DNA from: Chryseobacterium nakagawai
GTDB lineage: Bacteria; Bacteroidota; Bacteroidia; Flavobacteriales; Weeksellaceae
DNA length: 64,000 nucleotides
Direction of reading: 5' to 3'
Assembly (NCBI RefSeq): GCF_900637665.1
Contig: NZ_LR134386.1
Span: forward strand, 1,046,501 to 1,110,500
Both the position numbers and the translations under genes were made by a program. Within the stretch, counting starts at the first letter, position 1. Every line of letters starts with the position of its first letter. The notes beneath the pieces are model-generated. The model was given only the letters and a program-made list of their open reading frames with translations, made no database searches and was not told where the DNA came from. Positions 1 through 64,000 of this stretch are shown here, one piece after another.

Positions 1-1
1 A

Positions 2-1600
2 CTCGAAAACGAATTTTTAGAAGATGCCATCAAACAGCTTAACCAAGATTATATTATCATTCAGATATTTTATAACAAAAGCGTACATTCTCAGGATTCC
101 CATCTAATTATACATTTGGAACACAAGAATGATGTTGATACGATAAAACAAAAACACTGGGTTAAAAAAGCCCACGTTGAGCATAAAGTACACATACATT
201 TGTTTTACAATACTCAACTTCAACACAAGTTTGATTCAGGACATCCCTTTGTCGAATTTTACTGCAAACCATCTGCCTTGATCTATCAAAATGAGCATTG
301 TGGAAATCATCTTTTGATTGACCGAAATTGGAAGAAGTTTAACAAAAAGTTTGAAAATTACAAGGAAAGATTTTACCACGATCACAATCTGCTGCTATCT
401 CAAACCCGTGAATTTATTAATGATGAGTCGTTTGTCAGTGTTTTTCTCAGCTATGAAAAAGTCATCAGGTATGACTTGGAATATCTGGAAAACTTATATA
501 CAGGATCTTTCTCCGATTCAAAAAATTTGCACGAGCGTATTTATCATTTAATACCCTATAATCCTGAGATTCAAAAATATTTTGTGAAACAAAATGGAAA
601 AGAGTATTATCTGATCAGTTTATTTGAGAAAGCAAGAATATCAGCTCGTGAGGATGAACTTATGTACGATAACGAATTCTTTGAAGCCATCGTTATTGCA
701 GAAGAAAGTCTTTTCAGTATGATAGAAATACGCTTAGACCAATTAAAAAAACAGATCAAAAAATCAACTAGTAATATTGCAATACATACGGAAATAGCGG
801 ATGTTTTGGTACGTCAGAATGATAAAATCCTTGATAAGGCGGTTGAAGTCATTGTAAAATCTGAAAATACAGAAGAGATTTACCTATTTCATAAATCTAC
901 ATACGGTAATAGTAAGATTTATTATCTGCTCGTAATTGCTCATAATGTGAGTAACGAAAAACTGAAAGAGATACAGTATTATCTCAAAAATAAAGCTGGG
1001 AAAAAATATGATTTTGTATTGATCAGTCACGACCGATATTGGATTCAGCAACACCTTTACAAATACCAAAATTTCTTTGCGAACATCATTCAGGGTAAAA
1101 ACAAGATTTATGCTTCTAATCAATATCATCCTGAGCCACATTGGCAGTTTCCGTATATTCTGGAACAAGACCTGGATTGGTATTACAAATCAGCAAAAGG
1201 CAATGGCTTACAGTTTTTAGCTATTGTTGGAAATGAAAGCAGAAACCATCAGGGAATACCTTTTCTTTTTGCTTTATTCTTCCTTTCGTTTTGCAGAACC
1301 TATGTTTTTGTAAAACTTTGCTATATGCCCAATTATTTGTCCTTTCAATCATTGTGGCAACTATGTTTATATGCCAATCCGGATATGATACGCTATCAAT
1401 ATTTATATGATGGATATCTGGTTAGACTTATTCCCACTTTGGAATATCATAAGATTCTGCGCCATAAATTTACTTCTCTTGATAAGGAGGTAATAGATCA
1501 AATGAAAGTTCTTGTCGAAAAGCTGATGAATGAACTTGACATATTGGTCTTAGAAGGAGGATTAATTGATAATACAGAAAAGGATGGAACAATTGAATGA
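2..1600 (+). CDS. Unknown protein, 5' end outside the window
   Basis: The reading frame is open back to the first bases of the window, so the gene starts upstream and at least 532 residues are present; the TTG at 116 is not a convincing start. I do not recognise the family. The sequence is rich in aromatic and charged residues, has no signal peptide in the visible part and shows one hydrophobic stretch around nucleotides 1255-1330 that is interrupted by Cys and Arg. Its last 17 bases overlap the next small gene, so the two are probably co-transcribed. It belongs to the integrated element by position. An element-specific replication, mobilisation or regulatory role is possible but nothing in the sequence proves it. 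Confidence 0.6.
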   Translation, partial: LENEFLEDAIKQLNQDYIIIQIFYNKSVHSQDSHLIIHLEHKNDVDTIKQKHWVKKAHVEHKVHIHLFYNTQLQHKFDSGHPFVEFYCKPSALIYQNEHCGNHLLIDRNWKKFNKKFENYKERFYHDHNLLLSQTREFINDESFVSVFLSYEKVIRYDLEYLENLYTGSFSDSKNLHERIYHLIPYNPEIQKYFVKQNGKEYYLISLFEKARISAREDELMYDNEFFEAIVIAEESLFSMIEIRLDQLKKQIKKSTSNIAIHTEIADVLVRQNDKILDKAVEVIVKSENTEEIYLFHKSTYGNSKIYYLLVIAHNVSNEKLKEIQYYLKNKAGKKYDFVLISHDRYWIQQHLYKYQNFFANIIQGKNKIYASNQYHPEPHWQFPYILEQDLDWYYKSAKGNGLQFLAIVGNESRNHQGIPFLFALFFLSFCRTYVFVKLCYMPNYLSFQSLWQLCLYANPDMIRYQYLYDGYLVRLIPTLEYHKILRHKFTSLDKEVIDQMKVLVEKLMNELDILVLEGGLIDNTEKDGTIE

Positions 1601-1814
1601 ACCTCTAAGCAAAGCTATCATCCGGTTTATAAAAGACCACCCACCAAAAACTATGAAAAGAAATCTTTTTTCATTATTTGTAGACTACATTTATACTTTA
1701 AAAGGAGGAACTCCAAATGATCTGGATAACATTCTATTTGATTTTAAAGAACTCTTTATTCTTCTTGACAAAATAGAAGATGAAATTGGGAAGCAGGATG
1801 AAGATGAAGATTAG
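1584..1814 (+). CDS. Small acidic protein, unknown
   Basis: This is a 76-residue protein if the ATG at 1584 is used; an in-frame TTG at 1566 would add six residues. It overlaps the upstream gene by 17 bases, so translation is likely coupled. The C-terminus is strongly acidic, ending in a run of Glu and Asp, and the middle is amphipathic helical. No domain is recognised. Small helical partners like this are common beside element-borne genes in Bacteroidetes, but no function is assigned. Confidence 0.5.
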   Translation: MEQLNEPLSKAIIRFIKDHPPKTMKRNLFSLFVDYIYTLKGGTPNDLDNILFDFKELFILLDKIEDEIGKQDEDED

Positions 1815-1871
1815 CCTGTTAAATTAAAAACCCCTATAAACAGAATGTTTTATATCGGTCAATTGAAGAAA

Positions 1872-1908
1872 CAGCCCACTGCTTAAAGCGGTGCGCTGTG
1901 TTGTTTTT
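1872..1908 (+). terminator. Intrinsic terminator after the small acidic gene
   Basis: An 11-bp stem with one C-C mismatch (arms 1872-1882 and 1888-1898, loop TTAAA) is followed by a T-rich tract. It lies between convergent genes and fits termination of the plus-strand pair. Confidence 0.65.
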
Positions 1909-1972
1909 AGAAGTAACGATAAATATGATTTATTAACTCTGCTGTTTTTCCAGTTAAATATTAAAGTTTTTA

Positions 1973-4900
1973 TTATTTATTTAGGTTAGGAATAAATCGT
2001 TTAATTACGTTCCATTCATTTTCATAGTAGCTGTTATGTACTGATTTTCCTTCTGCAGTAAAACTAGTGAATACTAGTCTCTTTATATCTTCAAAAATAT
2101 TTTTGGGTAAAATTTTGTATTCAATGCTTTCATTATTTTGGTAAACAATCTTATAACCTTGCAAATGTAAAAGTTCTCTATTTGAAATATTTTCAGTTTT
2201 ATGAGCTTTAAAAACAGTTTCCAAACCTCGTTTTACTTTTAAAGCAATAATTGCATCTTCTTCAATCAATTTGAGATAAAGAAGATTTGCATTTGGATTT
2301 TTGCCATTAGAATAATGATAGTTTCTTCTTTTTGCTAATATAGACTTTACATAAACTTTGTTTATATGTCCGTTGTCATAACATTGAAGAAGAAACCCAT
2401 TTTTAAACCTTTCTTCAATAGGTAATGAAAATATACAATTTTCATCTGAATGCTCTTGTATTTTACATGTGTTGTCACTGAAAAGATTAAAGTAGCAAAG
2501 GATATTACTTTCATAAGAAAATAGATTTATTTGATTTGATTCTTCCAAATTCTCCTCAATCATTTCAATGAATGGCTTGTGCCCATGATTTGTAGTCGTA
2601 CCGTTCAATTGAACTAAAGGATTAGAAGTTTCACTATTTTCCTTTAAAATGTCAATGTATGATTTATTTGTCGGCAAAACATATTCAGGTATCTCTTCCT
2701 CATTCTCAAATTCTATTTCATCTTCAAATTCTTCTTTTAAATCAATTGTTTTTTCAAAAATTATTTTATGGTCTTTTTTCGTATTTTTTTCAATAAAAGC
2801 TATAATTTTTTGTATTTCTTCTTGTGGACTTCTTTTAAATGCTGAATAAAGTACACGATATACTTTCCAACCAACACGTTCTAAAAATTCCTGCCTTTCA
2901 ATATCGTAAGCCACATCTTCAGGAAGTGAATGGAAAGGGTCGCCATCACATTCTATAGCAATCATTTTTCCGTTATTGTGAACTACTAAATCTAGTTTAA
3001 AGTTGATGTAAACTTGTTTTCCAAGTTTATGATTATAGAAAAGTTCAGATTCTTTTACATTGTATTGTGGTTGAATATAACTATATCCATTTCCAATGAG
3101 GGATTTAGCAATATCACATTCAAACCAGCTGTCAAATGGTTCAGGAACATTGTGTCTAAATCTTTCAATATTGTTGTTGTCAATTTGTAATTGAGAAATT
3201 GGTTTTGCTTCATCTTTGAAGAAACTTAAGATTTTATTTCTAAAATCAGTTGTTTGTAAATCGTTATGCTCAACCGAATGAAATAAAATCATTTGTTCTT
3301 TTGCTCGACTTAATGCTACATTAATTTTTTTAAATTCATCTTGGTCACTAATAATTGCTCGTGGTTTAGCATTTTGATTTTCTTTTAATTTCTGAAAATC
3401 TAATGCAACTCCAAGAGAAACAATCATAACATCTCTTTCATCTCCTTGAAATTTTGGAGAATCTTCTATAATAAGTTTATGCTTATCTATTTTTTCCTTA
3501 CCAAATTCATTAGCTAAATCTTCTTTTATGTCCTTTAGTTTTTCGGTATGCTTTGTTAATCCTAAGCTGACTACACCAATAGATTTATTTGCATATTGCT
3601 CATCCTTTAGTATTCTTTGAAGAAATTTTTTAATTTCTTCAATTTCTTTGTAAACAATTTTGTCTTCTGTAAATGCACCGTTTATAAAAACAGTTTCTTT
3701 TGGATTTAATCTGTTTGAGTTGATTTGTTTCAAAGGTCGTAACGAATTGTCGTAAAACTCTCTCTTTGAAAATTCAATGATTTCAGGAACACATCTAAAA
3801 TGTTCTCTAAGTGTTAAATTAGAAGTTCCAGCAACCATTTTTGAAAGCATAAACAAACTGTTATCACTTTTTATATGAAGTGCATTAGCTCCTAAGAATT
3901 TGAGATGTTTATTTTTAATTGATTCAAAATCATTTCCGTCAGCTCCCGTAAGACTGCTTGGAGATGTTTGTTTGTCATCTCCAACAATTATCATATTTTC
4001 TGCATAATAGCTTAAAATAAGGCTATTAAAATCTAATTGACTTGCTTCATCTACAATAATACAATCAAAAATTTCAGGTTCACTTCCTACTGAATTTAGA
4101 ACATCATTAAATTTCATTACCCAACAAGACAATCTCTTGCTAATATCAATACTGTTTTTACGTGTAAGAATCTGATATTGAGTTTGGTTTCGAATCTTTC
4201 TAACACTTTGAGATAGGTTATATTTGTATTCTTCCAGCAAATTTATAAAAGCATCAATTTCATTATTATCAAACTTGTTTTTAAAGTTTGACTTTGCTAG
4301 GTCAAACAAAATATCACATTTAACTTGGAATATTTTTTTGTTGATAAATGATAATTCTTCTTTACATTTTTGTAAATCAATAAATTCGTTTTCTTTAATG
4401 AACCTATTGGTAGAAGCGTATTCAAAATTTTCTTTTGAAATATAATGATTAGGAATATTCTCAAGAGAATCAAAAGTATTTGGAAGCAAATCTCTCAAAT
4501 ACTTTTTTAAGTTGAGAAATGTTTGTTCTACCTCAAGCTGTTTTCCGATTTCTAAGAATCTACTCTTTAAAAGTTCAAAATCTTGTACTTCTCCAATTTT
4601 TTCAACAGGTAAAAACTTTAAAAAGTCATTTTTTAATGAAGATTGTTCAATTATTGAATCAATGTTTTTTAATACTTCAAGTTTCTCAATTAATTGACCA
4701 TTTATTCTCCCAAACTTATCAATGTCTTTTTCTAATGTTATTGCCTTTCTAGATAAATTATCTATATCAAATAAATTGATTTGAGCGTATTCTGAAAGAT
4801 TTATAAAATCTGCATTGAATTGAATTTTAGAAACAACTTCCTTGTTTGTTTCTATCTTTTTCAAAACTTCCTTTAAAACTATGCTTTTTTCATATAGATT

Positions 4901-7165
4901 GGAGTTGTCATCATAAGAAAATGAAAAACCATTTTGTTTCAACAAAGTGAAATTTTTGTTGATAGTTAAAAGGTTTTCAATTGCCGATTTCAATTGTAAT
5001 ATTTCGGTTTTAGTATTACACTTTTTGCCGTTTATAGTAAATTGCTCTAAATATGAAACTTGCTTAAAATTGGAATTGGTAAGTTTTGTGAAAAATCCTG
5101 CTTTACCATTTTCAGCAAACGATAGGTAAGTTTCTATGTCTAAAAGATACTTTGTTCCATTTTCAGTAAGGTTACTAAAGGATTTATTTATCGTAACACT
5201 TTCTTGAAAAACCTTATTGTTTAATTGTTTCTGTAGATTCTCTAATTCCTTAATGTTTTTGAGAACGATATCCGAGTTAGAAAATTCATTTGCAACTTTT
5301 GCGATATTTTCTAACTGAATGTTTAACACCTTATCTTTGGAATACTCATTTAATCCCAAATAATTTAATTGCTTGATGTACTGCTCTTGAATAGATAGGA
5401 AGTTTTTAAAATCAAAACTTTCTAAGTTTTTCAATATTGATGAAATATCAATATTGATAGCATTATTGTATCGGATTTCTATTCCAATTAATTGTTTGTA
5501 TTTTAAAATCTCATTTTTAATAACTTCAAAATTAGATATGACTTCATTTGATAATTCATCTTGAATCCAATTCCATTCTTCTAATTCTTTCGATTCAAAT
5601 TTTTCAACAATTTGATAGGCTCTTAAATTTTCAAATGAATCATTAATTCTGATTTGAGTATATTCTTTTTCAAGAGCTCGAATAATTTCGGATTTTAATT
5701 TTACATATTCAGCTTTTAAATTGTCTAACTCTTCAATTTTAGTTTCAACATTTATATAAAAGTTGTCCGTAAGAATTTTTGAAATATTGCCAATGCTATT
5801 TTCTAGAGAAAATCTTTTTTTTCCATCTTTTCCTAGATTTTCTAATTCAATTTTAGTGAAAATTAAATTATCGAATGTCTCTGGAATTTTATTTAAAAGA
5901 GATTCTAAAGCCTTATCTGTTTGAGCGGTAACAAGCACTCGTTTTCCTTGTGCTAACAAAGAACAAAGTATGTTTACAATTGTATGCGACTTTCCTGTTC
6001 CAGGTGGTCCAGTTACAACTGTTAATCTGTTTTTAAGATAATTTTCATAAATCTGTTTTTGTTCTTTGTTGAATGGAAGTGGGAAAAAGACAGAAAAGTC
6101 ATCATCTCCATTTAGATTTTTAGCCTTATCCTTGTAAGTTTCAAAAAGTTCGTCTTTAAAATAGTTAGGTTTTGTGTAAGAATTGTTTCCTGATGATTCA
6201 GGATTTCTAACTAACAGGTTAAATAGTTTTGCTTCTATTTCATTTTCATCATTGTATTTAATGATTGAATCCGTTAATTTTTCAAAAAAACGTGGCTTTC
6301 GTTGTTTAATATTTACTGCAGGTGAAAACAGCACTTTAAAATAATCCTCTCTGAAATGGTCACTTTCTGGTTTGTAGATTGAATTTTCGAATTCTGAATT
6401 GCTCGAAATTTTTTGAATTGATTTTGCAAGTAAATCTTTAAACTCGTTTTCAAAAATATACTCGTAACCAAGTTCAGTAATTCTTTCTTCAAATCTATCA
6501 ATGATATTTGATAATACTTCTTTCTCGATAGGAGTGTTATTTAGAAAGAAAAAATCTGCATAAGGATTTTCTAAATCTGAAAATGAAATTTTTACAATAT
6601 TGTTTGAATCAATATCTAACGATAAAGGAAAATGAAATAGATGTTGATTGGTTTTTGATAAATTTCCATTGTTATTTAATTTGGAATATTGTATGAAACC
6701 AACACTCAAAACGATTTCTAAGTTTGAATCATTTTTAATATCATTATAAGCTCTGTAAAGCTTTGAATATGTTTCTTTATTTTTTTTAAACTTTTTTAAT
6801 TTTTCTGTTTCAATTTTTCCTTCTGCCGAATTTTGGAAACTTATAAGTTCATCATCATCTTCATTAACACTTTCAAACTTGTTTTTAGCTTCGTTAAAAT
6901 CTATGATTTCAATAAATTTATTTGGGATTTGTATGTTTGGTTTATACGGTTTTTGTAAAGAGAAGATTAAAGGATGTTTCTTGAATTTTGCAGAAAAAAT
7001 ATCAATTAAAGTGGATTCACAAATACCCGAATCAATGAAATTTTCAATTTCATCAACCCAAATAAAATTACTGGAAACAGTTGAATTCAGAACGTCTTTT
7101 ACTCCTCTTTCGAGCAGTTTTTTATATTCTTTCAGAAAGGTTATGTATTGGTTGAGTACGCTCAT
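1973..7165 (-). CDS. Giant SF1 helicase fused to a C-terminal endonuclease domain
   Basis: This is a 1730-residue protein. A UPF1/DNA2-like superfamily 1 helicase core is split: Walker A (GPPGTGKS) lies near residue 390 and the DEAS Walker B near residue 1038, followed by a GDDKQTSPSS motif, an REHFR motif and an NVALSRAKEQ motif. The roughly 640 residues between motifs I and II are predicted largely helical and coiled. Near residue 1405 an IECDGDPFHS segment followed by a conserved RQEFLERVGWKVYRV stretch fits a Vsr/DUF559-like (MTES_1575-type) restriction endonuclease fold. Single-gene helicase-Vsr-type proteins are known antiviral defence genes, so a nucleic-acid-degrading defence role is the best inference. 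It stands alone between the element's other genes and its recombinase. Start is the ATG at 7165; no closer alternative is better. Confidence 0.75.
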   Translation of the reverse strand: MSVLNQYITFLKEYKKLLERGVKDVLNSTVSSNFIWVDEIENFIDSGICESTLIDIFSAKFKKHPLIFSLQKPYKPNIQIPNKFIEIIDFNEAKNKFESVNEDDDELISFQNSAEGKIETEKLKKFKKNKETYSKLYRAYNDIKNDSNLEIVLSVGFIQYSKLNNNGNLSKTNQHLFHFPLSLDIDSNNIVKISFSDLENPYADFFFLNNTPIEKEVLSNIIDRFEERITELGYEYIFENEFKDLLAKSIQKISSNSEFENSIYKPESDHFREDYFKVLFSPAVNIKQRKPRFFEKLTDSIIKYNDENEIEAKLFNLLVRNPESSGNNSYTKPNYFKDELFETYKDKAKNLNGDDDFSVFFPLPFNKEQKQIYENYLKNRLTVVTGPPGTGKSHTIVNILCSLLAQGKRVLVTAQTDKALESLLNKIPETFDNLIFTKIELENLGKDGKKRFSLENSIGNISKILTDNFYINVETKIEELDNLKAEYVKLKSEIIRALEKEYTQIRINDSFENLRAYQIVEKFESKELEEWNWIQDELSNEVISNFEVIKNEILKYKQLIGIEIRYNNAINIDISSILKNLESFDFKNFLSIQEQYIKQLNYLGLNEYSKDKVLNIQLENIAKVANEFSNSDIVLKNIKELENLQKQLNNKVFQESVTINKSFSNLTENGTKYLLDIETYLSFAENGKAGFFTKLTNSNFKQVSYLEQFTINGKKCNTKTEILQLKSAIENLLTINKNFTLLKQNGFSFSYDDNSNLYEKSIVLKEVLKKIETNKEVVSKIQFNADFINLSEYAQINLFDIDNLSRKAITLEKDIDKFGRINGQLIEKLEVLKNIDSIIEQSSLKNDFLKFLPVEKIGEVQDFELLKSRFLEIGKQLEVEQTFLNLKKYLRDLLPNTFDSLENIPNHYISKENFEYASTNRFIKENEFIDLQKCKEELSFINKKIFQVKCDILFDLAKSNFKNKFDNNEIDAFINLLEEYKYNLSQSVRKIRNQTQYQILTRKNSIDISKRLSCWVMKFNDVLNSVGSEPEIFDCIIVDEASQLDFNSLILSYYAENMIIVGDDKQTSPSSLTGADGNDFESIKNKHLKFLGANALHIKSDNSLFMLSKMVAGTSNLTLREHFRCVPEIIEFSKREFYDNSLRPLKQINSNRLNPKETVFINGAFTEDKIVYKEIEEIKKFLQRILKDEQYANKSIGVVSLGLTKHTEKLKDIKEDLANEFGKEKIDKHKLIIEDSPKFQGDERDVMIVSLGVALDFQKLKENQNAKPRAIISDQDEFKKINVALSRAKEQMILFHSVEHNDLQTTDFRNKILSFFKDEAKPISQLQIDNNNIERFRHNVPEPFDSWFECDIAKSLIGNGYSYIQPQYNVKESELFYNHKLGKQVYINFKLDLVVHNNGKMIAIECDGDPFHSLPEDVAYDIERQEFLERVGWKVYRVLYSAFKRSPQEEIQKIIAFIEKNTKKDHKIIFEKTIDLKEEFEDEIEFENEEEIPEYVLPTNKSYIDILKENSETSNPLVQLNGTTTNHGHKPFIEMIEENLEESNQINLFSYESNILCYFNLFSDNTCKIQEHSDENCIFSLPIEERFKNGFLLQCYDNGHINKVYVKSILAKRRNYHYSNGKNPNANLLYLKLIEEDAIIALKVKRGLETVFKAHKTENISNRELLHLQGYKIVYQNNESIEYKILPKNIFEDIKRLVFTSFTAEGKSVHNSYYENEWNVIKRFIPNLNK

Positions 7166-7398
7166 TTATTTCAATAGTAAAGTTTTCAGGCAAATTTACA
7201 TTTTTTTCCAAAGTGTTAAGTTAATATTATGTATATCTTACACATTATAAAGTTTTTCTATTTAATCTTTATTCTTTTAGTAACTTTGGTCATAGTCGTT
7301 TGAGAAAATTTGGTGAAATTTATTTAAAAAGAATTATAGTTTCATTATATTACTAGATAAATATTAGATTATTAAGTTATCATCATTTTTGTATTTTT

Positions 7399-8625
7399 TT
7401 AGAACATCCCTACAATCACATCATCCACTTCACTTTCCTTAAAATCATCAAGATAATTTTCAGTTGTGCTTAGCCTTTTATGTCCAAGCGATTGTTTAAT
7501 AATATTGATATTTACATCTTTCCTGAGAGCTGTTGTCGCAAAAGTATGACGAGCTGTATAGAATGTGATATTTTTGTCAATTTCGCAAAGTTTCAAAATC
7601 TCTTTTAGTTGTCTATTGTAATATGAGCGCACGCTATCTTTTCTTTTTTTCATTTCTTCAGGACTATATTCTTTGATTTTTTTATTTAATATAGGGAAAA
7701 TATATGGTGTTTCAGATGGTCTGTATATTTTGTAAAATTGAAGTATTTCATCTATAATAGGTATATGTGGGAGTTTAACTTTAAGCAAAACATCAGTTTT
7801 ATTTCGATTGTAATTGAATTGATGATTTTCCATATCAGACCATTTCAGTTCTGCTAAATCTGTAAAATTCATACCTCGAGCATAATAACTGAATATGTAT
7901 AAATATTTTGCATTTTTTGCAGATGGTATATGTTCTATATTGAAATTTAAAAGTATCTCAAATTCTTTTTCTGTTAAAGCTTTCCTTATATTACGTTTTT
8001 TATATTTTGAAATTTTAAAATCTCTAAATGGATAATATTGTGGCTGAACAATTTTATAATTAATTGCTTTATTGTAGATCTTACGAATATTGCGCATATA
8101 AACGCCAATTCCACCATCATTTGCTCCTCGCTTACGAAGAAAGTTTTCGAAATCAGTTAGAAATTGAAAATCGATATTTTCAAATTTATAGTTAGTTAAA
8201 TCTTTTTTAAATTTTTGCAGTGCTTTCAATGCTTCATTCATTGAAGTTGAGTAACTAATTTGTCCATTTTCATAAAGGATCTCAATCTCCTTTTGAAATA
8301 GTTCACATAATGTTAGTCCTTGCTTATCTTTTTGTGAATAATATTTGTCAAAGAGGATAAGGTTATAACTTTCATAATCTTTCTCCAACAAATTAATAAC
8401 ATCTGATGCCGAATCTTTCATTTTTCTAAGAGTTTTATTAAAAGAAAGATGATTTCGGAATTTTGATGTAAATTCGCCTTGATTCTCATTCCATTCTGAA
8501 AGTTTACAGGAGAATGGGGTAGAATAGAATTTTGATTTACGATCAATAGTTACACGTAAATAAATTGGATACAACCCATTTTTTAATACGTTCTTTTTGC
8601 TTACAATTTTAATACTTGTGTTCAT
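7399..8625 (-). CDS. Tyrosine recombinase / integrase
   Basis: The 408 residues show the usual order: an N-terminal arm-binding region, a SAM-like core-binding domain and a C-terminal catalytic domain. Catalytic residues are visible: the first Arg in YYARGMN, an ARHTFATTAL box, LGH and the nucleophile in STTENYL. The first His of the His-x-x-Arg box is Tyr (FYTARH), a variant common in Bacteroidetes element integrases. It would cut and rejoin DNA at the attachment site, which is probably the tRNA remnant about 150 bp upstream of its start. Length and motif set are those of an intact enzyme. Confidence 0.9.
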   Translation of the reverse strand: MNTSIKIVSKKNVLKNGLYPIYLRVTIDRKSKFYSTPFSCKLSEWNENQGEFTSKFRNHLSFNKTLRKMKDSASDVINLLEKDYESYNLILFDKYYSQKDKQGLTLCELFQKEIEILYENGQISYSTSMNEALKALQKFKKDLTNYKFENIDFQFLTDFENFLRKRGANDGGIGVYMRNIRKIYNKAINYKIVQPQYYPFRDFKISKYKKRNIRKALTEKEFEILLNFNIEHIPSAKNAKYLYIFSYYARGMNFTDLAELKWSDMENHQFNYNRNKTDVLLKVKLPHIPIIDEILQFYKIYRPSETPYIFPILNKKIKEYSPEEMKKRKDSVRSYYNRQLKEILKLCEIDKNITFYTARHTFATTALRKDVNINIIKQSLGHKRLSTTENYLDDFKESEVDDVIVGMF

Positions 8626-8776
8626 TAAATTTTGTTTTAAGTTTAATATGAGTACAACATATTATACATTACCGTGATAATTAATGAAACCAAAAGTAGA
8701 TTTTAAAGATTGTAACTAAAAGATAATCAGCGCTTTTGAATCTTAATGAAAGATAATGCAAAGCATCGGTAGTCTT

Positions 8777-8818
8777 CTCATAATCAGGTGGTCCCTGGTT
8801 CGAGCCCAGGTGGGACCA
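8777..8818 (+). other. Attachment site: 3' part of a tRNA-Met(CAT) gene
   Basis: From 8777 the sequence is tRNA-like: anticodon loop CTCATAA, 3' anticodon strand TCAGG, variable TGGTC, T arm CCTGG-TTCGAGC-CCAGG, acceptor strand TGGGACC and discriminator A. The five bases before the loop (GTCTT) cannot pair with TCAGG, and no matching 5' acceptor strand (GGTCCCA) lies upstream. The tRNA is therefore broken exactly at the anticodon loop. That is expected for the distal att copy created when an element integrates into a tRNA gene. The intact copy should lie left of the window. Confidence 0.7.
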
Positions 8819-8830
8819 CAATAAAATCAG

Positions 8831-8858
8831 CCACTTACAATAATGTGAGTGGTTTTTT
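8831..8858 (+). terminator. Terminator behind the tRNA remnant
   Basis: A 9-bp stem (CCACTTACA / TGTGAGTGG, loop ATAA) is followed by six T residues. It is probably the original terminator of the tRNA gene. The 190 bp from here to the phosphatase start shows no further recognisable feature. Confidence 0.65.
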
Positions 8859-9052
8859 ATATTCTTATAAGAATTGATTCTTTATAATTTGAATAAGAAT
8901 TAAAGATTTGAGTAAGAATGAAAATGAACAGTATGTTGCTACTATTTTAAAAAACACTATGTTAAACATATGTTTAAAAAAACCATAAAGAATAATTAAA
9001 ACTCAGTTAACAGCCTTCTTCCTCAGATCCCGTTGCTTTGCAGAAAAAAGTA

Positions 9053-10807
9053 ATGATGGAAAATAATAATCTGCTTAACAGAAGAAGGTTTCTTAAGAAT
9101 TCACTATTAGCAGCTGGAGGAATCTTTATTGCTCCTCTCATTGAAAGTTGCAGCGATCAAGACTTTACCGAAGGCGGAACGGCTCCTAATGATCTTAAAA
9201 ATTCAGGTTTTGATACCGGAGTAGCCAGTTTTGACCCTACCGCAACAGGAGTTATTATATGGACAAGATATTCTGTAGGAGTAGATGCTGAAATTACATG
9301 GGAAATAAGCAAAAACAGCAATTTTTCTGAAGTTTTAAGAAGTGGAAAAGCAAGTGCTGCAACCATTAATGACTTTACTGTAGCGGTAGATGTACAAAAT
9401 ATTCCATCCAATACGAAATATTACTATAGATTTTATAACCTTAAAACAAAAGAAGTCAGTGTAACAGGGGAAACGATTACCTTACCTTCTAAGGCAGATT
9501 CCGTCAGTGAAGTGAAAATGGCGGTGGTATCATGTTCGAATTTTCCTGCGGGACTTTTCAACGTATACGGAGCCGTTGCCAAATCTGAAGCTGATGTAGT
9601 AGTACACCTTGGCGATTATATCTACGAATATGCACCGGGAGAATATGGAACGAATCCATATACCAACCCGCTTGGAAGAGCTCATAAGCCTGCGAAAGAA
9701 ATTCTGAACCTGAACGATTACAGAGAAAGATACAGACAATACAGAAGTGATAAAAACCTTCAGCTGGCCCATCAGAAAAAACCTTTTATTTGTGTATGGG
9801 ACGACCACGAATTTGCAAACGATACCTATAAAGGCGGAGCAGAGAATCATCAGCCTAACGAAGGTGATTTTCAGGTAAGAAAAATGGCAGCATTTCAGGC
9901 TTACAGTGAATATATTCCGCTTAAAACAGGGAAAGATCTGAAAATCTACAGAAGCTTTACCTTCGGAAATATTGTTTCCCTTTATATGATGGATACCAGA
10001 GTGATTGCAAGAGATAAGCAACTAGAGTATTCAGATTATCTGGATAATGCCGGAAACTTCGATCAGTTGAAGTTTAAAACAGATTTTTTAAATCCCAACA
10101 GAAAACTGATCGGAAGCGAGCAAATGGCATGGTTAGGCTCCCAGATCAATGCTGATTCTGCAAAATGGAAGGTATTGGGACAGCAAATCCTGATGACCAA
10201 AATGATGGTTCCTGCAGAATTATTGATGCTATTGAATAAGATTTTAGCAGAAATAAAACAGTACGGAAGTGCACAACCGGCTACGATGCAGGCACTTCAG
10301 AATACCATTGCCCAACTGATGGTCATAAAAGGCAGATACAAAGCTCAGGATCCCACGCTTACTCCACAAGAAATAGCAAGGATAACCACCACTTTACCTT
10401 ATAACCTGGATGCCTGGGACGGATATTTCATGGAAAGAGAACAGTTGTATTCTATGCTTGCGGGTAAAAATGTTGTTGTGTTGGCAGGGGATACGCATAA
10501 CGCTTGGTTAGGGACATTGACTAATGCACAAGGGAAGATTATCGGAACCGAATTAGCCTGCAGTTCCGTTTCTTCACCAGGCCTTGAAGGCTATCTTGGA
10601 ATTACATCAGATCCTGGTCAGGCAATCGCATTAGCTCAGGCATTTTCATTACTGATCGACGATCTGGAGTATGCGAATCTTTACAAAAGGGGGTATCTGC
10701 ATGTTAAGTTTACTTCAGGAAATTCAGTAGCAGAATGGAGGTTTGTAGATAATGTGATTTCCGACCTCTATAATGTTACTACAGAAAAAACACATACAAT
10801 TTCATAG
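9053..10807 (+). CDS. phoD: PhoD-like alkaline phosphatase, Tat-exported lipoprotein
   Basis: The protein hydrolyses phosphate mono- or diesters outside the cytoplasm. Residues 10-15 read RRRFLK, a twin-arginine signal, followed by a hydrophobic run and Cys33 in IESC, so it is likely folded in the cytoplasm, exported by Tat and lipid-anchored. A PhoD N-terminal beta domain is followed by the metallophosphoesterase core with HLGDYIYEY, CVWDDHEFANDTY and LAGDTHNAW as metal-binding blocks. I chose the ATG at 9053 (9056 is equally possible) over the TTG at 9038 because it gives a compact Tat signal. The gene stands alone and ends at a terminator, with no phosphate-starvation box recognised. Confidence 0.88.
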   Translation: MMENNNLLNRRRFLKNSLLAAGGIFIAPLIESCSDQDFTEGGTAPNDLKNSGFDTGVASFDPTATGVIIWTRYSVGVDAEITWEISKNSNFSEVLRSGKASAATINDFTVAVDVQNIPSNTKYYYRFYNLKTKEVSVTGETITLPSKADSVSEVKMAVVSCSNFPAGLFNVYGAVAKSEADVVVHLGDYIYEYAPGEYGTNPYTNPLGRAHKPAKEILNLNDYRERYRQYRSDKNLQLAHQKKPFICVWDDHEFANDTYKGGAENHQPNEGDFQVRKMAAFQAYSEYIPLKTGKDLKIYRSFTFGNIVSLYMMDTRVIARDKQLEYSDYLDNAGNFDQLKFKTDFLNPNRKLIGSEQMAWLGSQINADSAKWKVLGQQILMTKMMVPAELLMLLNKILAEIKQYGSAQPATMQALQNTIAQLMVIKGRYKAQDPTLTPQEIARITTTLPYNLDAWDGYFMEREQLYSMLAGKNVVVLAGDTHNAWLGTLTNAQGKIIGTELACSSVSSPGLEGYLGITSDPGQAIALAQAFSLLIDDLEYANLYKRGYLHVKFTSGNSVAEWRFVDNVISDLYNVTTEKTHTIS

Positions 10808-10841
10808 TTTCAAAGAACATATCTTATTTTCAATTTTGTAC

Positions 10842-10870
10842 AAAGCTATAGGCAATCCTATGGCTTTTTT
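10842..10870 (+). terminator. Terminator after phoD
   Basis: An 11-bp stem (10842-10852 and 10857-10867, loop CAAT) runs into a T tract 35 bp behind the stop. Confidence 0.75.
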
Positions 10871-10899
10871 ATTATCATTTTTTTCCGTATCTTGAACAG

Positions 10900-11589
10900 A
10901 TGCAAGAGGATTTTAGAAAAGAATTTTTACCATTAGCCTCCAAACCTAGCTGGGTAATCACATGGCTGATGAATATTTTCTTTGGATCAGTGTTGTTGTT
11001 TATGTTTATAGTACTTGCTGTGTTTCCTTTTTTGGTTTCGGGGAATATAAAGGTATTTGTTGTAGTAGCTGTATTATATTATCCCGTTTGGGTTTTAGGT
11101 ATGTATCGGCTTTTTCGGTATGTGAAAAAATCAAAAGGTATATCCGTAACAAAAATTATGGTAGATGATAAAGGCATTCATTTTTATAAAAAAGACGAAA
11201 GCATAGATGCTATTCTTTACAATCAGTTAGGACCGTCCCTTCGTTCAGATGATTATGAGATTTACCTGACAATGAAAAGAAAAACATGGATACTCACTGT
11301 AGGAATCAATCGTAATGAAACTAAAGTTGTATTTGACGGAACAGACATTGGCAGTACTCATTATATCAAAAATGGAAGAGCTCTGCGGGCCAGGTTCATA
11401 GAAGGAATTGTTCGCTTCAGGCCAGATTTGAAAATAGACCCGTTTGTTTTTAAGGAATTCAGTATTCATCCCGAAAAATTCACATTTGACGGAAAAAGAT
11501 ATCTGAAGCATGTAGGCGAAGCTGCGATCATAGCCGGTATTATAGTTTTGCTGAGTTTAGGATTAATGTTCCTAGTTGTAAAAGTATAG
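10900..11589 (+). CDS. Membrane protein of unknown function
   Basis: This 229-residue protein has two hydrophobic segments near the N-terminus (about residues 18-45 and 50-70) and one at the extreme C-terminus (about 207-227). About 130 residues of soluble beta-rich sequence lie between, probably facing the cytoplasm. This resembles the general build of small Bacteroidetes STM3941-like membrane proteins, but no diagnostic motif is present, so no function is given. It is a single gene between phoD and the AraC gene. Confidence 0.7.
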   Translation: MQEDFRKEFLPLASKPSWVITWLMNIFFGSVLLFMFIVLAVFPFLVSGNIKVFVVVAVLYYPVWVLGMYRLFRYVKKSKGISVTKIMVDDKGIHFYKKDESIDAILYNQLGPSLRSDDYEIYLTMKRKTWILTVGINRNETKVVFDGTDIGSTHYIKNGRALRARFIEGIVRFRPDLKIDPFVFKEFSIHPEKFTFDGKRYLKHVGEAAIIAGIIVLLSLGLMFLVVKV

Positions 11590-11686
11590 AAAGACAAACC
11601 GTAAAATATATCCGTTTTTCCTGAATATGTATCATAAGGACACTGTTCAAAATTTCTAATTTTACCAATTATTGAAAGCCTGTACG

Positions 11687-12553
11687 ATGAGCATGAAAAT
11701 ATTAAATATCCCCGAATTCTGCCGTTACCTGAATGTTGGTAATATGAAAAGCGATGATCTTCACGTCGTAGATTTTGAGACGCAGAATGAAATCAGGTTA
11801 AAATCTGAGCCGGTAACTATAGATTTTTATCTTTTGGCCATTAAGCCACCGATGGATGTAAAGTTTGCTTCTTATCAACTTCTGGATGATCAGTCAGACT
11901 CTTCCTATATGTATGTGGATTGTCCGCAAAATACGCTGGAGTGGGAGATTGCCCCACCATTTTCGGGTTTATGTATTATGATAGGTGCCAAATATCTTGA
12001 AAAGTACGCCAAGGATTATAGCTTTGTACATTATAACAATCATGAAGCCCTTTTTCTCACTAAGGAAGAAGAAAACATTTTGTGGGATCTCTTCAGAAAA
12101 GCTAACCACGAATTTCAGAAAGAATATTACTCAAGAACCGTTATCATTTCTTATGTCAATTTGATCCTTACTTATGTCAAAGATTTTTATGATCGCCAGT
12201 TTGATACCCGAAGTGATATTTACCACAGAGTAATTGATGAATTTTATAAAAATCTGGATCTGTATTTCAGAGAAAATGAAAATCTGGCCGGCCTTCCTTC
12301 TGTAGCTTATTTCGCACAGAAAAGTTACCTTTCTCCTAATTATTTCGGAGACCTCATCAAACATTTTACAGGAAAATCACCATTGGATCACATTCATGAT
12401 TACGTTGTAAAGCTGGCAAAAGATAAACTCAAGAATACAAGCTTTTCCGTAAGTGAAATATCCTACAGCCTCGGGTTTGATTATCCCAACTATTTTGCAA
12501 GGTTCTTCCGGAAGAAAACAGGACTTTCCCCAAAAGTTTTCAGGAATCAGTAA
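11687..12553 (+). CDS. AraC-family transcriptional regulator
   Basis: The protein has 288 residues from the ATG at 11687; the TTG at 11672 adds five residues. The C-terminal 100 residues hold two helix-turn-helix motifs typical of AraC/XylS, with the YLSPNYFGDLIKHFTGKSP first recognition region and the SYSLGFDYPNYFARFFRKKTGLSP second one. The N-terminal part lacks a clear cupin signature but has the size of an effector-binding domain. It would bind DNA and regulate nearby or distant genes; its target is unknown and no operator was identified. A strong terminator follows directly. Confidence 0.88.
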   Translation: MSMKILNIPEFCRYLNVGNMKSDDLHVVDFETQNEIRLKSEPVTIDFYLLAIKPPMDVKFASYQLLDDQSDSSYMYVDCPQNTLEWEIAPPFSGLCIMIGAKYLEKYAKDYSFVHYNNHEALFLTKEEENILWDLFRKANHEFQKEYYSRTVIISYVNLILTYVKDFYDRQFDTRSDIYHRVIDEFYKNLDLYFRENENLAGLPSVAYFAQKSYLSPNYFGDLIKHFTGKSPLDHIHDYVVKLAKDKLKNTSFSVSEISYSLGFDYPNYFARFFRKKTGLSPKVFRNQ

Positions 12554-12572
12554 ATAGTTTCAACAATATAAT

Positions 12573-12599
12573 AAAAGACAGCTCCGCGAGTTGTCTTTT
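12573..12599. terminator. Bidirectional terminator after the AraC gene
   Basis: A 12-bp stem with one G-T pair closes on a CGC loop and is flanked by A and T runs on both sides. Confidence 0.8.
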
Positions 12600-12607
12600 G
12601 CTTTTTC

Positions 12608-12696
12608 AGGAGCTTTTCCGGCTATTCACTCATACTCCTCGCGCCAGCGCATCCCAGACTTACCTCCCCAGCTTTCTAGTTTGGCTGCGGGGTAAC
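12608..12696. repeat. Dispersed intergenic element, copy 1
   Basis: The stretch beginning GGAGCTTTTCCGGCTATTC matches the start of the element at 53546 (GGAGCTTATTCCCGCTTTCC), and both end in a GCTGC...GGGG block. The interior differs between copies. This style of GGAGCT...GGGGCTA hairpin element recurs in intergenic DNA of flavobacteria. The remaining gap up to 13261 holds only AT-rich filler and the degenerate repeat listed next. Confidence 0.5.
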
Positions 12697-12790
12697 CGTT
12701 ACTATCCTGGCTAATGTATGAGTAATGTGTAATAAATGATGAGTAATATTAAACCTAAACCGATGTTTTGTTTTCAATAATATCCACAAA

Positions 12791-13003
12791 TATCTGTGTA
12801 AATCTGAGTAATCTGTGGGAAATAAAATTCTGCAATCTAATAAGGATTGTGCCTAACCACAAAAGTCACAAAAGATTTAAACACTTAAGGGATTTTAAGT
12901 TAAAAGCTTTGTGCAGAAGAAGTACACACAAGTTTTTGAAAACCTATGATTTTCATATTCGTAATCATCTGCGAAATATGTGCGATCTGCGGGAGATAAA
13001 ACT
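12791..13003. repeat. Degenerate short repeats (ATCTGCGGGAGA type)
   Basis: Two related stretches, 12791-12828 (AATCTGAGTAATCTGTGGGA) and 12967-13003 (ATGTGCGATCTGCGGGAGAT), resemble each other and a third at 18500-18590. They look like decayed intergenic repeats. Short open frames crossing them are not credible genes. Confidence 0.4.
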
Positions 13004-13261
13004 TTAGCAGGTCTGAAAAATACCAAAATATCATCCGGCTCTAGCCAAAATTTACTATAGAAGTACCCAAAAATACAAAAAGGTAAAATGTATCTGTTTT
13101 CAGGTAATGTGTCTCCGTCCCAAGAGCCCATCCCTTCCTACCTTTGATTTATCAAAATGAAAAAAGAAGAATAGAGCTGAAAAAAGTAATCAAAAAATAG
13201 GATACTCTTTTGTTCTTCCAGCTTTCATCAAAATAAATAATAACAAATAAAATACAAAATC

Positions 13262-14185
13262 ATGTCACAGAAAAAAATCAGTATTAAAAACTCGAACGCT
13301 CAAGAAATTATATTATCAGCAATTATTAATTTCCCAGAAGGGTTTGATCAGAACAAAAAATATCCGGCAGTCGTAGTATCTCATCCGGGAGGTGGAGTAA
13401 AAGAACAGACCGCCGGTTTATATGCTAAAAGATTGGCTGAGCATGGATTGATAACAATGGCGTATGATGCTTCTTATCAGGGAGAAAGTACAGGAGAACC
13501 ACGCCAATTGGAAAATCCTTATATCAGAACAGAAGACATAAGTGCAGTAATTGATTACCTTGTTACCTTGCCTTATATAGATACAAACAAGATTGGAGCC
13601 ATGGGAATCTGTGCAGGAGCAGGATATACAGCCAATGCTGCAATCAATGATCATCGAATTCAAGCGGTGGGAATGGTAAGTGCTGTAAACATTGGATCTA
13701 TGTTCAGAAACGGATGGGAAAATAATATAAAAGATGCTGATGCATTGCCTTATTTAGTAACAGGTTCCAATGCAAGAACTGTAGATGTGGGTAACACAAA
13801 TGTTCAAACCATTCCGTTAGCTCCATTGCGAGAAGAAGATGCACCTAATGAAGAGTTAAGAGAAGCCTGGGAATATTATCATACTGATCGATGCCAGTAT
13901 CCAACAGCTCCCGGGTTTGCTACAACAAGAAGCCTTTCACAAATCATTTCTTATGATGCTTACAATAAATCTGAAGCCTTCTTTACACAACCATTATTAG
14001 CCATTGTGGGAAGTGTGGCAGGAAGTGCATGGATGAGTGATGATTTACTTAAACGTGCTGCTACTGTGGACAAAAGGAAATATGTGATAGAAGGTGCCAA
14101 TCATATGTCCTTATATGACAGAGAAAATTATGTTAATGAAGCGGTACAGCAATTGGTTCCATTCTTTCTGGAAAAATTAGCTTAA
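13262..14185 (+). CDS. Alpha/beta hydrolase, dienelactone-hydrolase-like
   Basis: This 307-residue protein has an alpha/beta hydrolase fold. A HPGGGVKEQ oxyanion-side segment, an AYDASYQGESTG segment and the nucleophile elbow GICAGAG are visible, with Cys instead of Ser at the nucleophile position as in dienelactone hydrolases and YcjY-like proteins. The late GANHMSLYD segment gives the catalytic His. It has no signal peptide, so a cytosolic ester, lactone or thioester hydrolase is likely, but the substrate is unknown. It is monocistronic and closed by a terminator at 14198. Confidence 0.82.
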   Translation: MSQKKISIKNSNAQEIILSAIINFPEGFDQNKKYPAVVVSHPGGGVKEQTAGLYAKRLAEHGLITMAYDASYQGESTGEPRQLENPYIRTEDISAVIDYLVTLPYIDTNKIGAMGICAGAGYTANAAINDHRIQAVGMVSAVNIGSMFRNGWENNIKDADALPYLVTGSNARTVDVGNTNVQTIPLAPLREEDAPNEELREAWEYYHTDRCQYPTAPGFATTRSLSQIISYDAYNKSEAFFTQPLLAIVGSVAGSAWMSDDLLKRAATVDKRKYVIEGANHMSLYDRENYVNEAVQQLVPFFLEKLA

Positions 14186-14197
14186 AAAATTTGATCT

Positions 14198-14230
14198 ATA
14201 CAGCCATACAACAATGTATGGCTGTATTTA
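14198..14230. terminator. Terminator after the hydrolase gene
   Basis: A perfect 12-bp stem (14198-14209 and 14216-14227, loop AACAAT) ends in T-rich sequence. Confidence 0.75.
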
Positions 14231-14376
14231 TCTGCAATAAAAACAGGATGATAAAACGAATCCTTAAGCAAAATACTTGAGAATTAGTTTCTGCTGGGAT
14301 TGAAAACCAGATAAAAAATAAACCATATTTCTCAAAAAATATATAAATTAGATTCACACAATTAATTGAAAAACAA

Positions 14377-15957
14377 ATGGTGGAGAATTTCATTTATTAT
14401 CTCGGACTGGTTCTGGTCATTATTGGGTCCATTATGCTGGCCAATCGTTTAAGAGTAGCATATCCTATTATATTAGTAATTGCGGGGCTGCTCATCAGCT
14501 TTATTCCCGGATTACCACCTATAAAAATTGATCCTGAACTTATATTTATTATTTTTTTACCGCCATTATTATACGAAGCAGCATTTGCTGTTTCATGGAA
14601 AGAAATCTGGAAAATGAGGCGGATCATTACCAGTTTTGCTTTTATTGTTGTGTTTCTTACAGCTATATCGGTAGCTTTTGTTGCCAATTCTTATATTCCC
14701 GGGTTTTCATTAGCATTAGGTTTTGTACTGGGAGGAATTGTTTCTCCACCGGATGCGGTAAGTGCAGGAGCTATTTTAAAATTTGTAAAAGTTCCTAAAA
14801 ATCTATCTACTGTTTTAGAAGGTGAAAGCCTGTTCAATGATGCTTCCTCCCTTATCATCTTTAGATTTGCAATGGTAGCCGTAGCAACCGGACAGTTTCT
14901 CTGGCAGGATGCAGTGGTAAGCTTTGGATGGATGGTATTCGGTGGATTGGGAATAGGAGTAGTGCTAGCAGTTATTTTTCTCAAAATTGAAAAAATATTT
15001 CCCACGGATGTAAACATGGATGCTATTCTTAGCCTTGTAGCTCCCTATGTAATGTATATTGCCGCTGAAGAAGTACACTCATCCGGAGTATTGGCTGTGG
15101 TGAGTGGAGGATTGTTTCTTTCCATCAGAAGACATGAAATTTTCCGAACCTCAGAATCAAGGTTAAAAGGATCCAATGTATGGGAAAGTTTTGTATTCCT
15201 GATAAACGGGATTGTATTTTTATTAATAGGATTGGATCTTCCGGAAATCATGGTAGGATTGAATAAAGAAGGAATAAGTCTTTCTAATGCGATTGGTTAT
15301 GGACTGCTAATCACAGGGGTACTGATAATTGTCCGTTTTTTAGCCTCTTTTGGAGCTGTTTTCGTAACATTAATTATGCGAAATTTCATCAATGTAGCAG
15401 ATAGAGACCCTGGGATGAAATTACCTATATTAATGAGCTGGACCGGAATGCGTGGTGTAGTTTCCTTGGCGGCAGCTCTATCTATCCCAGTGGTGATGGA
15501 TAACGGACAGCCTTTTCCACATCGGGATCTCATACTCTTTATTACCTTTATTGTAATTTTGGCTACTCTTATTATTCAGGGACTTACATTACCCGTATTG
15601 ATTAAAAAGCTTAATTTATCCGATACTGAACGCGGATATCTGTCCAAAGAAGAATCTGAACATTATTTAAGAAAAAAAATGCGCAGAGTAGCTTTTAGAT
15701 ATCTTGATGAAAACTATAAAGAACGAAGAAGTGAAAACGAATATTTTAATAAACTGATGGACCGTTGGGAACAGGAAGATAAAGAAGATTCTACCCATAA
15801 AATGTCTGATGAAGCCAAAGAAATCTATTTTGAAACTCTGGAACAGCAACGGATTTGGCTTCGGGAAGAAAACAGACGCAATCCGAATATTGACGAAGAA
15901 TATATAAGAGATTATTTAACAAGGCTGGATCTTGAAGAAGAAAGGCTGAGAATGTAA
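14377..15957 (+). CDS. CPA1-family Na+/H+ antiporter
   Basis: The 526-residue protein has about 12 hydrophobic helices in residues 1-410 and a charged C-terminal cytosolic tail of about 110 residues. The conserved GESLFNDASSLI motif near residues 148-160 carries the Asn-Asp pair of the ion-binding site in NhaP/NhaK-type CPA1 antiporters, and GMRGVVSLAAALSIP is the second family block. It would exchange Na+ or K+ for protons across the inner membrane. The MBL gene starts 12 bases downstream, so the two form a likely operon. Confidence 0.9.
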   Translation: MVENFIYYLGLVLVIIGSIMLANRLRVAYPIILVIAGLLISFIPGLPPIKIDPELIFIIFLPPLLYEAAFAVSWKEIWKMRRIITSFAFIVVFLTAISVAFVANSYIPGFSLALGFVLGGIVSPPDAVSAGAILKFVKVPKNLSTVLEGESLFNDASSLIIFRFAMVAVATGQFLWQDAVVSFGWMVFGGLGIGVVLAVIFLKIEKIFPTDVNMDAILSLVAPYVMYIAAEEVHSSGVLAVVSGGLFLSIRRHEIFRTSESRLKGSNVWESFVFLINGIVFLLIGLDLPEIMVGLNKEGISLSNAIGYGLLITGVLIIVRFLASFGAVFVTLIMRNFINVADRDPGMKLPILMSWTGMRGVVSLAAALSIPVVMDNGQPFPHRDLILFITFIVILATLIIQGLTLPVLIKKLNLSDTERGYLSKEESEHYLRKKMRRVAFRYLDENYKERRSENEYFNKLMDRWEQEDKEDSTHKMSDEAKEIYFETLEQQRIWLREENRRNPNIDEEYIRDYLTRLDLEEERLRM

Positions 15958-15968
15958 AAAAATAAGGA

Positions 15969-17015
15969 ATGAATTTAGTAAAACAGCTTGGGCAGTTTCC
16001 TGATGAAAAAAGAAAGGAATACTTCAGCACACTTCCCAATTATCTCAATGGAAAATTTCAGAATATACTGATCACTCCAGCTTTATTAGAAGGAGAAAGT
16101 ATGACAAAAGCCCTCCTTAACAGTTTGTGTAAAGTAGAAAATACTTCTCCAAAATCTGCCCTTCCATTTGTTGTCACAGATTTGAAAAACCTTCCCCCGG
16201 AAGAAAACGTTTTGGTATGGTTCGGGCATAGCTCGTATTTTATACAAGTGGATGGAAAAAAAATACTGGTAGACCCTGTTTTCAGCGGAAACGCCTCACC
16301 CATGCCCGGATCTATAAAAGCATTTCAAGGAGCAGATTATTATAAACCGGAACATATGCCGGATATAGACTTTTTATTGATTTCCCACGATCATTGGGAT
16401 CATCTGGATTATAAAACCGTACAGGAATTGAAAGACAGAGTAGGAAAAGTAATCTGTGGATTAGGAACAGGCCAGCATTTTGAATACTGGGGCTGGAAAC
16501 CGGAAAAGATTATTGAAAAAAATTGGTGGGAAAGTGTAGATCTTGCCAGTGGATTCAAAATTACCCTTACTCCGGCAAGACATTTCTCCGGCAGACTTTT
16601 GAATAGAAATATCTCTCTCTGGACTTCATTTGTTTTAAAGACTCCAACCAAGAACCTGTTTTTAGGAGGAGACAGTGGGTATGGAAATCATTTTACTGAA
16701 ATTGGTGAAAAGTATGGTCCATTTGACCTTGCAGTGATGGAATGCGGACAATACAACGAAAAATGGCCCTATATTCATACATTGCCGGATCAGCTAATCG
16801 GAGAAGTTAAAGAATTGAAAGCAAAAAACTTTATGCCGGTCCATCATTCAAAGTTCAAACTGTCTCAGCATGCATGGTTTGAGCCGGTAGAGCTGGCCGC
16901 TAAAAATGCAGAAGATAACAATCAGCCAATTACCTTACCTGTTATCGGTGAAAAAGTAGATCTGGATCAGTTGGGCAATGTAACCTGGAAAAAATGGTGG
17001 GAAGAATATTGGTAA
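15969..17015 (+). CDS. Metallo-beta-lactamase fold hydrolase, NAPE-PLD-like
   Basis: This 348-residue protein has the zinc-binding SHDHWDHLD motif near residue 139, then ARHFSGR, GGDSGYG and the late PVHHSKF histidine block. This arrangement matches the UlaG/NAPE-PLD-like MBL branch that cleaves phosphodiester or lactone bonds. No signal peptide is seen. It follows the antiporter by 12 bases and is the last gene before a terminator shared with the convergent lipoprotein gene. The substrate cannot be told from sequence. Confidence 0.82.
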   Translation: MNLVKQLGQFPDEKRKEYFSTLPNYLNGKFQNILITPALLEGESMTKALLNSLCKVENTSPKSALPFVVTDLKNLPPEENVLVWFGHSSYFIQVDGKKILVDPVFSGNASPMPGSIKAFQGADYYKPEHMPDIDFLLISHDHWDHLDYKTVQELKDRVGKVICGLGTGQHFEYWGWKPEKIIEKNWWESVDLASGFKITLTPARHFSGRLLNRNISLWTSFVLKTPTKNLFLGGDSGYGNHFTEIGEKYGPFDLAVMECGQYNEKWPYIHTLPDQLIGEVKELKAKNFMPVHHSKFKLSQHAWFEPVELAAKNAEDNNQPITLPVIGEKVDLDQLGNVTWKKWWEEYW

Positions 17016-17137
17016 GAATGAATAGGGTACTGATTTTAAATAAAGATCCTGTCATTCTGAATGAAGCATCTCTTTCCAGTTTCCAGTTATTCTACTCAAA
17101 GTAAAAACAAGTAGCGTTGGCCTAATCAATAAAATTG

Positions 17138-17165
17138 AAACCTGCCCATATGGAGCAGGTTTTTC
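17138..17165. terminator. Shared terminator between convergent genes
   Basis: An AAACCTGC/GCAGGTTT stem lies between convergent genes, with A and T tracts suited to both directions. Confidence 0.75.
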
Positions 17166-17186
17166 TTATGATCAAAAAAATAATCA

Positions 17187-18047
17187 CTACTGAGGTTCCT
17201 TGTGGGCGGGATCATTAGTATGAATAATGTCGTAAAATACAGTTGGCTGGGCTGCGTCAGGGGTGATTCTATAAGTGAATGTAGTTTCGTTCAGAACCAA
17301 AATTTCTACGGTACGGGTAAAAAGTACATTACCGTTAGCATCTAAAGCAACAAGTGTTCTTGTCTTCCCATCAGGAGAAATTGACCATGTTCCCTGAGAT
17401 CTAAGAACATCATTTAATCCAAAGATTTTAAAAGTTCCGTTGGCTTTGAAGTAAGAATATCCTACATAACCAGCCACCGCGGAATTATCTAAAGCTACAT
17501 TGGCTCCACTGTTATCTTTAGCACCTGTAGTCTTCCATGGGGTAGAAGCTAATGTAAGTTGTCCGTTTTTAGGTTCAGCATGAGGAGTTCTCGTATGGAT
17601 GATGTCATAATATACAGATAGATCGGCAGCATTAGGACGAATTCTGTATGTAAATTCATTTCTGTTTAAAACAAGAATTTCAACATCACGTGTGAAAATG
17701 GTTGTTGCATCCGGGTTTAACGCTGTAATAGTTCTCGTTTTCCCCTGAGCATCTACAGACCATGTTCCCCTTGATCTCAAAACATCAGTCAAGCTGTAAA
17801 TAGCAAAGTTTCCGTCCGCTTTAAAGTAAGCAAATCCTACATAACCTGCTACGCTAGAGTCTGTTAATGCTACGTTACTGCCGTTTTTATCCTTAGCTCC
17901 TGTCGTTTCCCAGGGAGTAGAAGATAGAACCTGTGAGGGAGTCTGTTGTTCAATAACAATTTCGTTATCATCGCTTGAACATGAAATGAAAGAAGCAGAT
18001 AAAAGTATCGCTGCAGACAGATAACATAATTTTTTCAGGGTATTCAT
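17187..18047 (-). CDS. DUF4822-type lipoprotein with two tandem domains
   Basis: Start is the ATG at 18047, giving MNTLKKLCYLSAAILLSAS, a signal peptide ending in a lipobox Cys followed by SSDDN, the acidic lipoprotein sorting style of Bacteroidetes. Behind it two copies of a roughly 125-residue domain follow each other, each starting STPW-TTGAKD, continuing VAGYVG-YFKA and ending YYDIIHT or FYDIIHT. The copies differ enough to be an old duplication. This fits a surface or periplasmic lipoprotein of unknown role. The upstream in-frame extension to 18071 is unlikely. Confidence 0.82.
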   Translation of the reverse strand: MNTLKKLCYLSAAILLSASFISCSSDDNEIVIEQQTPSQVLSSTPWETTGAKDKNGSNVALTDSSVAGYVGFAYFKADGNFAIYSLTDVLRSRGTWSVDAQGKTRTITALNPDATTIFTRDVEILVLNRNEFTYRIRPNAADLSVYYDIIHTRTPHAEPKNGQLTLASTPWKTTGAKDNSGANVALDNSAVAGYVGYSYFKANGTFKIFGLNDVLRSQGTWSISPDGKTRTLVALDANGNVLFTRTVEILVLNETTFTYRITPDAAQPTVFYDIIHTNDPAHKEPQ

Positions 18048-18165
18048 AAAGGTATTTTTAAGTCTTTGCAAACTTATCCTTATTAAATATTAAAATCTTT
18101 GTATGAAATATCTCTTTTGTTGTAAAAAATATAACCGATAAAGTGTTAAGTTGAATGAAATGAAA

Positions 18166-18500
18166 TTACCAGCCTGTTACCAATAGATTTCTCGCTGCTT
18201 TGATACTGCATTTTTGATATGTTGAATAGGCTAATGCTGCCCGGCTTCTGACTTGTTCAGCCGATTCATTGTTGATGTATCCTGTTAAAGCATCATGAAG
18301 AATATAGGCTTCAGGAGCCATCAGATGACTTGTCCATACCAATGGATTAGCCTTGGTTTCCTGTAATAATGGTGAATCTTTTACTGTAACAGGCTAAAAT
18401 AATACAGTCTCTTGTCTGTTTATCCATATTTTTAAAAGATTCTGATAACTGAAAATCCATCAATCCATCATGTCCTACATAAGAATATAGCCACTTTAGA
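18166..18500 (-). pseudogene. Truncated, frameshifted remnant of a Bacteroidetes protein gene
   Basis: On the minus strand one frame reads YVGHDGLMDFQLSESFKN and then CIILACYSK. After about 18390 the coding sense continues in another frame through PLVWTSHLMAPEAYILHDAL and ends LLVTGW with a stop at 18166. Both halves look like one protein's C-terminal region split by a frameshift. The N-terminal part is missing and replaced upstream by repeat-like intergenic DNA. The family is one I have seen in flavobacteria only as hypothetical. Confidence 0.6.
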
Positions 18501-18590
18501 TTTTATCTCCCACAGATCCCACAGGTTTTACATATGGTTGTAGAAAGATCTGCGTGATCGGTAAAATCTGTGAGAGATTTACCTTTAAAA
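18500..18590. repeat. Degenerate short repeat (ATCTGCGTGATC type)
   Basis: CTCCCACAGATCCCACAGG and AGATCTGCGTGATCGGTAAA in this stretch resemble the repeats at 12791-13003 in both orientations. It directly abuts the truncated end of the pseudogene and precedes the DUF434 gene by a few bases. Confidence 0.4.
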
Positions 18591-18606
18591 AATTCTATTT
18601 TTGAGT

Positions 18607-19326
18607 ATGAATAATAGAAACCGCGGAAAAAACACAGGTGATGACACTCTGTTCGGTCCAGAAAAGCAGATCAGCAAGCTGAAGCTGGCAGTTCAGGATA
18701 TGCAGTATCTTTTGACAAGAGGGTATGCGGAAAAAGCAGCATCTGACCTTGTAGGAAACAGATATAGATTAAAAACACGACAGATACAGGTGATTCGTGG
18801 AGCCTCAGCATCTGATGGACAAATTCATAACAGAAGACTGAAACAATTGAATCTTTCAGATCTGAAATATAAACCAGTATACCTGGATGGATTCAATGTG
18901 CTGATTCTATTGGAAAGTCTGTTGTCGGAAGCCTATATTTTTGAAGGGGTGGACGGTTGTTTTCGGGATCTTTCCGGAGTTCATGGAACATATAAACGGG
19001 TAAATCAAACAGAAAGAGCGATAGAACTTGTTGCTGCATTTTTTCAAAAAGCTCAGGTTCAGAAATTAATGTGGATTTTTGATCAGCCGGTTTCCAATAG
19101 TGGAAGAATTAAACAGCTTGTACTTGATTTTGCTGGGGAAAATAAGATTAATTGGGAAGTTGAATTACAGTACAGTCCGGATAAATTCCTGGCAGACAGT
19201 TCCGGGATTATTATTTCCTCGGATGCCTGGATTCTGGATCACTGTAAAGAATGGTTTAATCTTATCGGCTATCTTATTAAAGAAGAAAGCCAGTTCGTTA
19301 ATCTTATACAATGTTATGATGAATAA
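18607..19326 (+). CDS. DUF434 domain protein
   Basis: The 239-residue protein starts at the ATG at 18607; the TTG at 18601 adds two residues. It has the N-terminal helical region and YLDGFNVLILLESLL-type core seen in DUF434 proteins, a family with a PIN/NYN-like nuclease fold in the second half. Acidic residues near DGFN, WIFDQP and SSDAWILD could form the metal site. If the fold assignment holds, it is a cytosolic RNA-acting enzyme. The next gene overlaps its end by about ten bases, which implies coupled expression. Confidence 0.75.
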   Translation: MNNRNRGKNTGDDTLFGPEKQISKLKLAVQDMQYLLTRGYAEKAASDLVGNRYRLKTRQIQVIRGASASDGQIHNRRLKQLNLSDLKYKPVYLDGFNVLILLESLLSEAYIFEGVDGCFRDLSGVHGTYKRVNQTERAIELVAAFFQKAQVQKLMWIFDQPVSNSGRIKQLVLDFAGENKINWEVELQYSPDKFLADSSGIIISSDAWILDHCKEWFNLIGYLIKEESQFVNLIQCYDE

Positions 19327-19969
19327 TTTTGAACAATATATGGTGTTGATTTCAGAGGGCTGGAAGGAAAAATATCAGGCTATTTTAACAGAAGAACATT
19401 TACAAAGTCTGTCACTAAACATTCAACAATATCAGGCTAAAACTTTGGAATGCAATCTCCCTTATTTTAATGAAGAAGTTAAGATTAACAGGGATGAAAT
19501 CTTTAATCAATTTATCAACATTTTTAATAATAATGATTCTGATGAGGATAAAGCAAAACAGCTGGAAGCAATTCCGTTTGAAGACTGGCTTATTGTCTTA
19601 GGTCAAAGGTTAACTTCTGCAAGTATTCGTGACGAAAATGCAATTCCACCACTGGCTTCTGTTTTGATTGAAGCTTGTCAGGAACCTTTTAATGAAGAAA
19701 TTACTATTGCCCAACGTGCCTGGGAAAAACATACCGGAAGAATGGGCGATGATTTTTGGGGTGAAGTGAAAGGAAATACCTTGCAGAAACAAGAAAAGGT
19801 AATGCAGAAAATACATTATATCCTTGAAAATAAAACCTGGTGGAATGTTTTTTTTCATTATAAACATGGATTAGTTTTTGAAATAAGAGAAAAGGATGGT
19901 CACGGAATCCGATGGAGCCATGGAAGAGAAAAATTGATTGGTTTTCTAGAAAAATTTATCAATGAATAA
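19316..19969 (+). CDS. Unknown protein paired with DUF434
   Basis: Starting at the tandem ATGs at 19316/19319 gives about 217 residues; the longer open frame from 19079 only shadows the DUF434 gene and is rejected. The protein is mostly helical in its first 130 residues. It ends with a basic, aromatic part containing KTWWNVFFHYKHGL and GIRWSHGREKLIGFL. No known family is recognised. The overlap with the DUF434 gene makes a shared function likely. Confidence 0.65.
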   Translation: MMNNFEQYMVLISEGWKEKYQAILTEEHLQSLSLNIQQYQAKTLECNLPYFNEEVKINRDEIFNQFINIFNNNDSDEDKAKQLEAIPFEDWLIVLGQRLTSASIRDENAIPPLASVLIEACQEPFNEEITIAQRAWEKHTGRMGDDFWGEVKGNTLQKQEKVMQKIHYILENKTWWNVFFHYKHGLVFEIREKDGHGIRWSHGREKLIGFLEKFINE

Positions 19970-20032
19970 AGAGGCTGGAAGTTACTTCTTTTAGCTCATA
20001 TTTTTCAAGCTGATTAAGTCACTATTTTTTAC

Positions 20033-20068
20033 TACGCAAAAAGATTGCGTTTCTTGTGAATAATTTTG
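20033..20068 (+). promoter_or_regulatory. Palindrome-type promoter before tatD
   Basis: CGCAAAAAGATTGCG is an inverted repeat (CGCAA/TTGCG) followed after 13 bases by the -7 element TAATTTTG (20061-20068). The same palindrome and spacing occur before the TROVE gene and twice in the Y-RNA array. The ordinary -33 TTG at normal spacing is absent. Confidence 0.5.
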
Positions 20069-20181
20069 CTTTGTATTCTTCTGGAAAAAAGTAATTCTGG
20101 AAGATCAATGAAATAAGAAATAATAACTTAATCAAAAATACCTGAATGATAAATAGTTACAGGTGCATAAATTTAAAAAAA

Positions 20182-20967
20182 ATGAATACATACATTGATA
20201 TTGGTATTAATTTGACCAATAAACAGTTTTACAATGAACACGAAGAAGTAATTAACCGCGCTATGGATAATGGAGTAGACTATATGATCCTTACCGGAAC
20301 AAGTGTCCGTGGAAGTAAAGAATCCGCAGCTATTGCGGAAGACTATCCTGATATTTTATTTTCTACAGCGGGAATTCATCCCCATGATGCAAAATCTTTT
20401 AATCATGAAAGCACTCATGAGCTTAGAAAGCTGTTGAAGCAGGATCATGTCATTTCAGTAGGCGAATGTGGACTGGATTTTGATCGTGATTTTTCACCAA
20501 GACCCGTTCAGGAAAAATGCTATAGAGCTCAGCTGGAATTGGCAATTGAAGTGAATAAGCCTCTTTTTCTTCATGAAAGATCAGCTTTTAAAAGATTTAA
20601 TGAAATTACGGATGATTATCTTTCTCAATTACCGAAAGCTGTTGTACACTGCTTTACAGGAACACTTGATGAAGCCAAAACTTATCTGGACAAAGGATTT
20701 TATCTGGGATTTACCGGAGCCATCAGTGATGAGAAAAGATTTAAACATTTGGAAGAGGTGATTCGTTATGTTCCTCTGGACAGAATGACGATTGAAACCG
20801 ATGCGCCATTCATGCTTCCGAAGAATATGCCAAGGATGCAGAACAGAAGAAATGAACCCTCCTTTTTGCCCTATGTGGCACAAACTATTGCGCATTTGAA
20901 GAAGATCAGCATTGCTGAAGTAGCAGATGAAACTACAGGAACTGCCAGAAAATTTTTCAGACTATAA
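20182..20967 (+). CDS. tatD: TatD-family metal-dependent nuclease
   Basis: From the ATG at 20182 the protein has 261 residues. Family motifs are present: YIDIGINLT at the N-terminus, GIHPHDA, VGECGLDFDRDF, LFLHERSAF, VVHCFTG and TIETDAPF, giving the His, Glu and Asp ligands of a TIM-barrel metallohydrolase. TatD proteins act as 3'-5' exonucleases on single-stranded DNA or RNA in repair and quality control. The open frame extends upstream to 20146, but that part has no conserved look. The gene sits behind a palindrome promoter shared with the TROVE/Y-RNA locus. Confidence 0.9.
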   Translation: MNTYIDIGINLTNKQFYNEHEEVINRAMDNGVDYMILTGTSVRGSKESAAIAEDYPDILFSTAGIHPHDAKSFNHESTHELRKLLKQDHVISVGECGLDFDRDFSPRPVQEKCYRAQLELAIEVNKPLFLHERSAFKRFNEITDDYLSQLPKAVVHCFTGTLDEAKTYLDKGFYLGFTGAISDEKRFKHLEEVIRYVPLDRMTIETDAPFMLPKNMPRMQNRRNEPSFLPYVAQTIAHLKKISIAEVADETTGTARKFFRL

Positions 20968-21005
20968 AAAAGAGCTCTACTGATTCAGTAAAGCTCTTTT
21001 TATTA
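20968..21005. terminator. Terminator between tatD and deoD
   Basis: Long inverted repeat built on AAAAGAGCT and AGCTCTTTT with an ACTGATTCAGT core, followed by T residues; it serves both convergent genes. Confidence 0.75.
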
Positions 21006-21049
21006 TAGTGTTGAAAGGGTGACCAGCAAATTTGCCTTTTATCCTTTTC

Positions 21050-21760
21050 TTATAAACTCTTGATTGCAGACTCCAGTGCTAATTCCATCATTGGTTTCAA
21101 AGCAGTTTCTCTTTCGTCGGCAGAAATTTTCTCATGAGTTGGGATAATATCAGTTACGGTAAGAATAGTAGCTGCATTTTTACCTAAGTGTTGAGCATTA
21201 GCAAATAATCCGAAAGCTTCCATTTCTACTGCAGGACAGTTATATCTTGTAGCAATTTCAGGAGTGTTTGGATCTTTTCTGTAGAAAATATCACTACTGT
21301 GGATATTGATCGCTTTAGCATCTATAGATAGCTCTTTAGAAGTTTCATTGATTGTATTGAAGATGTTTCCTTGGTGAGGAAGGATGTCTTCTTCAATTCC
21401 CCATGCATATTTAGCATAGGTGCTTTCGCTGGCAGCATTTTCAATATTTAAAATATCAAAAAGCTTAAGGTCTGTATTGTAAGCTCCACAAGTTCCGATT
21501 CTGATGATCGTGTCTACCTCATATTCTGTAAATAACTCAAAAGAATAGATTCCGATACTTGGGAATCCCATTCCACTAGCTCCTACAGTGATTTCTTTAC
21601 CTTTGTAAAGACCTGTATAATAAAAGATACCTCTGGTTTTGCTTACCAGTTTTGCATTTTCTAAATAATTTTCAGCAATATACTGTGCACGAAGCGGATC
21701 CCCCGGCTGCAATACTACTTTAGCAATTTCTCCTTTTTTTGCACTGATGTGAATACTCAT
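21050..21760 (-). CDS. deoD: Purine-nucleoside phosphorylase, DeoD type
   Basis: The 236-residue length is exactly that of hexameric bacterial PNP. Family blocks are QPGDPLRAQYIAE near residue 18, GASGMGFPSIGIYS, IIRIGTCGAY and AVEMEAFGLFA, which hold the phosphate- and nucleoside-binding residues. It converts purine (deoxy)nucleosides and phosphate to base and (deoxy)ribose-1-phosphate in purine salvage. The gene is alone, transcribed towards tatD. Confidence 0.95.
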   Translation of the reverse strand: MSIHISAKKGEIAKVVLQPGDPLRAQYIAENYLENAKLVSKTRGIFYYTGLYKGKEITVGASGMGFPSIGIYSFELFTEYEVDTIIRIGTCGAYNTDLKLFDILNIENAASESTYAKYAWGIEEDILPHQGNIFNTINETSKELSIDAKAINIHSSDIFYRKDPNTPEIATRYNCPAVEMEAFGLFANAQHLGKNAATILTVTDIIPTHEKISADERETALKPMMELALESAIKSL

Positions 21761-22048
21761 AATTTAATTTTGAATGGCACAAAGATAATAACTTTTATAT
21801 TGACCTCATCATTATGATAAATGAAATGAGACAGGTGTTTTTATAAGAATATAATGGGTAAATAATTGTATATAAATGTTTTGTTTCTTGCTTTCCAGTC
21901 GGAGTTTTAGAATTTTTGTTTTTATCTTTTTCTTTGAAATAAAAAATAAAATAAGCCAATAGAGAACAAGGATAGAGTAACAGGGAGCGGATATACAATA
22001 GTTCAGTAGGCTACTTTTGCAATAGTAATCATATTAAAATTTTAAAGA

Positions 22049-22438
22049 ATGAAAATAGAACATATTGCAATTTGGGTGAAAGACCTTGAAAAAGCTAGAA
22101 CATTTTATCAAAAATATTTTGGAGCTGTTTCCAATGAAAAATATAATAATCCTATTAAAAATTTTGAATCTTATTTTCTCAGTTTCGAGAATGGCAGCCG
22201 ACTTGAAATTATGACCAGGCCGGATCTTATAGAAAATGAAAACTCTTACGAATCCCAACACTTTGGAGTCATACATTTTGCATTCTCTGTAGGAAGCAAA
22301 GAAAAAGTAAACGAGCTTACAGAGACTTTAAGAAAAGAAGGATATACAGTTGCAGGAGAACCTAGAACAACAGGTGACGGATACTATGAAAGTGTTATCC
22401 TTGATCCGGAAAACAACATCATTGAAATAGTAGCCTAA
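22049..22438 (+). CDS. VOC (glyoxalase/bleomycin-resistance fold) protein
   Basis: The 129 residues have the two beta-alpha-beta-beta-beta modules of the vicinal oxygen chelate superfamily. EHIAIWVKDLEKARTFYQKYF gives the first metal-ligand His, HFGVIHFAF the second region and DPENNIIEI the C-terminal Glu region. It is probably a metal-dependent lyase, isomerase or dioxygenase-like enzyme of unknown substrate. It is not part of an operon. Confidence 0.82.
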   Translation: MKIEHIAIWVKDLEKARTFYQKYFGAVSNEKYNNPIKNFESYFLSFENGSRLEIMTRPDLIENENSYESQHFGVIHFAFSVGSKEKVNELTETLRKEGYTVAGEPRTTGDGYYESVILDPENNIIEIVA

Positions 22439-22577
22439 ACTTTCAATGCGAGGAGCGCTAGCGACCAAGCAATTCTCTCTTAGAAATCAGTATTATTGGA
22501 TAGTACAAAGGCTCATTTAAATAATATATTGCTTTTAAGACGCTTGAAAATCAAAAATTTTCAGCAAGGATATCATA

Positions 22578-22619
22578 TGCCACGAATTCACGAATTATTT
22601 TATTCGTGAATTCGTGGCA
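22578..22619. repeat. Perfect 18-bp palindrome, family copy 1
   Basis: TGCCACGAATTCACGAAT is repeated in reverse complement after a six-base TATTTT loop. A diverged relative sits at 50985-51025. This is the only structured feature in the 360-bp gap between the VOC gene and the MoxR operon apart from that operon's promoter. Confidence 0.6.
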
Positions 22620-22788
22620 ATTTATAAATTTTATCTACGATAAGATCCCGGTGCTTTAAAAGCATGTTGAAAGGAAAAAAATACCTCTTTGCGTTTTCCA
22701 ATAGTACTCTTTTTCATCATTATTCATAAAGAAATACAATTTAATATCAATCCTCTATTTAAAAATTTTATTCTCAACGAAATAATTC

Positions 22789-22796
22789 TATTTTTG
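22789..22796 (+). promoter_or_regulatory. -7 element of the MoxR-vWA operon
   Basis: TATTTTTG fits the Bacteroidetes -7 consensus and lies only four bases before the start codon of the first gene. The transcript is probably leaderless or nearly so. Confidence 0.5.
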
Positions 22797-22800
22797 TTAG

Positions 22801-23451
22801 ATGTTGGAAACCAAATCACCATTTTTAGATACCATATTTTTGCTGAGGAAGAATGAATGCATCACTCTTTTTTCCAGTATACAGACCATTTCCCAAAAAG
22901 AGGAAGCGGAAGCAGAAGTGTATTTTGAAACAGAATTTGAAAAAGAAAGACTGGAGTTTCTGTATGATCGGATAATCTGTAATAAAATAACGGCAGTTTG
23001 GGCGGCAAAAATACTGTATCATAGTGCCCAATTGTATCTAATAAGAGAAAATACGGCCAGCAATCTTGAGAATCTTATTCCAGCATATAAAGGGCCAAGA
23101 GATGTGTCTTCTATTTTGTCTGCCGATTTATCATTGAGATTTCTACCCGAGGTGATCGTGGCTCTGAATTCAGTAGATCCCGAAGATCCACTCATTAAAA
23201 TGCTTGAAGATATTCTGACAGAATTTCATTATTCAGCAATAGGGTATGATCTTGATCTGGAGGTGGTAAACTGGCAAGAAGAGCTGAAAGATAGAACATA
23301 CCGGAAATTATATCTGGAAAGAATTGTAGACAAGAAAGATTATAAACTGGCGGAAATTCCGTTCATCAATACATTGCTTATTGCAGAGTTTGGGATGCAT
23401 AAAGAAGCATTCTGGAGAGAATTAAAAATAATAACTGAAGAAAATCAATGA
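22801..23451 (+). CDS. Helical first-gene component of the MoxR-vWA system
   Basis: This 216-residue protein starts at the ATG at 22801. It is almost entirely helical, acidic and without signal peptide, and I do not recognise a catalytic motif. Its stop overlaps the start of the MoxR gene, so it is the first gene of a six-gene operon. In MoxR-vWA ternary systems small helical accessory proteins occupy this position; that assignment is by context only. Confidence 0.65.
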   Translation: MLETKSPFLDTIFLLRKNECITLFSSIQTISQKEEAEAEVYFETEFEKERLEFLYDRIICNKITAVWAAKILYHSAQLYLIRENTASNLENLIPAYKGPRDVSSILSADLSLRFLPEVIVALNSVDPEDPLIKMLEDILTEFHYSAIGYDLDLEVVNWQEELKDRTYRKLYLERIVDKKDYKLAEIPFINTLLIAEFGMHKEAFWRELKIITEENQ

Positions 23452-24581
23452 CGCAGAATATCAATAAACTCAATACGGTTCTGAACTACGTAAAAAATAC
23501 CTTTGTCGGTAAAGATGATGTGGTAGATTTACTGGGAATCTGTCTCTTGGCAAGAGAGAATGTCTTTTTGTATGGTCCTCCGGGAACTGCAAAATCAGCT
23601 ATAGTAAGAACATTGGCAAAAACGGTAACAGACGGAAAGAACTTTGAATATCTATTAACCCGTTTCACAGAACCGAATGAAATATTCGGTCCTTTTGATA
23701 TCAGAAAATTAAAAGAAGGAGAACTGCTTACCAATACGGAAGGAATGATGCCTGAAGCCTCGATGGTGTTCCTGGATGAGATCTTCAACGCCAATTCTGC
23801 TATTTTGAATTCACTTTTGATGGCCCTTAACGAAAAGATCTTCAAGAGAGGAAAAGAAACAAAGCATTTACCCGCTTTAATGTTTGTAGGAGCAAGTAAT
23901 ATTCTTCCGGAAGATGAAGCTTTGAATGCATTATTCGATCGCTTCCTGATTAGAATCAATGTTGATTATGTTCATCCGGAGCTTTTGCAACAAGTGCTTT
24001 TAGCAGGAAGAAAGCTGGAAAACGAAGAAGAAACAGAAGTCCCGGAAATTCATGCTAATGAGATCAGAGAACTTCAGAATCTGTGTAGAGCGATCGATTT
24101 AAAACCAATCTACGAAGTATATCTGAATACCATCATGAGCTTACGAAACACAGGAATTGCCATTTCAGACCGTAGAGCCGTTAAACTTCAGAACCTCATT
24201 GCTGCAAGTGCTCTGATTTGTGGAAGAAATGAAGCCGTTCTTTCAGATCTTTGGGTTTTAAAACATATATGGGATACAGAAGAGCAGATAGAAATTCTGG
24301 AAGGGATCATTAACAGAACCATTGAGAAAGACGATCATCCGCATTCTCATCCTCAAGCTATGCAGAATAAAACTCCTAACCCGGAAGAAGTAATGAAGGA
24401 TGTAAAAATATTGGTTGATAAATGGAATCAGGGATCGCTAAGTTTTGAAGAGCAAAACGTAATCAAAGATAAACTGAGATACCTTCAGACACGCTGTGAC
24501 TGGATCAGAAACCCTGAACAAAAGCAATACATTCAGCAAGAAATTGAAAGCTTATGGCAGAAAATTCTTCAGACGATATAA
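23448..24581 (+). CDS. MoxR-family AAA+ ATPase
   Basis: The 377-residue protein has Walker A GPPGTAKSA near residue 43, the MVFLDEIFNANSAI Walker B near residue 106, a sensor-1 region around FVGASNILPED, and an arginine-finger region ALFDRFLIR. RavA/MoxR ATPases act as hexameric remodelling machines that work on vWA partner proteins, and a vWA gene lies two genes downstream. It overlaps both neighbours by a few bases to tens of bases, so expression is tightly coupled. The tail of about 80 residues is helical. Confidence 0.92.
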   Translation: MTQNINKLNTVLNYVKNTFVGKDDVVDLLGICLLARENVFLYGPPGTAKSAIVRTLAKTVTDGKNFEYLLTRFTEPNEIFGPFDIRKLKEGELLTNTEGMMPEASMVFLDEIFNANSAILNSLLMALNEKIFKRGKETKHLPALMFVGASNILPEDEALNALFDRFLIRINVDYVHPELLQQVLLAGRKLENEEETEVPEIHANEIRELQNLCRAIDLKPIYEVYLNTIMSLRNTGIAISDRRAVKLQNLIAASALICGRNEAVLSDLWVLKHIWDTEEQIEILEGIINRTIEKDDHPHSHPQAMQNKTPNPEEVMKDVKILVDKWNQGSLSFEEQNVIKDKLRYLQTRCDWIRNPEQKQYIQQEIESLWQKILQTI

Positions 24582-25297
24582 AAGAATTCTGGGCAGAACT
24601 ATCCCGTACCGATGATGATTATCTAGGCTCTATACGAGACTGGAAGAACGTTCATGTTGCAACAGATGATGAAATTATATGGCTCAAAGGTTTCACTGAG
24701 GAACAGACATTGTCATCAGAAATTCATCAGCTGCCTAACTTTTTACTCTACGAGCTTCGGGATGGGCTTTTATTTAAAAAAGAAGCATTGGTTCCCAGTA
24801 AAAAGATGAGAACAGGATTGCTTTGGACACCCATTGATAAAGCATTACGCCTTACTTTTCCAGCTTCTAACCAAAACTATTTTGGGATTCGTGAAAAGAT
24901 TCAGATCAGATTAAAAGAAAGTAAGGAAGAACATTCGGTTATTGCTTTGATAAGCGTAATTACAGAGGTCAAACAGAGTATTGTGACACTGCCAAAATTC
25001 AGATTGGATAAAATAGAATGGACTGTAATAGAAGAGAAAGTTCTTTTTTTAGGAACCCCACTATTAAGCCTGCCAGGAAAAACATATTGGACAAAAGACG
25101 GACACCTTTTGCCTTCCGGTTTTGATTTTGAATTTAAAAATCTGAGCAAGCTCTTACAACAGAAATATAATAAAATGTCAGATGGATGGCTTTTATGGGA
25201 TGAGGAAGGGAATTATCTTGAAATAAAGAAAACAGATTTCCGACCATTATCTGTAAGTTCATTCCGTCTTACTGAAAAATCAAGAGAATGGAATTAA
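24554..25297 (+). CDS. bpX-like component of the MoxR-vWA ternary system
   Basis: The 247-residue protein overlaps the MoxR gene by 28 bases and the vWA gene by 10. It is rich in beta-prone segments with spaced Trp and Leu residues and has no signal peptide. Position and size fit one of the bpX domain proteins that accompany MoxR and vWA in these systems. That assignment is from context, since I see no unmistakable motif. A substrate-presenting or signal-sensing role is possible. Confidence 0.6.
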   Translation: MAENSSDDIKEFWAELSRTDDDYLGSIRDWKNVHVATDDEIIWLKGFTEEQTLSSEIHQLPNFLLYELRDGLLFKKEALVPSKKMRTGLLWTPIDKALRLTFPASNQNYFGIREKIQIRLKESKEEHSVIALISVITEVKQSIVTLPKFRLDKIEWTVIEEKVLFLGTPLLSLPGKTYWTKDGHLLPSGFDFEFKNLSKLLQQKYNKMSDGWLLWDEEGNYLEIKKTDFRPLSVSSFRLTEKSREWN

Positions 25298-27660
25298 AGG
25301 CCTATTTCCAATCCTATGAAAACTACTTTTGGGAATGGAAAACTGATGAAGATGTTCCCGGAGACTCCGGATATAATGACAATAACCTCCTCTCCATCCC
25401 AGGAGTAGGAGCAATTGCTTATAGACCTTATATCATAGAAATTCTGAAAGACCTTCAGGATCAGGGATGGCCTCCGTTCGGTGCTTTGCTGATGGTTTTA
25501 TATGCCATGCAAGATGGCTATACAGACTTTGCTGGTCCTTTAAGATATACTACAGATTTTTATAGCATGGGGAATTTTGAATTCAATGCTGAAAAAGAGA
25601 TTGAATTTCTTGAAAAAATAAAGGCACTTCCTAAGGTTTACAAACAGAAGCAGAACAAAATCGTATTATTGCGGACTTTATTTAAAGATTGTCATAACAG
25701 AATATCTTCTGCAAATGCTGAAGCTCATTTAAGAATTTATTCCAAAAGACCTCAGGAATTAGCTGTAAGTGCAGAGAAACAAGATGCAGGACCATCCGTT
25801 TTGAATAAAGATCTCACGGCAATGGATCTCAATAAAAAATTTCCAACCGTACAATCCATCATTGAGGCCATGAAAGGGCTAATCGAAGAGCCAGAATTGA
25901 TTGATGAGGTTGTAGAAGAGCAAGCTACTACAGATACAGACTTTATCAGAGAGCTGATAGAAGAACCCAAAACATTCCAGGTAGGAAGCTTAATCAAAAG
26001 AATCTGGAGCGGACTTAAAATTCCAATGCGCCACCTTTCTCCGGGAGAACAGCCTGTTGGAGGTATCTCAGATATGACCAATAAAGGAGACTTTCATAGA
26101 ATGCTTTTGTCTGAGTTTGCGAATGAAGACGATTTATTTATGAGCCGCGTAGCCAATAATGAAGCATTATACATCCAAAGAGAGATACCGCCCGAAGAAA
26201 ATATTTTTGAAAGAATTATTCTGATTGATACTTCCTTGAGAAACTGGGGAACTCCAAAAGTATTGGCATTTGCTTCAGCGATTGCGATAATTAAACATCC
26301 AAAAGCTCATTCAGAATGTAAAGTAATAGCATTGGGACAGACAGGTGTTGCTATTTCTCTGAATAAAGTGGAAGAGGTAGTTGAAAACCTTAATCAGGTC
26401 AGTCCGGTTTTGGAGGTTTCAGAAGCTTTAGATAATTTTTTTAACGAAGATTATCCTCAGAAAGATATTGAAGTATTTTTCATTACCCATCAGGAGAACT
26501 TTGAAGATGAAAAAATCCAGAAAGTAGTTCATCAAAATAGAGACAGGCTGAAGTTTTTGGTGGCTACTTCTTCAGAGGGAGAAATTAACTTTTATAAGCA
26601 TCATAAAGGAGCACGGAAACACATCCAGAAAATAAAACTTCCCCTTCATGAGTTGTGGGCTAACCCACCACAGCAAAAAAGAAAAGAAAACAATTCTAAT
26701 GGAAAGAAAACTGATCTTCCATTGAATTATCCGATCCTGTTCCCAACACCGGTTAATAAGATTGCCCAGTTTTTATACGAAGGAGAGTTTTTTATTCTGA
26801 GTTCAAAAAAACAATTGTTGAAAACTTATCTTTCTGATAATTATTACGACAGGCACACCTATGATTATTATAAAACATATCATGGTTGTGAAGTGATGAT
26901 TGAAGATATTTCTGTAAAGCGAACAGGACAATTTGCCCTGGCAAAAAATAAACAGCAGCATTTTATCCTCTGCCAATATCAACCCTCCAGAAAATTAGTA
27001 TCTAAACTTAATGTAAATACAAGAGAATATTCTGAGATCAATGTTACCGGATTGAATATTCCTGATGACTATGAACTGATTTATTTTGGGAAAAGCTTCT
27101 ATCTTCACGAGTTTAACAATCCTTTACTTTATAAAATAAATATTGAAGGAAATACCTCTGTTGAGCCTTTGGATAATAAATACGATGATATAGATAAAAA
27201 CACCACAAAAGTAAATACTGAAGTAGCCAAGTTAAACCGGAGTGGATTAAAAATTATCGGTAATTTTAATAAAATCGGTATTAATGCCCATGATAATCTG
27301 GTTTTTTCAGGATTTGAAATAAATAGTGTATATGAAAATACCCTGAATCTTTATAAAAACAGATATGATATTAAGATTTTTGCGGAACAGAATAAAAATA
27401 AATATACTTTCCCTGACGGAAGCGAGGTCATTGCAGATTCCCGAGGAATATTGACATTCAGAAGCAGTAACAAAGGAATTGAAGAGTTTTATATGCCTAC
27501 TACAACATATGGCTTCTTAGCCATAGCTACCTATACAGAGTTTGGCGGATCAGAATATTATCTTCCGGAACATACGCTATTGAAGGTGAGAACAATGGAC
27601 GAAATGTATAATCACTATGTAAAGCCGTTTATAGAGCAGATTTTGGATTATGGAGCTTAG
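25288..27660 (+). CDS. Large vWA protein with bpX-like and beta-propeller-like regions
   Basis: This 790-residue protein has a helical N-terminal part (residues 1-150), an acidic linker, and a vWA-like domain starting near residue 308 with ILIDTSLRNWG. The metal-ion-dependent adhesion site is degenerate there (D-T-S-L-R instead of DxSxS). From about residue 480 on it has repetitive beta-rich segments with ELIYFGKSFYLHEF-type strands, fitting a propeller. Such proteins are the effector or scaffold partner of MoxR ATPases. It overlaps both neighbours. A biological-conflict role follows from the published view of these ternary systems and is not proven here. Confidence 0.75.
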   Translation: MELKAYFQSYENYFWEWKTDEDVPGDSGYNDNNLLSIPGVGAIAYRPYIIEILKDLQDQGWPPFGALLMVLYAMQDGYTDFAGPLRYTTDFYSMGNFEFNAEKEIEFLEKIKALPKVYKQKQNKIVLLRTLFKDCHNRISSANAEAHLRIYSKRPQELAVSAEKQDAGPSVLNKDLTAMDLNKKFPTVQSIIEAMKGLIEEPELIDEVVEEQATTDTDFIRELIEEPKTFQVGSLIKRIWSGLKIPMRHLSPGEQPVGGISDMTNKGDFHRMLLSEFANEDDLFMSRVANNEALYIQREIPPEENIFERIILIDTSLRNWGTPKVLAFASAIAIIKHPKAHSECKVIALGQTGVAISLNKVEEVVENLNQVSPVLEVSEALDNFFNEDYPQKDIEVFFITHQENFEDEKIQKVVHQNRDRLKFLVATSSEGEINFYKHHKGARKHIQKIKLPLHELWANPPQQKRKENNSNGKKTDLPLNYPILFPTPVNKIAQFLYEGEFFILSSKKQLLKTYLSDNYYDRHTYDYYKTYHGCEVMIEDISVKRTGQFALAKNKQQHFILCQYQPSRKLVSKLNVNTREYSEINVTGLNIPDDYELIYFGKSFYLHEFNNPLLYKINIEGNTSVEPLDNKYDDIDKNTTKVNTEVAKLNRSGLKIIGNFNKIGINAHDNLVFSGFEINSVYENTLNLYKNRYDIKIFAEQNKNKYTFPDGSEVIADSRGILTFRSSNKGIEEFYMPTTTYGFLAIATYTEFGGSEYYLPEHTLLKVRTMDEMYNHYVKPFIEQILDYGA

Positions 27661-29350
27661 AATAAAACCTTTCCCGAAAAATAAATACCCTAAAAAAGGA
27701 CTTTTGATAAAAGGCTCTTCACCTTTGGTATGGCTTCAGGAAATGGAAACGTTAGGAATAGCACTTAATGGCGTGAAATCTTATGCTGTTCCAGCCAATA
27801 GTCCCAATGTATTGTATGGATGCTTTCTTGTATTTGATGATTATGCTCCGCAGGAAATTGGAAGAAATGCTTATTTCCAATGCGTAGATAATAAACTTTT
27901 TATTCCCGAAAACACAACATTGTATCCTAAGATCAATCCTGAAGACTGGGATACAGTAGAGGCAGGCTTTCTCATAATGCATCCTGAATTTGGATTGGTA
28001 AAACTGCTAGAAGAGATCAATTGGATTGAATTGATTCAGGATCCGGAGATCATAAAAGAAACCATCAAAAAACCTTTGAATGGAGTCAAAATTCCACAAA
28101 TCATACAAAGCTATACGGTGGAAATCGATGAGGAAAAAATGCTTGAAGCATTACAGAATCCCCCAACCAAAGAAGAATGGATGAATAACCTGCCGTTTGA
28201 TCTGAAGAAAGTAATGGCTGGAAACAAAAAAGAAATTGAAAAATATTTAAAATACATAGAAAAATACCCTGAAAGAGCTATAGAATTAGGAGTTCCTTTA
28301 GATATCATGGGTACTTCCAGGGGAGATGGATTTGGTAAATTTACCTGGTTGGAGGGGCTATTTGGAGGAGGAACGGATAGTAAACAGGAAAGTACCAATA
28401 CCAGGAATTTCCGCAGAATATTCTGGGCCGTTATTGTCATTGCAATTGTTTTAAAAATAGCTTTACCATCCAATGAAAATAAGCCCCAGCAGGAAGAAAA
28501 TAAGGTGTCCTCAGGAACTATTGTAACAGATGCTGTAAAAGCCCCTGCAGATATGATTGCTTTTCATTCAGGAGTCTCTGAAATAGATATGAAGATAGAT
28601 TCTCTGTACTACAGTAAAAGGAAAAGCTTGTCCAATGAACTCCTGAACGCAGGAATGCAGGAAAGTAAGACAAAAAAAGAAAAAGAAGAATATAAAAGGG
28701 CAGGGGGAAGAGAAGTAAATGAAATAGGACACGATATTCAAAAGCTAAGTAATAAAGAGCAACAAAGCCGAGACTCTCTTAAAACCATTTATACAAGAGT
28801 TATAACCAAACATATTAAGGAAAGAAGTGAGGCGCTGAAACGGAAAATTTCAGATTCTTTAAAACAATACACCAAAGGAAAACCGGTAAATGGAGAGGTG
28901 GTGAAATATCTTTTAAAGAAAAAGCAGGTTCTGATGCAAGACTCTTTAGGAAAATTATACGGAACCATTGATATGACTGATAGGTCACCTCCATCTACCA
29001 TTAAAGATTCTAAAGTAAAGGGAGTAGAATCAAGTAGTAACTCGATGAAGAAAGACACTCCTGTTTTCGATATATTATATATGGTGATTCTGATGATTGC
29101 AGCGGTTGGTTTGTATTCTTTCATGTTTAAAAATAAATCATTAAATCTTGGAGGAGATAATGTTCCGGGATGGGTGAAATTCTTTTTGATTGTGATTCTC
29201 GTAGCTATGTTGGTGTATCTGTTTTATCCTTTGGTTAAAATGTTTGGCTACAACTGGTTTGTATGGATACTTGCTATTGGGGTGATGCTACTGCTTTACC
29301 GTTTGTTCAGAGATGATAAAAGCATTTTAAAATCCGATGATGATGAATAA
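27650..29350 (+). CDS. Membrane-anchored component of the MoxR-vWA system, bpX6-like
   Basis: This 566-residue protein has an N-terminal beta-rich soluble domain (about residues 1-130) and a helical linker. A transmembrane segment lies near residues 257-275, followed by a long charged coiled region with many Lys, Glu and Ser. Three hydrophobic segments near residues 475, 505 and 535 are close to the C-terminus. It would hold the system at the inner membrane. It overlaps the vWA gene by 11 bases and the next gene by about 14. Family assignment rests on context. Confidence 0.65.
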   Translation: MELRIKPFPKNKYPKKGLLIKGSSPLVWLQEMETLGIALNGVKSYAVPANSPNVLYGCFLVFDDYAPQEIGRNAYFQCVDNKLFIPENTTLYPKINPEDWDTVEAGFLIMHPEFGLVKLLEEINWIELIQDPEIIKETIKKPLNGVKIPQIIQSYTVEIDEEKMLEALQNPPTKEEWMNNLPFDLKKVMAGNKKEIEKYLKYIEKYPERAIELGVPLDIMGTSRGDGFGKFTWLEGLFGGGTDSKQESTNTRNFRRIFWAVIVIAIVLKIALPSNENKPQQEENKVSSGTIVTDAVKAPADMIAFHSGVSEIDMKIDSLYYSKRKSLSNELLNAGMQESKTKKEKEEYKRAGGREVNEIGHDIQKLSNKEQQSRDSLKTIYTRVITKHIKERSEALKRKISDSLKQYTKGKPVNGEVVKYLLKKKQVLMQDSLGKLYGTIDMTDRSPPSTIKDSKVKGVESSSNSMKKDTPVFDILYMVILMIAAVGLYSFMFKNKSLNLGGDNVPGWVKFFLIVILVAMLVYLFYPLVKMFGYNWFVWILAIGVMLLLYRLFRDDKSILKSDDDE

Positions 29351-30362
29351 ACAGAAATTTATAGACAAGTTCATGGCTGCTTTTGTCCTGCTGGCTATGT
29401 TTAAGATTATCGGAATCGTAGCCCAGCTGTTCCATGAAAGTTTTTGGAGCGTAGTCGGAAATTTAGTCATTTTTTTAATTGTGGCATTTATTCTGTTAAT
29501 GGTCATTACTTCTTTAAAGGATAAAGAACAAAACAAACAGAATTCAGGAAGGGGAGGAGCTGGAGGAGGAAACTTCTATTTGGAAAATTCACTATTTGAC
29601 AGGATTAGAAGTAAATATGAAGACCTTGCCCAAAAGTACCTTGCAGAAAAAGATTATAAAAAAGCGGCAAAAGTGTATATGAATTTACTTCAAGATTATT
29701 ACAGAGGGGCAAAAGCATTGGAAGACGGTGGATTTTATAATGAGGCAGCAGCAGTATATCTTAAAAAACTTAAAAGTAAATCTGATGCAGCGAATTGTTA
29801 TGAAAAGGCAAAGCAATATAAAAAAGCCATTGACCTGTACAAAGAAATGGAACAGAAAGAAAAAGTAGGTGATCTTTACAAAGAGATTAATGAGCTGAAA
29901 AATGCCCATATCTATTACCAGATGGTAGCGGATGATTATATAACCAATAATCAGATGGTGAAAGCTTCATTGGTATACCGTAAAAAAATGGAAAAGCCGG
30001 GAGATGCTCAAAAAGTATTATTAAAAGGCTGGGAAGAAGATAAAGATGCCTTCAATTGTCTCAATAATTACTTTGCGAATATCTCTGATACTAAAAAACT
30101 GGAAGCCGAAATCCAGGTTATGTATGAAAAAACTCCGGCCTATAAAAAACTCATCTATCTGGAAGCAATGAAGTATGAGTTTAAAAAAGACCTCAAAGTA
30201 CAGTCTGTTACAAGAAGAATAGCTTATGAGATCGTTGCTGAAAAAGTAGAAAGCCGTTCAGAAATTGTTAACGAGTTGAAACATTTCAACCCTAAAGATG
30301 AAGTGATCCTTAAAGATATCTCAAGATTCAAGACCGGAAGAAATAAAATGTTTAGAAATTAA
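29337..30362 (+). CDS. Membrane protein with TPR-like helical repeats, last gene of the MoxR operon
   Basis: Three in-frame ATGs lie at 29337, 29340 and 29343. The 341-residue protein has two transmembrane helices in the first 60 residues and a Gly-rich linker (GRGGAGGG). About 230 residues of helix pairs such as KYLAEKDYKKAAKVYMNLL follow and look like TPR or SEL1-like repeats. It is probably a membrane-tethered protein-interaction scaffold. It overlaps the preceding gene and ends the operon; about 200 bp without a clear gene follow. Confidence 0.7.
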   Translation: MMMNKQKFIDKFMAAFVLLAMFKIIGIVAQLFHESFWSVVGNLVIFLIVAFILLMVITSLKDKEQNKQNSGRGGAGGGNFYLENSLFDRIRSKYEDLAQKYLAEKDYKKAAKVYMNLLQDYYRGAKALEDGGFYNEAAAVYLKKLKSKSDAANCYEKAKQYKKAIDLYKEMEQKEKVGDLYKEINELKNAHIYYQMVADDYITNNQMVKASLVYRKKMEKPGDAQKVLLKGWEEDKDAFNCLNNYFANISDTKKLEAEIQVMYEKTPAYKKLIYLEAMKYEFKKDLKVQSVTRRIAYEIVAEKVESRSEIVNELKHFNPKDEVILKDISRFKTGRNKMFRN

Positions 30363-30568
30363 AGGATAAAAATAAAATGATAATACATTTAAATATATCC
30401 AATATAAATATGCAAGGTGAGCTATTCATGCAACTTGAAAAACTTGATGAAGAAATAGAGTAAAACTCTGTGTTTCAAAAACACATAATTCAGCCGTTAA
30501 AAGCAATCATAGAATCCTTTTTTTATTACTCTTCCATGTGAGAATTATAAAAAATAACAAAAAAGATT

Positions 30569-30576
30569 TATCTTTG
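30569..30576 (+). promoter_or_regulatory. -7 element before leader ORF 1
   Basis: TATCTTTG matches TAnnTTTG exactly. A start of transcription about 7 bases later leaves only a few untranslated bases before the ATG at 30589. Confidence 0.6.
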
Positions 30577-30588
30577 CACCAGAAAATT

Positions 30589-30717
30589 ATGACAATACAA
30601 AGAGCACATATCAATGCAGAACTATTCGAAAGTCCTTCTAATAAAGGATTATTAGGATATGATGAAGGGGTATGGAATGAGGCGAAATGTGCTGACTTTG
30701 GAAATTATTTACTATAA
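30589..30717 (+). CDS. Leader ORF 1: 42-codon peptide containing all 20 amino acids
   Basis: The ORF runs from ATG 30589 to TAA 30717. It has a strong -7 element just upstream and an intrinsic terminator starting 29 bases after the stop. Translation by hand gives 42 residues in which every one of the twenty amino acids occurs at least once; nineteen (all but Cys) occur within the first 30 codons. Codons 31-32 (GAGGCG, 30679-30684) are complementary to CGCCTC in the 5' arm of the terminator (30751-30756). A ribosome delayed earlier in the ORF would leave GAGGCG free to pair and prevent termination. I infer an attenuation leader sensing shortage of almost any aminoacyl-tRNA. An ordinary small protein cannot be excluded. 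Confidence 0.7.
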   Translation: MTIQRAHINAELFESPSNKGLLGYDEGVWNEAKCADFGNYLL

Positions 30718-30756
30718 ACTTGTAAAAAATTAATCAAAATACAGCAAAAACGCCTC
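30679..30756 (+). promoter_or_regulatory. Putative antiterminator pairing, leader 1
   Basis: GAGGCG (30679-30684, within the leader coding region) can pair with CGCCTC (30751-30756), the terminator 5' arm. This 6-bp all-but-one GC helix is mutually exclusive with the terminator stem. Confidence 0.5.
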
Positions 30757-30776
30757 GATTTTTCGAGGCGTTTTTT
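30746..30776 (+). terminator. Attenuator terminator 1
   Basis: CGCCTCGA (30751-30758) pairs perfectly with TCGAGGCG (30763-30770) over a TTTT loop. The A run before and six Ts after extend it. It is a strong intrinsic terminator. Confidence 0.85.
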
Positions 30777-31002
30777 GTTTTTTAGGTCAGAAATTATTTA
30801 GAATGAAAAAAAATAACCATAAACATGAAAATTTTTTAATTAACAATGCAACTTTAATACAATAAAATAGAGTGATAAGTAACCCGATGAGAGACAGTCA
30901 TTTAGGTAATTAAGATATCTGCAAAAGATTGCGGACAGAAATCGCTTATTCTTAATTTTGCATGTAATTAACTGATTATCAATAATTTAATTTTAAAATT
31001 TA

Positions 31003-31034
31003 TTTGCAGATTCCAAAAAATCATATTTACTTTG
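31003..31034 (+). promoter_or_regulatory. Promoter before leader ORF 2
   Basis: A TTTG at 31003-31006 and TACTTTG at 31028-31034 are spaced by 21 bases, the normal spacing for the housekeeping sigma factor of Bacteroidetes. It would give an untranslated leader of about 65 bases ahead of the ATG at 31105. The region 30777-31002 shows only AT-rich DNA and a GCAAAAGATTGCGG stretch at 30921. Confidence 0.5.
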
Positions 31035-31104
31035 CAACCGAAAATTGAAAGCAACAGGTTTTCAGGATTCAACAAAAAATAATTTAGAAACAAACAAAAA
31101 TAAA

Positions 31105-31230
31105 ATGAAACAATTTCATAACATACTCAATCAATATTCAAGACTATTCGGACAGGAGCCGACAGGGACAGTGTGTGCTTATGATTGTGAATTTGTGGAT
31201 AAAAGGTGCTTATATACGTGGGTCAGCTAA
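31105..31230 (+). CDS. Leader ORF 2: 41-codon peptide containing all 20 amino acids
   Basis: The ORF runs from ATG 31105 to TAA 31230; a non-ATG extension to 31045 is not convincing. By hand translation all twenty amino acids occur, nineteen of them (all but Trp) within the first 33 codons. Codons 34-36 start with AGGTGCTT (31204-31211), which can pair over eight positions, one of them G-U, with AAGCGCCT of the terminator 5' arm (31255-31262). Both peptide content and attenuator geometry repeat those of leader 1 although the two peptides are otherwise unrelated. The tRNA-His gene begins three bases after the terminator's T run. This supports control of the tRNA array by translation of the leader. 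Confidence 0.7.
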   Translation: MKQFHNILNQYSRLFGQEPTGTVCAYDCEFVDKRCLYTWVS

Positions 31231-31262
31231 TGATCTTTCACGTTAAAAAATATGAAGCGCCT
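31204..31262 (+). promoter_or_regulatory. Putative antiterminator pairing, leader 2
   Basis: AGGTGCTT (31204-31211) pairs with AAGCGCCT (31255-31262) across a 43-base loop. It would exclude the terminator stem. A ribosome reaching the stop codon at 31228 would mask the upstream strand and favour termination. Confidence 0.5.
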
Positions 31263-31285
31263 CCCGAAAAGAGGCGCTTTTTTTT
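31255..31285 (+). terminator. Attenuator terminator 2
   Basis: AAGCGCCTC (31255-31263) pairs perfectly with GAGGCGCTT (31271-31279) around CCGAAAA, then eight further Ts follow. The core CGCCTC/GAGGCG is shared with attenuator 1. Confidence 0.88.
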
Positions 31286-31287
31286 AT

Positions 31288-31359
31288 GGTTTCTTTAGCT
31301 TATTTGGTAAAGCGCCGGTCTGTGGAACCGGAGAACAGGGTTCGATCCCCGAAGATACC
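31288..31359 (+). tRNA. tRNA-His(GTG)
   Basis: Anticodon arm CCGGT-CTGTGGA-ACCGG; G at -1 opposite the discriminator C, the His identity pair. The acceptor stem GTTTCTT/AAGATAC has one T-T mismatch and the T stem has one A-C mismatch, so it departs from a housekeeping tRNA. It is the first gene of the array. Confidence 0.8.
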
Positions 31360-31369
31360 CAAAATATAA

Positions 31370-31443
31370 AATCTCATAGCTCAAATGGTTAGAGCACCGG
31401 TCTTTTAAACCGGGGGTTGAAAGTTCAAATCTTTCTGGGATTA
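31370..31443 (+). tRNA. tRNA-Lys(TTT)
   Basis: Acceptor AATCTCA/TGGGATT, anticodon arm CCGGT-CTTTTAA-ACCGG, T arm GAAAG-TTCAAAT-CTTTC, discriminator A followed by an encoded CCA. Well formed with a single G-U in the acceptor. Confidence 0.88.
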
Positions 31444-31449
31444 CCAAAC

Positions 31450-31523
31450 GGTTCCGTAGCTCAACCGGATAGAGCATGGGTTTTCTAAACCCAGGGTTAG
31501 AGGTTCGAATCCTTTCGGAATCA
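31450..31523 (+). tRNA. tRNA-Arg(TCT)
   Basis: Acceptor GGTTCCG/CGGAATC, anticodon arm TGGGT-TTTCTAA-ACCCA, T loop TTCGAAT. Well formed, no encoded CCA. Confidence 0.88.
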
Positions 31524-31529
31524 CAAAAT

Positions 31530-31600
31530 GGTCTATTGAGGTAATGGTAACCTGCCCGACTGTCTCTTGGGCACTGCGAGTTCGATTCTCGCATAGACCG
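31530..31600 (+). tRNA. tRNA-Asp(GTC), unusual anticodon loop
   Basis: Perfect acceptor GGTCTAT/ATAGACC and discriminator G. D arm AGGT-AATGGTA-ACCT, anticodon arm CCCGA-CTGTCTC-TTGGG. Position 37 is T where a purine is nearly universal. Confidence 0.78.
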
Positions 31601-31603
31601 CAA

Positions 31604-31660
31604 AGATTCGTAGAAAGTTTTGCTCCGGCTGTCTCCCGGAAAAGAATTGAAGTGAATCTG
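31604..31660 (+). other. Armless tRNA-like hairpin
   Basis: AGATTCG and TGAATCT can form a 7-bp acceptor-like stem, and TCCGG-CTGTCTC-CCGGA a 5-bp stem with the same 7-base loop as the preceding tRNA-Asp. D and T arms are missing; the total length is only about 57 bases. It may be a decayed tRNA or chance. Confidence 0.3.
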
Positions 31661-31665
31661 TAAAA

Positions 31666-31737
31666 CTGGAAAGATAACGGTGGTTGTTTACCCGTCTTGG
31701 ACGCGGGAGGTCGCAAGTTCGAATCTTGCTTTCCAGA
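31666..31737 (+). tRNA. tRNA-Pro(TGG)
   Basis: Perfect acceptor CTGGAAA/TTTCCAG beginning with C1, anticodon arm CCCGT-CTTGGAC-GCGGG, T arm GCAAG-TTCGAAT-CTTGC. The D stem is only three pairs and the usual T8 is G. Confidence 0.82.
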
Positions 31738-31740
31738 CGA

Positions 31741-31829
31741 AATGATAAGTAATAAATAATGAGTAATAAGCAATAATGCATAGAAAGGAGTTTTCAATAT
31801 TACTCATCACCAATTACTCATTACTCATA
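31741..31829. repeat. AT-rich inverted repeat of the array, copy 1
   Basis: AATAATGAGTAATAAGCAAT faces ATTACTCATTACTCATAA on the other side of a short spacer. Similar palindromes recur at 32513, 32851, 33158 and 33333, always between array genes. Confidence 0.6.
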
Positions 31830-31837
31830 AAACCGCT

Positions 31838-31910
31838 GCGGGAATGGTGGAACGGTAGACACACTTGATTTAGGATCAAGGCGCTGAGGGTTCGAATCCC
31901 TCTTCCCGTA
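31838..31910 (+). tRNA. tRNA-Leu(TAG) without the long variable arm
   Basis: Acceptor GCGGGAA/TTCCCGT, Leu-like D arm, anticodon arm CTTGA-TTTAGGA-TCAAG, T arm GAGGG-TTCGAAT-CCCTC. The variable region is only GCGCT, whereas bacterial tRNA-Leu is class II with a long extra arm, and total length is 73 instead of about 85. Confidence 0.8.
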
Positions 31911-31915
31911 CAAAA

Positions 31916-31987
31916 GATTTTGTAGCTCAATGGTAGAGCGCTGGTCTGTTAAACCAGAAGTTGGAAGTTCGAATCTTCCCGGAATCG
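31916..31987 (+). tRNA. tRNA-Asn(GTT)
   Basis: Acceptor GATTTTG/CGGAATC with two G-U pairs, anticodon arm CTGGT-CTGTTAA-ACCAG, discriminator G as expected for Asn. Confidence 0.87.
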
Positions 31988-32022
31988 CAGTAACTAAATG
32001 TTAATTGTTTCAGGAGAAAAAT

Positions 32023-32090
32023 AAAGTTTGTCAAGAGCAGAAGATCTTTACATCAAAAAAACACAAGAAAATACAGACAAACTTTTTTCT
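32023..32090 (+). ncRNA. Array hairpin element E1
   Basis: AAAGTTTGTC (32023-32032) pairs with GACAAACTTT (32076-32085), followed by a T tract. The loop starts AAGAGCAGAAGATCTTTA, conserved in E2 to E5, while the stem bases change in a paired manner. Confidence 0.6.
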
Positions 32091-32151
32091 TTCTCAATAA
32101 TACAGTTACAAGTGAAAGAAAAATATGATTAATACAATTTTAGGTAAAAAT

Positions 32152-32212
32152 AAAGTCTGTCAAGCGCAGAAGTTCTTATATCAAGCAAAAATATAGACAG
32201 ACTTTGTTTTTT
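32152..32212 (+). ncRNA. Array hairpin element E2
   Basis: AAAGTCTGTC (32152-32161) pairs with GACAGACTTT (32196-32205). Compared with E1, one T-A pair has become C-G, a compensatory change. Loop AAGCGCAGAAGTTCTTA, T tract behind. Confidence 0.6.
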
Positions 32213-32271
32213 TGAATAATAAACATCAAAAATTATTCATTACCTGTTGCTTATTCCTCATGTTAAAATCT

Positions 32272-32353
32272 GATGGTTCGCCGAAGTGGAAGAGTCGGGG
32301 CGGTCTGCAAAACCGTTGCGTAAGCTGAGTGGGTTTGAATCCCATAACCATCT
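32272..32353 (+). tRNA. tRNA-Cys(GCA) with a long variable arm
   Basis: Acceptor GATGGTT/AACCATC, discriminator T (the Cys identity base), anticodon arm GCGGT-CTGCAAA-ACCGT. The variable region is 12 bases (TGCGTAAGCTGA). The D arm CCGA...TCGG and neighbourhood closely resemble the tRNA-Tyr two genes on, suggesting descent from a Tyr gene. Confidence 0.78.
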
Positions 32354-32443
32354 CAATGTAAAGCTGGAAATTGTAATGTTAGAAGATGATCCATCAACTA
32401 TCATTCATTAATTATAGCTAAAAATATCCTTTATTAAGAAAAG

Positions 32444-32510
32444 AAAATGTCTGTCAAGCGCAGAAGATCTTTAAGCCAAAACACAAAATACAGACAGGCT
32501 TTTTCTTTTT
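32444..32510 (+). ncRNA. Array hairpin element E3
   Basis: GTCTGTC (32449-32455) pairs with GACAGGC (32493-32499) through one G-U, with outer A-T pairs. Loop AAGCGCAGAAGATCTTTA, then a T tract. Confidence 0.6.
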
Positions 32511-32512
32511 AT

Positions 32513-32576
32513 AAGTAATGGGCAATAAGCAATGAATGATAAATTAGCCATCATCAATTACTCATTACTCATAAAG
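32513..32576. repeat. AT-rich inverted repeat of the array, copy 2
   Basis: AATGGGCAATAAGCAATGAA faces ATTACTCATTACTCATAA; same family as the repeat at 31741. Confidence 0.5.
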
Positions 32577-32582
32577 AAATCC

Positions 32583-32666
32583 GGAAGTACGCCGAAGTTG
32601 GAGAGTCGGGGCAGACTGTAAATCTGTTGCTTCATTGCTGAGTAGGTTCGAATCCTACTACTTCCA
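32583..32666 (+). tRNA. tRNA-Tyr(GTA)
   Basis: Perfect acceptor GGAAGTA/TACTTCC, anticodon arm GCAGA-CTGTAAA-TCTGT, class II variable region of 14 bases, T arm GTAGG-TTCGAAT-CCTAC. A normal bacterial Tyr form. Confidence 0.88.
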
Positions 32667-32671
32667 CCCAA

Positions 32672-32742
32672 CCGCTGATAATGTAATGGCAGCATGCAGG
32701 AAATGTACTCTTGTTGTTTAGGTTCGATTCCTAGTCAGTAGG
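32672..32742 (+). tRNA. tRNA-Thr(TGT), degenerate
   Basis: Acceptor CCGCTGA/TCAGTAG has one C-A mismatch and one G-U. Anticodon arm CAGGA-AATGTAC-TCTTG places A at position 33, where U is almost invariant. T arm TTAGG-TTCGATT-CCTAG is good. It may be nonfunctional in translation. Confidence 0.6.
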
Positions 32743-32788
32743 TCAAAAAGAAGAAAATATTAAATGCTCAATATAATTTTCGAAAGAA

Positions 32789-32852
32789 AGGCTTGTCAAG
32801 CGTAGAAGATCTTTTTGTTAAGCAAATTTAAAGACAAGCTTATTCTTTTTAT
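32789..32852 (+). ncRNA. Array hairpin element E4
   Basis: GGCTTGTC (32790-32797) pairs with GACAAGCT (32833-32840). Loop AAGCGTAGAAGATCTTT, T-rich tail. Confidence 0.6.
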
Positions 32853-32915
32853 AATGGATGATGGGCAATAAGTAATTAATAATATAAAATAGTATCACTT
32901 ACCCATTGCTTATAA
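32851..32915. repeat. AT-rich inverted repeat of the array, copy 3
   Basis: ATGGGCAATAAGTAAT faces ACTTACCCATTGCTTAT; related to the other array palindromes. Confidence 0.45.
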
Positions 32916-32919
32916 AAAC

Positions 32920-32991
32920 GCTCTATTCGTCTAACGGTAAGGACGCCTGCCTTTCGAGCAGAAAACAAGGGTTCGATTCCCTTATAGAGTA
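32920..32991 (+). tRNA. tRNA-Glu(TTC)
   Basis: Acceptor GCTCTAT/ATAGAGT (G1-U72 pair), anticodon arm CCTGC-CTTTCGA-GCAGA with the outermost pair lost, T loop TTCGATT, discriminator A. Confidence 0.8.
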
Positions 32992-33095
32992 CTGAATGTG
33001 AATGACTGGTCAATACATAATTGATATAATACCATGAAAGTTCAGATTTAAAAAAATATTGGCCAGTTGCCATTCACACAAAATGAAGAAAAGAG

Positions 33096-33157
33096 AAAAG
33101 GTTTGTCAAGCGTAGAAGATCTTTAGTCAATAAAAACAGACAACCTTTTACTTTTTA
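33096..33157 (+). ncRNA. Array hairpin element E5
   Basis: AAAAGGTTTGTC (33096-33107) pairs with GACAACCTTTT (33139-33149) leaving one bulged T. Loop AAGCGTAGAAGATCTTTA, T-rich tail. Confidence 0.55.
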
Positions 33158-33246
33158 TAATGAACAATAAGTAATGAACAATAAGTAATGAATGATAGAA
33201 AAGTAGTTTTCATCATTACTCATCACTAATTACTTATTACTCATAA
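33158..33246. repeat. AT-rich inverted repeat of the array, copy 4
   Basis: Two tandem GAACAATAAGTAAT units face ACTAATTACTTATTACTCAT across a spacer. Confidence 0.5.
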
Positions 33247-33250
33247 AATA

Positions 33251-33324
33251 GGGAAGAGTGGTGTACTTGGTGTGCACGTTAGTCTGAAAAACTAAAGGTA
33301 CAGGTTCAATTCCTGTCTGTTCCG
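33251..33324 (+). tRNA. tRNA-Phe(GAA), degenerate acceptor
   Basis: Anticodon arm TTAGT-CTGAAAA-ACTAA is perfect and the T arm ACAGG-TTCAATT-CCTGT good. The acceptor GGGAAGA/CTGTTCC has two mismatches and two G-U pairs, and the discriminator is G instead of A. Confidence 0.68.
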
Positions 33325-33332
33325 CAAGAACA

Positions 33333-33417
33333 TGAACGATAAGTAATATAATGAGTGATCTTTGATACTTGATTGTTTTTAAACATTCCTCATTATCCAT
33401 TACTTATTGCTCATGAA
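33333..33417. repeat. AT-rich inverted repeat of the array, copy 5
   Basis: CATGAACGATAAGTAATA faces CCATTACTTATTGCTCATGAA between tRNA-Phe and tRNA-Gln. Confidence 0.45.
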
Positions 33418-33423
33418 TTAATC

Positions 33424-33496
33424 TGATTCATAGTGTAATTGGTCAGCACACAAGATTTTGATTCTTGGAGTTTAGGTTCGAGTCCTAATGAATTAA
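33424..33496 (+). tRNA. tRNA-Gln(TTG)
   Basis: Acceptor TGATTCA/TGAATTA begins with the weak U1-A72 pair typical of tRNA-Gln. Anticodon arm CAAGA-TTTTGAT-TCTTG, T arm TTAGG-TTCGAGT-CCTAA. Well formed. Confidence 0.85.
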
Positions 33497-33504
33497 CAAC
33501 ATTT

Positions 33505-33575
33505 ACTCTGATATTGTAATGGTAGCATCTCAGTCTCCAAAACTGATGGTATTGGTTCGAGTCCAGTTCGGAGTG
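33505..33575 (+). tRNA. tRNA-Trp(CCA)
   Basis: Acceptor ACTCTGA/TCGGAGT, anticodon arm TCAGT-CTCCAAA-ACTGA, discriminator G as expected for Trp. Last gene of the array, 126 bases before the first protein gene of the operon. Confidence 0.87.
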
Positions 33576-33700
33576 CAACAAGTAAACAGTGAACTTTGCC
33601 AGGCAAGTGAATTTTTAAAATTAGCTGCAAAGTGGATTAACTGTTTACAAATTAATTATCAACAATCATTTATCAATTATAAATTAAAGTATGTAAAAAA

Positions 33701-34186
33701 ATGGAAACGCAACAACAAACATGGCAGAATATGAAAGGAAAATTTTTCCAACATTCTATCACACAGCTGGTAGAAGAAGCCATTATTCGCGAACAGGCAA
33801 ACGGACATCGTCTGAAAGTATGTGTGGGATCAGACTCTCACGTATATGGAGAAGCTATTAATTATGCTACGGCAGTAGTATTTATTCGTGAAGGAAAAGG
33901 AGCGTTTACCTTTATCAGAAAAGAAAGAGAAATACAGACCATCAGTATTAAAGAGCGAATGCTGAATGAAGTCAACAAATCTGTTGAAATTGCTTACGCA
34001 ATTTGTTCTGTATTGGATACTTATGGAGTAGAAATGGAGGTACACGCAGACATCAATACCGATCCTGATTTTAAATCCAATGCAGCATTAAAAGATGCAA
34101 TGGGATACATTCTGGGAATGGGATATGTGTTTAAAGCAAAACCTTTTGCCTTCGCAAGTTCCAACTGTGCTGATATGATGGTATAA
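33701..34186 (+). CDS. YkuK-family (DUF458) RNase H-like protein
   Basis: This 161-residue protein contains KVCVGSDSHVYG near residue 45 and DINTDPDFKSNAALKDAMGYI later, the conserved acidic blocks of the YkuK/DUF458 family, which has an RNase H-like fold. A nuclease acting on RNA or RNA-DNA is expected. It directly follows the tRNA array with no terminator in between, and 90 bases later comes the ATP-grasp gene. Its position suggests trimming or degrading damaged array or tRNA transcripts, which is inference. An inner ATG at 33731 is an alternative start. Confidence 0.8.
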   Translation: METQQQTWQNMKGKFFQHSITQLVEEAIIREQANGHRLKVCVGSDSHVYGEAINYATAVVFIREGKGAFTFIRKEREIQTISIKERMLNEVNKSVEIAYAICSVLDTYGVEMEVHADINTDPDFKSNAALKDAMGYILGMGYVFKAKPFAFASSNCADMMV

Positions 34187-34276
34187 TATGAGGCTGGAAG
34201 CAGGAGTTTTAACATTATACTATTAACTTCCTGATCTATCTTCCATCCTAAATAATAAAGATTAAAACTATTACCC

Positions 34277-35053
34277 ATGTATTTCTTAATTCAGTCGAAT
34301 ATATATTCAGATCCGGACCATTATAAAATTTTTGATGCGCTGGAAGAATTAAATATTGAATATAAGGCCATTAATATTCAGCCAACGGCTGATAAGGTAG
34401 ATTTTGAGACAGATCGAAAAGATATTTTTGTGTATGGTTCTGTGACCATTGCAAGGCTGGCCAAAAAGAAATCAGATTGGTATCCAGGTTCTTTTTACGG
34501 AGGTAGTCATTTATATGAGATCTATTCTCAATATTATGGTGAAAACCTTTTGAATGATAAGATTTCTGTTCATACAATTTCAGAAGAATTGTTATGGGAA
34601 AAAGATGAAGAAAAATTTATCAAACCTTATCATGAAGCGAAAATTTTTACAGGAAAGGTTTTTACTGAATCAGAATGGAAGGATTTCGTTTTTGAAAGAT
34701 TAGAAAATCAAAGTAATAGGATTACAGCAGATTCTTTAATCCAGGTTTCTAAAGCAAAGCAAACCCTAAAAGAAGCAAGACTTTGGATCGTTGGTGGGCA
34801 AATTGTTGATAGTGGTTATTATAAACTTAATGATAATGTTCCTTTCGAAGAAAATGTTTCAAGGGACGGATTAGGTTTTGCTAAAGAAATGATTCAGTTG
34901 TTTAACCTTGCAGAAGCTTTTGTAATGGATATTTGTTTAACGGATGAAGGTTGGAAAATTGTTGAAATAAATTGCATCAACAGTTCCGGATTTTATCCCA
35001 ATACTAACGTGAAAAGTGTAATCAAAGCATTGAATATCTACTTTTCCAATTAA
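34277..35053 (+). CDS. ATP-grasp domain protein
   Basis: The 258-residue protein has ATP-grasp-like features in its second half: SKAKQTLKEARLWIVGGQIV, DGLGFAKEMIQLF and the metal/ATP block VMDICLTDEGWKIVEINCINSSG, with a Glu-Ile-Asn segment typical of the fold. Such enzymes join a carboxylate or phosphate to an amine or hydroxyl through an acyl-phosphate. It lies between YkuK and the cREC gene (17 bases), so it probably belongs to the RNA repair operon. The substrate is unknown; an RNA-end or protein ligase are both possible. Confidence 0.75.
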   Translation: MYFLIQSNIYSDPDHYKIFDALEELNIEYKAINIQPTADKVDFETDRKDIFVYGSVTIARLAKKKSDWYPGSFYGGSHLYEIYSQYYGENLLNDKISVHTISEELLWEKDEEKFIKPYHEAKIFTGKVFTESEWKDFVFERLENQSNRITADSLIQVSKAKQTLKEARLWIVGGQIVDSGYYKLNDNVPFEENVSRDGLGFAKEMIQLFNLAEAFVMDICLTDEGWKIVEINCINSSGFYPNTNVKSVIKALNIYFSN

Positions 35054-35069
35054 AAAATAAACCATAGAA

Positions 35070-35435
35070 ATGACCAAAAGACTATTATTTCTGGATGATA
35101 TACGATATCCGATTGAGGCATATCGTTATACCAAACAGGATATTTTTCTCAGAAGAGATTGGCATATCGTTCGAAATTACGATCAGTTTGTCAACAGAAT
35201 CCTGGAAAAGGGACTTCCGGAAATGATTTCTTTTGACCATGACCTTGCAGATGAACATTATCTGAAAACAGATACCGGTGAATTTGTGGAAAAAACAGGC
35301 TACGATTGTGCAAAATGGCTGATAGAATATTGTATGGATCATTATTTAGACCTACCCAAATTCTACTGTCATTCCATGAATACTGTAGGAAAGGAGAATA
35401 TTGAACGACTTTTAAAAAACTTTAAAAAATTGTAA
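35070..35435 (+). CDS. Cyclic-phosphate-processing receiver-like protein (cREC)
   Basis: The 121 residues resemble a CheY-like receiver fold with LFLDDIRYP near residue 7 and ISFDHDLADEHY near residue 53, then YDCAKWLIEY and FYCHSMN. The Asp-Asp and Asp-His-Asp sets plus the late His differ from phospho-receivers and match the cREC family. That family was predicted to process cyclic phosphates at RNA ends in repair systems. It shares a TAATG overlap with the next gene and sits three genes before the RNA ligase. This fits end-healing before ligation. Confidence 0.75.
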   Translation: MTKRLLFLDDIRYPIEAYRYTKQDIFLRRDWHIVRNYDQFVNRILEKGLPEMISFDHDLADEHYLKTDTGEFVEKTGYDCAKWLIEYCMDHYLDLPKFYCHSMNTVGKENIERLLKNFKKL

Positions 35436-35998
35436 TGGACATTTTCAGATATATCCAGAAGATTAGAAATCATCTCAGCCTCAGTTTTAATGAGGTTGAC
35501 GGATGGTTTGATAAAGATGGTACAACCCTGAACTATCAGCCATCAAATGGAGGCTGGTCAGTTCAACAGATTTTAGAGCATATCTATCTTACGAATTTTT
35601 ATTTGCTGATCCTTATTGAAAAAGGCTCAAAAAAGGCAATGCGAAATTCTTTAGAACTCGACCTGGAATCTGAAATTAAAAACTACAGTTTCAACAAAGA
35701 AAATTTTGAAAAAGTAGGGGAATATGGTGCTTTTGAATGGATCAGACCTGAACACATGGAGCCTAAAGGAGAACGAAGTTTAAGAGAGATCAGAAACCTG
35801 ATTACTCAACAGTATTATCAATGTCAGAATTACCTGGATTTGATGAAAAATGGCGAAGGAGTTCTCTATAAAACGACCATGAGCGTGAATAATCTGGGCA
35901 AGATCAATGTCGATGAGTACATTTATTTTCTCTCACTCCATGCACAAAGACATATTACCCAAATGGGAAATAACCAATCAGAAATGATTAAAAACTAA
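35435..35998 (+). CDS. DinB-like four-helix protein
   Basis: This 187-residue helical protein has NGGWSVQQILEHIYLTNF near residue 40 and a late SLHAQRHITQM, the spaced His residues that bind metal in the DinB/YfiT superfamily. Members include thiol transferases and hydrolases; the reaction here is unknown. Its start codon overlaps the stop of the cREC gene and the RNA ligase begins four bases after its stop. It is therefore firmly inside the operon. Confidence 0.8.
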   Translation: MDIFRYIQKIRNHLSLSFNEVDGWFDKDGTTLNYQPSNGGWSVQQILEHIYLTNFYLLILIEKGSKKAMRNSLELDLESEIKNYSFNKENFEKVGEYGAFEWIRPEHMEPKGERSLREIRNLITQQYYQCQNYLDLMKNGEGVLYKTTMSVNNLGKINVDEYIYFLSLHAQRHITQMGNNQSEMIKN

Positions 35999-36002
35999 AA
36001 AA

Positions 36003-37016
36003 ATGATTTTCAAAACATATAACTCTATAGAAAATGCTTACCAAACCCGCATGATCGATCAGATCAGGTTGCAGGGCTTTGGGGATGAGGTTTTCATCGT
36101 GCAGGAAAAAGTTCACGGTGCTAATTTCTCTTTCTTTACCGACGGAAAGGAAATTAAGATCGCAAAAAGAACAGCTTTCATTGAAAAAGAAGAAAAATTT
36201 TACAATGCACATCAGATTTTGGAACAATACAGAAAAAATGTAATTAATTTATTTCAAAAAGTGAAAACAATATACCCGAATGTTGAGACAGTAGTCATCT
36301 ACGGTGAATTATTCGGTGGAAGTTACAATCATAAAGAAGTAGAACCAGTAGAAAATGCGATAAAAGTGCAAAAAGGAATTGAATATGCACCTTACAACGA
36401 TTTTTATGCATTTGACATTAAGTTGAATGGAGTCACTTATTTGGATACAGATATCATCAACTCAATTTTTGAGAAGACCGGATTTTTCTATGCTAAAACT
36501 TTGTTTGAAGGAACTTTAGAAGAAGCTTTAAGATTCCCGAATGTTTTCAATTCTAAAATCCCAACCTGGTTAGGATTACCGGAAATGAACAACATGTGTG
36601 AAGGAACCATTATTAAGACCCTAAAAACTAAATATTTCGGAAACGGAGCCAGAGTCATTCTAAAAAATAAGAATGAAAAATGGATTGAAAAATCTAAAAT
36701 GGTAAAAAAAGAGAGAAAAGCTACTCAAAAACAGGTTGATTTTAGTGAAACGGCTCAAAATATCTGGGGGGAGATTCAACAATATGTAACAGCAAACAGA
36801 TTGAATAATGTCGTGAGCAAAATTGGTGAATTTGAACCCAAAATGATAGGGAAAGTAATAGACCTTTTTGCACAGGATATTTTAGAAGATTTTGAAAAAG
36901 ATTTTCCAGCTGTTTTCACAACCATAGAAAAAGATGAGCATAAAAGGATCAACAAAAAGTTGAACTCTTTAGTCATTGATTGTATAAAAGAAGAGTTAAT
37001 GACTCTTAAAGTCTAA
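36003..37016 (+). CDS. Rnl2-type RNA ligase
   Basis: The 337-residue protein shows the nucleotidyltransferase motifs in order: motif I EKVHG with Lys36 as adenylation site, the IYGELFGG motif near residue 98, a YAFDIKL segment, EGTIIK near residue 200 and ILKNKN as motif V. The EKVHG...NF context is that of T4 RNA ligase 2 rather than DNA ligase. It would seal a 3'-OH to a 5'-phosphate in nicked RNA, for instance a tRNA cut in the anticodon loop. The C-terminal 110 residues are an additional helical domain. It is the last gene before a terminator, in an operon headed by fourteen tRNAs. Confidence 0.9.
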   Translation: MIFKTYNSIENAYQTRMIDQIRLQGFGDEVFIVQEKVHGANFSFFTDGKEIKIAKRTAFIEKEEKFYNAHQILEQYRKNVINLFQKVKTIYPNVETVVIYGELFGGSYNHKEVEPVENAIKVQKGIEYAPYNDFYAFDIKLNGVTYLDTDIINSIFEKTGFFYAKTLFEGTLEEALRFPNVFNSKIPTWLGLPEMNNMCEGTIIKTLKTKYFGNGARVILKNKNEKWIEKSKMVKKERKATQKQVDFSETAQNIWGEIQQYVTANRLNNVVSKIGEFEPKMIGKVIDLFAQDILEDFEKDFPAVFTTIEKDEHKRINKKLNSLVIDCIKEELMTLKV

Positions 37017-37045
37017 TTTCGGTGATGTATTACCGAAACTTTTTT
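37017..37045 (+). terminator. Terminator closing the tRNA/RNA-repair operon
   Basis: TTTCGGT (37017-37023) pairs with ACCGAAA (37032-37038), followed by C and six Ts; it begins directly behind the ligase stop. Confidence 0.75.
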
Positions 37046-37183
37046 ATGTATAATATAACCACAAGCCCAGAGGAATACTTGGAATTTTCAATTTTTACAA
37101 AAATTTAAATTGAAGACATGAAAAATAAAGGCGACGAAAACTCAAAGAATTTTTGACGGGCTGGTTTTAAAAAAAGAAAAGAA

Positions 37184-38125
37184 ATGTTACAAGCAGAAAT
37201 AAAAAGTCTTTTAAAAGAAGACATCAGTATATTAATAAAAATTCCTAATTCAGGAAAGCATTATGTATGTGATTGTGGAGAAGCAAGTTTACTCACAGTA
37301 AAGGAAGCGCAGGCAATATCAGCAATATTCATCAGTCATACTCATATCGATCATTTTTCCAACTTTGATGGTATTTTCAGACATCAGATTGGCAGTGGTG
37401 AAAAAGTTGTGATCTGTGGACCGAAAAATATCCATCAGCAAATTGAGGCAAGATTAAAATCCTACACCTGGAACTTAATAGATGAAAATGCCATTGAATA
37501 CGAAATTCATGAAATTATTTCCAAAGAAGAAATCAACATCTATACGCTTCATCCTCCTTACTGGAATGCTGAATATGTAAAGACACAGAATTTTCTATTT
37601 GAAGATGAATATGTAAATGTGGATTTTGCTATTCTGGATCATAAGACAGACTCTATTGCCTATTTGTTTAAAGAAAAAGATTCAGTGACTTTTCATGACA
37701 ATGCCTCTGATTTTAGGAAAGGAAAATGGATCAGTGAATTGAAAACCGCTTTTGAAAATAATGATCTTGAAAAAGAAATTGAAATAGAAGAAACCTTGTA
37801 TAAAGCATCAGATCTGTTCTATATGCTAACCCGAAATGAAGGCTACAAATTAGGCGTTATCATGGATCATGCTGTAGATGAAGATAATTATAAAAAGATA
37901 AAAGCCGTTTTCAATAATGCAGATAAAGTCTATATTGAAACCTTTTACAAGGATACGGATCAGGAGTTCGCCAAGATCAATTATCACAGTTTTGCCTCTG
38001 CATCTGGAAAAATCATGAATGAATGTAAGGTGAAAGAAGCCATTCCGATCCACTTTTCAAGAAGATATACAGAAAGCGATCAGGAAGAAATTGAGACTGC
38101 TTTTTATAAAGCATTTCAAAATTAA
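37184..38125 (+). CDS. Metallo-beta-lactamase fold hydrolase, RNase Z-like
   Basis: This 313-residue protein has YVCDCGEASLL then FISHTHIDHFSNFDG, the HxHxDH zinc motif, near residues 48-56, and later GVIMDHAVD and IPIHFSRRY. The build resembles RNase Z/ElaC and related MBL nucleases, although the tRNase exosite is not evident. Given its position behind the RNA ligase operon an RNA substrate is plausible, but a small-molecule hydrolase is possible too. It has its own upstream region of about 140 bases. Confidence 0.75.
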   Translation: MLQAEIKSLLKEDISILIKIPNSGKHYVCDCGEASLLTVKEAQAISAIFISHTHIDHFSNFDGIFRHQIGSGEKVVICGPKNIHQQIEARLKSYTWNLIDENAIEYEIHEIISKEEINIYTLHPPYWNAEYVKTQNFLFEDEYVNVDFAILDHKTDSIAYLFKEKDSVTFHDNASDFRKGKWISELKTAFENNDLEKEIEIEETLYKASDLFYMLTRNEGYKLGVIMDHAVDEDNYKKIKAVFNNADKVYIETFYKDTDQEFAKINYHSFASASGKIMNECKVKEAIPIHFSRRYTESDQEEIETAFYKAFQN

Positions 38126-38177
38126 AAATCATAGTATCCCCTTCACAAAACCTCTGTTGAAGACGTAATATTCCCAT

Positions 38178-38220
38178 CTTACGGAGGAATGTCAAATCGT
38201 AGATTTGACGGGGTGGTTCT
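38178..38220. repeat. GTCAAATC hairpin repeat
   Basis: GTCAAATC and GATTTGAC pair around GTA, followed by GGGGTGGTT. A decayed relative with TTTTGACGGGCTGGTT lies at 37141-37168, before the MBL gene. Both precede genes by about 20-30 bases. Confidence 0.45.
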
Positions 38221-38250
38221 AGGAACAACTAATAACAAAAAATTAAAAAA

Positions 38251-38814
38251 ATGAAACCCAATATATTTTTTACAGCTGACCATCACTTTGGTCATGAAAA
38301 TATTATACGATTCTCTGAAAGACCATTTGAATCCTTGGAGCAGATGAATTTAGAATTAATTAAAAGATGGAATGAGAGAATCAATCCCGGAGATACCGTC
38401 TATCATTTAGGAGATCTCAGTCTTGGAAAACCGGATTTTACAAAGGAAATCTTAGATCAACTGAACGGAAACATCCATTTAATCAAAGGTAATCATGAAG
38501 GTGCAGCTTTAACGTATCCTAAAAGATTTTCCTCCATCAGGGATTATCACGAACTGAGAATTGATGAACCGGATAATCAAAACGGGAAACAGAAAATTAT
38601 TCTCTTCCATTATGCCATGCGTACCTGGAATGGATCACACCGTGGAGTCTGGCAATTATACGGGCACTCACACGGAACATTGCCGGATGATGAGATGGCA
38701 TTGAGTTTCGATGTAGGTGTAGATTGCCACGATTTTTACCCGATTTCCTACGAAGAAGTTAAGGAAGTCATGAAAAATAAAAAATGGACACCGCCGTTTG
38801 GGCCTCGAGAGTAA
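38251..38814 (+). CDS. Calcineurin-like metallophosphoesterase
   Basis: The 187 residues contain the metal motifs in order: FTADHHFGHENI, YHLGDLSLG, IKGNHEG, FHYAMRTW and YGHSHG. This compact MPE is of the type annotated as phosphoesterase/YfcE-like in Bacteroidetes and phages. It would remove phosphate or open cyclic phosphates on nucleotides or RNA ends. Position near the RNA ligase makes a 2',3'-cyclic phosphate role conceivable; this is inference only. Confidence 0.87.
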   Translation: MKPNIFFTADHHFGHENIIRFSERPFESLEQMNLELIKRWNERINPGDTVYHLGDLSLGKPDFTKEILDQLNGNIHLIKGNHEGAALTYPKRFSSIRDYHELRIDEPDNQNGKQKIILFHYAMRTWNGSHRGVWQLYGHSHGTLPDDEMALSFDVGVDCHDFYPISYEEVKEVMKNKKWTPPFGPRE

Positions 38815-38889
38815 ATGAGCAAGAGGGTTTTGGGATAAAAAGAAAATTTCTGGAACCTCCTTGCCCTCATTAATACATTTTACACAACC

Positions 38890-39435
38890 ATGAAAACAAC
38901 TCATGAAATAATAATTGTCGATTTGGAAGCAACCTGTTGGGAAAACGACAGGATTCCAATCGGACAGAAAGTAGATATTATCGAAATGGGAATTTGTAAG
39001 TTGGATCTGATATCCAATACTATTTCTCAAAAACAAAGCATTTATGTCATTCCCGAAAGATCAGCAATCAATAGATTTTGTACAAAACTAACGGGGATTA
39101 CACCACAATTGATAGAAGAAAAAGGAATCTATTTCGAAGAAGCCTGTGCGAAGATCAGAGATGAATATGATACTGAATCGCTCACCTGGGCCGGATATGG
39201 AAACTTCGATAGAGAACAGATCATTGAACAATGTGATTGGCTTGGAATCGAAAATCCTTTTTCAGGGCAATACCTGAATGTAATGTACGAATTCAAAAGA
39301 CATTTCAGACTGCAAAAATCTCTAGGACTGAAAAGAGCCCTGGATTACCTGAACATGAATTTCGATGGCAATCATCATAGTGGAGCAGACGATGCTTACA
39401 ATACAGCCAAAATACTGAATAAGATTTTGGAATAA
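38890..39435 (+). CDS. DEDDh 3'-5' exonuclease, ERI-1-like (copy A)
   Basis: This 181-residue exonuclease-fold protein has IIVDLEATCW (Asp-Glu), WAGYGNFDREQ (second Asp) and HHSGADDAYNTAKIL (His and last Asp), the complete DEDDh set. The EATCW signature is that of ERI-1/KapD-type enzymes, which trim RNA 3' ends. The next gene is a close paralogue. A role in trimming RNA ends is likely. Confidence 0.88.
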   Translation: MKTTHEIIIVDLEATCWENDRIPIGQKVDIIEMGICKLDLISNTISQKQSIYVIPERSAINRFCTKLTGITPQLIEEKGIYFEEACAKIRDEYDTESLTWAGYGNFDREQIIEQCDWLGIENPFSGQYLNVMYEFKRHFRLQKSLGLKRALDYLNMNFDGNHHSGADDAYNTAKILNKILE

Positions 39436-39504
39436 TAATTTGGATGGAAGAAGAAAACTCAAAGCCAGACATTACTTCTATCTTTTAATCTTAAATAAAA
39501 AACA

Positions 39505-40056
39505 ATGAAAACAACAGAAAATATACTTATTATAGACCTTGAGGCCACGTGTTGGGACAACCGACCGCCAAGAGGTCAGGAAAGCGAGATCATCGAAATT
39601 GGCATTTGTATTATGAATGCAAAAACCGGAAAGATCTCCCAGAATGAGGGGATTTTAATAAAACCTCAATACTCAAAAGTGAGCCCGTTCTGTACGGAAC
39701 TTACCACCCTTACCCAAAATATGTTGGATAATGAGGGAATTATGCTGGATGATGCATTTGATATTCTGAGAGCAGAATACGATTCAGAAGAATTAACCTG
39801 GGCAAGCTATGGAAACTATGATCTGAATATGCTTCAGGATCAGGCCAGAAGATTTTATGTGGATTATCCGTTAAGTGATGACCATATCAATGTCAAAACA
39901 TTATTTGGAGAAATTCATCCTACGGTAAGAAAGAGCGTAGGAATGCAAAGAGCATTGAATGAACTTGGATTTAAATTAGATGGCACCCACCACAGAGGAG
40001 TAGATGATGCCAGAAATATCGCCAAGATCTTACATTGGTGTTTGCAGAATAATTAA
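39505..40056 (+). CDS. DEDDh 3'-5' exonuclease, ERI-1-like (copy B)
   Basis: The 183-residue protein is clearly paralogous to the upstream gene: LIIDLEATCW, WASYGNYDLN and HHRGVDDARNIAKIL give the complete active site. Differences are spread over the whole length, so the tandem duplication is old and both copies are under selection. It starts 69 bases after copy A and is closed by a terminator. Confidence 0.88.
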   Translation: MKTTENILIIDLEATCWDNRPPRGQESEIIEIGICIMNAKTGKISQNEGILIKPQYSKVSPFCTELTTLTQNMLDNEGIMLDDAFDILRAEYDSEELTWASYGNYDLNMLQDQARRFYVDYPLSDDHINVKTLFGEIHPTVRKSVGMQRALNELGFKLDGTHHRGVDDARNIAKILHWCLQNN

Positions 40057-40085
40057 AATGCAATACAGATCACATCATTGATAGT

Positions 40086-40120
40086 AAGAGACTGTTCCAG
40101 AGCGTTCAGTCTCTTTTTTT
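40086..40120 (+). terminator. Terminator after the exonuclease pair
   Basis: AAGAGACTG and CAGTCTCTT pair around a 12-base loop, followed by a T run. Confidence 0.75.
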
Positions 40121-40144
40121 ATATGTTACTTTATTTTTATAATT

Positions 40145-40152
40145 TACCTTTG
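40145..40152 (+). promoter_or_regulatory. -7 element of the helicase gene
   Basis: TACCTTTG lies seven bases before the TTG start codon, so transcription probably starts at or within a base or two of the start codon. Confidence 0.55.
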
Positions 40153-40159
40153 ATAAAAA

Positions 40160-42142
40160 TTGTATCCCTTGGAGGAACTCGTCAAATTACTGGAACATAC
40201 CAACAGAAGTGTATTCTTGACAGGAAAAGCAGGAACAGGAAAAACAACCTTCCTGAATAATTTTGTAAAGACAACCCGTAAAAAACATGTTATTGTTGCT
40301 CCTACAGGAATTGCAGCAATCAATGTCGGTGGGGTAACCATACATTCGCTGTTTGGTATTCCGTCTCGAACATTTGTTCCTACTACTGAGCCTGTTGATC
40401 CTAATCTTGCAATGAATATTAATGAGCTGTTTCCTCACTTTAAGTATAGAAAAGAAAAGCTGGATCTTTTTCGGGAAATTGAACTGATTATCATGGATGA
40501 AGTATCTATGCTGAGAGCTGATTTATTAGATATGATGGATCATTCATTAAGAAGAGTAAGACGAAATCAGTTACCATTCGGGGGAGTACAGTTGTTGTTA
40601 GTGGGGGATTTATATCAATTACCACCTGTGGTAAGAGATGATTCTGAACGGATTTTATCAAAATTCTATGAAACTCCATTTTTCTTTTCAGCCAAAGCGT
40701 TGCAGAATGTACGGTTAATCACAGTAGAACTCACCACAGTTTATCGCCAGCAGGATGAGGAATTTCTGGAAATACTGGATGCTGTCCGGCATGCAGACTT
40801 CCACGAATTAGATTTTGAAAAACTGAATTCCAGATACAATCCCAACTTTGAGCCTGAAAATGAAACCTATATTCATTTATGCTCTCATAATCGGATTGCA
40901 GATCATATTAATCAGAAAAAACTCGCAGCATTAGAAGAAGAATCTTTGTTTTATACAGCTTCAGTAATTGGTGAATTTAAAGAAACCCAATATCCTATGG
41001 AGGAAACATTGAAGCTAAAAGTAGGGGCGCAGATTATGTTTATCAGAAATGACTCATCACCTGAAAAGAACTTTTATAATGGGAAATTAGCTGAAATTTC
41101 CTATCTCGATGAAGATACCATAAAGGTGATATTGGCTGAAAGTAAAAAAGAGATTATCGTGACCACCGAAGTCTGGGAGCAGAAAAGATATACGCTGGAT
41201 ACTGACAAAAATATTAAAACAGATGTATTGGGAAGTTTTGAACAATATCCTATACGTTTAGCATGGGCAGTTACCATTCATAAAAGCCAGGGTCTGACGT
41301 TTGATCGTGTCATTATTGATGCCGGAAGATCCTTTGCCAGTGGGCAGGTATATGTGGCATTAAGCCGCTGCCGTACCCTAAGCGGAATCGTTCTGAAATC
41401 TGAAATTTCTCAGAATGTCATATTCAAAGACCAAAGAATTGAAGACTTTCAAAACGCTACCCATGTTAATGATCATTTACCTCAGATCATTGAGCATGAA
41501 AAATATGATTACACATTATATAAAGTTCAGATGACGGTAGATACAGGTTGGTTAAAAGAAGCGGTCATGAGCTGGAAAGAGATAACCTTTACTGCAGGAA
41601 TCCCGGATTCAGAAAAGGTCAATACACTGTCTGATGAGTTTGAAAGAGAAAGTGAATATCTTTTTAAAGTAGCTGAAAAGTTTAAAAAAGTGATCCGTTT
41701 GAAATTAGCAGATTTTATTGGAAGAGAAATTCAGTGGATGGAGGTTGAAGTAAAATGCCAGGGTGCTATCAACTTTTTCTATAAAAATGTCGCTGAGAAG
41801 TTCTTTTTGCCTCTGAAAAATCTTTATTCAGATACTATAGGGATCAAAGGCTTAAAAACCTTCAACGAAGAAACGAAAATATTTCTACACGATCTCGAAG
41901 AATACCTTGAAAAGCTCAAGTCTTGTTATTTGTTCGATCATCTTTTATTCGATCAGGAAATTGAAATAGATACTTCCGTAAAAGTTGTTAAAAGACCGAC
42001 TCATATAATCACCTTTGAGCTATTTGATGAGGGAATACTTCCCTTTGAAATTGCAGAAAAGAGAAATCTTACCCTTGCAACAGTATATAGGCACCTTGTC
42101 AAAATGGGATTAACAGAAGTAGAGCATACTTTTAAACAGTAA
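40160..42142 (+). CDS. PIF1/RecD-like helicase with C-terminal HTH domain
   Basis: The 660-residue protein has Walker A LTGKAGTGKTTF near residue 20, the IIMDEVSMLRADLLD box near residue 111, LVGDLYQLPPV, and HKSQGLTFDRVIID with VALSRCRTLSG near residue 375-405. These are the motifs of PIF1/RecD-type 5'-3' DNA helicases. The last 45 residues (FELFDEGILPFEIAEKRNLT...) form a helix-turn-helix as in RecQ-like HTH_40 tails. A stop lies just upstream in frame, so the gene must start at the TTG at 40160 or the TTG at 40169. The promoter suggests a leaderless message. Confidence 0.9.
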   Translation: MYPLEELVKLLEHTNRSVFLTGKAGTGKTTFLNNFVKTTRKKHVIVAPTGIAAINVGGVTIHSLFGIPSRTFVPTTEPVDPNLAMNINELFPHFKYRKEKLDLFREIELIIMDEVSMLRADLLDMMDHSLRRVRRNQLPFGGVQLLLVGDLYQLPPVVRDDSERILSKFYETPFFFSAKALQNVRLITVELTTVYRQQDEEFLEILDAVRHADFHELDFEKLNSRYNPNFEPENETYIHLCSHNRIADHINQKKLAALEEESLFYTASVIGEFKETQYPMEETLKLKVGAQIMFIRNDSSPEKNFYNGKLAEISYLDEDTIKVILAESKKEIIVTTEVWEQKRYTLDTDKNIKTDVLGSFEQYPIRLAWAVTIHKSQGLTFDRVIIDAGRSFASGQVYVALSRCRTLSGIVLKSEISQNVIFKDQRIEDFQNATHVNDHLPQIIEHEKYDYTLYKVQMTVDTGWLKEAVMSWKEITFTAGIPDSEKVNTLSDEFERESEYLFKVAEKFKKVIRLKLADFIGREIQWMEVEVKCQGAINFFYKNVAEKFFLPLKNLYSDTIGIKGLKTFNEETKIFLHDLEEYLEKLKSCYLFDHLLFDQEIEIDTSVKVVKRPTHIITFELFDEGILPFEIAEKRNLTLATVYRHLVKMGLTEVEHTFKQ

Positions 42143-42154
42143 CGCAGCCAAAAG

Positions 42155-43054
42155 CTATGCACTTATTTTTGAGATCAATATAGTAATTTGGTTACAGATA
42201 AGTTGATACAATTCTTTTGGAACAGAATGTCCCATTCCTTCCATCAACAAAAATTTTGCATTGGGAATAGCATCTGCAATATCTTTTCCACAATCAAAGT
42301 GGAAAATAAGATCCTGAGTTCCATGGATAACCAAAGTTGGGGCTTCAATTTTCTTCAGAACTTCCCGGTCATACTGATAGGTAGCCATAGCCAACAGTTG
42401 TCTTATAATTCCATATTTTGTTTTTGAACGGTTGAGTTCTTCTTCAATCATTTTGATTTCTAAGCTTTCATCCCATTCATATAAATTTCCTGAAATTCTC
42501 TTAGCAAAAAGTAATTTTTCCTCAATATAATCCTCTTTATTCAAGGTTGGATCGGAAGAAGGTTTCATCATCATAGCCATCACTTCCGGATCAGAAGGAG
42601 GTAATGCGGGATTTAGAGATGTTGACATGATAATTGTTAATGATAAAACTCTTTCAGGAAAGTAAGAACCTAATAATTGTGCAATGATTCCTCCCATGGA
42701 TCTTCCGGTAAAATGAGCCTTGTCAATTTGTAAATAATCAAGTAAACCAATCACATCTTTTGCCATATCCATCAAAGAATAAGGGATATTTTCCGCTTTG
42801 ATATTAGAAAAAAATTCCTGATGATTTCCGTTAAAATTTAGTTCCTTTTCAGTTGGAAAAATTGACATCCCGGAATCTCTGTTGTCCAATCGAATGACTC
42901 GGAAGTTTTGTTTTACCAATAATTGGCAAAAAGAGTCGTCCCAGCGAATCATCTGACTTCCTAATCCGGCAATCAGTACAATAGTCTGTTGATGCTCTGC
43001 TCCTAAAATTTCATAGCATATATCAACGCCGTTTATTCTGACACTATGATTCAT
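42155..43054 (-). CDS. Alpha/beta hydrolase
   Basis: The 299-residue protein has the oxyanion-hole segment IVLIAGLGSQM, the nucleophile elbow GRSMGG (Ser), a late Asp near GTQDLIF and catalytic His in GMGHSVP. It is a cytosolic esterase-like enzyme of the type called hydrolase or putative aclacinomycin methylesterase-like; substrate unknown. Its start overlaps the stop of the GIY-YIG-like gene by four bases (ATGA), so the two are co-transcribed. Confidence 0.88.
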   Translation of the reverse strand: MNHSVRINGVDICYEILGAEHQQTIVLIAGLGSQMIRWDDSFCQLLVKQNFRVIRLDNRDSGMSIFPTEKELNFNGNHQEFFSNIKAENIPYSLMDMAKDVIGLLDYLQIDKAHFTGRSMGGIIAQLLGSYFPERVLSLTIIMSTSLNPALPPSDPEVMAMMMKPSSDPTLNKEDYIEEKLLFAKRISGNLYEWDESLEIKMIEEELNRSKTKYGIIRQLLAMATYQYDREVLKKIEAPTLVIHGTQDLIFHFDCGKDIADAIPNAKFLLMEGMGHSVPKELYQLICNQITILISKISA

Positions 43055-43395
43055 GATGTATAAATTTCACCATTAATTTCTGATATTGCAGTTTGCTCAG
43101 CCTTTAAGATTTCCTGACGATAGTTGATATATTTATTTTCCTGATAGGGAATAGTGACAATAAATTCAAAACTGAAATTGTCACTTCCATATTCATTCCA
43201 ATCCTTTTGGAGTTGGGTATTAGCGAATAATCCACTATTTAATACAAACTTCATTTTATTCACCAGTGCTTCAAGATTTAAAGCTCCCTTAAGGTATTGC
43301 TTTCCGGTCCTATTATTTTTTACAGAAAGTACACCCATTGTAATAATTTGGTTTTTGGCTTTTTCACGAAGCTGTTGCTTTATAGCATTTTTCAT
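43051..43395 (-). CDS. GIY-YIG-like nuclease family protein
   Basis: From the internal ATG at 43395 the protein has 114 residues; the open frame continues upstream without conserved character. ITMGVLSVKNNRTGKQYLKG resembles the GIY...YIG strand pair, followed by LVNKMKF and a later FIV...Glu-containing stretch. The GIY and YIG triads are replaced by GVL and YLK, so catalytic activity is doubtful. Such divergent stand-alone versions are common in flavobacteria. Confidence 0.65.
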   Translation of the reverse strand: MKNAIKQQLREKAKNQIITMGVLSVKNNRTGKQYLKGALNLEALVNKMKFVLNSGLFANTQLQKDWNEYGSDNFSFEFIVTIPYQENKYINYRQEILKAEQTAISEINGEIYTS

Positions 43396-43473
43396 ATAAC
43401 TTATTATGTATAGAGTTAATAGGGTAGAAGTTGAAAGGATGACGTGATTATGATATAACAAATACCTTCTAAC

Positions 43474-43899
43474 TTATTTAATATTTCCGCCTAGTTCAGA
43501 TAAAAGCCCGGAAGCGGTTTGTAAAGATTTATTCTTTTTGGAAAGAAGAATATCGTTTGTAGCAAGTTCTGCAGTTATTTTAGCTTCTTCAAATATCTTT
43601 TTACCATTAAGAGTAATCAAAACATAGCTTACTCTGGCGTCTCTTTCATTTGTTTCTCTGGTTACCAATCCTACTTTTTCCAGAGGATTCAGTAAGCGAG
43701 TGATACCGGAAGCTGTAACTCCTATTTTTTCAGCCAGATCAATCCTACGCATTTTACTTTCAGGTGATTGACTGAGGATATAAAGAATTACAAAATCATT
43801 GAATCCCAATCCATGAGCACTCAAAGAATCAAACTTTCTGGCTATAACTGATTGAACTTTGTTAATGTTCATTAAAAATAATAATTCAGGACTTATCAT
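43474..43899 (-). CDS. MarR-family transcriptional regulator
   Basis: This 141-residue winged-helix protein contains RIDLAEKIGVTASGITRLLNPLEKVGLVTRETNERDARVSYVLIT in pieces typical of MarR: recognition helix then the Asp-x-Arg wing. It probably represses the hydrolase and GIY-YIG-like genes immediately downstream and itself. No operator was identified. The 440-bp gap behind its start (43900-44338) carries promoters for both directions and shows no further structure. Confidence 0.88.
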   Translation of the reverse strand: MISPELLFLMNINKVQSVIARKFDSLSAHGLGFNDFVILYILSQSPESKMRRIDLAEKIGVTASGITRLLNPLEKVGLVTRETNERDARVSYVLITLNGKKIFEEAKITAELATNDILLSKKNKSLQTASGLLSELGGNIK

Positions 43900-44338
43900 T
43901 GAAAAGTATTTGAGTTGTCAATTAATTATATTTTGCAAATATATAAATATTAATGAATTAATAATGTTTTTTAATGAAGTAAATAATAAATAGAGTAGAA
44001 ACGGGGTAAGAAGTTCATAAAGTATAAATATTTCATAGTGTTAGTTTTTAGTAATCTATGGTCTACTGTAGTTTACTATAATCTGATTGCTCATCTAGCT
44101 TTCGTCTTTCCTTTTCTAACTTTTAACTTGTACTTAAATTCAAAGTAAAAAAATAATTACTGATGAATTTAGAGAGTTTCAATATATAAATCTTTAAATA
44201 GGGAAATGATTGTATATCATAAAAGTGTTTAATATAATAGCTTTATTAACTTAAAGTTTTGTTAAAAAATTCACTTTTCAGGGATAATTTACTGCCTGTC
44301 AGTCAATTTTTTTTATTTTAGCCGCCAAGAATGAATTT

Positions 44339-46873
44339 ATGCTTATTGACCAGGAGTTTAGGGCAATATATTTGAACTATAAAATCAAGGAAATCATTCC
44401 TTTTCTAAAGAAGCTTACACCCAAAGATAAAAAAGAAGTTGCTGCCCTTTTAAAGAAGCACATCAATAAAGAATGGGGGCATAATACAATATCTGTGTTG
44501 GCTGCTTTGGCATGCAGTAAAACGAAGGATGAATACGAAAAGATGAGACCAGGATTTTATTCCATTCCGGTAGAACTTGTTGATGAACTTTTTGAAACCT
44601 ATATTCCTGACTGGATTGGAGAAAGTCATTTATTTCTCGATGGATTTGATTACCTGAAAATATTGGAATGGGATCAGAAAAGGGAGGTTCATATCCAGGA
44701 TGAAATTTTGGCATCTTTGCTTTCTTCATCATCAAGAACTGAAGAAATATTGTTTGCATATCCGGTAACACTGGACTCCCATATCTGGCTTTTGTTTGAA
44801 TATGAATGCAGTATTACCTCCGTTTATCTTGACAGAAGCTGGAAAGATGTATTGAAAAGTCTTATTCAGGAAAAAAAAATAGACCGTTTCAGAGTACTTA
44901 GAGCAAGTCTTTCCGCTATCAATTTCAATTTTTCAAAAGAACATAATGCTTGGTTCCTTGAGCTTTTTGCGCATCTGGAACCTACTCACAAAGAAATTCT
45001 GGAATTACAGGAGGAGCTGTTTATGATCTTCCATTCCACACAACATTCTCTGTTTCCGGGAGTCTTAAAAATTATCAATCCGGTAATTGCAGAAAAAGAT
45101 TTTAAAACAGAATACTTTTTACAGGCTACAGCATCTTTAATGACCCTTCCAACCAAGAATATTGTCAATGCACTGCTTCAGGTTCTGGAAAAAATAGCGA
45201 AAGAGAATAATAAATACCATGAAGCAGTAGGTCTGTTACTCATGCCTGTCTTTCTGAATAAAGACAAAACACTTCAAACTAAAGGGGCGAAGATCATTGC
45301 CAAATATGGAGATCTGCAATCAGAAAAGATTAGAGGAGAACTGGCATTTTATACTGGATCTCTTCTATCTGATGCTCAAATTTTACTGCAGAAATTTCTT
45401 GTAGAAAATAAAGTCATTGAAATTAAAGAAGAACAAAATTACGAAGCTGCTTCATGGCATGTATCACAGCCTATTTCTCCTATAGGGTCCATAGACGATT
45501 TTATTTTTCTGGCTTCTCAGATTTTCAATAATAATGAAACGTATCATTTTGATCTGTTTCTAGATGCGTTGATAAGGTTTAATGATGATTTTGAAGATGA
45601 ACATTTTAATCAACTTGAGCCTGCTTTTAACACAGCATTCAAAAGGAAAGATACGATAGAGTTTCAACATCTGCTGGCTACCTTTCTTATTAATTATGGC
45701 CTGTTGAAGCAAAAAAATAAATCAAAAATATTATCAGATGCTTATTTAGGGTTTCCAATACTGGAAAACTGGAATGAAAAAAGAACTCCTTTTATTTTTA
45801 AAGCCTATCACCAGCTTTTATTAGGTATTTTTGAATTTTTAAAAGAAAATAAACAACTTCCGTTACTTTCAGTGCCGGAACTTACTCCTTGCTGGGTTAC
45901 TGTTAACACTCTTGTGGATAAATTAAAAATCTATCAGTTGCAAGGTGAAAAGCCTATTCCTTTTGATCTGGAAATTGCCCTACTCAGAGTAGAAAAGCAG
46001 AATCTGAAAAAAGGAGAACATTATGCCAAAGAACAGCTTAATGAAGAATATTTTGATCTTCTTAAGCCGATTTTTGAGAAAAACTATTTTTCAGAACGTT
46101 ATAAAAAAGAATTTCTTGATGGAAGTTTCGACTGGAAGCTGGGCTATAAAAAAATTTACAAATGGAATAATACAGAAGAAGTTCCAGAATCATTAATCGC
46201 TATTGACAGCAACAAAGAATTGCCTGAAAATGCTTCATTTCTTGATCATCTTTTCAATTCTTATCATGCCCTCTATCAGGATGATTTGATTCGAATTTTA
46301 TATACAGTTCCTCATTTTTCAGGGTCTTTAGCTGCGAGAAAATACAATGGTGATTTATCCTGTTCTACCTATCAGTACGATATAAAAGGAAATATAGAAT
46401 TTCTGGATTCCTGGATGAAACTGAATCTTCCGTTTCAGTCTGTACATTATTTAATCCTGTCTGCAGGGTTATTTCATAAAGATAAAACATTCTCTGGTAT
46501 AGCTTTTGAAGTGCTTATTAACAGGGCTGTTTCAGAAGATTTTAATATTGTGGAGCTGGGCATTATAATGGGGAAAAAGATCAATTTTGAATGGGCTCCC
46601 GTAAAAAGATTTACAGATGGATTGTCCGGATTTATTAATCTGAGTACCAGTCATAATCAATCCTTTGAAAAACTGCTGATATCCATTCTTTCAGCAGTTG
46701 AAAAACCGGTTTTTAATCTTAAAAAGCTGTTAGAGCTTTATTATGAATTACTGAATCAAAACAGAACCAAAGTAGACGAAACAGTTGCTGAAGTTCTTAA
46801 AGAATGGGAAAACGAGAATAACCTGAAAAAAATTATACATCAAATTAAAACACATGAAAGAAAGACTTTATGA
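44339..46873 (+). CDS. DUF6493-type helical repeat protein (copy A)
   Basis: The protein has 844 residues and is almost entirely alpha-helical, with many LxxLL-like helix pairs that look like HEAT or ARM repeats. The N-terminal KEIIPFLKKLTPKDKKEVAALLKK and the C-terminal FEWAPVKRFTDGL segments recur in the next gene. The DUF6493 name is assigned from memory of similar Bacteroidetes proteins beside SWIM genes. No catalytic motif is visible. It probably acts as a scaffold for the SWIM protein downstream. Confidence 0.7.
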   Translation: MLIDQEFRAIYLNYKIKEIIPFLKKLTPKDKKEVAALLKKHINKEWGHNTISVLAALACSKTKDEYEKMRPGFYSIPVELVDELFETYIPDWIGESHLFLDGFDYLKILEWDQKREVHIQDEILASLLSSSSRTEEILFAYPVTLDSHIWLLFEYECSITSVYLDRSWKDVLKSLIQEKKIDRFRVLRASLSAINFNFSKEHNAWFLELFAHLEPTHKEILELQEELFMIFHSTQHSLFPGVLKIINPVIAEKDFKTEYFLQATASLMTLPTKNIVNALLQVLEKIAKENNKYHEAVGLLLMPVFLNKDKTLQTKGAKIIAKYGDLQSEKIRGELAFYTGSLLSDAQILLQKFLVENKVIEIKEEQNYEAASWHVSQPISPIGSIDDFIFLASQIFNNNETYHFDLFLDALIRFNDDFEDEHFNQLEPAFNTAFKRKDTIEFQHLLATFLINYGLLKQKNKSKILSDAYLGFPILENWNEKRTPFIFKAYHQLLLGIFEFLKENKQLPLLSVPELTPCWVTVNTLVDKLKIYQLQGEKPIPFDLEIALLRVEKQNLKKGEHYAKEQLNEEYFDLLKPIFEKNYFSERYKKEFLDGSFDWKLGYKKIYKWNNTEEVPESLIAIDSNKELPENASFLDHLFNSYHALYQDDLIRILYTVPHFSGSLAARKYNGDLSCSTYQYDIKGNIEFLDSWMKLNLPFQSVHYLILSAGLFHKDKTFSGIAFEVLINRAVSEDFNIVELGIIMGKKINFEWAPVKRFTDGLSGFINLSTSHNQSFEKLLISILSAVEKPVFNLKKLLELYYELLNQNRTKVDETVAEVLKEWENENNLKKIIHQIKTHERKTL

Positions 46874-49550
46874 GATCCTTAATGAGGAAAAAATACATGA
46901 GATTGTCCCTTTTTTGAAACAGCTTACTGTAGAAGAAAAGCAGACATTAGTACCTACGATTAAAAAAATGGATCGTGAGATCAATAAGATCGTCATGACC
47001 AAAAATTCTTACCATACAGCAGGTTCTGTGAATCAGCATTCTATTATTGATATTGCATCATTTGTATGTATGGATCAAAAGAGTTTTGGTAAAAATTACT
47101 GGAGTCTTTTCCGTAATATAGAACAGACGGAGCAGATACTGGAATGGGGATGTCCCGACTGGTTTTCTGACTTTATCAACGATTCTATTGATGCGGAGTT
47201 TACTGCCTTTAATTATCAGCATCTTTTAGGATGGACAGAAAAAGGCTATATCCATCCAAAACCGGAATTATTGGGACATCATCTGAGTAATTATCCTGCT
47301 GATCTGGATCAACATCCTGAAACGCTGAGTACCCATTTCTGGTATCTGTGCGAATATCCATCCAAATCATTACCCTTCCAGAAAGAATGGTTTCCATTAG
47401 TACAAAAGCTTGTCACAGAGCAAAAAATTGAAAGAAAAAGATTTTTAAGAGAATGCCTTCTAGCTTCTAACAGAAATTTTAATAAGAATGTGACAGGTTG
47501 GTTTATGGATGCTTTTACAGCTTTAAAACCAACAGAAGATGAGCTGATAGAACTTCAGGATGAATTAATGGCTGGGTTAGCATCTGCACAGTCAAAAGCA
47601 GTGAATACCATTCTTATCCATCTGAAGAAAATGGTAGGAAGCCCTGCCTTTAAGAATGAAGAATTTGCCCATTACCTTCCTAATTTACTGAGCTTAGAAG
47701 TTAAAACCGTAGTGATAGGCAGTCTTGCTTTAACAGAAAAGATCTTTCAACATAAGAAAATTGATCCGGAAATATTAGGACTTGCTTTAACTTCTGCATT
47801 TGTAAGCAAAGATGATGGAATACAGTCAAAAGCAGCCAAAATTATCCTGAAATATATTCCGCCATCCAAAATGATAAAGGAATCTCTTTCCCATTATTCA
47901 GATAATATACTGACGAATGTACGATCTCTTTTAGAAACTTATATAGAAGAGAAACCGCAGGAATTGGAAGCTATCGTTTCGGAAAAAATATACCTGACTA
48001 CCGAAGAAAATAAAGTGAAGGTACTTGAAAGCTTTGAAGACCTTATGTTCTTCCTGCCTTTGGCTATTGAAGATCCGTACAGTCATCACTGTGATACTGC
48101 TTTGTCAGGATTTGCATGTTTTGCCAATGATGTAAATGAAGAATCTGTGAAACTGATAGAACCTGTATTTCTGAAAGCCTGTAAAACCATTGCAAAATGG
48201 GAAGTTCCATATCTGAACGTTCTGCTGTGTAATCTTATTATCAATTACGGATTAAATTTATTGGAAAAGTATCCGGTACAGCTTAAAAACCTGAACAAAA
48301 TATATGAAAAAACCAATAATGAGGAAACTGCAAGGGAAACCTATTCAAACTATCAAAAAAAATTAGGTCCCATAACGAAAGTGGGAGCAGGAAGCCCTGT
48401 GATGAAAGCTTTTAAAGAGCTTGCAATATATACTTATGAAAAAATAAAAGCAGGAGATAGTGTTCCTTTACTTTTTGCCATTACCCATGCTCCTTGCTGG
48501 ATCTCTCCTGTCACTTTAGTGGAAAGACTGGAAATATATCAGAATAAAAATATTGAGCCTCATCATCTTGATATGCAGTTAGCGCTACAGAGATGTGCTT
48601 TGGATAATACGGCAGAAGCTTTGCAGTTGGCTGAAAAAAGATTAAAAGGAGAGTACAAAGATTTATTACTTTTCTTTTTTGGTAAAAATACCGAACCGAA
48701 AGGACAATTTGAACATTCTGCATGGTGGATGACAGCAGGAATTACACGCTCTCCGGAAGCTGTTTTCAAAGAATTCAGTGGCTTTGGATATGATACGATT
48801 CCAAAGGAATTCTTTACAGGAGTTTATCAATGGAAAACTATTGACAGTAAGAAAAATTCATATTATCCGGCCGAGCTGAATATCGTGATTCCAAAATATC
48901 ACTTTGAAAAAAGAAAAGATCCATTGCTCCTGGAATATTTTATTGCTGAACCAAGAGAACTTTCAGAAACCATTGGTATGATGTGGTGTTTTCCGAATAC
49001 TTTGAGTAATGCTTTGGCAAAAGTAATTAAAAGTTGTCTTTTTTATTCTGGTATTGCTGAAGTTTATGAAAGAAGCATGGTCTTGAATACAGCACAGGCT
49101 CTTTATCAGATTAAAAAGCCTTTGGATGAGATGGGATATCTGTTTTTGGGAACTATTTTCCTGGATGGGGATAAAACGATCCGTGGAACAGCTGCTGAAA
49201 TCTGGCTGGAACAGGTCTCCCATAAGATGATAGATAATGCCCGATTAGGAAAAGTGATCGGTACCCATGAGAAACTTGAGTGGGCTCCTATAAAAAGATT
49301 TACAGATCTTATCCAACATCAGATGGTGAATGTGAGTAAAAATCATAATATTGCACTGGAAGAATTAATTTCCAGCATCCTGCTTCAGATGGATAAGCCT
49401 GTGACCAATCTGAAGAAATTGTTGGAGGTGTATCATGAAGTATTGGCTTTAAATCAGTCGGAAGCCGATAAAAAAGTAATTGAAAAACTTAGCGACTGGA
49501 AAGAAAACTCGAGCCTGAAGAAAATCTGCAATCATCTTCTAAAAAAATAA
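46854..49550 (+). CDS. DUF6493-type helical repeat protein (copy B)
   Basis: This 898-residue paralogue of the upstream gene overlaps it by 20 bases. HEIVPFLKQLTVEEKQTLVPT at the N-terminus and LEWAPIKRFTDLI near the C-terminus match the corresponding positions of copy A. The length and helical repeat character are the same. The SWIM gene starts four bases after its stop. Two diverged copies side by side suggest a heteromeric assembly. Confidence 0.72.
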   Translation: MKERLYEILNEEKIHEIVPFLKQLTVEEKQTLVPTIKKMDREINKIVMTKNSYHTAGSVNQHSIIDIASFVCMDQKSFGKNYWSLFRNIEQTEQILEWGCPDWFSDFINDSIDAEFTAFNYQHLLGWTEKGYIHPKPELLGHHLSNYPADLDQHPETLSTHFWYLCEYPSKSLPFQKEWFPLVQKLVTEQKIERKRFLRECLLASNRNFNKNVTGWFMDAFTALKPTEDELIELQDELMAGLASAQSKAVNTILIHLKKMVGSPAFKNEEFAHYLPNLLSLEVKTVVIGSLALTEKIFQHKKIDPEILGLALTSAFVSKDDGIQSKAAKIILKYIPPSKMIKESLSHYSDNILTNVRSLLETYIEEKPQELEAIVSEKIYLTTEENKVKVLESFEDLMFFLPLAIEDPYSHHCDTALSGFACFANDVNEESVKLIEPVFLKACKTIAKWEVPYLNVLLCNLIINYGLNLLEKYPVQLKNLNKIYEKTNNEETARETYSNYQKKLGPITKVGAGSPVMKAFKELAIYTYEKIKAGDSVPLLFAITHAPCWISPVTLVERLEIYQNKNIEPHHLDMQLALQRCALDNTAEALQLAEKRLKGEYKDLLLFFFGKNTEPKGQFEHSAWWMTAGITRSPEAVFKEFSGFGYDTIPKEFFTGVYQWKTIDSKKNSYYPAELNIVIPKYHFEKRKDPLLLEYFIAEPRELSETIGMMWCFPNTLSNALAKVIKSCLFYSGIAEVYERSMVLNTAQALYQIKKPLDEMGYLFLGTIFLDGDKTIRGTAAEIWLEQVSHKMIDNARLGKVIGTHEKLEWAPIKRFTDLIQHQMVNVSKNHNIALEELISSILLQMDKPVTNLKKLLEVYHEVLALNQSEADKKVIEKLSDWKENSSLKKICNHLLKK

Positions 49551-49554
49551 ATTT

Positions 49555-50898
49555 ATGGAAGATATGCTTACTTATAACTATTCAAGGTCATCCTCCTTCG
49601 TAAAGAAAGATGCTCTTGAAGAACTGTTTCTTGCCCAATATAGCGAGATCCAGAAAAAGACCGATGTTCCTTGTTTTTTCTGGGGAAATGTAGGTCAGCC
49701 TTTTATATTAGCCCGTTGTCTGATTACACTTTCCAATATTGTGAAATCAAGTTTCAGTTTGTCACCATTTCAGATGGCACTTTTGAAAGACCCTATTGTG
49801 ACTGCCGGAAATGAAAGGCTGCGTTTCGAGGGCTTTTCCCACTGTGCCGGAGTGTATGCCCGTGTAGATGTTCTCCCCGATGGTTTAGATGGAGAGTTTC
49901 TGGAAAACGGAACAACCAACGTAGACTTTAATCAACCTATGATAACTGCTTTGGGAAGTATTCGTCCCAACGAAAAAGTGATGCTTTCCGTAGGAGAAAA
50001 GGAAGTAGGGCTTTACAAGGAAGAAAAAAAGATCGTAGAAAGAAAGGTTCCTTTACCGGTAAAATGGATCAAAGGTCTCGGAACTGTTCAGATTTATCTT
50101 TCTGAATCAGAAAAACAGCATACTTTTAATAAGATTCAGACCCAGCAATTGTTTAGGGGAATGCCAAAAGGTGTGGTGAAATCAGATTATTATCTTATTG
50201 TAAGAGGAAATAAACCTATGTTTTCTCCTGTAAAATCTACTGATACTGTTTGTATTGGAGGACTTCACAGGCTTCGTTTATTAGAACCTTTGTTACCCTA
50301 TATTGATTGTATGAAGGTCTTCTCACATCCCAATATGCAATCTACAACCTGGCAGCTTTATATGGGAAATATAAGATTTAGTTTTTCCTTATCAAGAGAA
50401 AGCTGGCGTGGGTTTTCCGGGGAAGGAGCGGTATTGAACAGTTTGGCTGCTGAGGTTTCTGATGAATGGATTGATGCATTAGATAAATATGCCTATGCCA
50501 ATCAATCGTTCAGTGCAACAATTTTGGCGTTGGAAGAAAATCTTGGCTTGAGTAAAACAGAAAATCTCACAGGAAGATTGGCAGCCATGGGATTGTTAGG
50601 ATATGACTTGGATGAAAATGAATTTTTTTATCGCAGATTACCTTTTAAACTGAATCGTATTCTAGGACTGAATCCCCGCATGAAAAATGCTGAAAAGTTG
50701 ATTGAAGATGGAAAAGTGGAGATTTTAAACAACACTAAAGAAAGAACAGAAGCCAGGGTAGAAGGTACAGGAGTACATCATACCGTAATTCTTGAAGAAG
50801 ATAAAGAACGTTGTACCTGTGAATGGTTTAGCAAATACCAGGGCGAAAGGGGGCCTTGTAAACATGTTCTGGCAGTAAAGAAGCTTGTGAATAACTAA
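49555..50898 (+). CDS. SWIM zinc-finger protein
   Basis: The 447-residue protein ends in CTCEWFSKYQGERGPCKHVL (near residues 418-437), the CxC...CxH zinc motif of SWIM domains that bind nucleic acid or protein. The first 400 residues are mixed alpha/beta without recognised catalytic residues. In other bacteria SWIM proteins of this size sit with helical DUF proteins and MoxR/vWA genes (the Yeh cluster of enterobacteria), and here the vWA part could come from the TROVE protein 1 kb downstream. That link is inference. Confidence 0.8.
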   Translation: MEDMLTYNYSRSSSFVKKDALEELFLAQYSEIQKKTDVPCFFWGNVGQPFILARCLITLSNIVKSSFSLSPFQMALLKDPIVTAGNERLRFEGFSHCAGVYARVDVLPDGLDGEFLENGTTNVDFNQPMITALGSIRPNEKVMLSVGEKEVGLYKEEKKIVERKVPLPVKWIKGLGTVQIYLSESEKQHTFNKIQTQQLFRGMPKGVVKSDYYLIVRGNKPMFSPVKSTDTVCIGGLHRLRLLEPLLPYIDCMKVFSHPNMQSTTWQLYMGNIRFSFSLSRESWRGFSGEGAVLNSLAAEVSDEWIDALDKYAYANQSFSATILALEENLGLSKTENLTGRLAAMGLLGYDLDENEFFYRRLPFKLNRILGLNPRMKNAEKLIEDGKVEILNNTKERTEARVEGTGVHHTVILEEDKERCTCEWFSKYQGERGPCKHVLAVKKLVNN

Positions 50899-50984
50899 CA
50901 GCAGATATATTTGAGTAGTCACAAAATATTTTTTGTATGATGGTTAGGCATAAAAGCCAAAACATACTACAACCCTAATATTTT

Positions 50985-51025
50985 GCCCCGAATTCATGAC
51001 TTTTTTACATTCGTGAATTCGGGGC
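50985..51025. repeat. CGAATTC palindrome, family copy 2
   Basis: GCCCCGAATTCATGA faces TCGTGAATTCGGGGC with one mismatch, across an 11-base loop; related to the palindrome at 22578. It sits between convergent genes and may terminate both. Confidence 0.5.
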
Positions 51026-51036
51026 TATATAAAGAA

Positions 51037-51525
51037 TCAACTTTGCATATGTTCTATCCATTCTTCATAAGAAAGAACTCCCAATTCAGGCTTCCCATCA
51101 CCTTCAAGAATTGAAATAAATTCCAGTTGATTACCGTCCGGATCATTAAAATAGATGGCCAGGGCAGGCATCCATGCAAATACCATAGGCTCTTTACTTC
51201 CATTTTTCAGGAAATTATAAGGTTTTAACTGTTTGTTTTCTAAGAACTTTACAGAATAATTCAAGATATCTTCTTTTGTACTTGTAAATGCGAAATGTCT
51301 TGTCTGAAGATTTTCTTTCTGCTCCCACAATCCAAGCATAAATTCCTTCTCTTCCCCGATCCATAAAAAGGCGATAGGTCTTGTTTCATCTCTGTGAGCT
51401 AATCTCAAACCTAATACTTCGGTATAAAACTGAATGGCACTTTCCAAATCACTTACCTGAACATGGGTTTCATATAATCCTTTAATCATAGCTTTAATTT
51501 TAATACGGACAAAGCTAGGAAACAC
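51037..51525 (-). CDS. VOC-family protein
   Basis: 162 residues from 51525; an inner ATG at 51489 (MIKGLYETHVQVSDLESAIQ) is the more likely start, giving 150. Two VOC modules are visible: the ETHVQVSD His, RHFAFT, and YFNDPDGNQLEFI with the C-terminal Glu. It is a glyoxalase or dioxygenase-like enzyme of unknown substrate and separates the SWIM operon from the TROVE gene. The 400 bp upstream (51526-51920) contain only the TROVE promoter region. Confidence 0.82.
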   Translation of the reverse strand: MFPSFVRIKIKAMIKGLYETHVQVSDLESAIQFYTEVLGLRLAHRDETRPIAFLWIGEEKEFMLGLWEQKENLQTRHFAFTSTKEDILNYSVKFLENKQLKPYNFLKNGSKEPMVFAWMPALAIYFNDPDGNQLEFISILEGDGKPELGVLSYEEWIEHMQS

Positions 51526-51822
51526 ATGCTGAAAAGCCTGATAATAACGATTTCTTTCATGAAAACGAATGATAGAAGGAAGTTATTGATGAGTAAGTAA
51601 AAAGTATTGCCATTAAACATCTATTATCTATAAGGATATCAACATCAATAGAGGCGAGCTATAGCCCGGTCAATTAAAAAATCTAAATTTCATAGGCTTT
51701 AGCCAAAACCTAAGCATCAACACAAACCTAAAAGATTGGCGTCATCCGCAAAAGCTGTGAGAGCTTTAAGGATTTTCTTACCCATCGATTTGAAAAAAAC
51801 AAAAAATTTTGAAAGAAATAAT

Positions 51823-51859
51823 CTACGCAAAAAGATTGCGCAATACTGTTTTTACTTTG
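51823..51859 (+). promoter_or_regulatory. Palindrome-type promoter of the TROVE gene
   Basis: CGCAAAAAGATTGCGCA is an inverted repeat; 13 bases after its TTG comes an eight-base window ending TACTTTG. Expected transcription start is near 51866, about 55 bases before the start codon. Same layout as at 20033, 54321 and 54539. Confidence 0.55.
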
Positions 51860-51920
51860 CATCAGAAATCAGAGAGGAAGCAATAGTCTTTCCAATGTTT
51901 ACCAATAAAAACAGTAACTC

Positions 51921-53438
51921 ATGAAATTTAACTTTCTAAAAAAAGAAAAAATAGTGGTAACCAACCACGAAGGTGCAAAAGCTTATGTGATGACGCCTGC
52001 AGAAGAATTGTATAGTGCTGTGGTTACAACAGGACTGTCAGATATTACCTATGAAAAAGGAAATGACAGACTAGAGAGAATACAATCTCTGATTCAGAAA
52101 AACGATCCTGAATTTGTAGCGAAACTGGCTGTTTATGCAAGAAAAGATATGCATTTGCGTTCCATTCCTTTGGTTTTGGCTACAGAATTGGCGAAGGAGG
52201 CTACCGGTACCGGTCTGGTGAGCAGAACCGTAGAGGGTGTTGTTCAGAGAGCTGATGAGATCACGGAAATGTTAGCGTATTATCAGCTTGCTAATGAAAG
52301 AACGGAAACCAAGAAATTGAACAGGTTATCCAAACAGGTTCAGAAAGGTCTGGCGAAATCCTTCAATAAATTTGATGAATATCAATTCGCCAAATACAAT
52401 AGAAAAGGAGCCGTAACCTTGAAAGATGCCCTCTTTCTGGTTCACCCAAAAGCAAAAGATGAGAACCAGCAGACCATTTTCAACAAGATTGTATATGACA
52501 TTCTGGATACTCCTTATACGTGGGAAGTTGAACTTTCAGTATTGGGACAGAGAAAATTTACAGATGAGGAAGAAAGAAAACAGGCTTTCAAAAATAAATG
52601 GGAAGAACTGATCTTCAGTAATAAACTGGGATATATGGCCACCTTACGAAACCTGAGAAATATCCTTGAAGCCGGAGTATCTCCTGAAGCCATGAGTAAA
52701 GTGTGTAGTTATCTGTCAGATGAAAGAGCAGTGGGCAACTCAAAACAATTGCCTTTCCGTTTCCTGGCAGCATACAGAGAATTGAAAAAGGTAGATTCTC
52801 CTTATCTGTCTTCTGTTTGGAGTGCACTGGAAGAAGCTTTAGTGGCAAGTGCCCAAAATATCAAAGGTTTCGGTTTCAATACCTCGGTAGTGATTGCAGC
52901 GGATGTTTCTGGTTCTATGCAGAAATCAGTTTCTCCTAAGAGTAAAATTTTACTGTATGATATCGGTTTATTGATGTCTATGATTTTGCAGTCGAAGTGT
53001 CAAAATGTGACTACAGGAATCTTCGGTGATCGATGGCTGCGCGTTGCGATGCCAAAACAAGGTATTCTTAACAATGTAGATGCCTTCTACAAACGAGAAG
53101 GTGAAGTAGGATATTCAACGAATGGTTATCTGGTTATCGAAGATCTGATCAAAAGAAAAGAAATCGTGGATAAAGTAATGCTGTTCACTGATACTCAAAT
53201 GTGGGATAGCAGTGGAAGAGGAGACTCTTTTGAAGATACATGGAACAAGTATAAGACGATAGCTCCTGAGGCTAAACTTTATATGTTTGATTTGGCAGGA
53301 TATGGAAGACCACCCATTGATGTCAAAAGAAATGATGTATATCTTATTGCAGGCTGGTCAGACAAGATTTTCGATGTATTGAACGCCTTGGAAGATCAAA
53401 AATCTGCTATTGAAATGATTGAAAAAGTAGTGTTGTAA
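51921..53438 (+). CDS. rsr: TROVE domain protein, Ro60/Rsr orthologue
   Basis: The 505-residue protein has an N-terminal TROVE HEAT-like ring (about residues 1-310, with DPEFVAKLAVYARKDMHLRS and LRNLRNILEAGV as landmarks). A vWA domain follows, starting at VVIAADVSGSM near residue 323 with an intact DxSxS metal site and VMLFTDTQMW later. Ro60 proteins bind misfolded RNA through the ring and Y RNAs on its outer surface. In bacteria they work with exonucleases in RNA decay and stress survival. The gene lies 930 bases before an array of Y-RNA-like units on the same strand and shares its promoter type, strongly supporting the assignment. A nine-codon ORF at 51895 overlaps its start. Confidence 0.92.
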   Translation: MKFNFLKKEKIVVTNHEGAKAYVMTPAEELYSAVVTTGLSDITYEKGNDRLERIQSLIQKNDPEFVAKLAVYARKDMHLRSIPLVLATELAKEATGTGLVSRTVEGVVQRADEITEMLAYYQLANERTETKKLNRLSKQVQKGLAKSFNKFDEYQFAKYNRKGAVTLKDALFLVHPKAKDENQQTIFNKIVYDILDTPYTWEVELSVLGQRKFTDEEERKQAFKNKWEELIFSNKLGYMATLRNLRNILEAGVSPEAMSKVCSYLSDERAVGNSKQLPFRFLAAYRELKKVDSPYLSSVWSALEEALVASAQNIKGFGFNTSVVIAADVSGSMQKSVSPKSKILLYDIGLLMSMILQSKCQNVTTGIFGDRWLRVAMPKQGILNNVDAFYKREGEVGYSTNGYLVIEDLIKRKEIVDKVMLFTDTQMWDSSGRGDSFEDTWNKYKTIAPEAKLYMFDLAGYGRPPIDVKRNDVYLIAGWSDKIFDVLNALEDQKSAIEMIEKVVL

Positions 53439-53545
53439 AAGGCACTGCTTTTCGTTGAAATGTAAGAATGGAATACACTTTTGAAAAAATGAGTAATGAT
53501 AAGTTTATTATTAACGGGAGGATGTTATAAATCATTAGTATATTT

Positions 53546-53630
53546 AGGAGCTTATTCCCGCTTTCCGCTATATCTTTTTCGCCTTTCTTAGGTCAATTCA
53601 GAAAAAGGATGCCGCTGCAATCGGGGCTAG
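53546..53630. repeat. Dispersed intergenic element, copy 2
   Basis: GGAGCTTATTCCCGCTTTCC starts the element and GCCGCTGCAATCGGGGCTAG ends it. ATCTTTTTC and GAAAAAGGAT pair inside, CCCG and CGGG outside. Related to 12608-12696. It fills much of the gap between the TROVE gene and the next ORF. Confidence 0.55.
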
Positions 53631-53648
53631 TAAATGAAGAGATAGATT

Positions 53649-54311
53649 ATGATAGAGCTTATTAACACCATAGAAATTAATCCGTTAAAATATTCCAAAG
53701 AAGATTTTGAATTACTCCAAATTGCTGATTATCCTGACTCAGAAGAATTGTTTTTGAAATGGAAAGAAACAGCTTCCCGGCTTACCTTCAATTTTAATGA
53801 AATTCAAAAAGGTTCCAACCTGGTAGATATTAAAACTATTGATGATGAAAGTTTACACATCATTGTAGCTGCAAAACTGAGTGAAGTAGAATTTGATGAC
53901 CCTGATGAAAACGGGTTTGTCTTATCTTTTGATGGCGGAATCGTATTAAAAAAAGAAGATGAAGTTCTTATTCAGCCAAGTTGTTGCGGAGATATTGAAA
54001 ATGTAGAAAATTGGCAGAAAGTTGCAGATCATCAATCTGCCGGATGGGCAGAAATGTGGATCGGGTATCCCTGGGTTTTATATAAAAGAGAAAACGGAAT
54101 TATTAGTTTTTCAGACTATACAGAAACCAATTTCACTACTATAGAAAATGTAAGAATAAGATTTGAAGTTGAAGAATCCGAATTTACAAATGAATTGGAA
54201 AAAGTTATACAGCATCAAATCCGTTTTAAAAATAGAATTTTAGATATTTTGAAAAAGATGAACATTAATAATGCGGAAAAAATTTCAAAGCACATGTCGG
54301 GTATTGAATAA
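53649..54311 (+). CDS. Unknown protein between TROVE and the Y-RNA array
   Basis: This 220-residue acidic protein has no signal peptide. The centre contains ESLHIIVAAKLSEVEFDDP and IQPSCCGDIENVENWQKV, and a YPWVLYKRENG stretch. It looks beta-rich with a helical tail. The Cys-Cys-Gly-Asp motif and Trp-rich middle are reminiscent of SUKH- or immunity-like small proteins, but I cannot place it in a family. It ends nine bases before the first Y-array promoter palindrome. Confidence 0.65.
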   Translation: MIELINTIEINPLKYSKEDFELLQIADYPDSEELFLKWKETASRLTFNFNEIQKGSNLVDIKTIDDESLHIIVAAKLSEVEFDDPDENGFVLSFDGGIVLKKEDEVLIQPSCCGDIENVENWQKVADHQSAGWAEMWIGYPWVLYKRENGIISFSDYTETNFTTIENVRIRFEVEESEFTNELEKVIQHQIRFKNRILDILKKMNINNAEKISKHMSGIE

Positions 54312-54320
54312 AAAAATATA

Positions 54321-54357
54321 CTGTGCAAAAAGAATGTATACGTAAAGAATACCTGTG
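54321..54357 (+). promoter_or_regulatory. Palindrome-type promoter before Y1
   Basis: TGTGCAAAAAGAATGTATACG is a degraded version of the palindrome; 13 bases after its ATG lies TACCTGTG (54350-54357), close to TAnnTTTG. The expected start near 54364 immediately precedes the Y1 stem. Confidence 0.5.
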
Positions 54358-54369
54358 CCGTGTTCATAA

Positions 54370-54437
54370 TACCGGTGTCGTAAGAAAGACTTACTTCAAT
54401 TCCAAACTGACCGTGTCTTTTGTCAAATTACCCGGTA
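54370..54437 (+). ncRNA. Y-RNA-like unit Y1
   Basis: TACCGG (54370-54375) pairs with CCGGTA (54432-54437). A bulged T follows, then GT pairs with AC of TTAC. The hairpin GTAAG-AAAGA-CTTAC and the CTTC after it match the other units. No tRNA-like part; 68 bases. Confidence 0.6.
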
Positions 54438-54442
54438 AAAAC

Positions 54443-54522
54443 AAACCAATGCCGTTAGTAAGAGTTTCATCGTCAACTCCCAATTGAAACATTAATTACT
54501 CTTATGATTTGTTGCTTGGTTT
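54443..54522 (+). ncRNA. Y-RNA-like unit Y2
   Basis: AAACCAA (54443-54449) pairs with TTGGTTT (54516-54522), then the bulged T, then GC with GC of TTGC. The inner GCCGTTAG...TTTCATCG is a diverged form of the conserved hairpin. 80 bases, with an internal GTTTCA/TGAAAC stem. Confidence 0.55.
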
Positions 54523-54538
54523 TCATAAAAAAATGGGC

Positions 54539-54574
54539 TGCGTAAAAAGAATGCGCAGTAACCCTATAAATTTG
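54539..54574 (+). promoter_or_regulatory. Palindrome-type promoter before Y3
   Basis: CTGCG...CGCAG form an inverted repeat (CTGCGTAAAAAGAATGCGCAG spread over 54538-54558). TAAATTTG (54567-54574) begins 13 bases after its ATG. Confidence 0.55.
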
Positions 54575-54609
54575 TAACATAAACTAATAACCATGAATTG
54601 ATAACTACC

Positions 54610-54738
54610 AGCAAGTGCCGTAAAACAGAATTACTTCGTGGGGTAACAGAGGTACAGGTGCAAGTCCTGTTCTGCGGAAGCAGATAGTGTAAAGAGAGTA
54701 CGCTGTTAATATGAGTCTGTTTAGCTGATTGCCTTGCT
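54610..54738 (+). ncRNA. Y-RNA-like unit Y3 with permuted tRNA-like domain
   Basis: AGCAAG pairs with CTTGCT, then bulged T, GC with GC of TTGC; hairpin GTAA-AACAGAA-TTAC then CTTCG. Inside, in order: T arm ACAGG-TGCAAGT-CCTGT (54654-54670), an acceptor-like stem TCTGC/GCAGA closed by GGAA, TA, and a D-like arm GTGT...ACGC. This order (T arm, acceptor, D arm) is a tRNA circularly permuted at the acceptor end, as in YrlA-type bacterial Y RNAs. 129 bases. Confidence 0.7.
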
Positions 54739-54748
54739 ATTTATCACT

Positions 54749-54850
54749 AAAAGAGTGCCGTAGAAAAGACTTACTTCGGTTTAATTTGGTTCGATTCCAG
54801 AACAGATTGTGAAAATGATCTGGAAGTCTTTTTATCTTTTTGCCTCTTTT
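54749..54850 (+). ncRNA. Y-RNA-like unit Y4
   Basis: AAAAGAG pairs with CTCTTTT (54844-54850), then bulged T, GC with GC of TTGC; hairpin GTAG-AAAAGAC-TTAC then CTTCGG. A T arm TTTGG-TTCGATT-CCAGA and a CAGAT/ATCTG stem follow, but no D arm. 102 bases. Confidence 0.65.
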
Positions 54851-54858
54851 TTCAAAAG

Positions 54859-55000
54859 AAAACAAGTGTCGTAGAATAGTGCTACTTCATTCATCACGAC
54901 GGTGTCACGGGTTCGAATCCCGTCTCTTCTACTCCAAAACATAGGAAGAGTAGCTCAGCTGGTAGAGCACGACATCACTATTTGCCTGTTGCCTTGTTTT
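54859..55000 (+). ncRNA. Y-RNA-like unit Y5 with permuted tRNA-like domain
   Basis: AAAACAAG pairs with CTTGTTTT (54993-55000), then bulged T and GT with GC of TTGC; hairpin GTAG-AATAGTG-CTAC then CTTC. Inside: T arm ACGGG-TTCGAAT-CCCGT, acceptor strand CTCTTCT (54924-54930), a 13-base loop, acceptor strand GGAAGAG (54944-54950), TA, D arm GCTC-AGCTGGTA-GAGC. The arms are those of a canonical tRNA but in permuted order and without an anticodon loop. 142 bases. Confidence 0.72.
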
Positions 55001-55015
55001 ATGATAAAAAAGAGA

Positions 55016-55043
55016 AGCCGATAAGTTATTTATTGGCTTTTTT
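55016..55043. terminator. Terminator of the Y array and of the convergent HTH gene
   Basis: AGCCGATAA and TTATTGGCT pair (one G-U) with a short loop and a T run; the stop codon of the minus-strand gene lies inside it. Confidence 0.65.
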
Positions 55044-55376
55044 CATGGCATGATCCACCTCTTCTTCAAACATCAGTTTCCATTTTGAAAGAGTTGTTCT
55101 GCTGATCTTATATTTTTTAGACATATAACTGGTAGAATGCCCGTGCTTCTTTTGATATTCAAGAAGTTTAAGCATTGTTTTTTTGTCATAAGTCTTAAGC
55201 TTCTGATTGTTTTTCTGACTTTCCCTGGAAGGTTTGAAAAGCCTGTCATTGAACTTCAATACATCTTCACTCGTATCCAGTTTTCCGAGAAGCTCTTTTA
55301 TTTTGGGATCCTTTAGCTTTTCAGGATATTCCATCTTAAGCATGTCCTGGTATATCTTTTTATAATTGGGACGCAT
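55026..55376 (-). CDS. Helix-turn-helix protein, transposase-like
   Basis: This 116-residue basic protein has a C-terminal HTH: GHSTSYMSKKYKISRTTLSKWK (given here in part as SYMSKKYKISRTTLSKWK). It is similar to the DNA-binding part of IS3-type OrfA or Psq-like domains but lacks any catalytic partner. It follows the next HTH gene by 11 bases, suggesting a two-gene unit. It may be a domesticated transposase fragment or a regulator. Confidence 0.7.
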   Translation of the reverse strand: MRPNYKKIYQDMLKMEYPEKLKDPKIKELLGKLDTSEDVLKFNDRLFKPSRESQKNNQKLKTYDKKTMLKLLEYQKKHGHSTSYMSKKYKISRTTLSKWKLMFEEEVDHAMKKANK

Positions 55377-55387
55377 CTATTATCAGT

Positions 55388-55813
55388 TTATCCATTAATA
55401 TCACTTTTCTGAAGCCATCTGTGAAGTGTACTTTTTGGAATAGAATACTCCTTAATCACCTCGCTCTGGGTCATATCTCCTGAAAGAATTCTTTTCATAA
55501 TGAATTCCTTAATTTCCTGAGTATAAATATTTTTTCTGAAATAAGGAATCTTGTCAGATTTTTGTTGATTTTTATTGGCAGCTGCCGGAGGAGCATATAA
55601 AATTAAGTGCGAACTGTAAAGTCTGAAAAAATCATATTCCAATAATTTACTCCATCTCAGAAGAAGATCCGTGTCTATTGATTTGTTGTTGTACATTCGT
55701 TCTATGGCATCTTCATCTCTGTCCAGGAATTTACATATCCTCTCCATTGTTATTTCATTTTCATCAACCCTCTCCTTAATAAACTTTCCAATATGGATCT
55801 CTTTATATAACAT
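55388..55813 (-). CDS. Helix-turn-helix protein, transposase-like partner
   Basis: The 141-residue protein has an N-terminal XRE-like helical part (FIKERVDENEITMERICKFL) and a C-terminal HTH (MTQSEVIKEYSIPKSTLHRWL). It shares the second HTH style with the downstream gene. Such pairs occur in many copies in Chryseobacterium genomes, sometimes called transposase; no DDE catalytic domain is present. Function is unknown. The 600-bp gap upstream (55814-56420) is very AT-rich and contains only the SulP promoter. Confidence 0.7.
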   Translation of the reverse strand: MLYKEIHIGKFIKERVDENEITMERICKFLDRDEDAIERMYNNKSIDTDLLLRWSKLLEYDFFRLYSSHLILYAPPAAANKNQQKSDKIPYFRKNIYTQEIKEFIMKRILSGDMTQSEVIKEYSIPKSTLHRWLQKSDING

Positions 55814-56382
55814 TTTTATTTAATATTATCTATTTATTAAACTTATGCATAAGAAAATATAAAATAGGTTATATATATTATAATACATTACAGAATGTAA
55901 TTCACTTAATATTGAAATCAGAGTATAGCGGATATCATTCAAAAAAACTTTGAATACCTTATAAAGTCTTTTGGAAATAGATCAGGACAGCTTAATCTTA
56001 AAAAGTATTTTACTTTTAGGTATATGCATTATTTCCAATGGGTAACCGCTCTTCTTCTTTTTTCAAACTTCTTTTTTCTACCATTTGCGTAAATAATATA
56101 TGACCTACTAAAGTTCTTTCATGCAATTTTATTTACGTTAAGCTTGTGTGTTGAATGGTTGTATGTGTTGACAACCAATTTTTTATGTTTAGAATATCTT
56201 GTTTAGTACCAAATAATCTGCTTAATTGCTTTCAAATTTAAACAAAAATTAAAAGCGAAGACAGGTAGAAGTATAAAAAAGTATGTTTATGAAGAAATTT
56301 TAATTAAAATTAACATATTATTTGAACATATGTGTGAATTATTTAAAGAATAAAAAAAATGAATAAAAGTTGGAAAGAAAAA

Positions 56383-56413
56383 TTGTATACCCTTAAGCAA
56401 GTATATACCTTTG
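56383..56413 (+). promoter_or_regulatory. Promoter of the SulP gene
   Basis: TTG at 56383-56385 and TACCTTTG at 56406-56413 with 20 bases between them form a model Bacteroidetes housekeeping promoter. The start codon follows seven bases later, so the message is nearly leaderless. Confidence 0.65.
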
Positions 56414-56420
56414 TACTTCA

Positions 56421-57959
56421 ATGAAAAATACTATCAGTTTATTCGATTTTTCGAAAAAAATAAATTATAAAAATGAGTTACTGGCAGGCTTTACCGTAGC
56501 CATGACCATGATTCCCGAATCGCTTTCATTTGCTATTCTCGCGGGGCTTTCACCACTTACAGGATTGTATGCAGCATGCCTTATGGGAATTGTAACAGCT
56601 GTTTTAGGTGGCCGTCCAGGAATGGTTTCAGGAGGAGCAGGAGCTACGATTGTTGTTCTGATTGCACTTATAAAATCTCACGGAATAGAATATCTTTTCG
56701 CTACAGTAGCTCTTGCCGGAATTCTTCAGATGCTTGTTGGAGTATTTAAACTGGGGAAATTTGTCAGGCTTATTCCACAACCCGTTATGTATGGATTTCT
56801 GAACGGGCTGGCCATTATTATTTTTATGGCCCAGATTGAACAGTTTAAAATTACAGATACCAATGGAGTGGTAAACTGGCTTCAGGGAACACCTTTATAC
56901 ATCATGGGAGGTTTAACGGCACTCACCATCGCCGTTGTCTATTTCTTTCCTAAGATTACAAAAGCTGTTCCTGCATCGTTGGTAGGCATTATTGTTGTAT
57001 TTGCTATAGTTCTTGGATTCAATATCCCAACGAAAACAGTAGCAGATATTGCCCATATCAGCGGAAGCCTTCCAAGTTTCCATATTCCACAAATTCCATT
57101 TTCTCTGGAAACGTTACAGATTATTTTTCCTTATGCATTAATTATGGCTGGGGTTGGTCTTATTGAATCATTGCTGACTTTATCTATGGTGGATGAGATT
57201 ACCAATTCCAAAGGAAATGCCAATAAAGAATCGGTAGCGCAGGGATTAGCTAATATTACCAACGGATTTTTCGGTGGAATGGGTGGCTGTGCTATGGTTG
57301 CCCAGACATTAGTGAATCTTAACGCAGGATCCAGAGCACGACTGTCAGGAATTATTGCTTCCATCATGATCTTATTGATTATTCTATTTGGAGCGCCTAT
57401 CATTGAAAAAATTCCAATGGCAGCATTAGTAGGTGTAATGATGATGGTGGCGATCAGTACTTTTCAATGGGTTTCTATACGGATTGTCAATAAAATGCCG
57501 AAGTCAGATATATTGGTAGGAATTACAGTGGCTTTAATTACTGTACTACTGCATAATCTTGCATTGGCAGTTTTAGTAGGAGTGATTATTTCTGCCCTGG
57601 TTTTTGCCTGGGACAATGCCAAAAGAATCCGTGCCAGAAAATATACGGATGAAAATGGCGTCAGGCATTATGAAATATTTGGACCGTTGTTTTTTGGTTC
57701 AGCGACTGCATTTGCAGACAAGTTCGATCCAATCAATGATCCCAATGAAGTAGTAGTAGACTTTAAAGAAAGCCGTATTGTAGATATGAGTGCAATAGAT
57801 GCTGTAGATAAATTATCAAAACGATACAAGCAACAAGGGAAAACAGTATTCCTTCGTCACCTTAGTGAAGACTGTCGCAAAATGCTGAAAAATGCTGAAG
57901 CTGTAGTAGAAGTTAATATTCAGGAAGATCCTACATATAAGGTAATGCCGGAAAAGTAA
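56421..57959 (+). CDS. SulP-family anion transporter
   Basis: This 512-residue protein has 10-12 hydrophobic helices in residues 20-385 and a C-terminal STAS domain (about residues 400-505, VVVDFKESRIVDMSAIDAVDKL in part). The FTVAMTMIPESLSFAILAGLSPLTGLY region is the SulP signature. It moves sulfate, bicarbonate or related anions across the inner membrane; the substrate cannot be told. It is monocistronic and ends before a strong bidirectional terminator. Confidence 0.93.
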   Translation: MKNTISLFDFSKKINYKNELLAGFTVAMTMIPESLSFAILAGLSPLTGLYAACLMGIVTAVLGGRPGMVSGGAGATIVVLIALIKSHGIEYLFATVALAGILQMLVGVFKLGKFVRLIPQPVMYGFLNGLAIIIFMAQIEQFKITDTNGVVNWLQGTPLYIMGGLTALTIAVVYFFPKITKAVPASLVGIIVVFAIVLGFNIPTKTVADIAHISGSLPSFHIPQIPFSLETLQIIFPYALIMAGVGLIESLLTLSMVDEITNSKGNANKESVAQGLANITNGFFGGMGGCAMVAQTLVNLNAGSRARLSGIIASIMILLIILFGAPIIEKIPMAALVGVMMMVAISTFQWVSIRIVNKMPKSDILVGITVALITVLLHNLALAVLVGVIISALVFAWDNAKRIRARKYTDENGVRHYEIFGPLFFGSATAFADKFDPINDPNEVVVDFKESRIVDMSAIDAVDKLSKRYKQQGKTVFLRHLSEDCRKMLKNAEAVVEVNIQEDPTYKVMPEK

Positions 57960-58048
57960 GAAGGAAACCAATTGTGAATATTGAAATGTTTGTGAAAAAT
58001 TGATAGGTCATTACTATCAATAAAAAATAATTAGTGTTTATAACCAGA

Positions 58049-58079
58049 CAAGGACTGTAAGAAAAATCTACAGTCCTTG
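58049..58079. terminator. Terminator between SulP and the EF-G paralogue
   Basis: Perfect 11-bp stem CAAGGACTGTA/TACAGTCCTTG with a nine-base loop, serving two convergent genes. Confidence 0.8.
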
Positions 58080-58084
58080 CTTGT

Positions 58085-60151
58085 TTAGGTCATTAATATA
58101 TTTGCAATGAAATCAGGCACTAAAGCATAGTGAGATAATTTCATGCTGATGGAAGCTCTTCCGCTGGCCAGTGTTCTGAGATCGGAAATATATCCGAAAG
58201 TAGAAGCTAATGGAACCTCGGCTGCAAAAATCTTCCTTCCTGATTTTTCATCAATGGAAGTAATCATTCCTCTTCTTCTGTTGAGATCTGCAGTGATCGC
58301 TCCGGTATATTCTTCAATACTCTGAATTTCAACCTGCATAATCGGTTCCAGAAGCCTAGGTCTACATTTTCCTGCAGCAGCCTTGAAGCCGTCCCTTGCT
58401 GCAATTTCAAAATCCATTGCTGCAGAATCCTGAGCATGGAAAGATCCGTCTAGCAGGTTGATTTTCATACTTTCCAGAGGATACCCTTTTAGAGGTCCCT
58501 GCTCCATAGCATCTCTAAACCCTTTTTCAACAGAAGGAATAAATTCTCCCGGAATAACGCCTCCTTTAATCATATTAACGAATTCCAATCCATGTTCATT
58601 ATCATTTCTCGGTCCGATTTCAAAACTGATGTCTGCGAATTGTCCGCTTCCGCCATTTTGTTTTGAAAGCTTTTCCCTGTGGATCTTTGTTTCAGTTAAG
58701 ATCTCTCTGTAGGAAACTTTAGGCTGTCCCTGGTTGATTTCTATACCATGGTTCAGACGGATCTTTTCCAAAGTAACTTCAAGATGAAGCTCACCAAGCC
58801 CACTCAATAAAGTCTCACCGGTTTGTTTATCTCTTTCAATCACCAAAGAAGGATCTTCTTCCTGAATTTTCGCCAGTACCAATCCGAAGTTTTTCTCATC
58901 ACCGTTGGTTTTAGGTTCAATCGAAACTCTGATGACAGGAGCAGGAATGGTAATCGCTTCCAATAATACAGGTTTTTCCACAGAAGATAAAGAATCTCCG
59001 GTTTTAGCATCCTTTATTCCAGTTAAAGCAACAATATCACCCGCTCTACCTTCTTCAACGGATAATGTTTTATCCGACTGCATCTTTAGAATTCTGGAAA
59101 TCCTGAAACTTTCACCGGTTCTTACATTCAGTACCGTATCTCCGGATTTAATCTTGCCTGAATAAATACGAAGCATGGCAAGTCTTCCGATATGCTTATC
59201 TATAATCACTTTGAAGACTAGCCCGGAGAAAGATTCTTCTTCATTTCTTCCAAGTTCGATACCTCCTTCCGTTTGTGGATCTTTTCCTTGAATATGGGCA
59301 AGCTGGTCAGGAGCAGGAAGGTAAGTTACCACAGCGTCCAGAAGCGGCTGAATCCCTTTATTCTTAAATGCAGAGCCACATAGAACTGGTACAGCAGCTC
59401 CAGACCGGCATACTTCCTGTATCGCTTTAATCATCATCTCAGAATCTATTTCAGATTGATTATTCATAAAAACGTCAAAGAAACCCTCATGATATTCGGC
59501 AAGTGTTTCCTGTAGCTTCATTCTGTATTCATCAGCTTCATTCTGATAGTCTGCCGGAATTTCTTTCTCGATAATGGTTTCTCCATTTTCATCCATCCAG
59601 TATAAAGCTTTCTGCTGAATCAGATCAATCACCCCTTCAAAACTGTCTTCAGCTCCGATGGGGATCTGAAGAGCAAGTGGAACGGCGTTCAGCTTGGTTC
59701 TGATCTCATCAAGAACAGCAAAGAAATTAGCACCGATTCTGTCCATTTTATTGATGAAACAGATCTTTGAAGTCCCGTGTTTTTCTGCCTGAAACCATAC
59801 ATTTTCAGTTTGTGGCTGTACCCCTGATGAAGCACAGAAAACAGCAACTACACTGTCCAAAACCCTTAATGAACGTTCTACTTCTACGGCAAAGTCAATG
59901 TGTCCGGGTGTATCAATAATGTTGATGATATACACTTTATTATCCTTTTTCCACTGCGTTGAAACTGCAGCAGATGAAATAGTTATTCCTCTGTTTTTTT
60001 CCTGAATATCTTTATCCATGGTGGTGTTTCCATCATCCACATTTCCAATTTTATGAATAAGCCCTGTATAATAAAGAAGCCTTTCTGATAAAGTTGTTTT
60101 TCCTGCATCAACGTGCGCTATAATCCCTATATTTCTTGTGTTATTTTTCAT
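58085..60151 (-). CDS. Elongation factor G paralogue
   Basis: From the ATG at 60151 the protein has 688 residues, normal for EF-G; the frame remains open 49 codons upstream but that part is not EF-G-like. GTPase motifs are intact: AHVDAGKTT (G1), RGITI (G2), DTPGHIDF (G3), NKMDRIG (G4). Domain IV carries LDGSFHAQDSAAMDFE near its tip. The N-terminus starts KNNTRNIG instead of the usual GRDL-FTRNIG and overall wording differs from housekeeping EF-G. The gene also stands alone, not in the str operon. It is probably a second, specialised EF-G, as known for Bacteroides EF-G2, acting on ribosomes under stress. A leader ORF with terminator lies upstream. Confidence 0.85.
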   Translation of the reverse strand: MKNNTRNIGIIAHVDAGKTTLSERLLYYTGLIHKIGNVDDGNTTMDKDIQEKNRGITISSAAVSTQWKKDNKVYIINIIDTPGHIDFAVEVERSLRVLDSVVAVFCASSGVQPQTENVWFQAEKHGTSKICFINKMDRIGANFFAVLDEIRTKLNAVPLALQIPIGAEDSFEGVIDLIQQKALYWMDENGETIIEKEIPADYQNEADEYRMKLQETLAEYHEGFFDVFMNNQSEIDSEMMIKAIQEVCRSGAAVPVLCGSAFKNKGIQPLLDAVVTYLPAPDQLAHIQGKDPQTEGGIELGRNEEESFSGLVFKVIIDKHIGRLAMLRIYSGKIKSGDTVLNVRTGESFRISRILKMQSDKTLSVEEGRAGDIVALTGIKDAKTGDSLSSVEKPVLLEAITIPAPVIRVSIEPKTNGDEKNFGLVLAKIQEEDPSLVIERDKQTGETLLSGLGELHLEVTLEKIRLNHGIEINQGQPKVSYREILTETKIHREKLSKQNGGSGQFADISFEIGPRNDNEHGLEFVNMIKGGVIPGEFIPSVEKGFRDAMEQGPLKGYPLESMKINLLDGSFHAQDSAAMDFEIAARDGFKAAAGKCRPRLLEPIMQVEIQSIEEYTGAITADLNRRRGMITSIDEKSGRKIFAAEVPLASTFGYISDLRTLASGRASISMKLSHYALVPDFIANILMT

Positions 60152-60353
60152 TTTGTTTGATTTAAATTGTTGATTTTTAATTCTCTGTTGAAAAAGAGAG
60201 CCGGAAACATGAGCACAACGAAGACTCCGGATTGATGAATGGATCAAACCCGTATAATTGAAATGAATCTTACGTAGAGTATTATTTTCGAGGCTCACTT
60301 TAACAGACAGCAGAATTTTCTGAATGGTTAAAGGCTGAAAATAGGGGCAGCAA

Positions 60354-60383
60354 AAAAGACCTATCCGAATAGACAGGTCTTTT
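60354..60383 (-). terminator. Terminator-like hairpin upstream of the EF-G paralogue
   Basis: On the minus strand GACCTGTC pairs with GGATAGGTC (one mismatch) and is followed by six Ts, 200 bases before the EF-G start. It lies directly behind a 28-codon ORF. Confidence 0.6.
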
Positions 60384-60411
60384 ATATTTTTAGTAATAAA
60401 GATCTATAGAA

Positions 60412-60498
60412 CTATTCAGATAAATATTCAGTGCTGCCAAAGAACACAGCTCTGACAGGGTTACTTAAAGTTATAATATTTATCATTTTTGTTGACAT
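60412..60498 (-). CDS. 28-codon upstream ORF before the EF-G paralogue
   Basis: ATG at 60498 to TAG at 60412 encodes a short peptide beginning MSTKMINIITLSNPVRAVFF. The next structure on this strand is the terminator-like hairpin. A CCTGTC within the ORF repeats the terminator's 5' arm and could compete for its 3' arm. The layout suggests a regulatory leader, but with weaker support than at 30589 and 31105. It could also be chance in AT-rich DNA. Confidence 0.4.
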   Translation of the reverse strand: MSTKMINIITLSNPVRAVFFGSTEYLSE

Positions 60499-60780
60499 TG
60501 TTGATTTTTAATCGATTGCGAAATTATAATTTTTTTTTCATATCCAAAGAATTTTTATAAATATTTTTTAAAACTAAAGATTAAACAGCTCTTCATTCAG
60601 TTCATATTGAGCTTTATGAATTTCTTCAAATCATAAAATATCTTAAAACAGAGACGTAAAGTAATGCATTTATGATAAAAATTTTATCTTTGGGAAGAAT
60701 AGAAAATTAAACACTTTCGATGATTAATAAATTTTAAATCTTTTTCAAGTAGCTAAATAAAACTTTTAACTTAAAACATA

Positions 60781-61449
60781 TTGAAAACAGATATCGACAT
60801 TCATAACCACTGTCATTTTTCATTTGACCTGTGGCTTACCTTAATCAAATCTCATCCTGAATTTAAAACAAAAAGAGTTGAGCTGTTCTCCTCGTTTTTT
60901 AATATAGATAAACCGATTGACGAAGTTGCCAAAACTGTAAAATATTACGATGATCTTTGCAATACAATTAATGAAATTACAGGAGGAAATATAGATACTT
61001 TTGAGATATATCTGATGATTTTAGGAGCTTTGAATGTAGATGTAAAGCTTTTAAATAAAGAAAAACTAAATAAGTTTTATGTAGAAAGTGAAAATCTGTT
61101 CCTGGAATATAAACCTGTTATCATTTTTGAAAATATTCATGATTTTTTTGATGATATTAAAAATCAAGGGAAAACTATCAATATTCTGAGCAATACGGGA
61201 TTTATCAAAGGAAAAACGATGAGAAAGTTCCTGATTCATGAAAATCTGGATCAGTATATTGATTTTCATATTTATTCTGATGAAATCAACTGTTCTAAAC
61301 CGAACCCGCTTATTTTTCAGGAAGTAAAGAATAACATTAAAAATCAAGATCTTCCATTAAACCAGATTCTGCATATCGGAGACAACCCTGTTGCCGATTA
61401 TAAAGGAGCAACTGACTTCGGGTTCAGCGCACATTTACTAAAACACTAA
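60781..61449 (+). CDS. HAD-superfamily hydrolase of the Ter cluster
   Basis: The 222-residue protein begins at a TTG. FSFDLWLTLI is HAD motif I in the variant form with Trp after the first Asp; LSNTGF is motif II, a Lys-Pro-Asn segment (SKPNPLIF) motif III and GDNPVADYKGA motif IV. It is a cytosolic phosphatase-like enzyme. HAD and PRTase-like genes precede TerD genes in Ter stress-response clusters, as here. The PRTase-like gene begins nine bases after its stop. Confidence 0.85.
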   Translation: MKTDIDIHNHCHFSFDLWLTLIKSHPEFKTKRVELFSSFFNIDKPIDEVAKTVKYYDDLCNTINEITGGNIDTFEIYLMILGALNVDVKLLNKEKLNKFYVESENLFLEYKPVIIFENIHDFFDDIKNQGKTINILSNTGFIKGKTMRKFLIHENLDQYIDFHIYSDEINCSKPNPLIFQEVKNNIKNQDLPLNQILHIGDNPVADYKGATDFGFSAHLLKH

Positions 61450-61457
61450 CCATAAAC

Positions 61458-62282
61458 ATGAACACAAGATACAGCTTACACCACATTCATTCAGCGGATG
61501 AGTTCACTTTCTCACCCGCAGAATACAGTTATTTCAAGTATGGCGATAAGTCGTATGCTGAAAAATTTGCAAAAGAATTATTCGACGGATTTATTTCCGA
61601 AAATAAACACCTTTTAAATACAGATAAAGAAATTGTAGTGCTTCCAAGTCCTTATATGGCCATTCCTACAGCTTCCAATTTTTTATGCTTTTACTTTAAA
61701 AAACATTTGGACTATTATCTGTTTCAAAAGGAAAAAAAATCAAGTATTTTATCTAAAATCAACAGAAATCATACGTATATCACAGATTATGGGAACCTTA
61801 ATTTTGAGGATCGTAAAAATCTGATAGCCAATGATACTTATTACATTGATAAAGATTTTTTAAGAGGAAAACTTTGTATTTTTATAGACGATATAAAAAT
61901 TACAGGGAGTCACGAATATACTGTGAACAGAATCCTGAATGAATATGAGGTGGAGGCAGATTTCATGTTCCTGTATTATGCTGAGCTGATGAACTTTGAT
62001 CTCGATCCTCAAATTGAGAATTTTTTCAATTATTACGCAGTGAAAAACGTAAAACATATTGCGGAAGTAATGAATAAGTCCAGCTTTCAGTTTAATACCA
62101 GGATTGTGAAATATATTTTAGGCTTAGATTCAAGTAATTTTGATTATCTTACGTCTAAAGTAAAAAAGGAGCAAATGGATCTCTTGGTGGAACTTGCCAT
62201 CAGTAACAATTATCATTTAATAAAAGAATATAAAAATAACATCAATACTTTAACACAAACGGAATTATATTATGGCTATTAA
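61458..62282 (+). CDS. Phosphoribosyltransferase-like protein of the Ter cluster
   Basis: This 274-residue protein contains VVLPSPYMAIPTASN and the CIFIDDIKITGSHEY segment, which resembles the PRPP-binding acidic loop (two Asp followed by a small-residue turn) of PRTases. Such proteins co-occur with HAD and TerD genes and are thought to take part in nucleotide-derived metabolite synthesis. The reaction is unknown. It overlaps the TerD gene by 11 bases. Confidence 0.75.
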   Translation: MNTRYSLHHIHSADEFTFSPAEYSYFKYGDKSYAEKFAKELFDGFISENKHLLNTDKEIVVLPSPYMAIPTASNFLCFYFKKHLDYYLFQKEKKSSILSKINRNHTYITDYGNLNFEDRKNLIANDTYYIDKDFLRGKLCIFIDDIKITGSHEYTVNRILNEYEVEADFMFLYYAELMNFDLDPQIENFFNYYAVKNVKHIAEVMNKSSFQFNTRIVKYILGLDSSNFDYLTSKVKKEQMDLLVELAISNNYHLIKEYKNNINTLTQTELYYGY

Positions 62283-62829
62283 CTTACAAAAAGGACAAAG
62301 AGAAAATATTAACGCCCCTAAATTCACTGTAGGTTTAGGATGGGATCTCAATAATACTTCTACAGGAACAGCATTTGACCTTGACGCTTCTTTATTTTTG
62401 CTGGGAGATGATAAAAAACTAGTTTCAGATAATCACTTTATTTTCTATAACAACCTGGAATCTCCGGATAAAGCTGTAGTCCACACTGGAGATAACCTTA
62501 CAGGAGAAGGTGCTGGTGATGATGAACAGATCAAGATTGATCTTACGAAAATTGATAATGCAGTAAAGGAAATTACGGTTGTAGTAACCATCCACGATGC
62601 AGATTCAAGAAGACAAAACTTTGGGCAGGTAAGAAATTCTTTCATCAGAATTTTCAATACAGATACGAATGAAGAAATCTTAAAATATGAATTGGACGAA
62701 GATTTCTCAATCGAAACAGCAGTAGAGTTCGGAAGAATCTATAACAGAAACGGAGAATGGAAATTTGAGGCAGTAGGAGCAGGACAGAGAGACGGCCTTG
62801 AAAAATTTGTATCAATTTATCAGAAGTAA
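62272..62829 (+). CDS. terD: TerD-family protein
   Basis: The 185 residues match the usual TerD length and start MAINLQKGQRENINAPKFTV. Calcium-binding acidic residues typical of TerD are present in GLGWDLN, AFDLDASLFLLGDDKKL and GDDEQIKIDLTKI. TerD proteins bind Ca2+ and belong to a membrane-linked stress response that includes tellurite and phage resistance. It lies between the PRTase-like gene and TelA in an operon. Confidence 0.95.
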   Translation: MAINLQKGQRENINAPKFTVGLGWDLNNTSTGTAFDLDASLFLLGDDKKLVSDNHFIFYNNLESPDKAVVHTGDNLTGEGAGDDEQIKIDLTKIDNAVKEITVVVTIHDADSRRQNFGQVRNSFIRIFNTDTNEEILKYELDEDFSIETAVEFGRIYNRNGEWKFEAVGAGQRDGLEKFVSIYQK

Positions 62830-62831
62830 TT

Positions 62832-64000
62832 ATGGACAATCAAGAAAATCAACCGATAGATCCACTAGGATCAATTGAACCTCTTAGAACATTTGAACCT
62901 ACTCCAATGGTTCCTCCAACACCGGCTCAGCCTGTTCAAAATGCAGCGCCAGCAGTATTGGTAGACAGAGAAGGAAATGTAAATTTGACTCAGTTACAGT
63001 CAGAAGAACGCCAGAAATATGAAGTTTTAGCGAACTCTATTGATGAAGCTAATCCGGGATCTATTGTAAATTTCGGAGCTGAACTTCAGAAAACATTAAC
63101 CAATCAGAGTGATAGTTTCTTAGGGAATGTAAGAAGATCTAACTCAGGAGAAGTTGGTGGATTGATCAATGACCTTTTGGTAGAGCTGAACTATGTAGAT
63201 GTAGAGGAACTGAACGGAAATAAAGTAAAAAGTTTCCTGAGCAAATTGCCATTCATGAAGAAGGTAATCACTCAGGTAGAAAATTTGTTTACAAAATATG
63301 ACAAGATCATCAATAATATTGAGCAGATCTCTTATAAAGTAAATGCAGGAATCATCACTTCTACAAAGGATAATGCAGTGCTTCAGACTATTTTTGAAAG
63401 CAATGTAAACTCTATCAAGCAAATTGAGGACCTTGTGATTGCAGGAAATATCAGAATGGAAAGAGCTGCTGTAGAATTAGCTCAGATGGAGGCAAGCCCT
63501 GAGAGTTTCCAGGATTATCAGATTGCCGATAAGAGAGACTTTATTGCAAGATTAGACCGCAGAATGGCTGATCTTAAGGTGGTACGTGTAATTATGATGC
63601 AGTCACTTCCACAGATCAGACTGGTTCAGAATAACAACGTTTCTATTGCAGAAAAAGCGCAGACTATTCTTACCACTACACTTCCTGTATGGAAAAACCA
63701 GCTTTCACTTGCCGTTGCGATGTACAGACAGCAGCAGAATATTGAAATCCAGCAGAAAGTATCTTCTACTACAGAAGAGATTTTAAGAAAGAATGCAGAG
63801 CGTCTTGGTCAGAACTCAATTAACGTGGCAAGAGCCAATGAACAAACTATTGTCTCTGTAGAAACATTGAAAGAAACAACTTCAATGCTGATCAACACAT
63901 TAAATGAAGTGAAACAGATTCAGAAACAGGGAGCTGATAACAGAAGAAAGCTGGATCAGGATCTTCAGACATTAGAGCACGAATTAAAAGCGAATGTCAG
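62832..64000 (+). CDS. telA: Toxic anion resistance protein TelA family, 3' end outside the window
   Basis: The ATG at 62832, two bases behind the terD stop, opens a frame that runs off the right edge with about 389 codons visible. After a Pro-rich acidic N-terminus the protein becomes helical, with NFGAELQKTLTNQSDSFLGNVR in pieces, then FLSKLPFMKKVITQVENLF and WKNQLSLAVAMYRQQQN, the hallmark blocks of the TelA/KlaA family. It works with TerD proteins in tellurite-type and other stress responses. Confidence 0.9.
   Translation, partial: MDNQENQPIDPLGSIEPLRTFEPTPMVPPTPAQPVQNAAPAVLVDREGNVNLTQLQSEERQKYEVLANSIDEANPGSIVNFGAELQKTLTNQSDSFLGNVRRSNSGEVGGLINDLLVELNYVDVEELNGNKVKSFLSKLPFMKKVITQVENLFTKYDKIINNIEQISYKVNAGIITSTKDNAVLQTIFESNVNSIKQIEDLVIAGNIRMERAAVELAQMEASPESFQDYQIADKRDFIARLDRRMADLKVVRVIMMQSLPQIRLVQNNNVSIAEKAQTILTTTLPVWKNQLSLAVAMYRQQQNIEIQQKVSSTTEEILRKNAERLGQNSINVARANEQTIVSVETLKETTSMLINTLNEVKQIQKQGADNRRKLDQDLQTLEHELKANV

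What the first reader, a model, noticed from the sequence alone, without database searches (positions are those of the whole stretch)
30560..31290. Two tandem attenuator leaders whose peptides each contain all twenty amino acids
Seen: ORFs 30589-30717 (42 aa) and 31105-31230 (41 aa) each use every amino acid. Each is followed within 24-29 bases by a strong intrinsic terminator, and the second terminator ends three bases before a 14-gene tRNA array. The peptides are otherwise unrelated in sequence, so the shared property is composition. A back-of-envelope estimate with ordinary amino-acid frequencies gives roughly 1% chance for one such 41-mer and about 1 in 10,000 for both. Known leader peptides (trp, his, leu) repeat one or a few codons. 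A leader sampling all twenty would report depletion of any charged tRNA, which fits a downstream operon of tRNAs and RNA repair enzymes.
Basis: partly seen in the sequence, partly recalled or inferred. Interest (0 to 1): 0.96.

Follow-up and report, generated by a model that had tools for sequence, protein, structure and literature searches.

The report
All-amino-acid attenuator guards reserve tRNAs
Ahead of a cluster of 14 tRNA genes, this bacterium carries two short reading frames that each use all twenty amino acids and are each followed by a transcription stop signal; together they likely act as a gauge that would switch on these probably spare tRNAs, and predicted RNA-repair genes behind them, when almost any charged tRNA runs short.

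Summary
Both leader ORFs (30589-30717, 31105-31230) use all 20 amino acids and are each followed by a terminator-like hairpin, the second lying directly before a 14-tRNA array. Both leaders recur in 88 of 94 loci of Chryseobacterium and kin (window included); the 6 loci without them also lack the array. The first 26 codons of leader 1 hold all 20 amino acids in 25 of 88 loci; none of 15,261 26-residue windows from 41 proteins of this 64-kb window exceeds 18. The codons after that form one arm of a predicted hairpin that encloses the stop codon and captures the terminator's 5' arm: an antiterminator. A stall at almost any earlier codon, or no translation, would let the array be transcribed; a ribosome reaching the end would allow termination. 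Independent losses of an amino acid from the leaders fall mostly in loci whose array lacks that tRNA. Four loci in three genera of another family carry tandem leaders with dissimilar peptides (17-19 kinds each) before tRNA arrays. I read this as a pan-amino-acid attenuator of a reserve-tRNA and RNA-repair operon. Translation and conditional readthrough are untested.

The parts
30569..30576 (+). predicted -7 promoter element TATCTTTG of leader 1 (P1)
   Evidence: TATCTTTG within 40 nt before the leader 1 ATG in 86 of 88 loci; the Bacteroidota promoter consensus is recalled, not from a call
30589..30717 (+). leader ORF 1, 42 codons, all 20 amino acids
   Evidence: 42 codons in 86 of 88 loci
30679..30756 (+). 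predicted antiterminator hairpin 1: ORF arm GAGGCG...TGCTG (codons 31-36), stop codon in the apical part, 3' arm CAGCA...CGCCTC (= 5' arm of terminator 1)
   Evidence: -22.3 kcal/mol in the window; basal helix 97.9% of cells paired in 80 sequences, one GC to AU change compensated in 3
30746..30775 (+). intrinsic terminator 1 (predicted)
   Evidence: 97.8% of cells paired, 17 both-side changes against 5.1 in shuffles
30803..30865 (+). small ORF MKKNNHKHENFLINNATLIQ between terminator 1 and P2, unexplained
   Evidence: 20-21 codons in 71 of 83 loci where the pattern found a start
30883..30937 (+). conserved element CCCGATGAGAGACAGTCATTTAGGTA with a following hairpin TCTGCA/TGCGGA, unexplained
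   Evidence: a GAGAGACAG element also lies between the two leaders of L245 and L246 but not of L272 and L273
31003..31034 (+). predicted promoter P2, TTTG-N20-TTACTTTG
   Evidence: TTTG-N19..21-TTACTTTG before leader 2 in 88 of 88 loci
31105..31230 (+). leader ORF 2, 41 codons, all 20 amino acids
31204..31262 (+). predicted antiterminator hairpin 2: ORF arm AGGTGCTTATAT.ACGTG (codons 34-39), stop codon in the loop, 3' arm ending AAGCGCCT (= 5' arm of terminator 2)
   Evidence: -20.2 kcal/mol in the window; basal helix 98.0% of cells paired in 82 sequences
31254..31280 (+). intrinsic terminator 2 (predicted)
   Evidence: 97.3% of cells paired, 21 both-side changes against 5.8 in shuffles
31288..33576 (+). 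array of 14 tRNA genes (His Lys Arg Asp Pro Leu Asn Cys Tyr Thr Glu Phe Gln Trp)
   Evidence: 57-77% identical to the fetched genomic tRNAs with the same anticodon, another anticodon loop in 11 of 14
33701..34186 (+). RNaseH_like protein (PF04308) directly after the array
   Evidence: present after the array in 87 of 87 leader loci, 0 of 6 loci without leaders
34277..35053 (+). ATP-grasp protein (R2K)
   Evidence: in 23 of 87 leader loci within about 10 kb
35070..35435 (+). cREC_REC, cyclic-phosphate processing receiver domain
   Evidence: in 73 of 87 leader loci
36003..37016 (+). T4 Rnl2-like RNA ligase
   Evidence: PF09414 and PF18043; in 57 of 87 leader loci

Best explanation
The two leaders are most likely ribosome-sensing transcription attenuators that would measure whether a ribosome can get through (nearly) every amino acid, and would let the downstream tRNA array and predicted RNA-repair genes be transcribed when it cannot. 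Shown by the sequences: each module is a conserved promoter-like element, a short ORF with 16-20 kinds of amino acid, a foldable hairpin made of the ORF's last codons plus stop codon plus the terminator's 5' arm, a terminator-like hairpin, and then (after the second module) the tRNA array. Inferred: a ribosome that reaches the last ~12 codons melts that hairpin, the terminator forms and transcription stops (OFF). If a charged tRNA needed for about codons 2-27 (leader 1) or 2-30 (leader 2) is missing, or if the leader is not translated, the hairpin, which is made first, stands, captures the terminator's 5' arm, and RNA polymerase reads on (ON). Inferred: the trigger in nature is tRNA damage (anticodon nucleases in phage or toxin conflicts) or starvation, and the output is a set of tRNAs different enough to replace the damaged ones, with an RNA ligase and other RNA-processing enzymes. 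The leader's list of amino acids follows what the array can supply.
For: Conservation: both leaders in 88 of 94 loci (93 loci found by the upstream SNAP-like gene, plus the window); the 6 without them also lack the array and the downstream genes. In five loci (L089, L093, L095, L097, L116) the unit lies 3.1-5.5 kb from the SNAP-like gene, and 5 of 7 genomes with a leader 1 match but no SNAP-like match keep leaders plus array, so leaders travel with the array. Composition: the first 26 codons of leader 1 hold 20/19/18/17/16 types in 25/22/24/13/4 of 88 loci; 0 of 15,261 26-residue windows of the window's proteins reach 19; P(20 in 26) about 6e-6. Structure: with the leader untranslated the ORF end pairs with the terminator's 5' arm (5 pairs or more) in 86 of 88 and 88 of 88 loci; a footprint scan puts the loss of this pairing at codons 27-30 in most leader 1 loci and 31-33 in most leader 2 loci, just past the point where leader 1's list is complete in those 25 loci. 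RNA constraint apart from peptide: a 2-nt insertion in leader 2 of L075 shifts the frame but the RNA arm is unchanged; ends of L205 leader 1 and L210 leader 2 are shifted too. Inventory match: tRNA in the array but amino acid absent from the leader in 1 of 916 cells (leader 1) and 11 of 916 (leader 2), against 43 and 76 of 824 when the tRNA is not in the array; margin-keeping swaps P = 0.007 and <0.0005, for 45 dereplicated loci 0.0055 and 0.0155; independent losses 12 of 13 and 27 of 33 in arrays lacking that tRNA, P = 2.7e-4 and 9.6e-4. Other family: four loci in three genera have two tandem leaders, 17-19 types each, with stop-spanning hairpins before tRNA arrays. The terminator 2 stem ends at most 12 nt before the first tRNA in 76 of 87 loci, leaving no room for a promoter.
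Against: No transcription, translation or starvation data. All-20 is not strict: Val is lost 21 times independently in leader 1 and Ala 17 times in leader 2; the window's own leader 1 has only 17 types in its first 26 codons (Cys, Val, Trp missing there). Leader 2 is less extreme: its first 30 codons hold 15-19 types, never 20, and its Trp lies at codon 39, past the predicted sensing stretch. In the other family Trp is missing from 7 of 8 leaders although L245 and L246 encode tRNA-Trp, and leader B of L245 lacks Arg although tRNA-Arg is there. Column shuffles: diversity is higher than shuffled over all leader 1 peptides but not within its clades, and not for leader 2 (P 0.17). dN/dS of codons 2-28 is 0.70 (leader 1; +1 and +2 frames 1.69 and 0.66) and 0.65 (leader 2), so purifying coding selection is weak by this measure. 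Antiterminator covariation is thin: leader 1 12 both-side cells against 6.9 in shuffles, leader 2 3 against 7.5. In minimum-energy folds of the whole free leader end the terminator, not the antiterminator, wins in 7 of 7 leader 1 and 4 of 7 leader 2 loci shown, and RNAalifold on the full alignments gives the terminators, so the ON state rests on the antiterminator forming first and persisting. L204 and L207 have lost the array yet each keeps one open leader with 20 types.
Confidence: 0.8

Rival explanations
1. The leaders sense translation inhibitors or slow ribosomes in general (as the toiL and whiB7 uORFs are reported to), and the amino-acid variety is a by-product of a 40-codon ORF.
For: The predicted default-ON logic would respond to any block of translation, antibiotics included. 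toiL is described as a uORF in which stalls anywhere unmask the gene (PMC12121999, passages read).
Against: A by-product does not explain 20 types in 26 codons, the match to the array's tRNAs, or 17-19 types in dissimilar leaders of another family.
Confidence: 0.12
2. Ordinary single-amino-acid attenuators, for example of the Rfam Phe_leader kind.
For: Leader 1 with its hairpins is a sub-threshold match to RF01859 Phe_leader, 46.1 bits against a cut-off of 55, E = 8e-6.
Against: No run of one amino acid; no Phe_leader hit over the cut-off in the window or in 20 loci; the downstream genes are tRNAs, not an amino-acid pathway.
Confidence: 0.03
3. Two conserved small proteins that act as proteins; terminators merely end their genes.
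For: Peptides are alike within the genus.
Against: Frame-shifted C termini occur while the RNA is kept; mutually exclusive hairpins across the stop codon; weak dN/dS signal; dissimilar peptides in another family.
Confidence: 0.05

Closest known systems
Ribosome-mediated transcription attenuation of amino-acid operons (trp, his, leu, phe type)
   Same: Short leader ORF, terminator, competing antiterminator, ribosome position as the predicted signal.
   Different: Known leaders use regulatory codons for the operon's own amino acid (PMC1183508, abstract seen in the listings); here 16-20 kinds are spread over the ORF, the product is tRNAs, and the antiterminator encloses the stop codon with no predicted protecting hairpin, so no translation would mean ON.
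toiL and whiB7 stress-sensing uORFs
   Same: A uORF whose stalls at several places are proposed to give the same output (PMC12121999, passages).
   Different: Those respond to ribosome-targeting drugs (whiB7 also to starvation, as cited there); toiL works on translation and Rho; the passages seen do not describe sampling of all amino acids.
tRNA array units and phage tRNA arrays
   Same: Clustered extra tRNAs of many specificities, proposed to counter tRNA-cleaving defences (PMC12803027 and PMC10264068, passages). Anticodon-loop differences from housekeeping tRNAs, as reported for phage tRNAs.
   Different: Here on a bacterial chromosome, behind attenuators, with RNA-repair genes; a term search of the M. 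avium paper's main text gave no occurrence of attenuat or leader.
RtcR-controlled RNA repair operon
   Same: RNA-repair genes induced by damaged tRNAs (PMC7790460, title and start of abstract seen in the listing).
   Different: There a protein activator is the regulator; here the predicted sensor is the leader RNA and its ribosome.

Membership tests
ribosome-mediated transcription attenuator | short leader ORF conserved upstream of the operon | tested here: met
   88 of 94 loci
ribosome-mediated transcription attenuator | intrinsic terminator between leader and operon | tested here: met
   predicted
ribosome-mediated transcription attenuator | antiterminator that excludes the terminator and overlaps the ribosome's path | tested here: met
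   predicted; covariation thin, and the terminator is the lower-energy state in most whole-RNA folds
ribosome-mediated transcription attenuator | regulatory codons for the operon's own product | tested here: met
   in the widened sense: amino acids whose tRNAs the array encodes are present in 915 and 905 of 916 cells
ribosome-mediated transcription attenuator | readthrough changes with ribosome stalling | not testable with these tools
   needs Term-seq or reporters
Rfam Phe_leader RF01859 | score at or above the curated cut-off | tested here: not met
   46.1 against 55 bits; none in 20 loci
T-box riboswitch | Rfam T-box match | tested here: not met
   no such match among the results
tRNA array | dense cluster of tRNA genes of many specificities | tested here: met
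   14 tRNAs in 2.3 kb; 3-17 in 87 loci
tRNA array as anti-nuclease reserve | tRNAs resist cleavage that hits housekeeping tRNAs | not testable with these tools
   only sequence difference shown: 57-77% identity, 11 of 14 anticodon loops differ

The most novel reading that the evidence does not exclude
An all-codon attenuator: a leader that a ribosome must read through every amino acid before it may shut the operon off, so that loss of any one charged tRNA turns on a matching bank of reserve tRNAs and RNA-repair enzymes; the leader's vocabulary evolves with the tRNA content of the bank.
Probability: 0.68. Interest if true: 0.95.

Novelty: new variant of a known kind. Interest (0 to 1): 0.92.

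Why it matters
Known attenuator leaders read one or a few amino acids. A leader that reads nearly all of them would be a compact gauge of total tRNA supply with default-ON logic, and would explain how a cell could deploy reserve tRNAs only when its own are cut. It makes chromosomal tRNA arrays testable as an inducible answer to tRNA-cleaving weapons, and the tie between leader vocabulary and array content offers a way to read from sequence which tRNAs a cell expects to lose.

Tried and rejected
Strict all-twenty rule: rejected, relatives lose Val and Ala often. Phe_leader membership: sub-threshold only. Peptide-level conservation as the whole story: rejected because of frame-shifted relatives. 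RNAalifold on the whole alignments gave the terminators, and on the shortened ones only part of the antiterminator; I therefore counted structures named from the window's own fold, which favours them over the slid controls. Column shuffles within clades and for leader 2: not significant. A codon-level match of isoacceptors was mostly uninformative because most leaders hold the codon anyway; Ile (ATC/ATT) and Thr in leader 2, Trp, Asp and Arg (AGA/AGG) in leader 1, and Arg (CGN) in leader 2 were associated at Fisher P < 0.05, uncorrected for relatedness. A permissive ARAGORN setting gave doubtful extra tRNAs, so the default calls were used. A viral-contig search with leader 1 confirmed no relative. 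The conserved GAGAGACAG element has one exact copy in the genome and one 3-mismatch site and stays unexplained. Rows dropped or added: 86 and 84 leaders were parsed automatically; L075 (both), L078 (leader 1), L079, L091 and L113 (leader 2) were added by hand; L031 was left out of array counts because its contig ends in the array; amino acids whose tRNA is in no array of the 87 were set apart; of the 27 matches only the four strong ones were looked at further, and of 22 loci outside the family held only two have an array. Four of the 95 tRNA matches were not fetched for the housekeeping set. L211 and L212 were fetched but not analysed.

Full report
Observation. The window is part of a 5.6-Mb single-contig genome. 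Exact matches to a leader 1 motif in a named collection are 63 Chryseobacterium records, one Epilithonimonas and one Weeksellaceae MAG (65 stretches).

What surrounds it. Upstream (22801-30362) lies a MoxR-vWA-beta-propeller ternary system operon (bpX4, bpMoxR, bpX2, bpX0/bpX1, bpX3) ending with a SNAP-like protein. Downstream come an RNaseH_like protein, an ATP-grasp protein, a cREC receiver domain, DinB_2, a T4 Rnl2-like RNA ligase, a metallo-beta-lactamase, a phosphoesterase, two RNase_T exonucleases and a PIF1-like helicase. In 87 of 87 leader loci whose contig goes on, the RNaseH_like gene follows the array; the RNA ligase is within the fetched stretch in 57 of 87 and the cREC gene in 73 of 87 (stretches are about 10 kb, so these are lower bounds).

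Conservation. The SNAP-like protein found 94 of 246 genomes sampled from the family, the window's own included. Of these 94 loci, 88 have both leaders, both terminators and an array; 6 have none of these. The gap from stop to hairpin is 28 nt in 72 of 88 for leader 1 and 23 nt in 48 of 88 for leader 2. A leader 1 profile matched 46 of 395 genomes of the order, all in two genera. Seven of these genomes have no SNAP-like match; five have leaders plus array, two (L204, L207) have no array. In L204 leader 1 is open with a shifted tail (44 codons, 20 types) and leader 2 stops after nine codons; in L207 leader 1 stops after 31 codons and leader 2 is open with 20 types.

Structure. The last 12 or so codons, the stop codon and the terminator's 5' arm fold into one long hairpin: -14.6 to -22.3 kcal/mol for leader 1 and -15.9 to -23.2 for leader 2 in the seven loci shown, next to terminators of -15.1 to -21.1 and -12.1 to -15.8. 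When the whole leader end is folded free, the terminator is the better state in 7 of 7 (leader 1) and 4 of 7 (leader 2), so the ON state depends on the antiterminator being made first. On 80 and 82 distinct sequences 89.2% and 90.5% of cells pair, against at most 47.1% and 58.4% when slid by 1-3 columns; the structure was taken from the window's own fold, which favours it. Covariation beyond shuffles is clear for the terminators, slight for antiterminator 1 and absent for antiterminator 2, whose ORF arm is nearly invariant. That arm stays intact in L075, where a 2-nt insertion changes the reading frame. With a ribosome footprint reaching 16 nt past the first P-site base, the last A-site codon that leaves at least five pairs to the 5' arm is 26-29 in 78 of 88 leader 1 loci and 30-32 in 54 of 88 leader 2 loci; the others give other, mostly later, codons, in the loci I looked at through short alternative pairings. 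Without a ribosome the ORF end pairs with the 5' arm in 86 of 88 and 88 of 88.

Composition. The first 26 codons of leader 1 hold all 20 amino acids in 25 of 88 loci, 19 in 22, 18 in 24, 17 in 13 and 16 in 4; the window itself has 17. Windows of 26 residues from 41 proteins of the 64-kb window number 15,261 and never exceed 18; the mean is 13.5 against 18.6. The exact i.i.d. chance is 5.9e-6 with the start Met fixed, 1.5e-5 for random 64% AT ORFs. These loci share ancestry, so this is evidence for a few events, not 25. Leader 2 is less extreme: its first 30 codons hold 19/18/17/16/15 types in 5/27/28/20/8 of 88. Across 70 distinct leader 1 peptides, Val is the only copy at eight different positions, Trp at three, Asp at four: the place moves while the kind stays. 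Shuffled columns give lower diversity over all leader 1 peptides (0 of 3000 as high) but not within clades, nor for leader 2.

Inventory match. For each of 87 loci and 20 amino acids I compared presence of the tRNA in the array with presence of the amino acid in the leader. With the tRNA present the amino acid is missing in 1 of 916 cells (leader 1) and 11 of 916 (leader 2); with the tRNA absent, in 43 and 76 of 824. Shuffles that keep array sizes and tRNA frequencies, dereplication to 45 loci, and counting independent losses on a tree of the SNAP-like protein all keep the association. The one contrary loss in leader 1 is His in L050. Of leader 2's six contrary losses, four concern Trp, which in the common form lies at codon 39, past the predicted sensing stretch, and two Thr. 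A simple rival, parallel decay of small arrays and leaders, is reduced but not excluded by the margin-keeping test.

Another family. The RNaseH_like protein was sought in 395 genomes of the phylum and 349 of another family of the order. Of 22 loci outside the window's family held, two (G310, G421) have a tRNA array beside the gene; on fetching, so do G1119 and G1020. All four loci have two tandem ORFs of 37-46 codons with 17-19 kinds of amino acid, each followed by a terminator-like hairpin and able to form a stop-spanning hairpin (for the second leaders I set the bounds of the 5' arm by hand, and longer in-frame starts exist in L245, L246 and L273). Their peptides share little with the Chryseobacterium leaders (8-15 identical residues in global alignments). 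The missing amino acids are W, W, W, W in the four first leaders and RVW, VW, G, HW in the four second ones. L272 and L273 have no tRNA-Trp, L272 no tRNA-Gly and L273 no tRNA-His, as the inventory idea expects; but L245 and L246 do have tRNA-Trp, and L245 tRNA-Arg, which is against a strict rule. Here arrays with tRNA-Val (L273), tRNA-Ala (L272) and tRNA-Gly (L245, L246, L273) also occur.

The tRNAs. The 14 array tRNAs are 57-77% identical to the fetched genomic tRNAs with the same anticodon, and 11 of 14 have a different seven-base anticodon loop (housekeeping tRNAs were read from the loci and the stretches). Parts resemble phage tRNAs: 358 phage records match stretches of the array, with a Lys-Arg pair of Stenotrophomonas phages at 73-74% over 140 bases. 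Resistance to anticodon nucleases is an inference by analogy with phage tRNAs (PMC10264068, passages).

Literature. Nine full-text searches of the held open-access library listed, in the rows shown, no leader peptide described as sampling all amino acids and no attenuated tRNA array. I read passages of PMC7159879, PMC10264068, PMC12121999, PMC9723704 and PMC12803027 only. Most subscription papers are not held; the 2016 RNA-repair survey by Burroughs and Aravind was not available.

Verdict. A conserved pair of attenuator-like modules whose leader vocabulary is near-complete and tied to the tRNAs downstream. Anatomy and conservation are shown; translation, conditional termination and the tRNA-depletion signal are inferred.

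Noticed in passing
window 30803-30865 and 30883-30937: Between terminator 1 and P2 sit a conserved 20-21 codon ORF (MKKNNHK...) and a near-invariant element CCCGATGAGAGACAGTCATTTAGGTA followed by a small hairpin; a GAGAGACAG element also lies between the leaders of L245 and L246.
   Followed up: partly
window 32029-33190 (five copies, motif starts 32029, 32158, 32452, 32794, 33104): Repeats between the tRNA genes: a stem closing a loop of about 40 nt with the motif TGTCAAGCGCAGAAGATCTT or near it; the motif occurs in 50 of 94 loci. Function unknown.
   Followed up: partly
window 22801-30362: MoxR-vWA-beta-propeller ternary system operon with bpX0-bpX4 domains directly upstream of the leaders.
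   Followed up: no
window 51921-53438 and 53550-53632 (-): TROVE/Ro60-like protein next to a Flavo-1 RNA; another Flavo-1 lies in L206 after the array.
   Followed up: no
L204, L207: Two genomes keep the leader region but have no tRNA array; in each, one of the two leaders is cut short and the other is open with 20 kinds of amino acid.
   Followed up: partly
window 54714-54809: ARAGORN calls a lone tRNA-Phe with anticodon AAA; Rfam at its gathering threshold does not report it, so it is probably false.
   Followed up: no
window 44339-50898: Two DUF6493/DUF7824/DUF7825 proteins followed by a SWIM zinc-finger protein.
   Followed up: no
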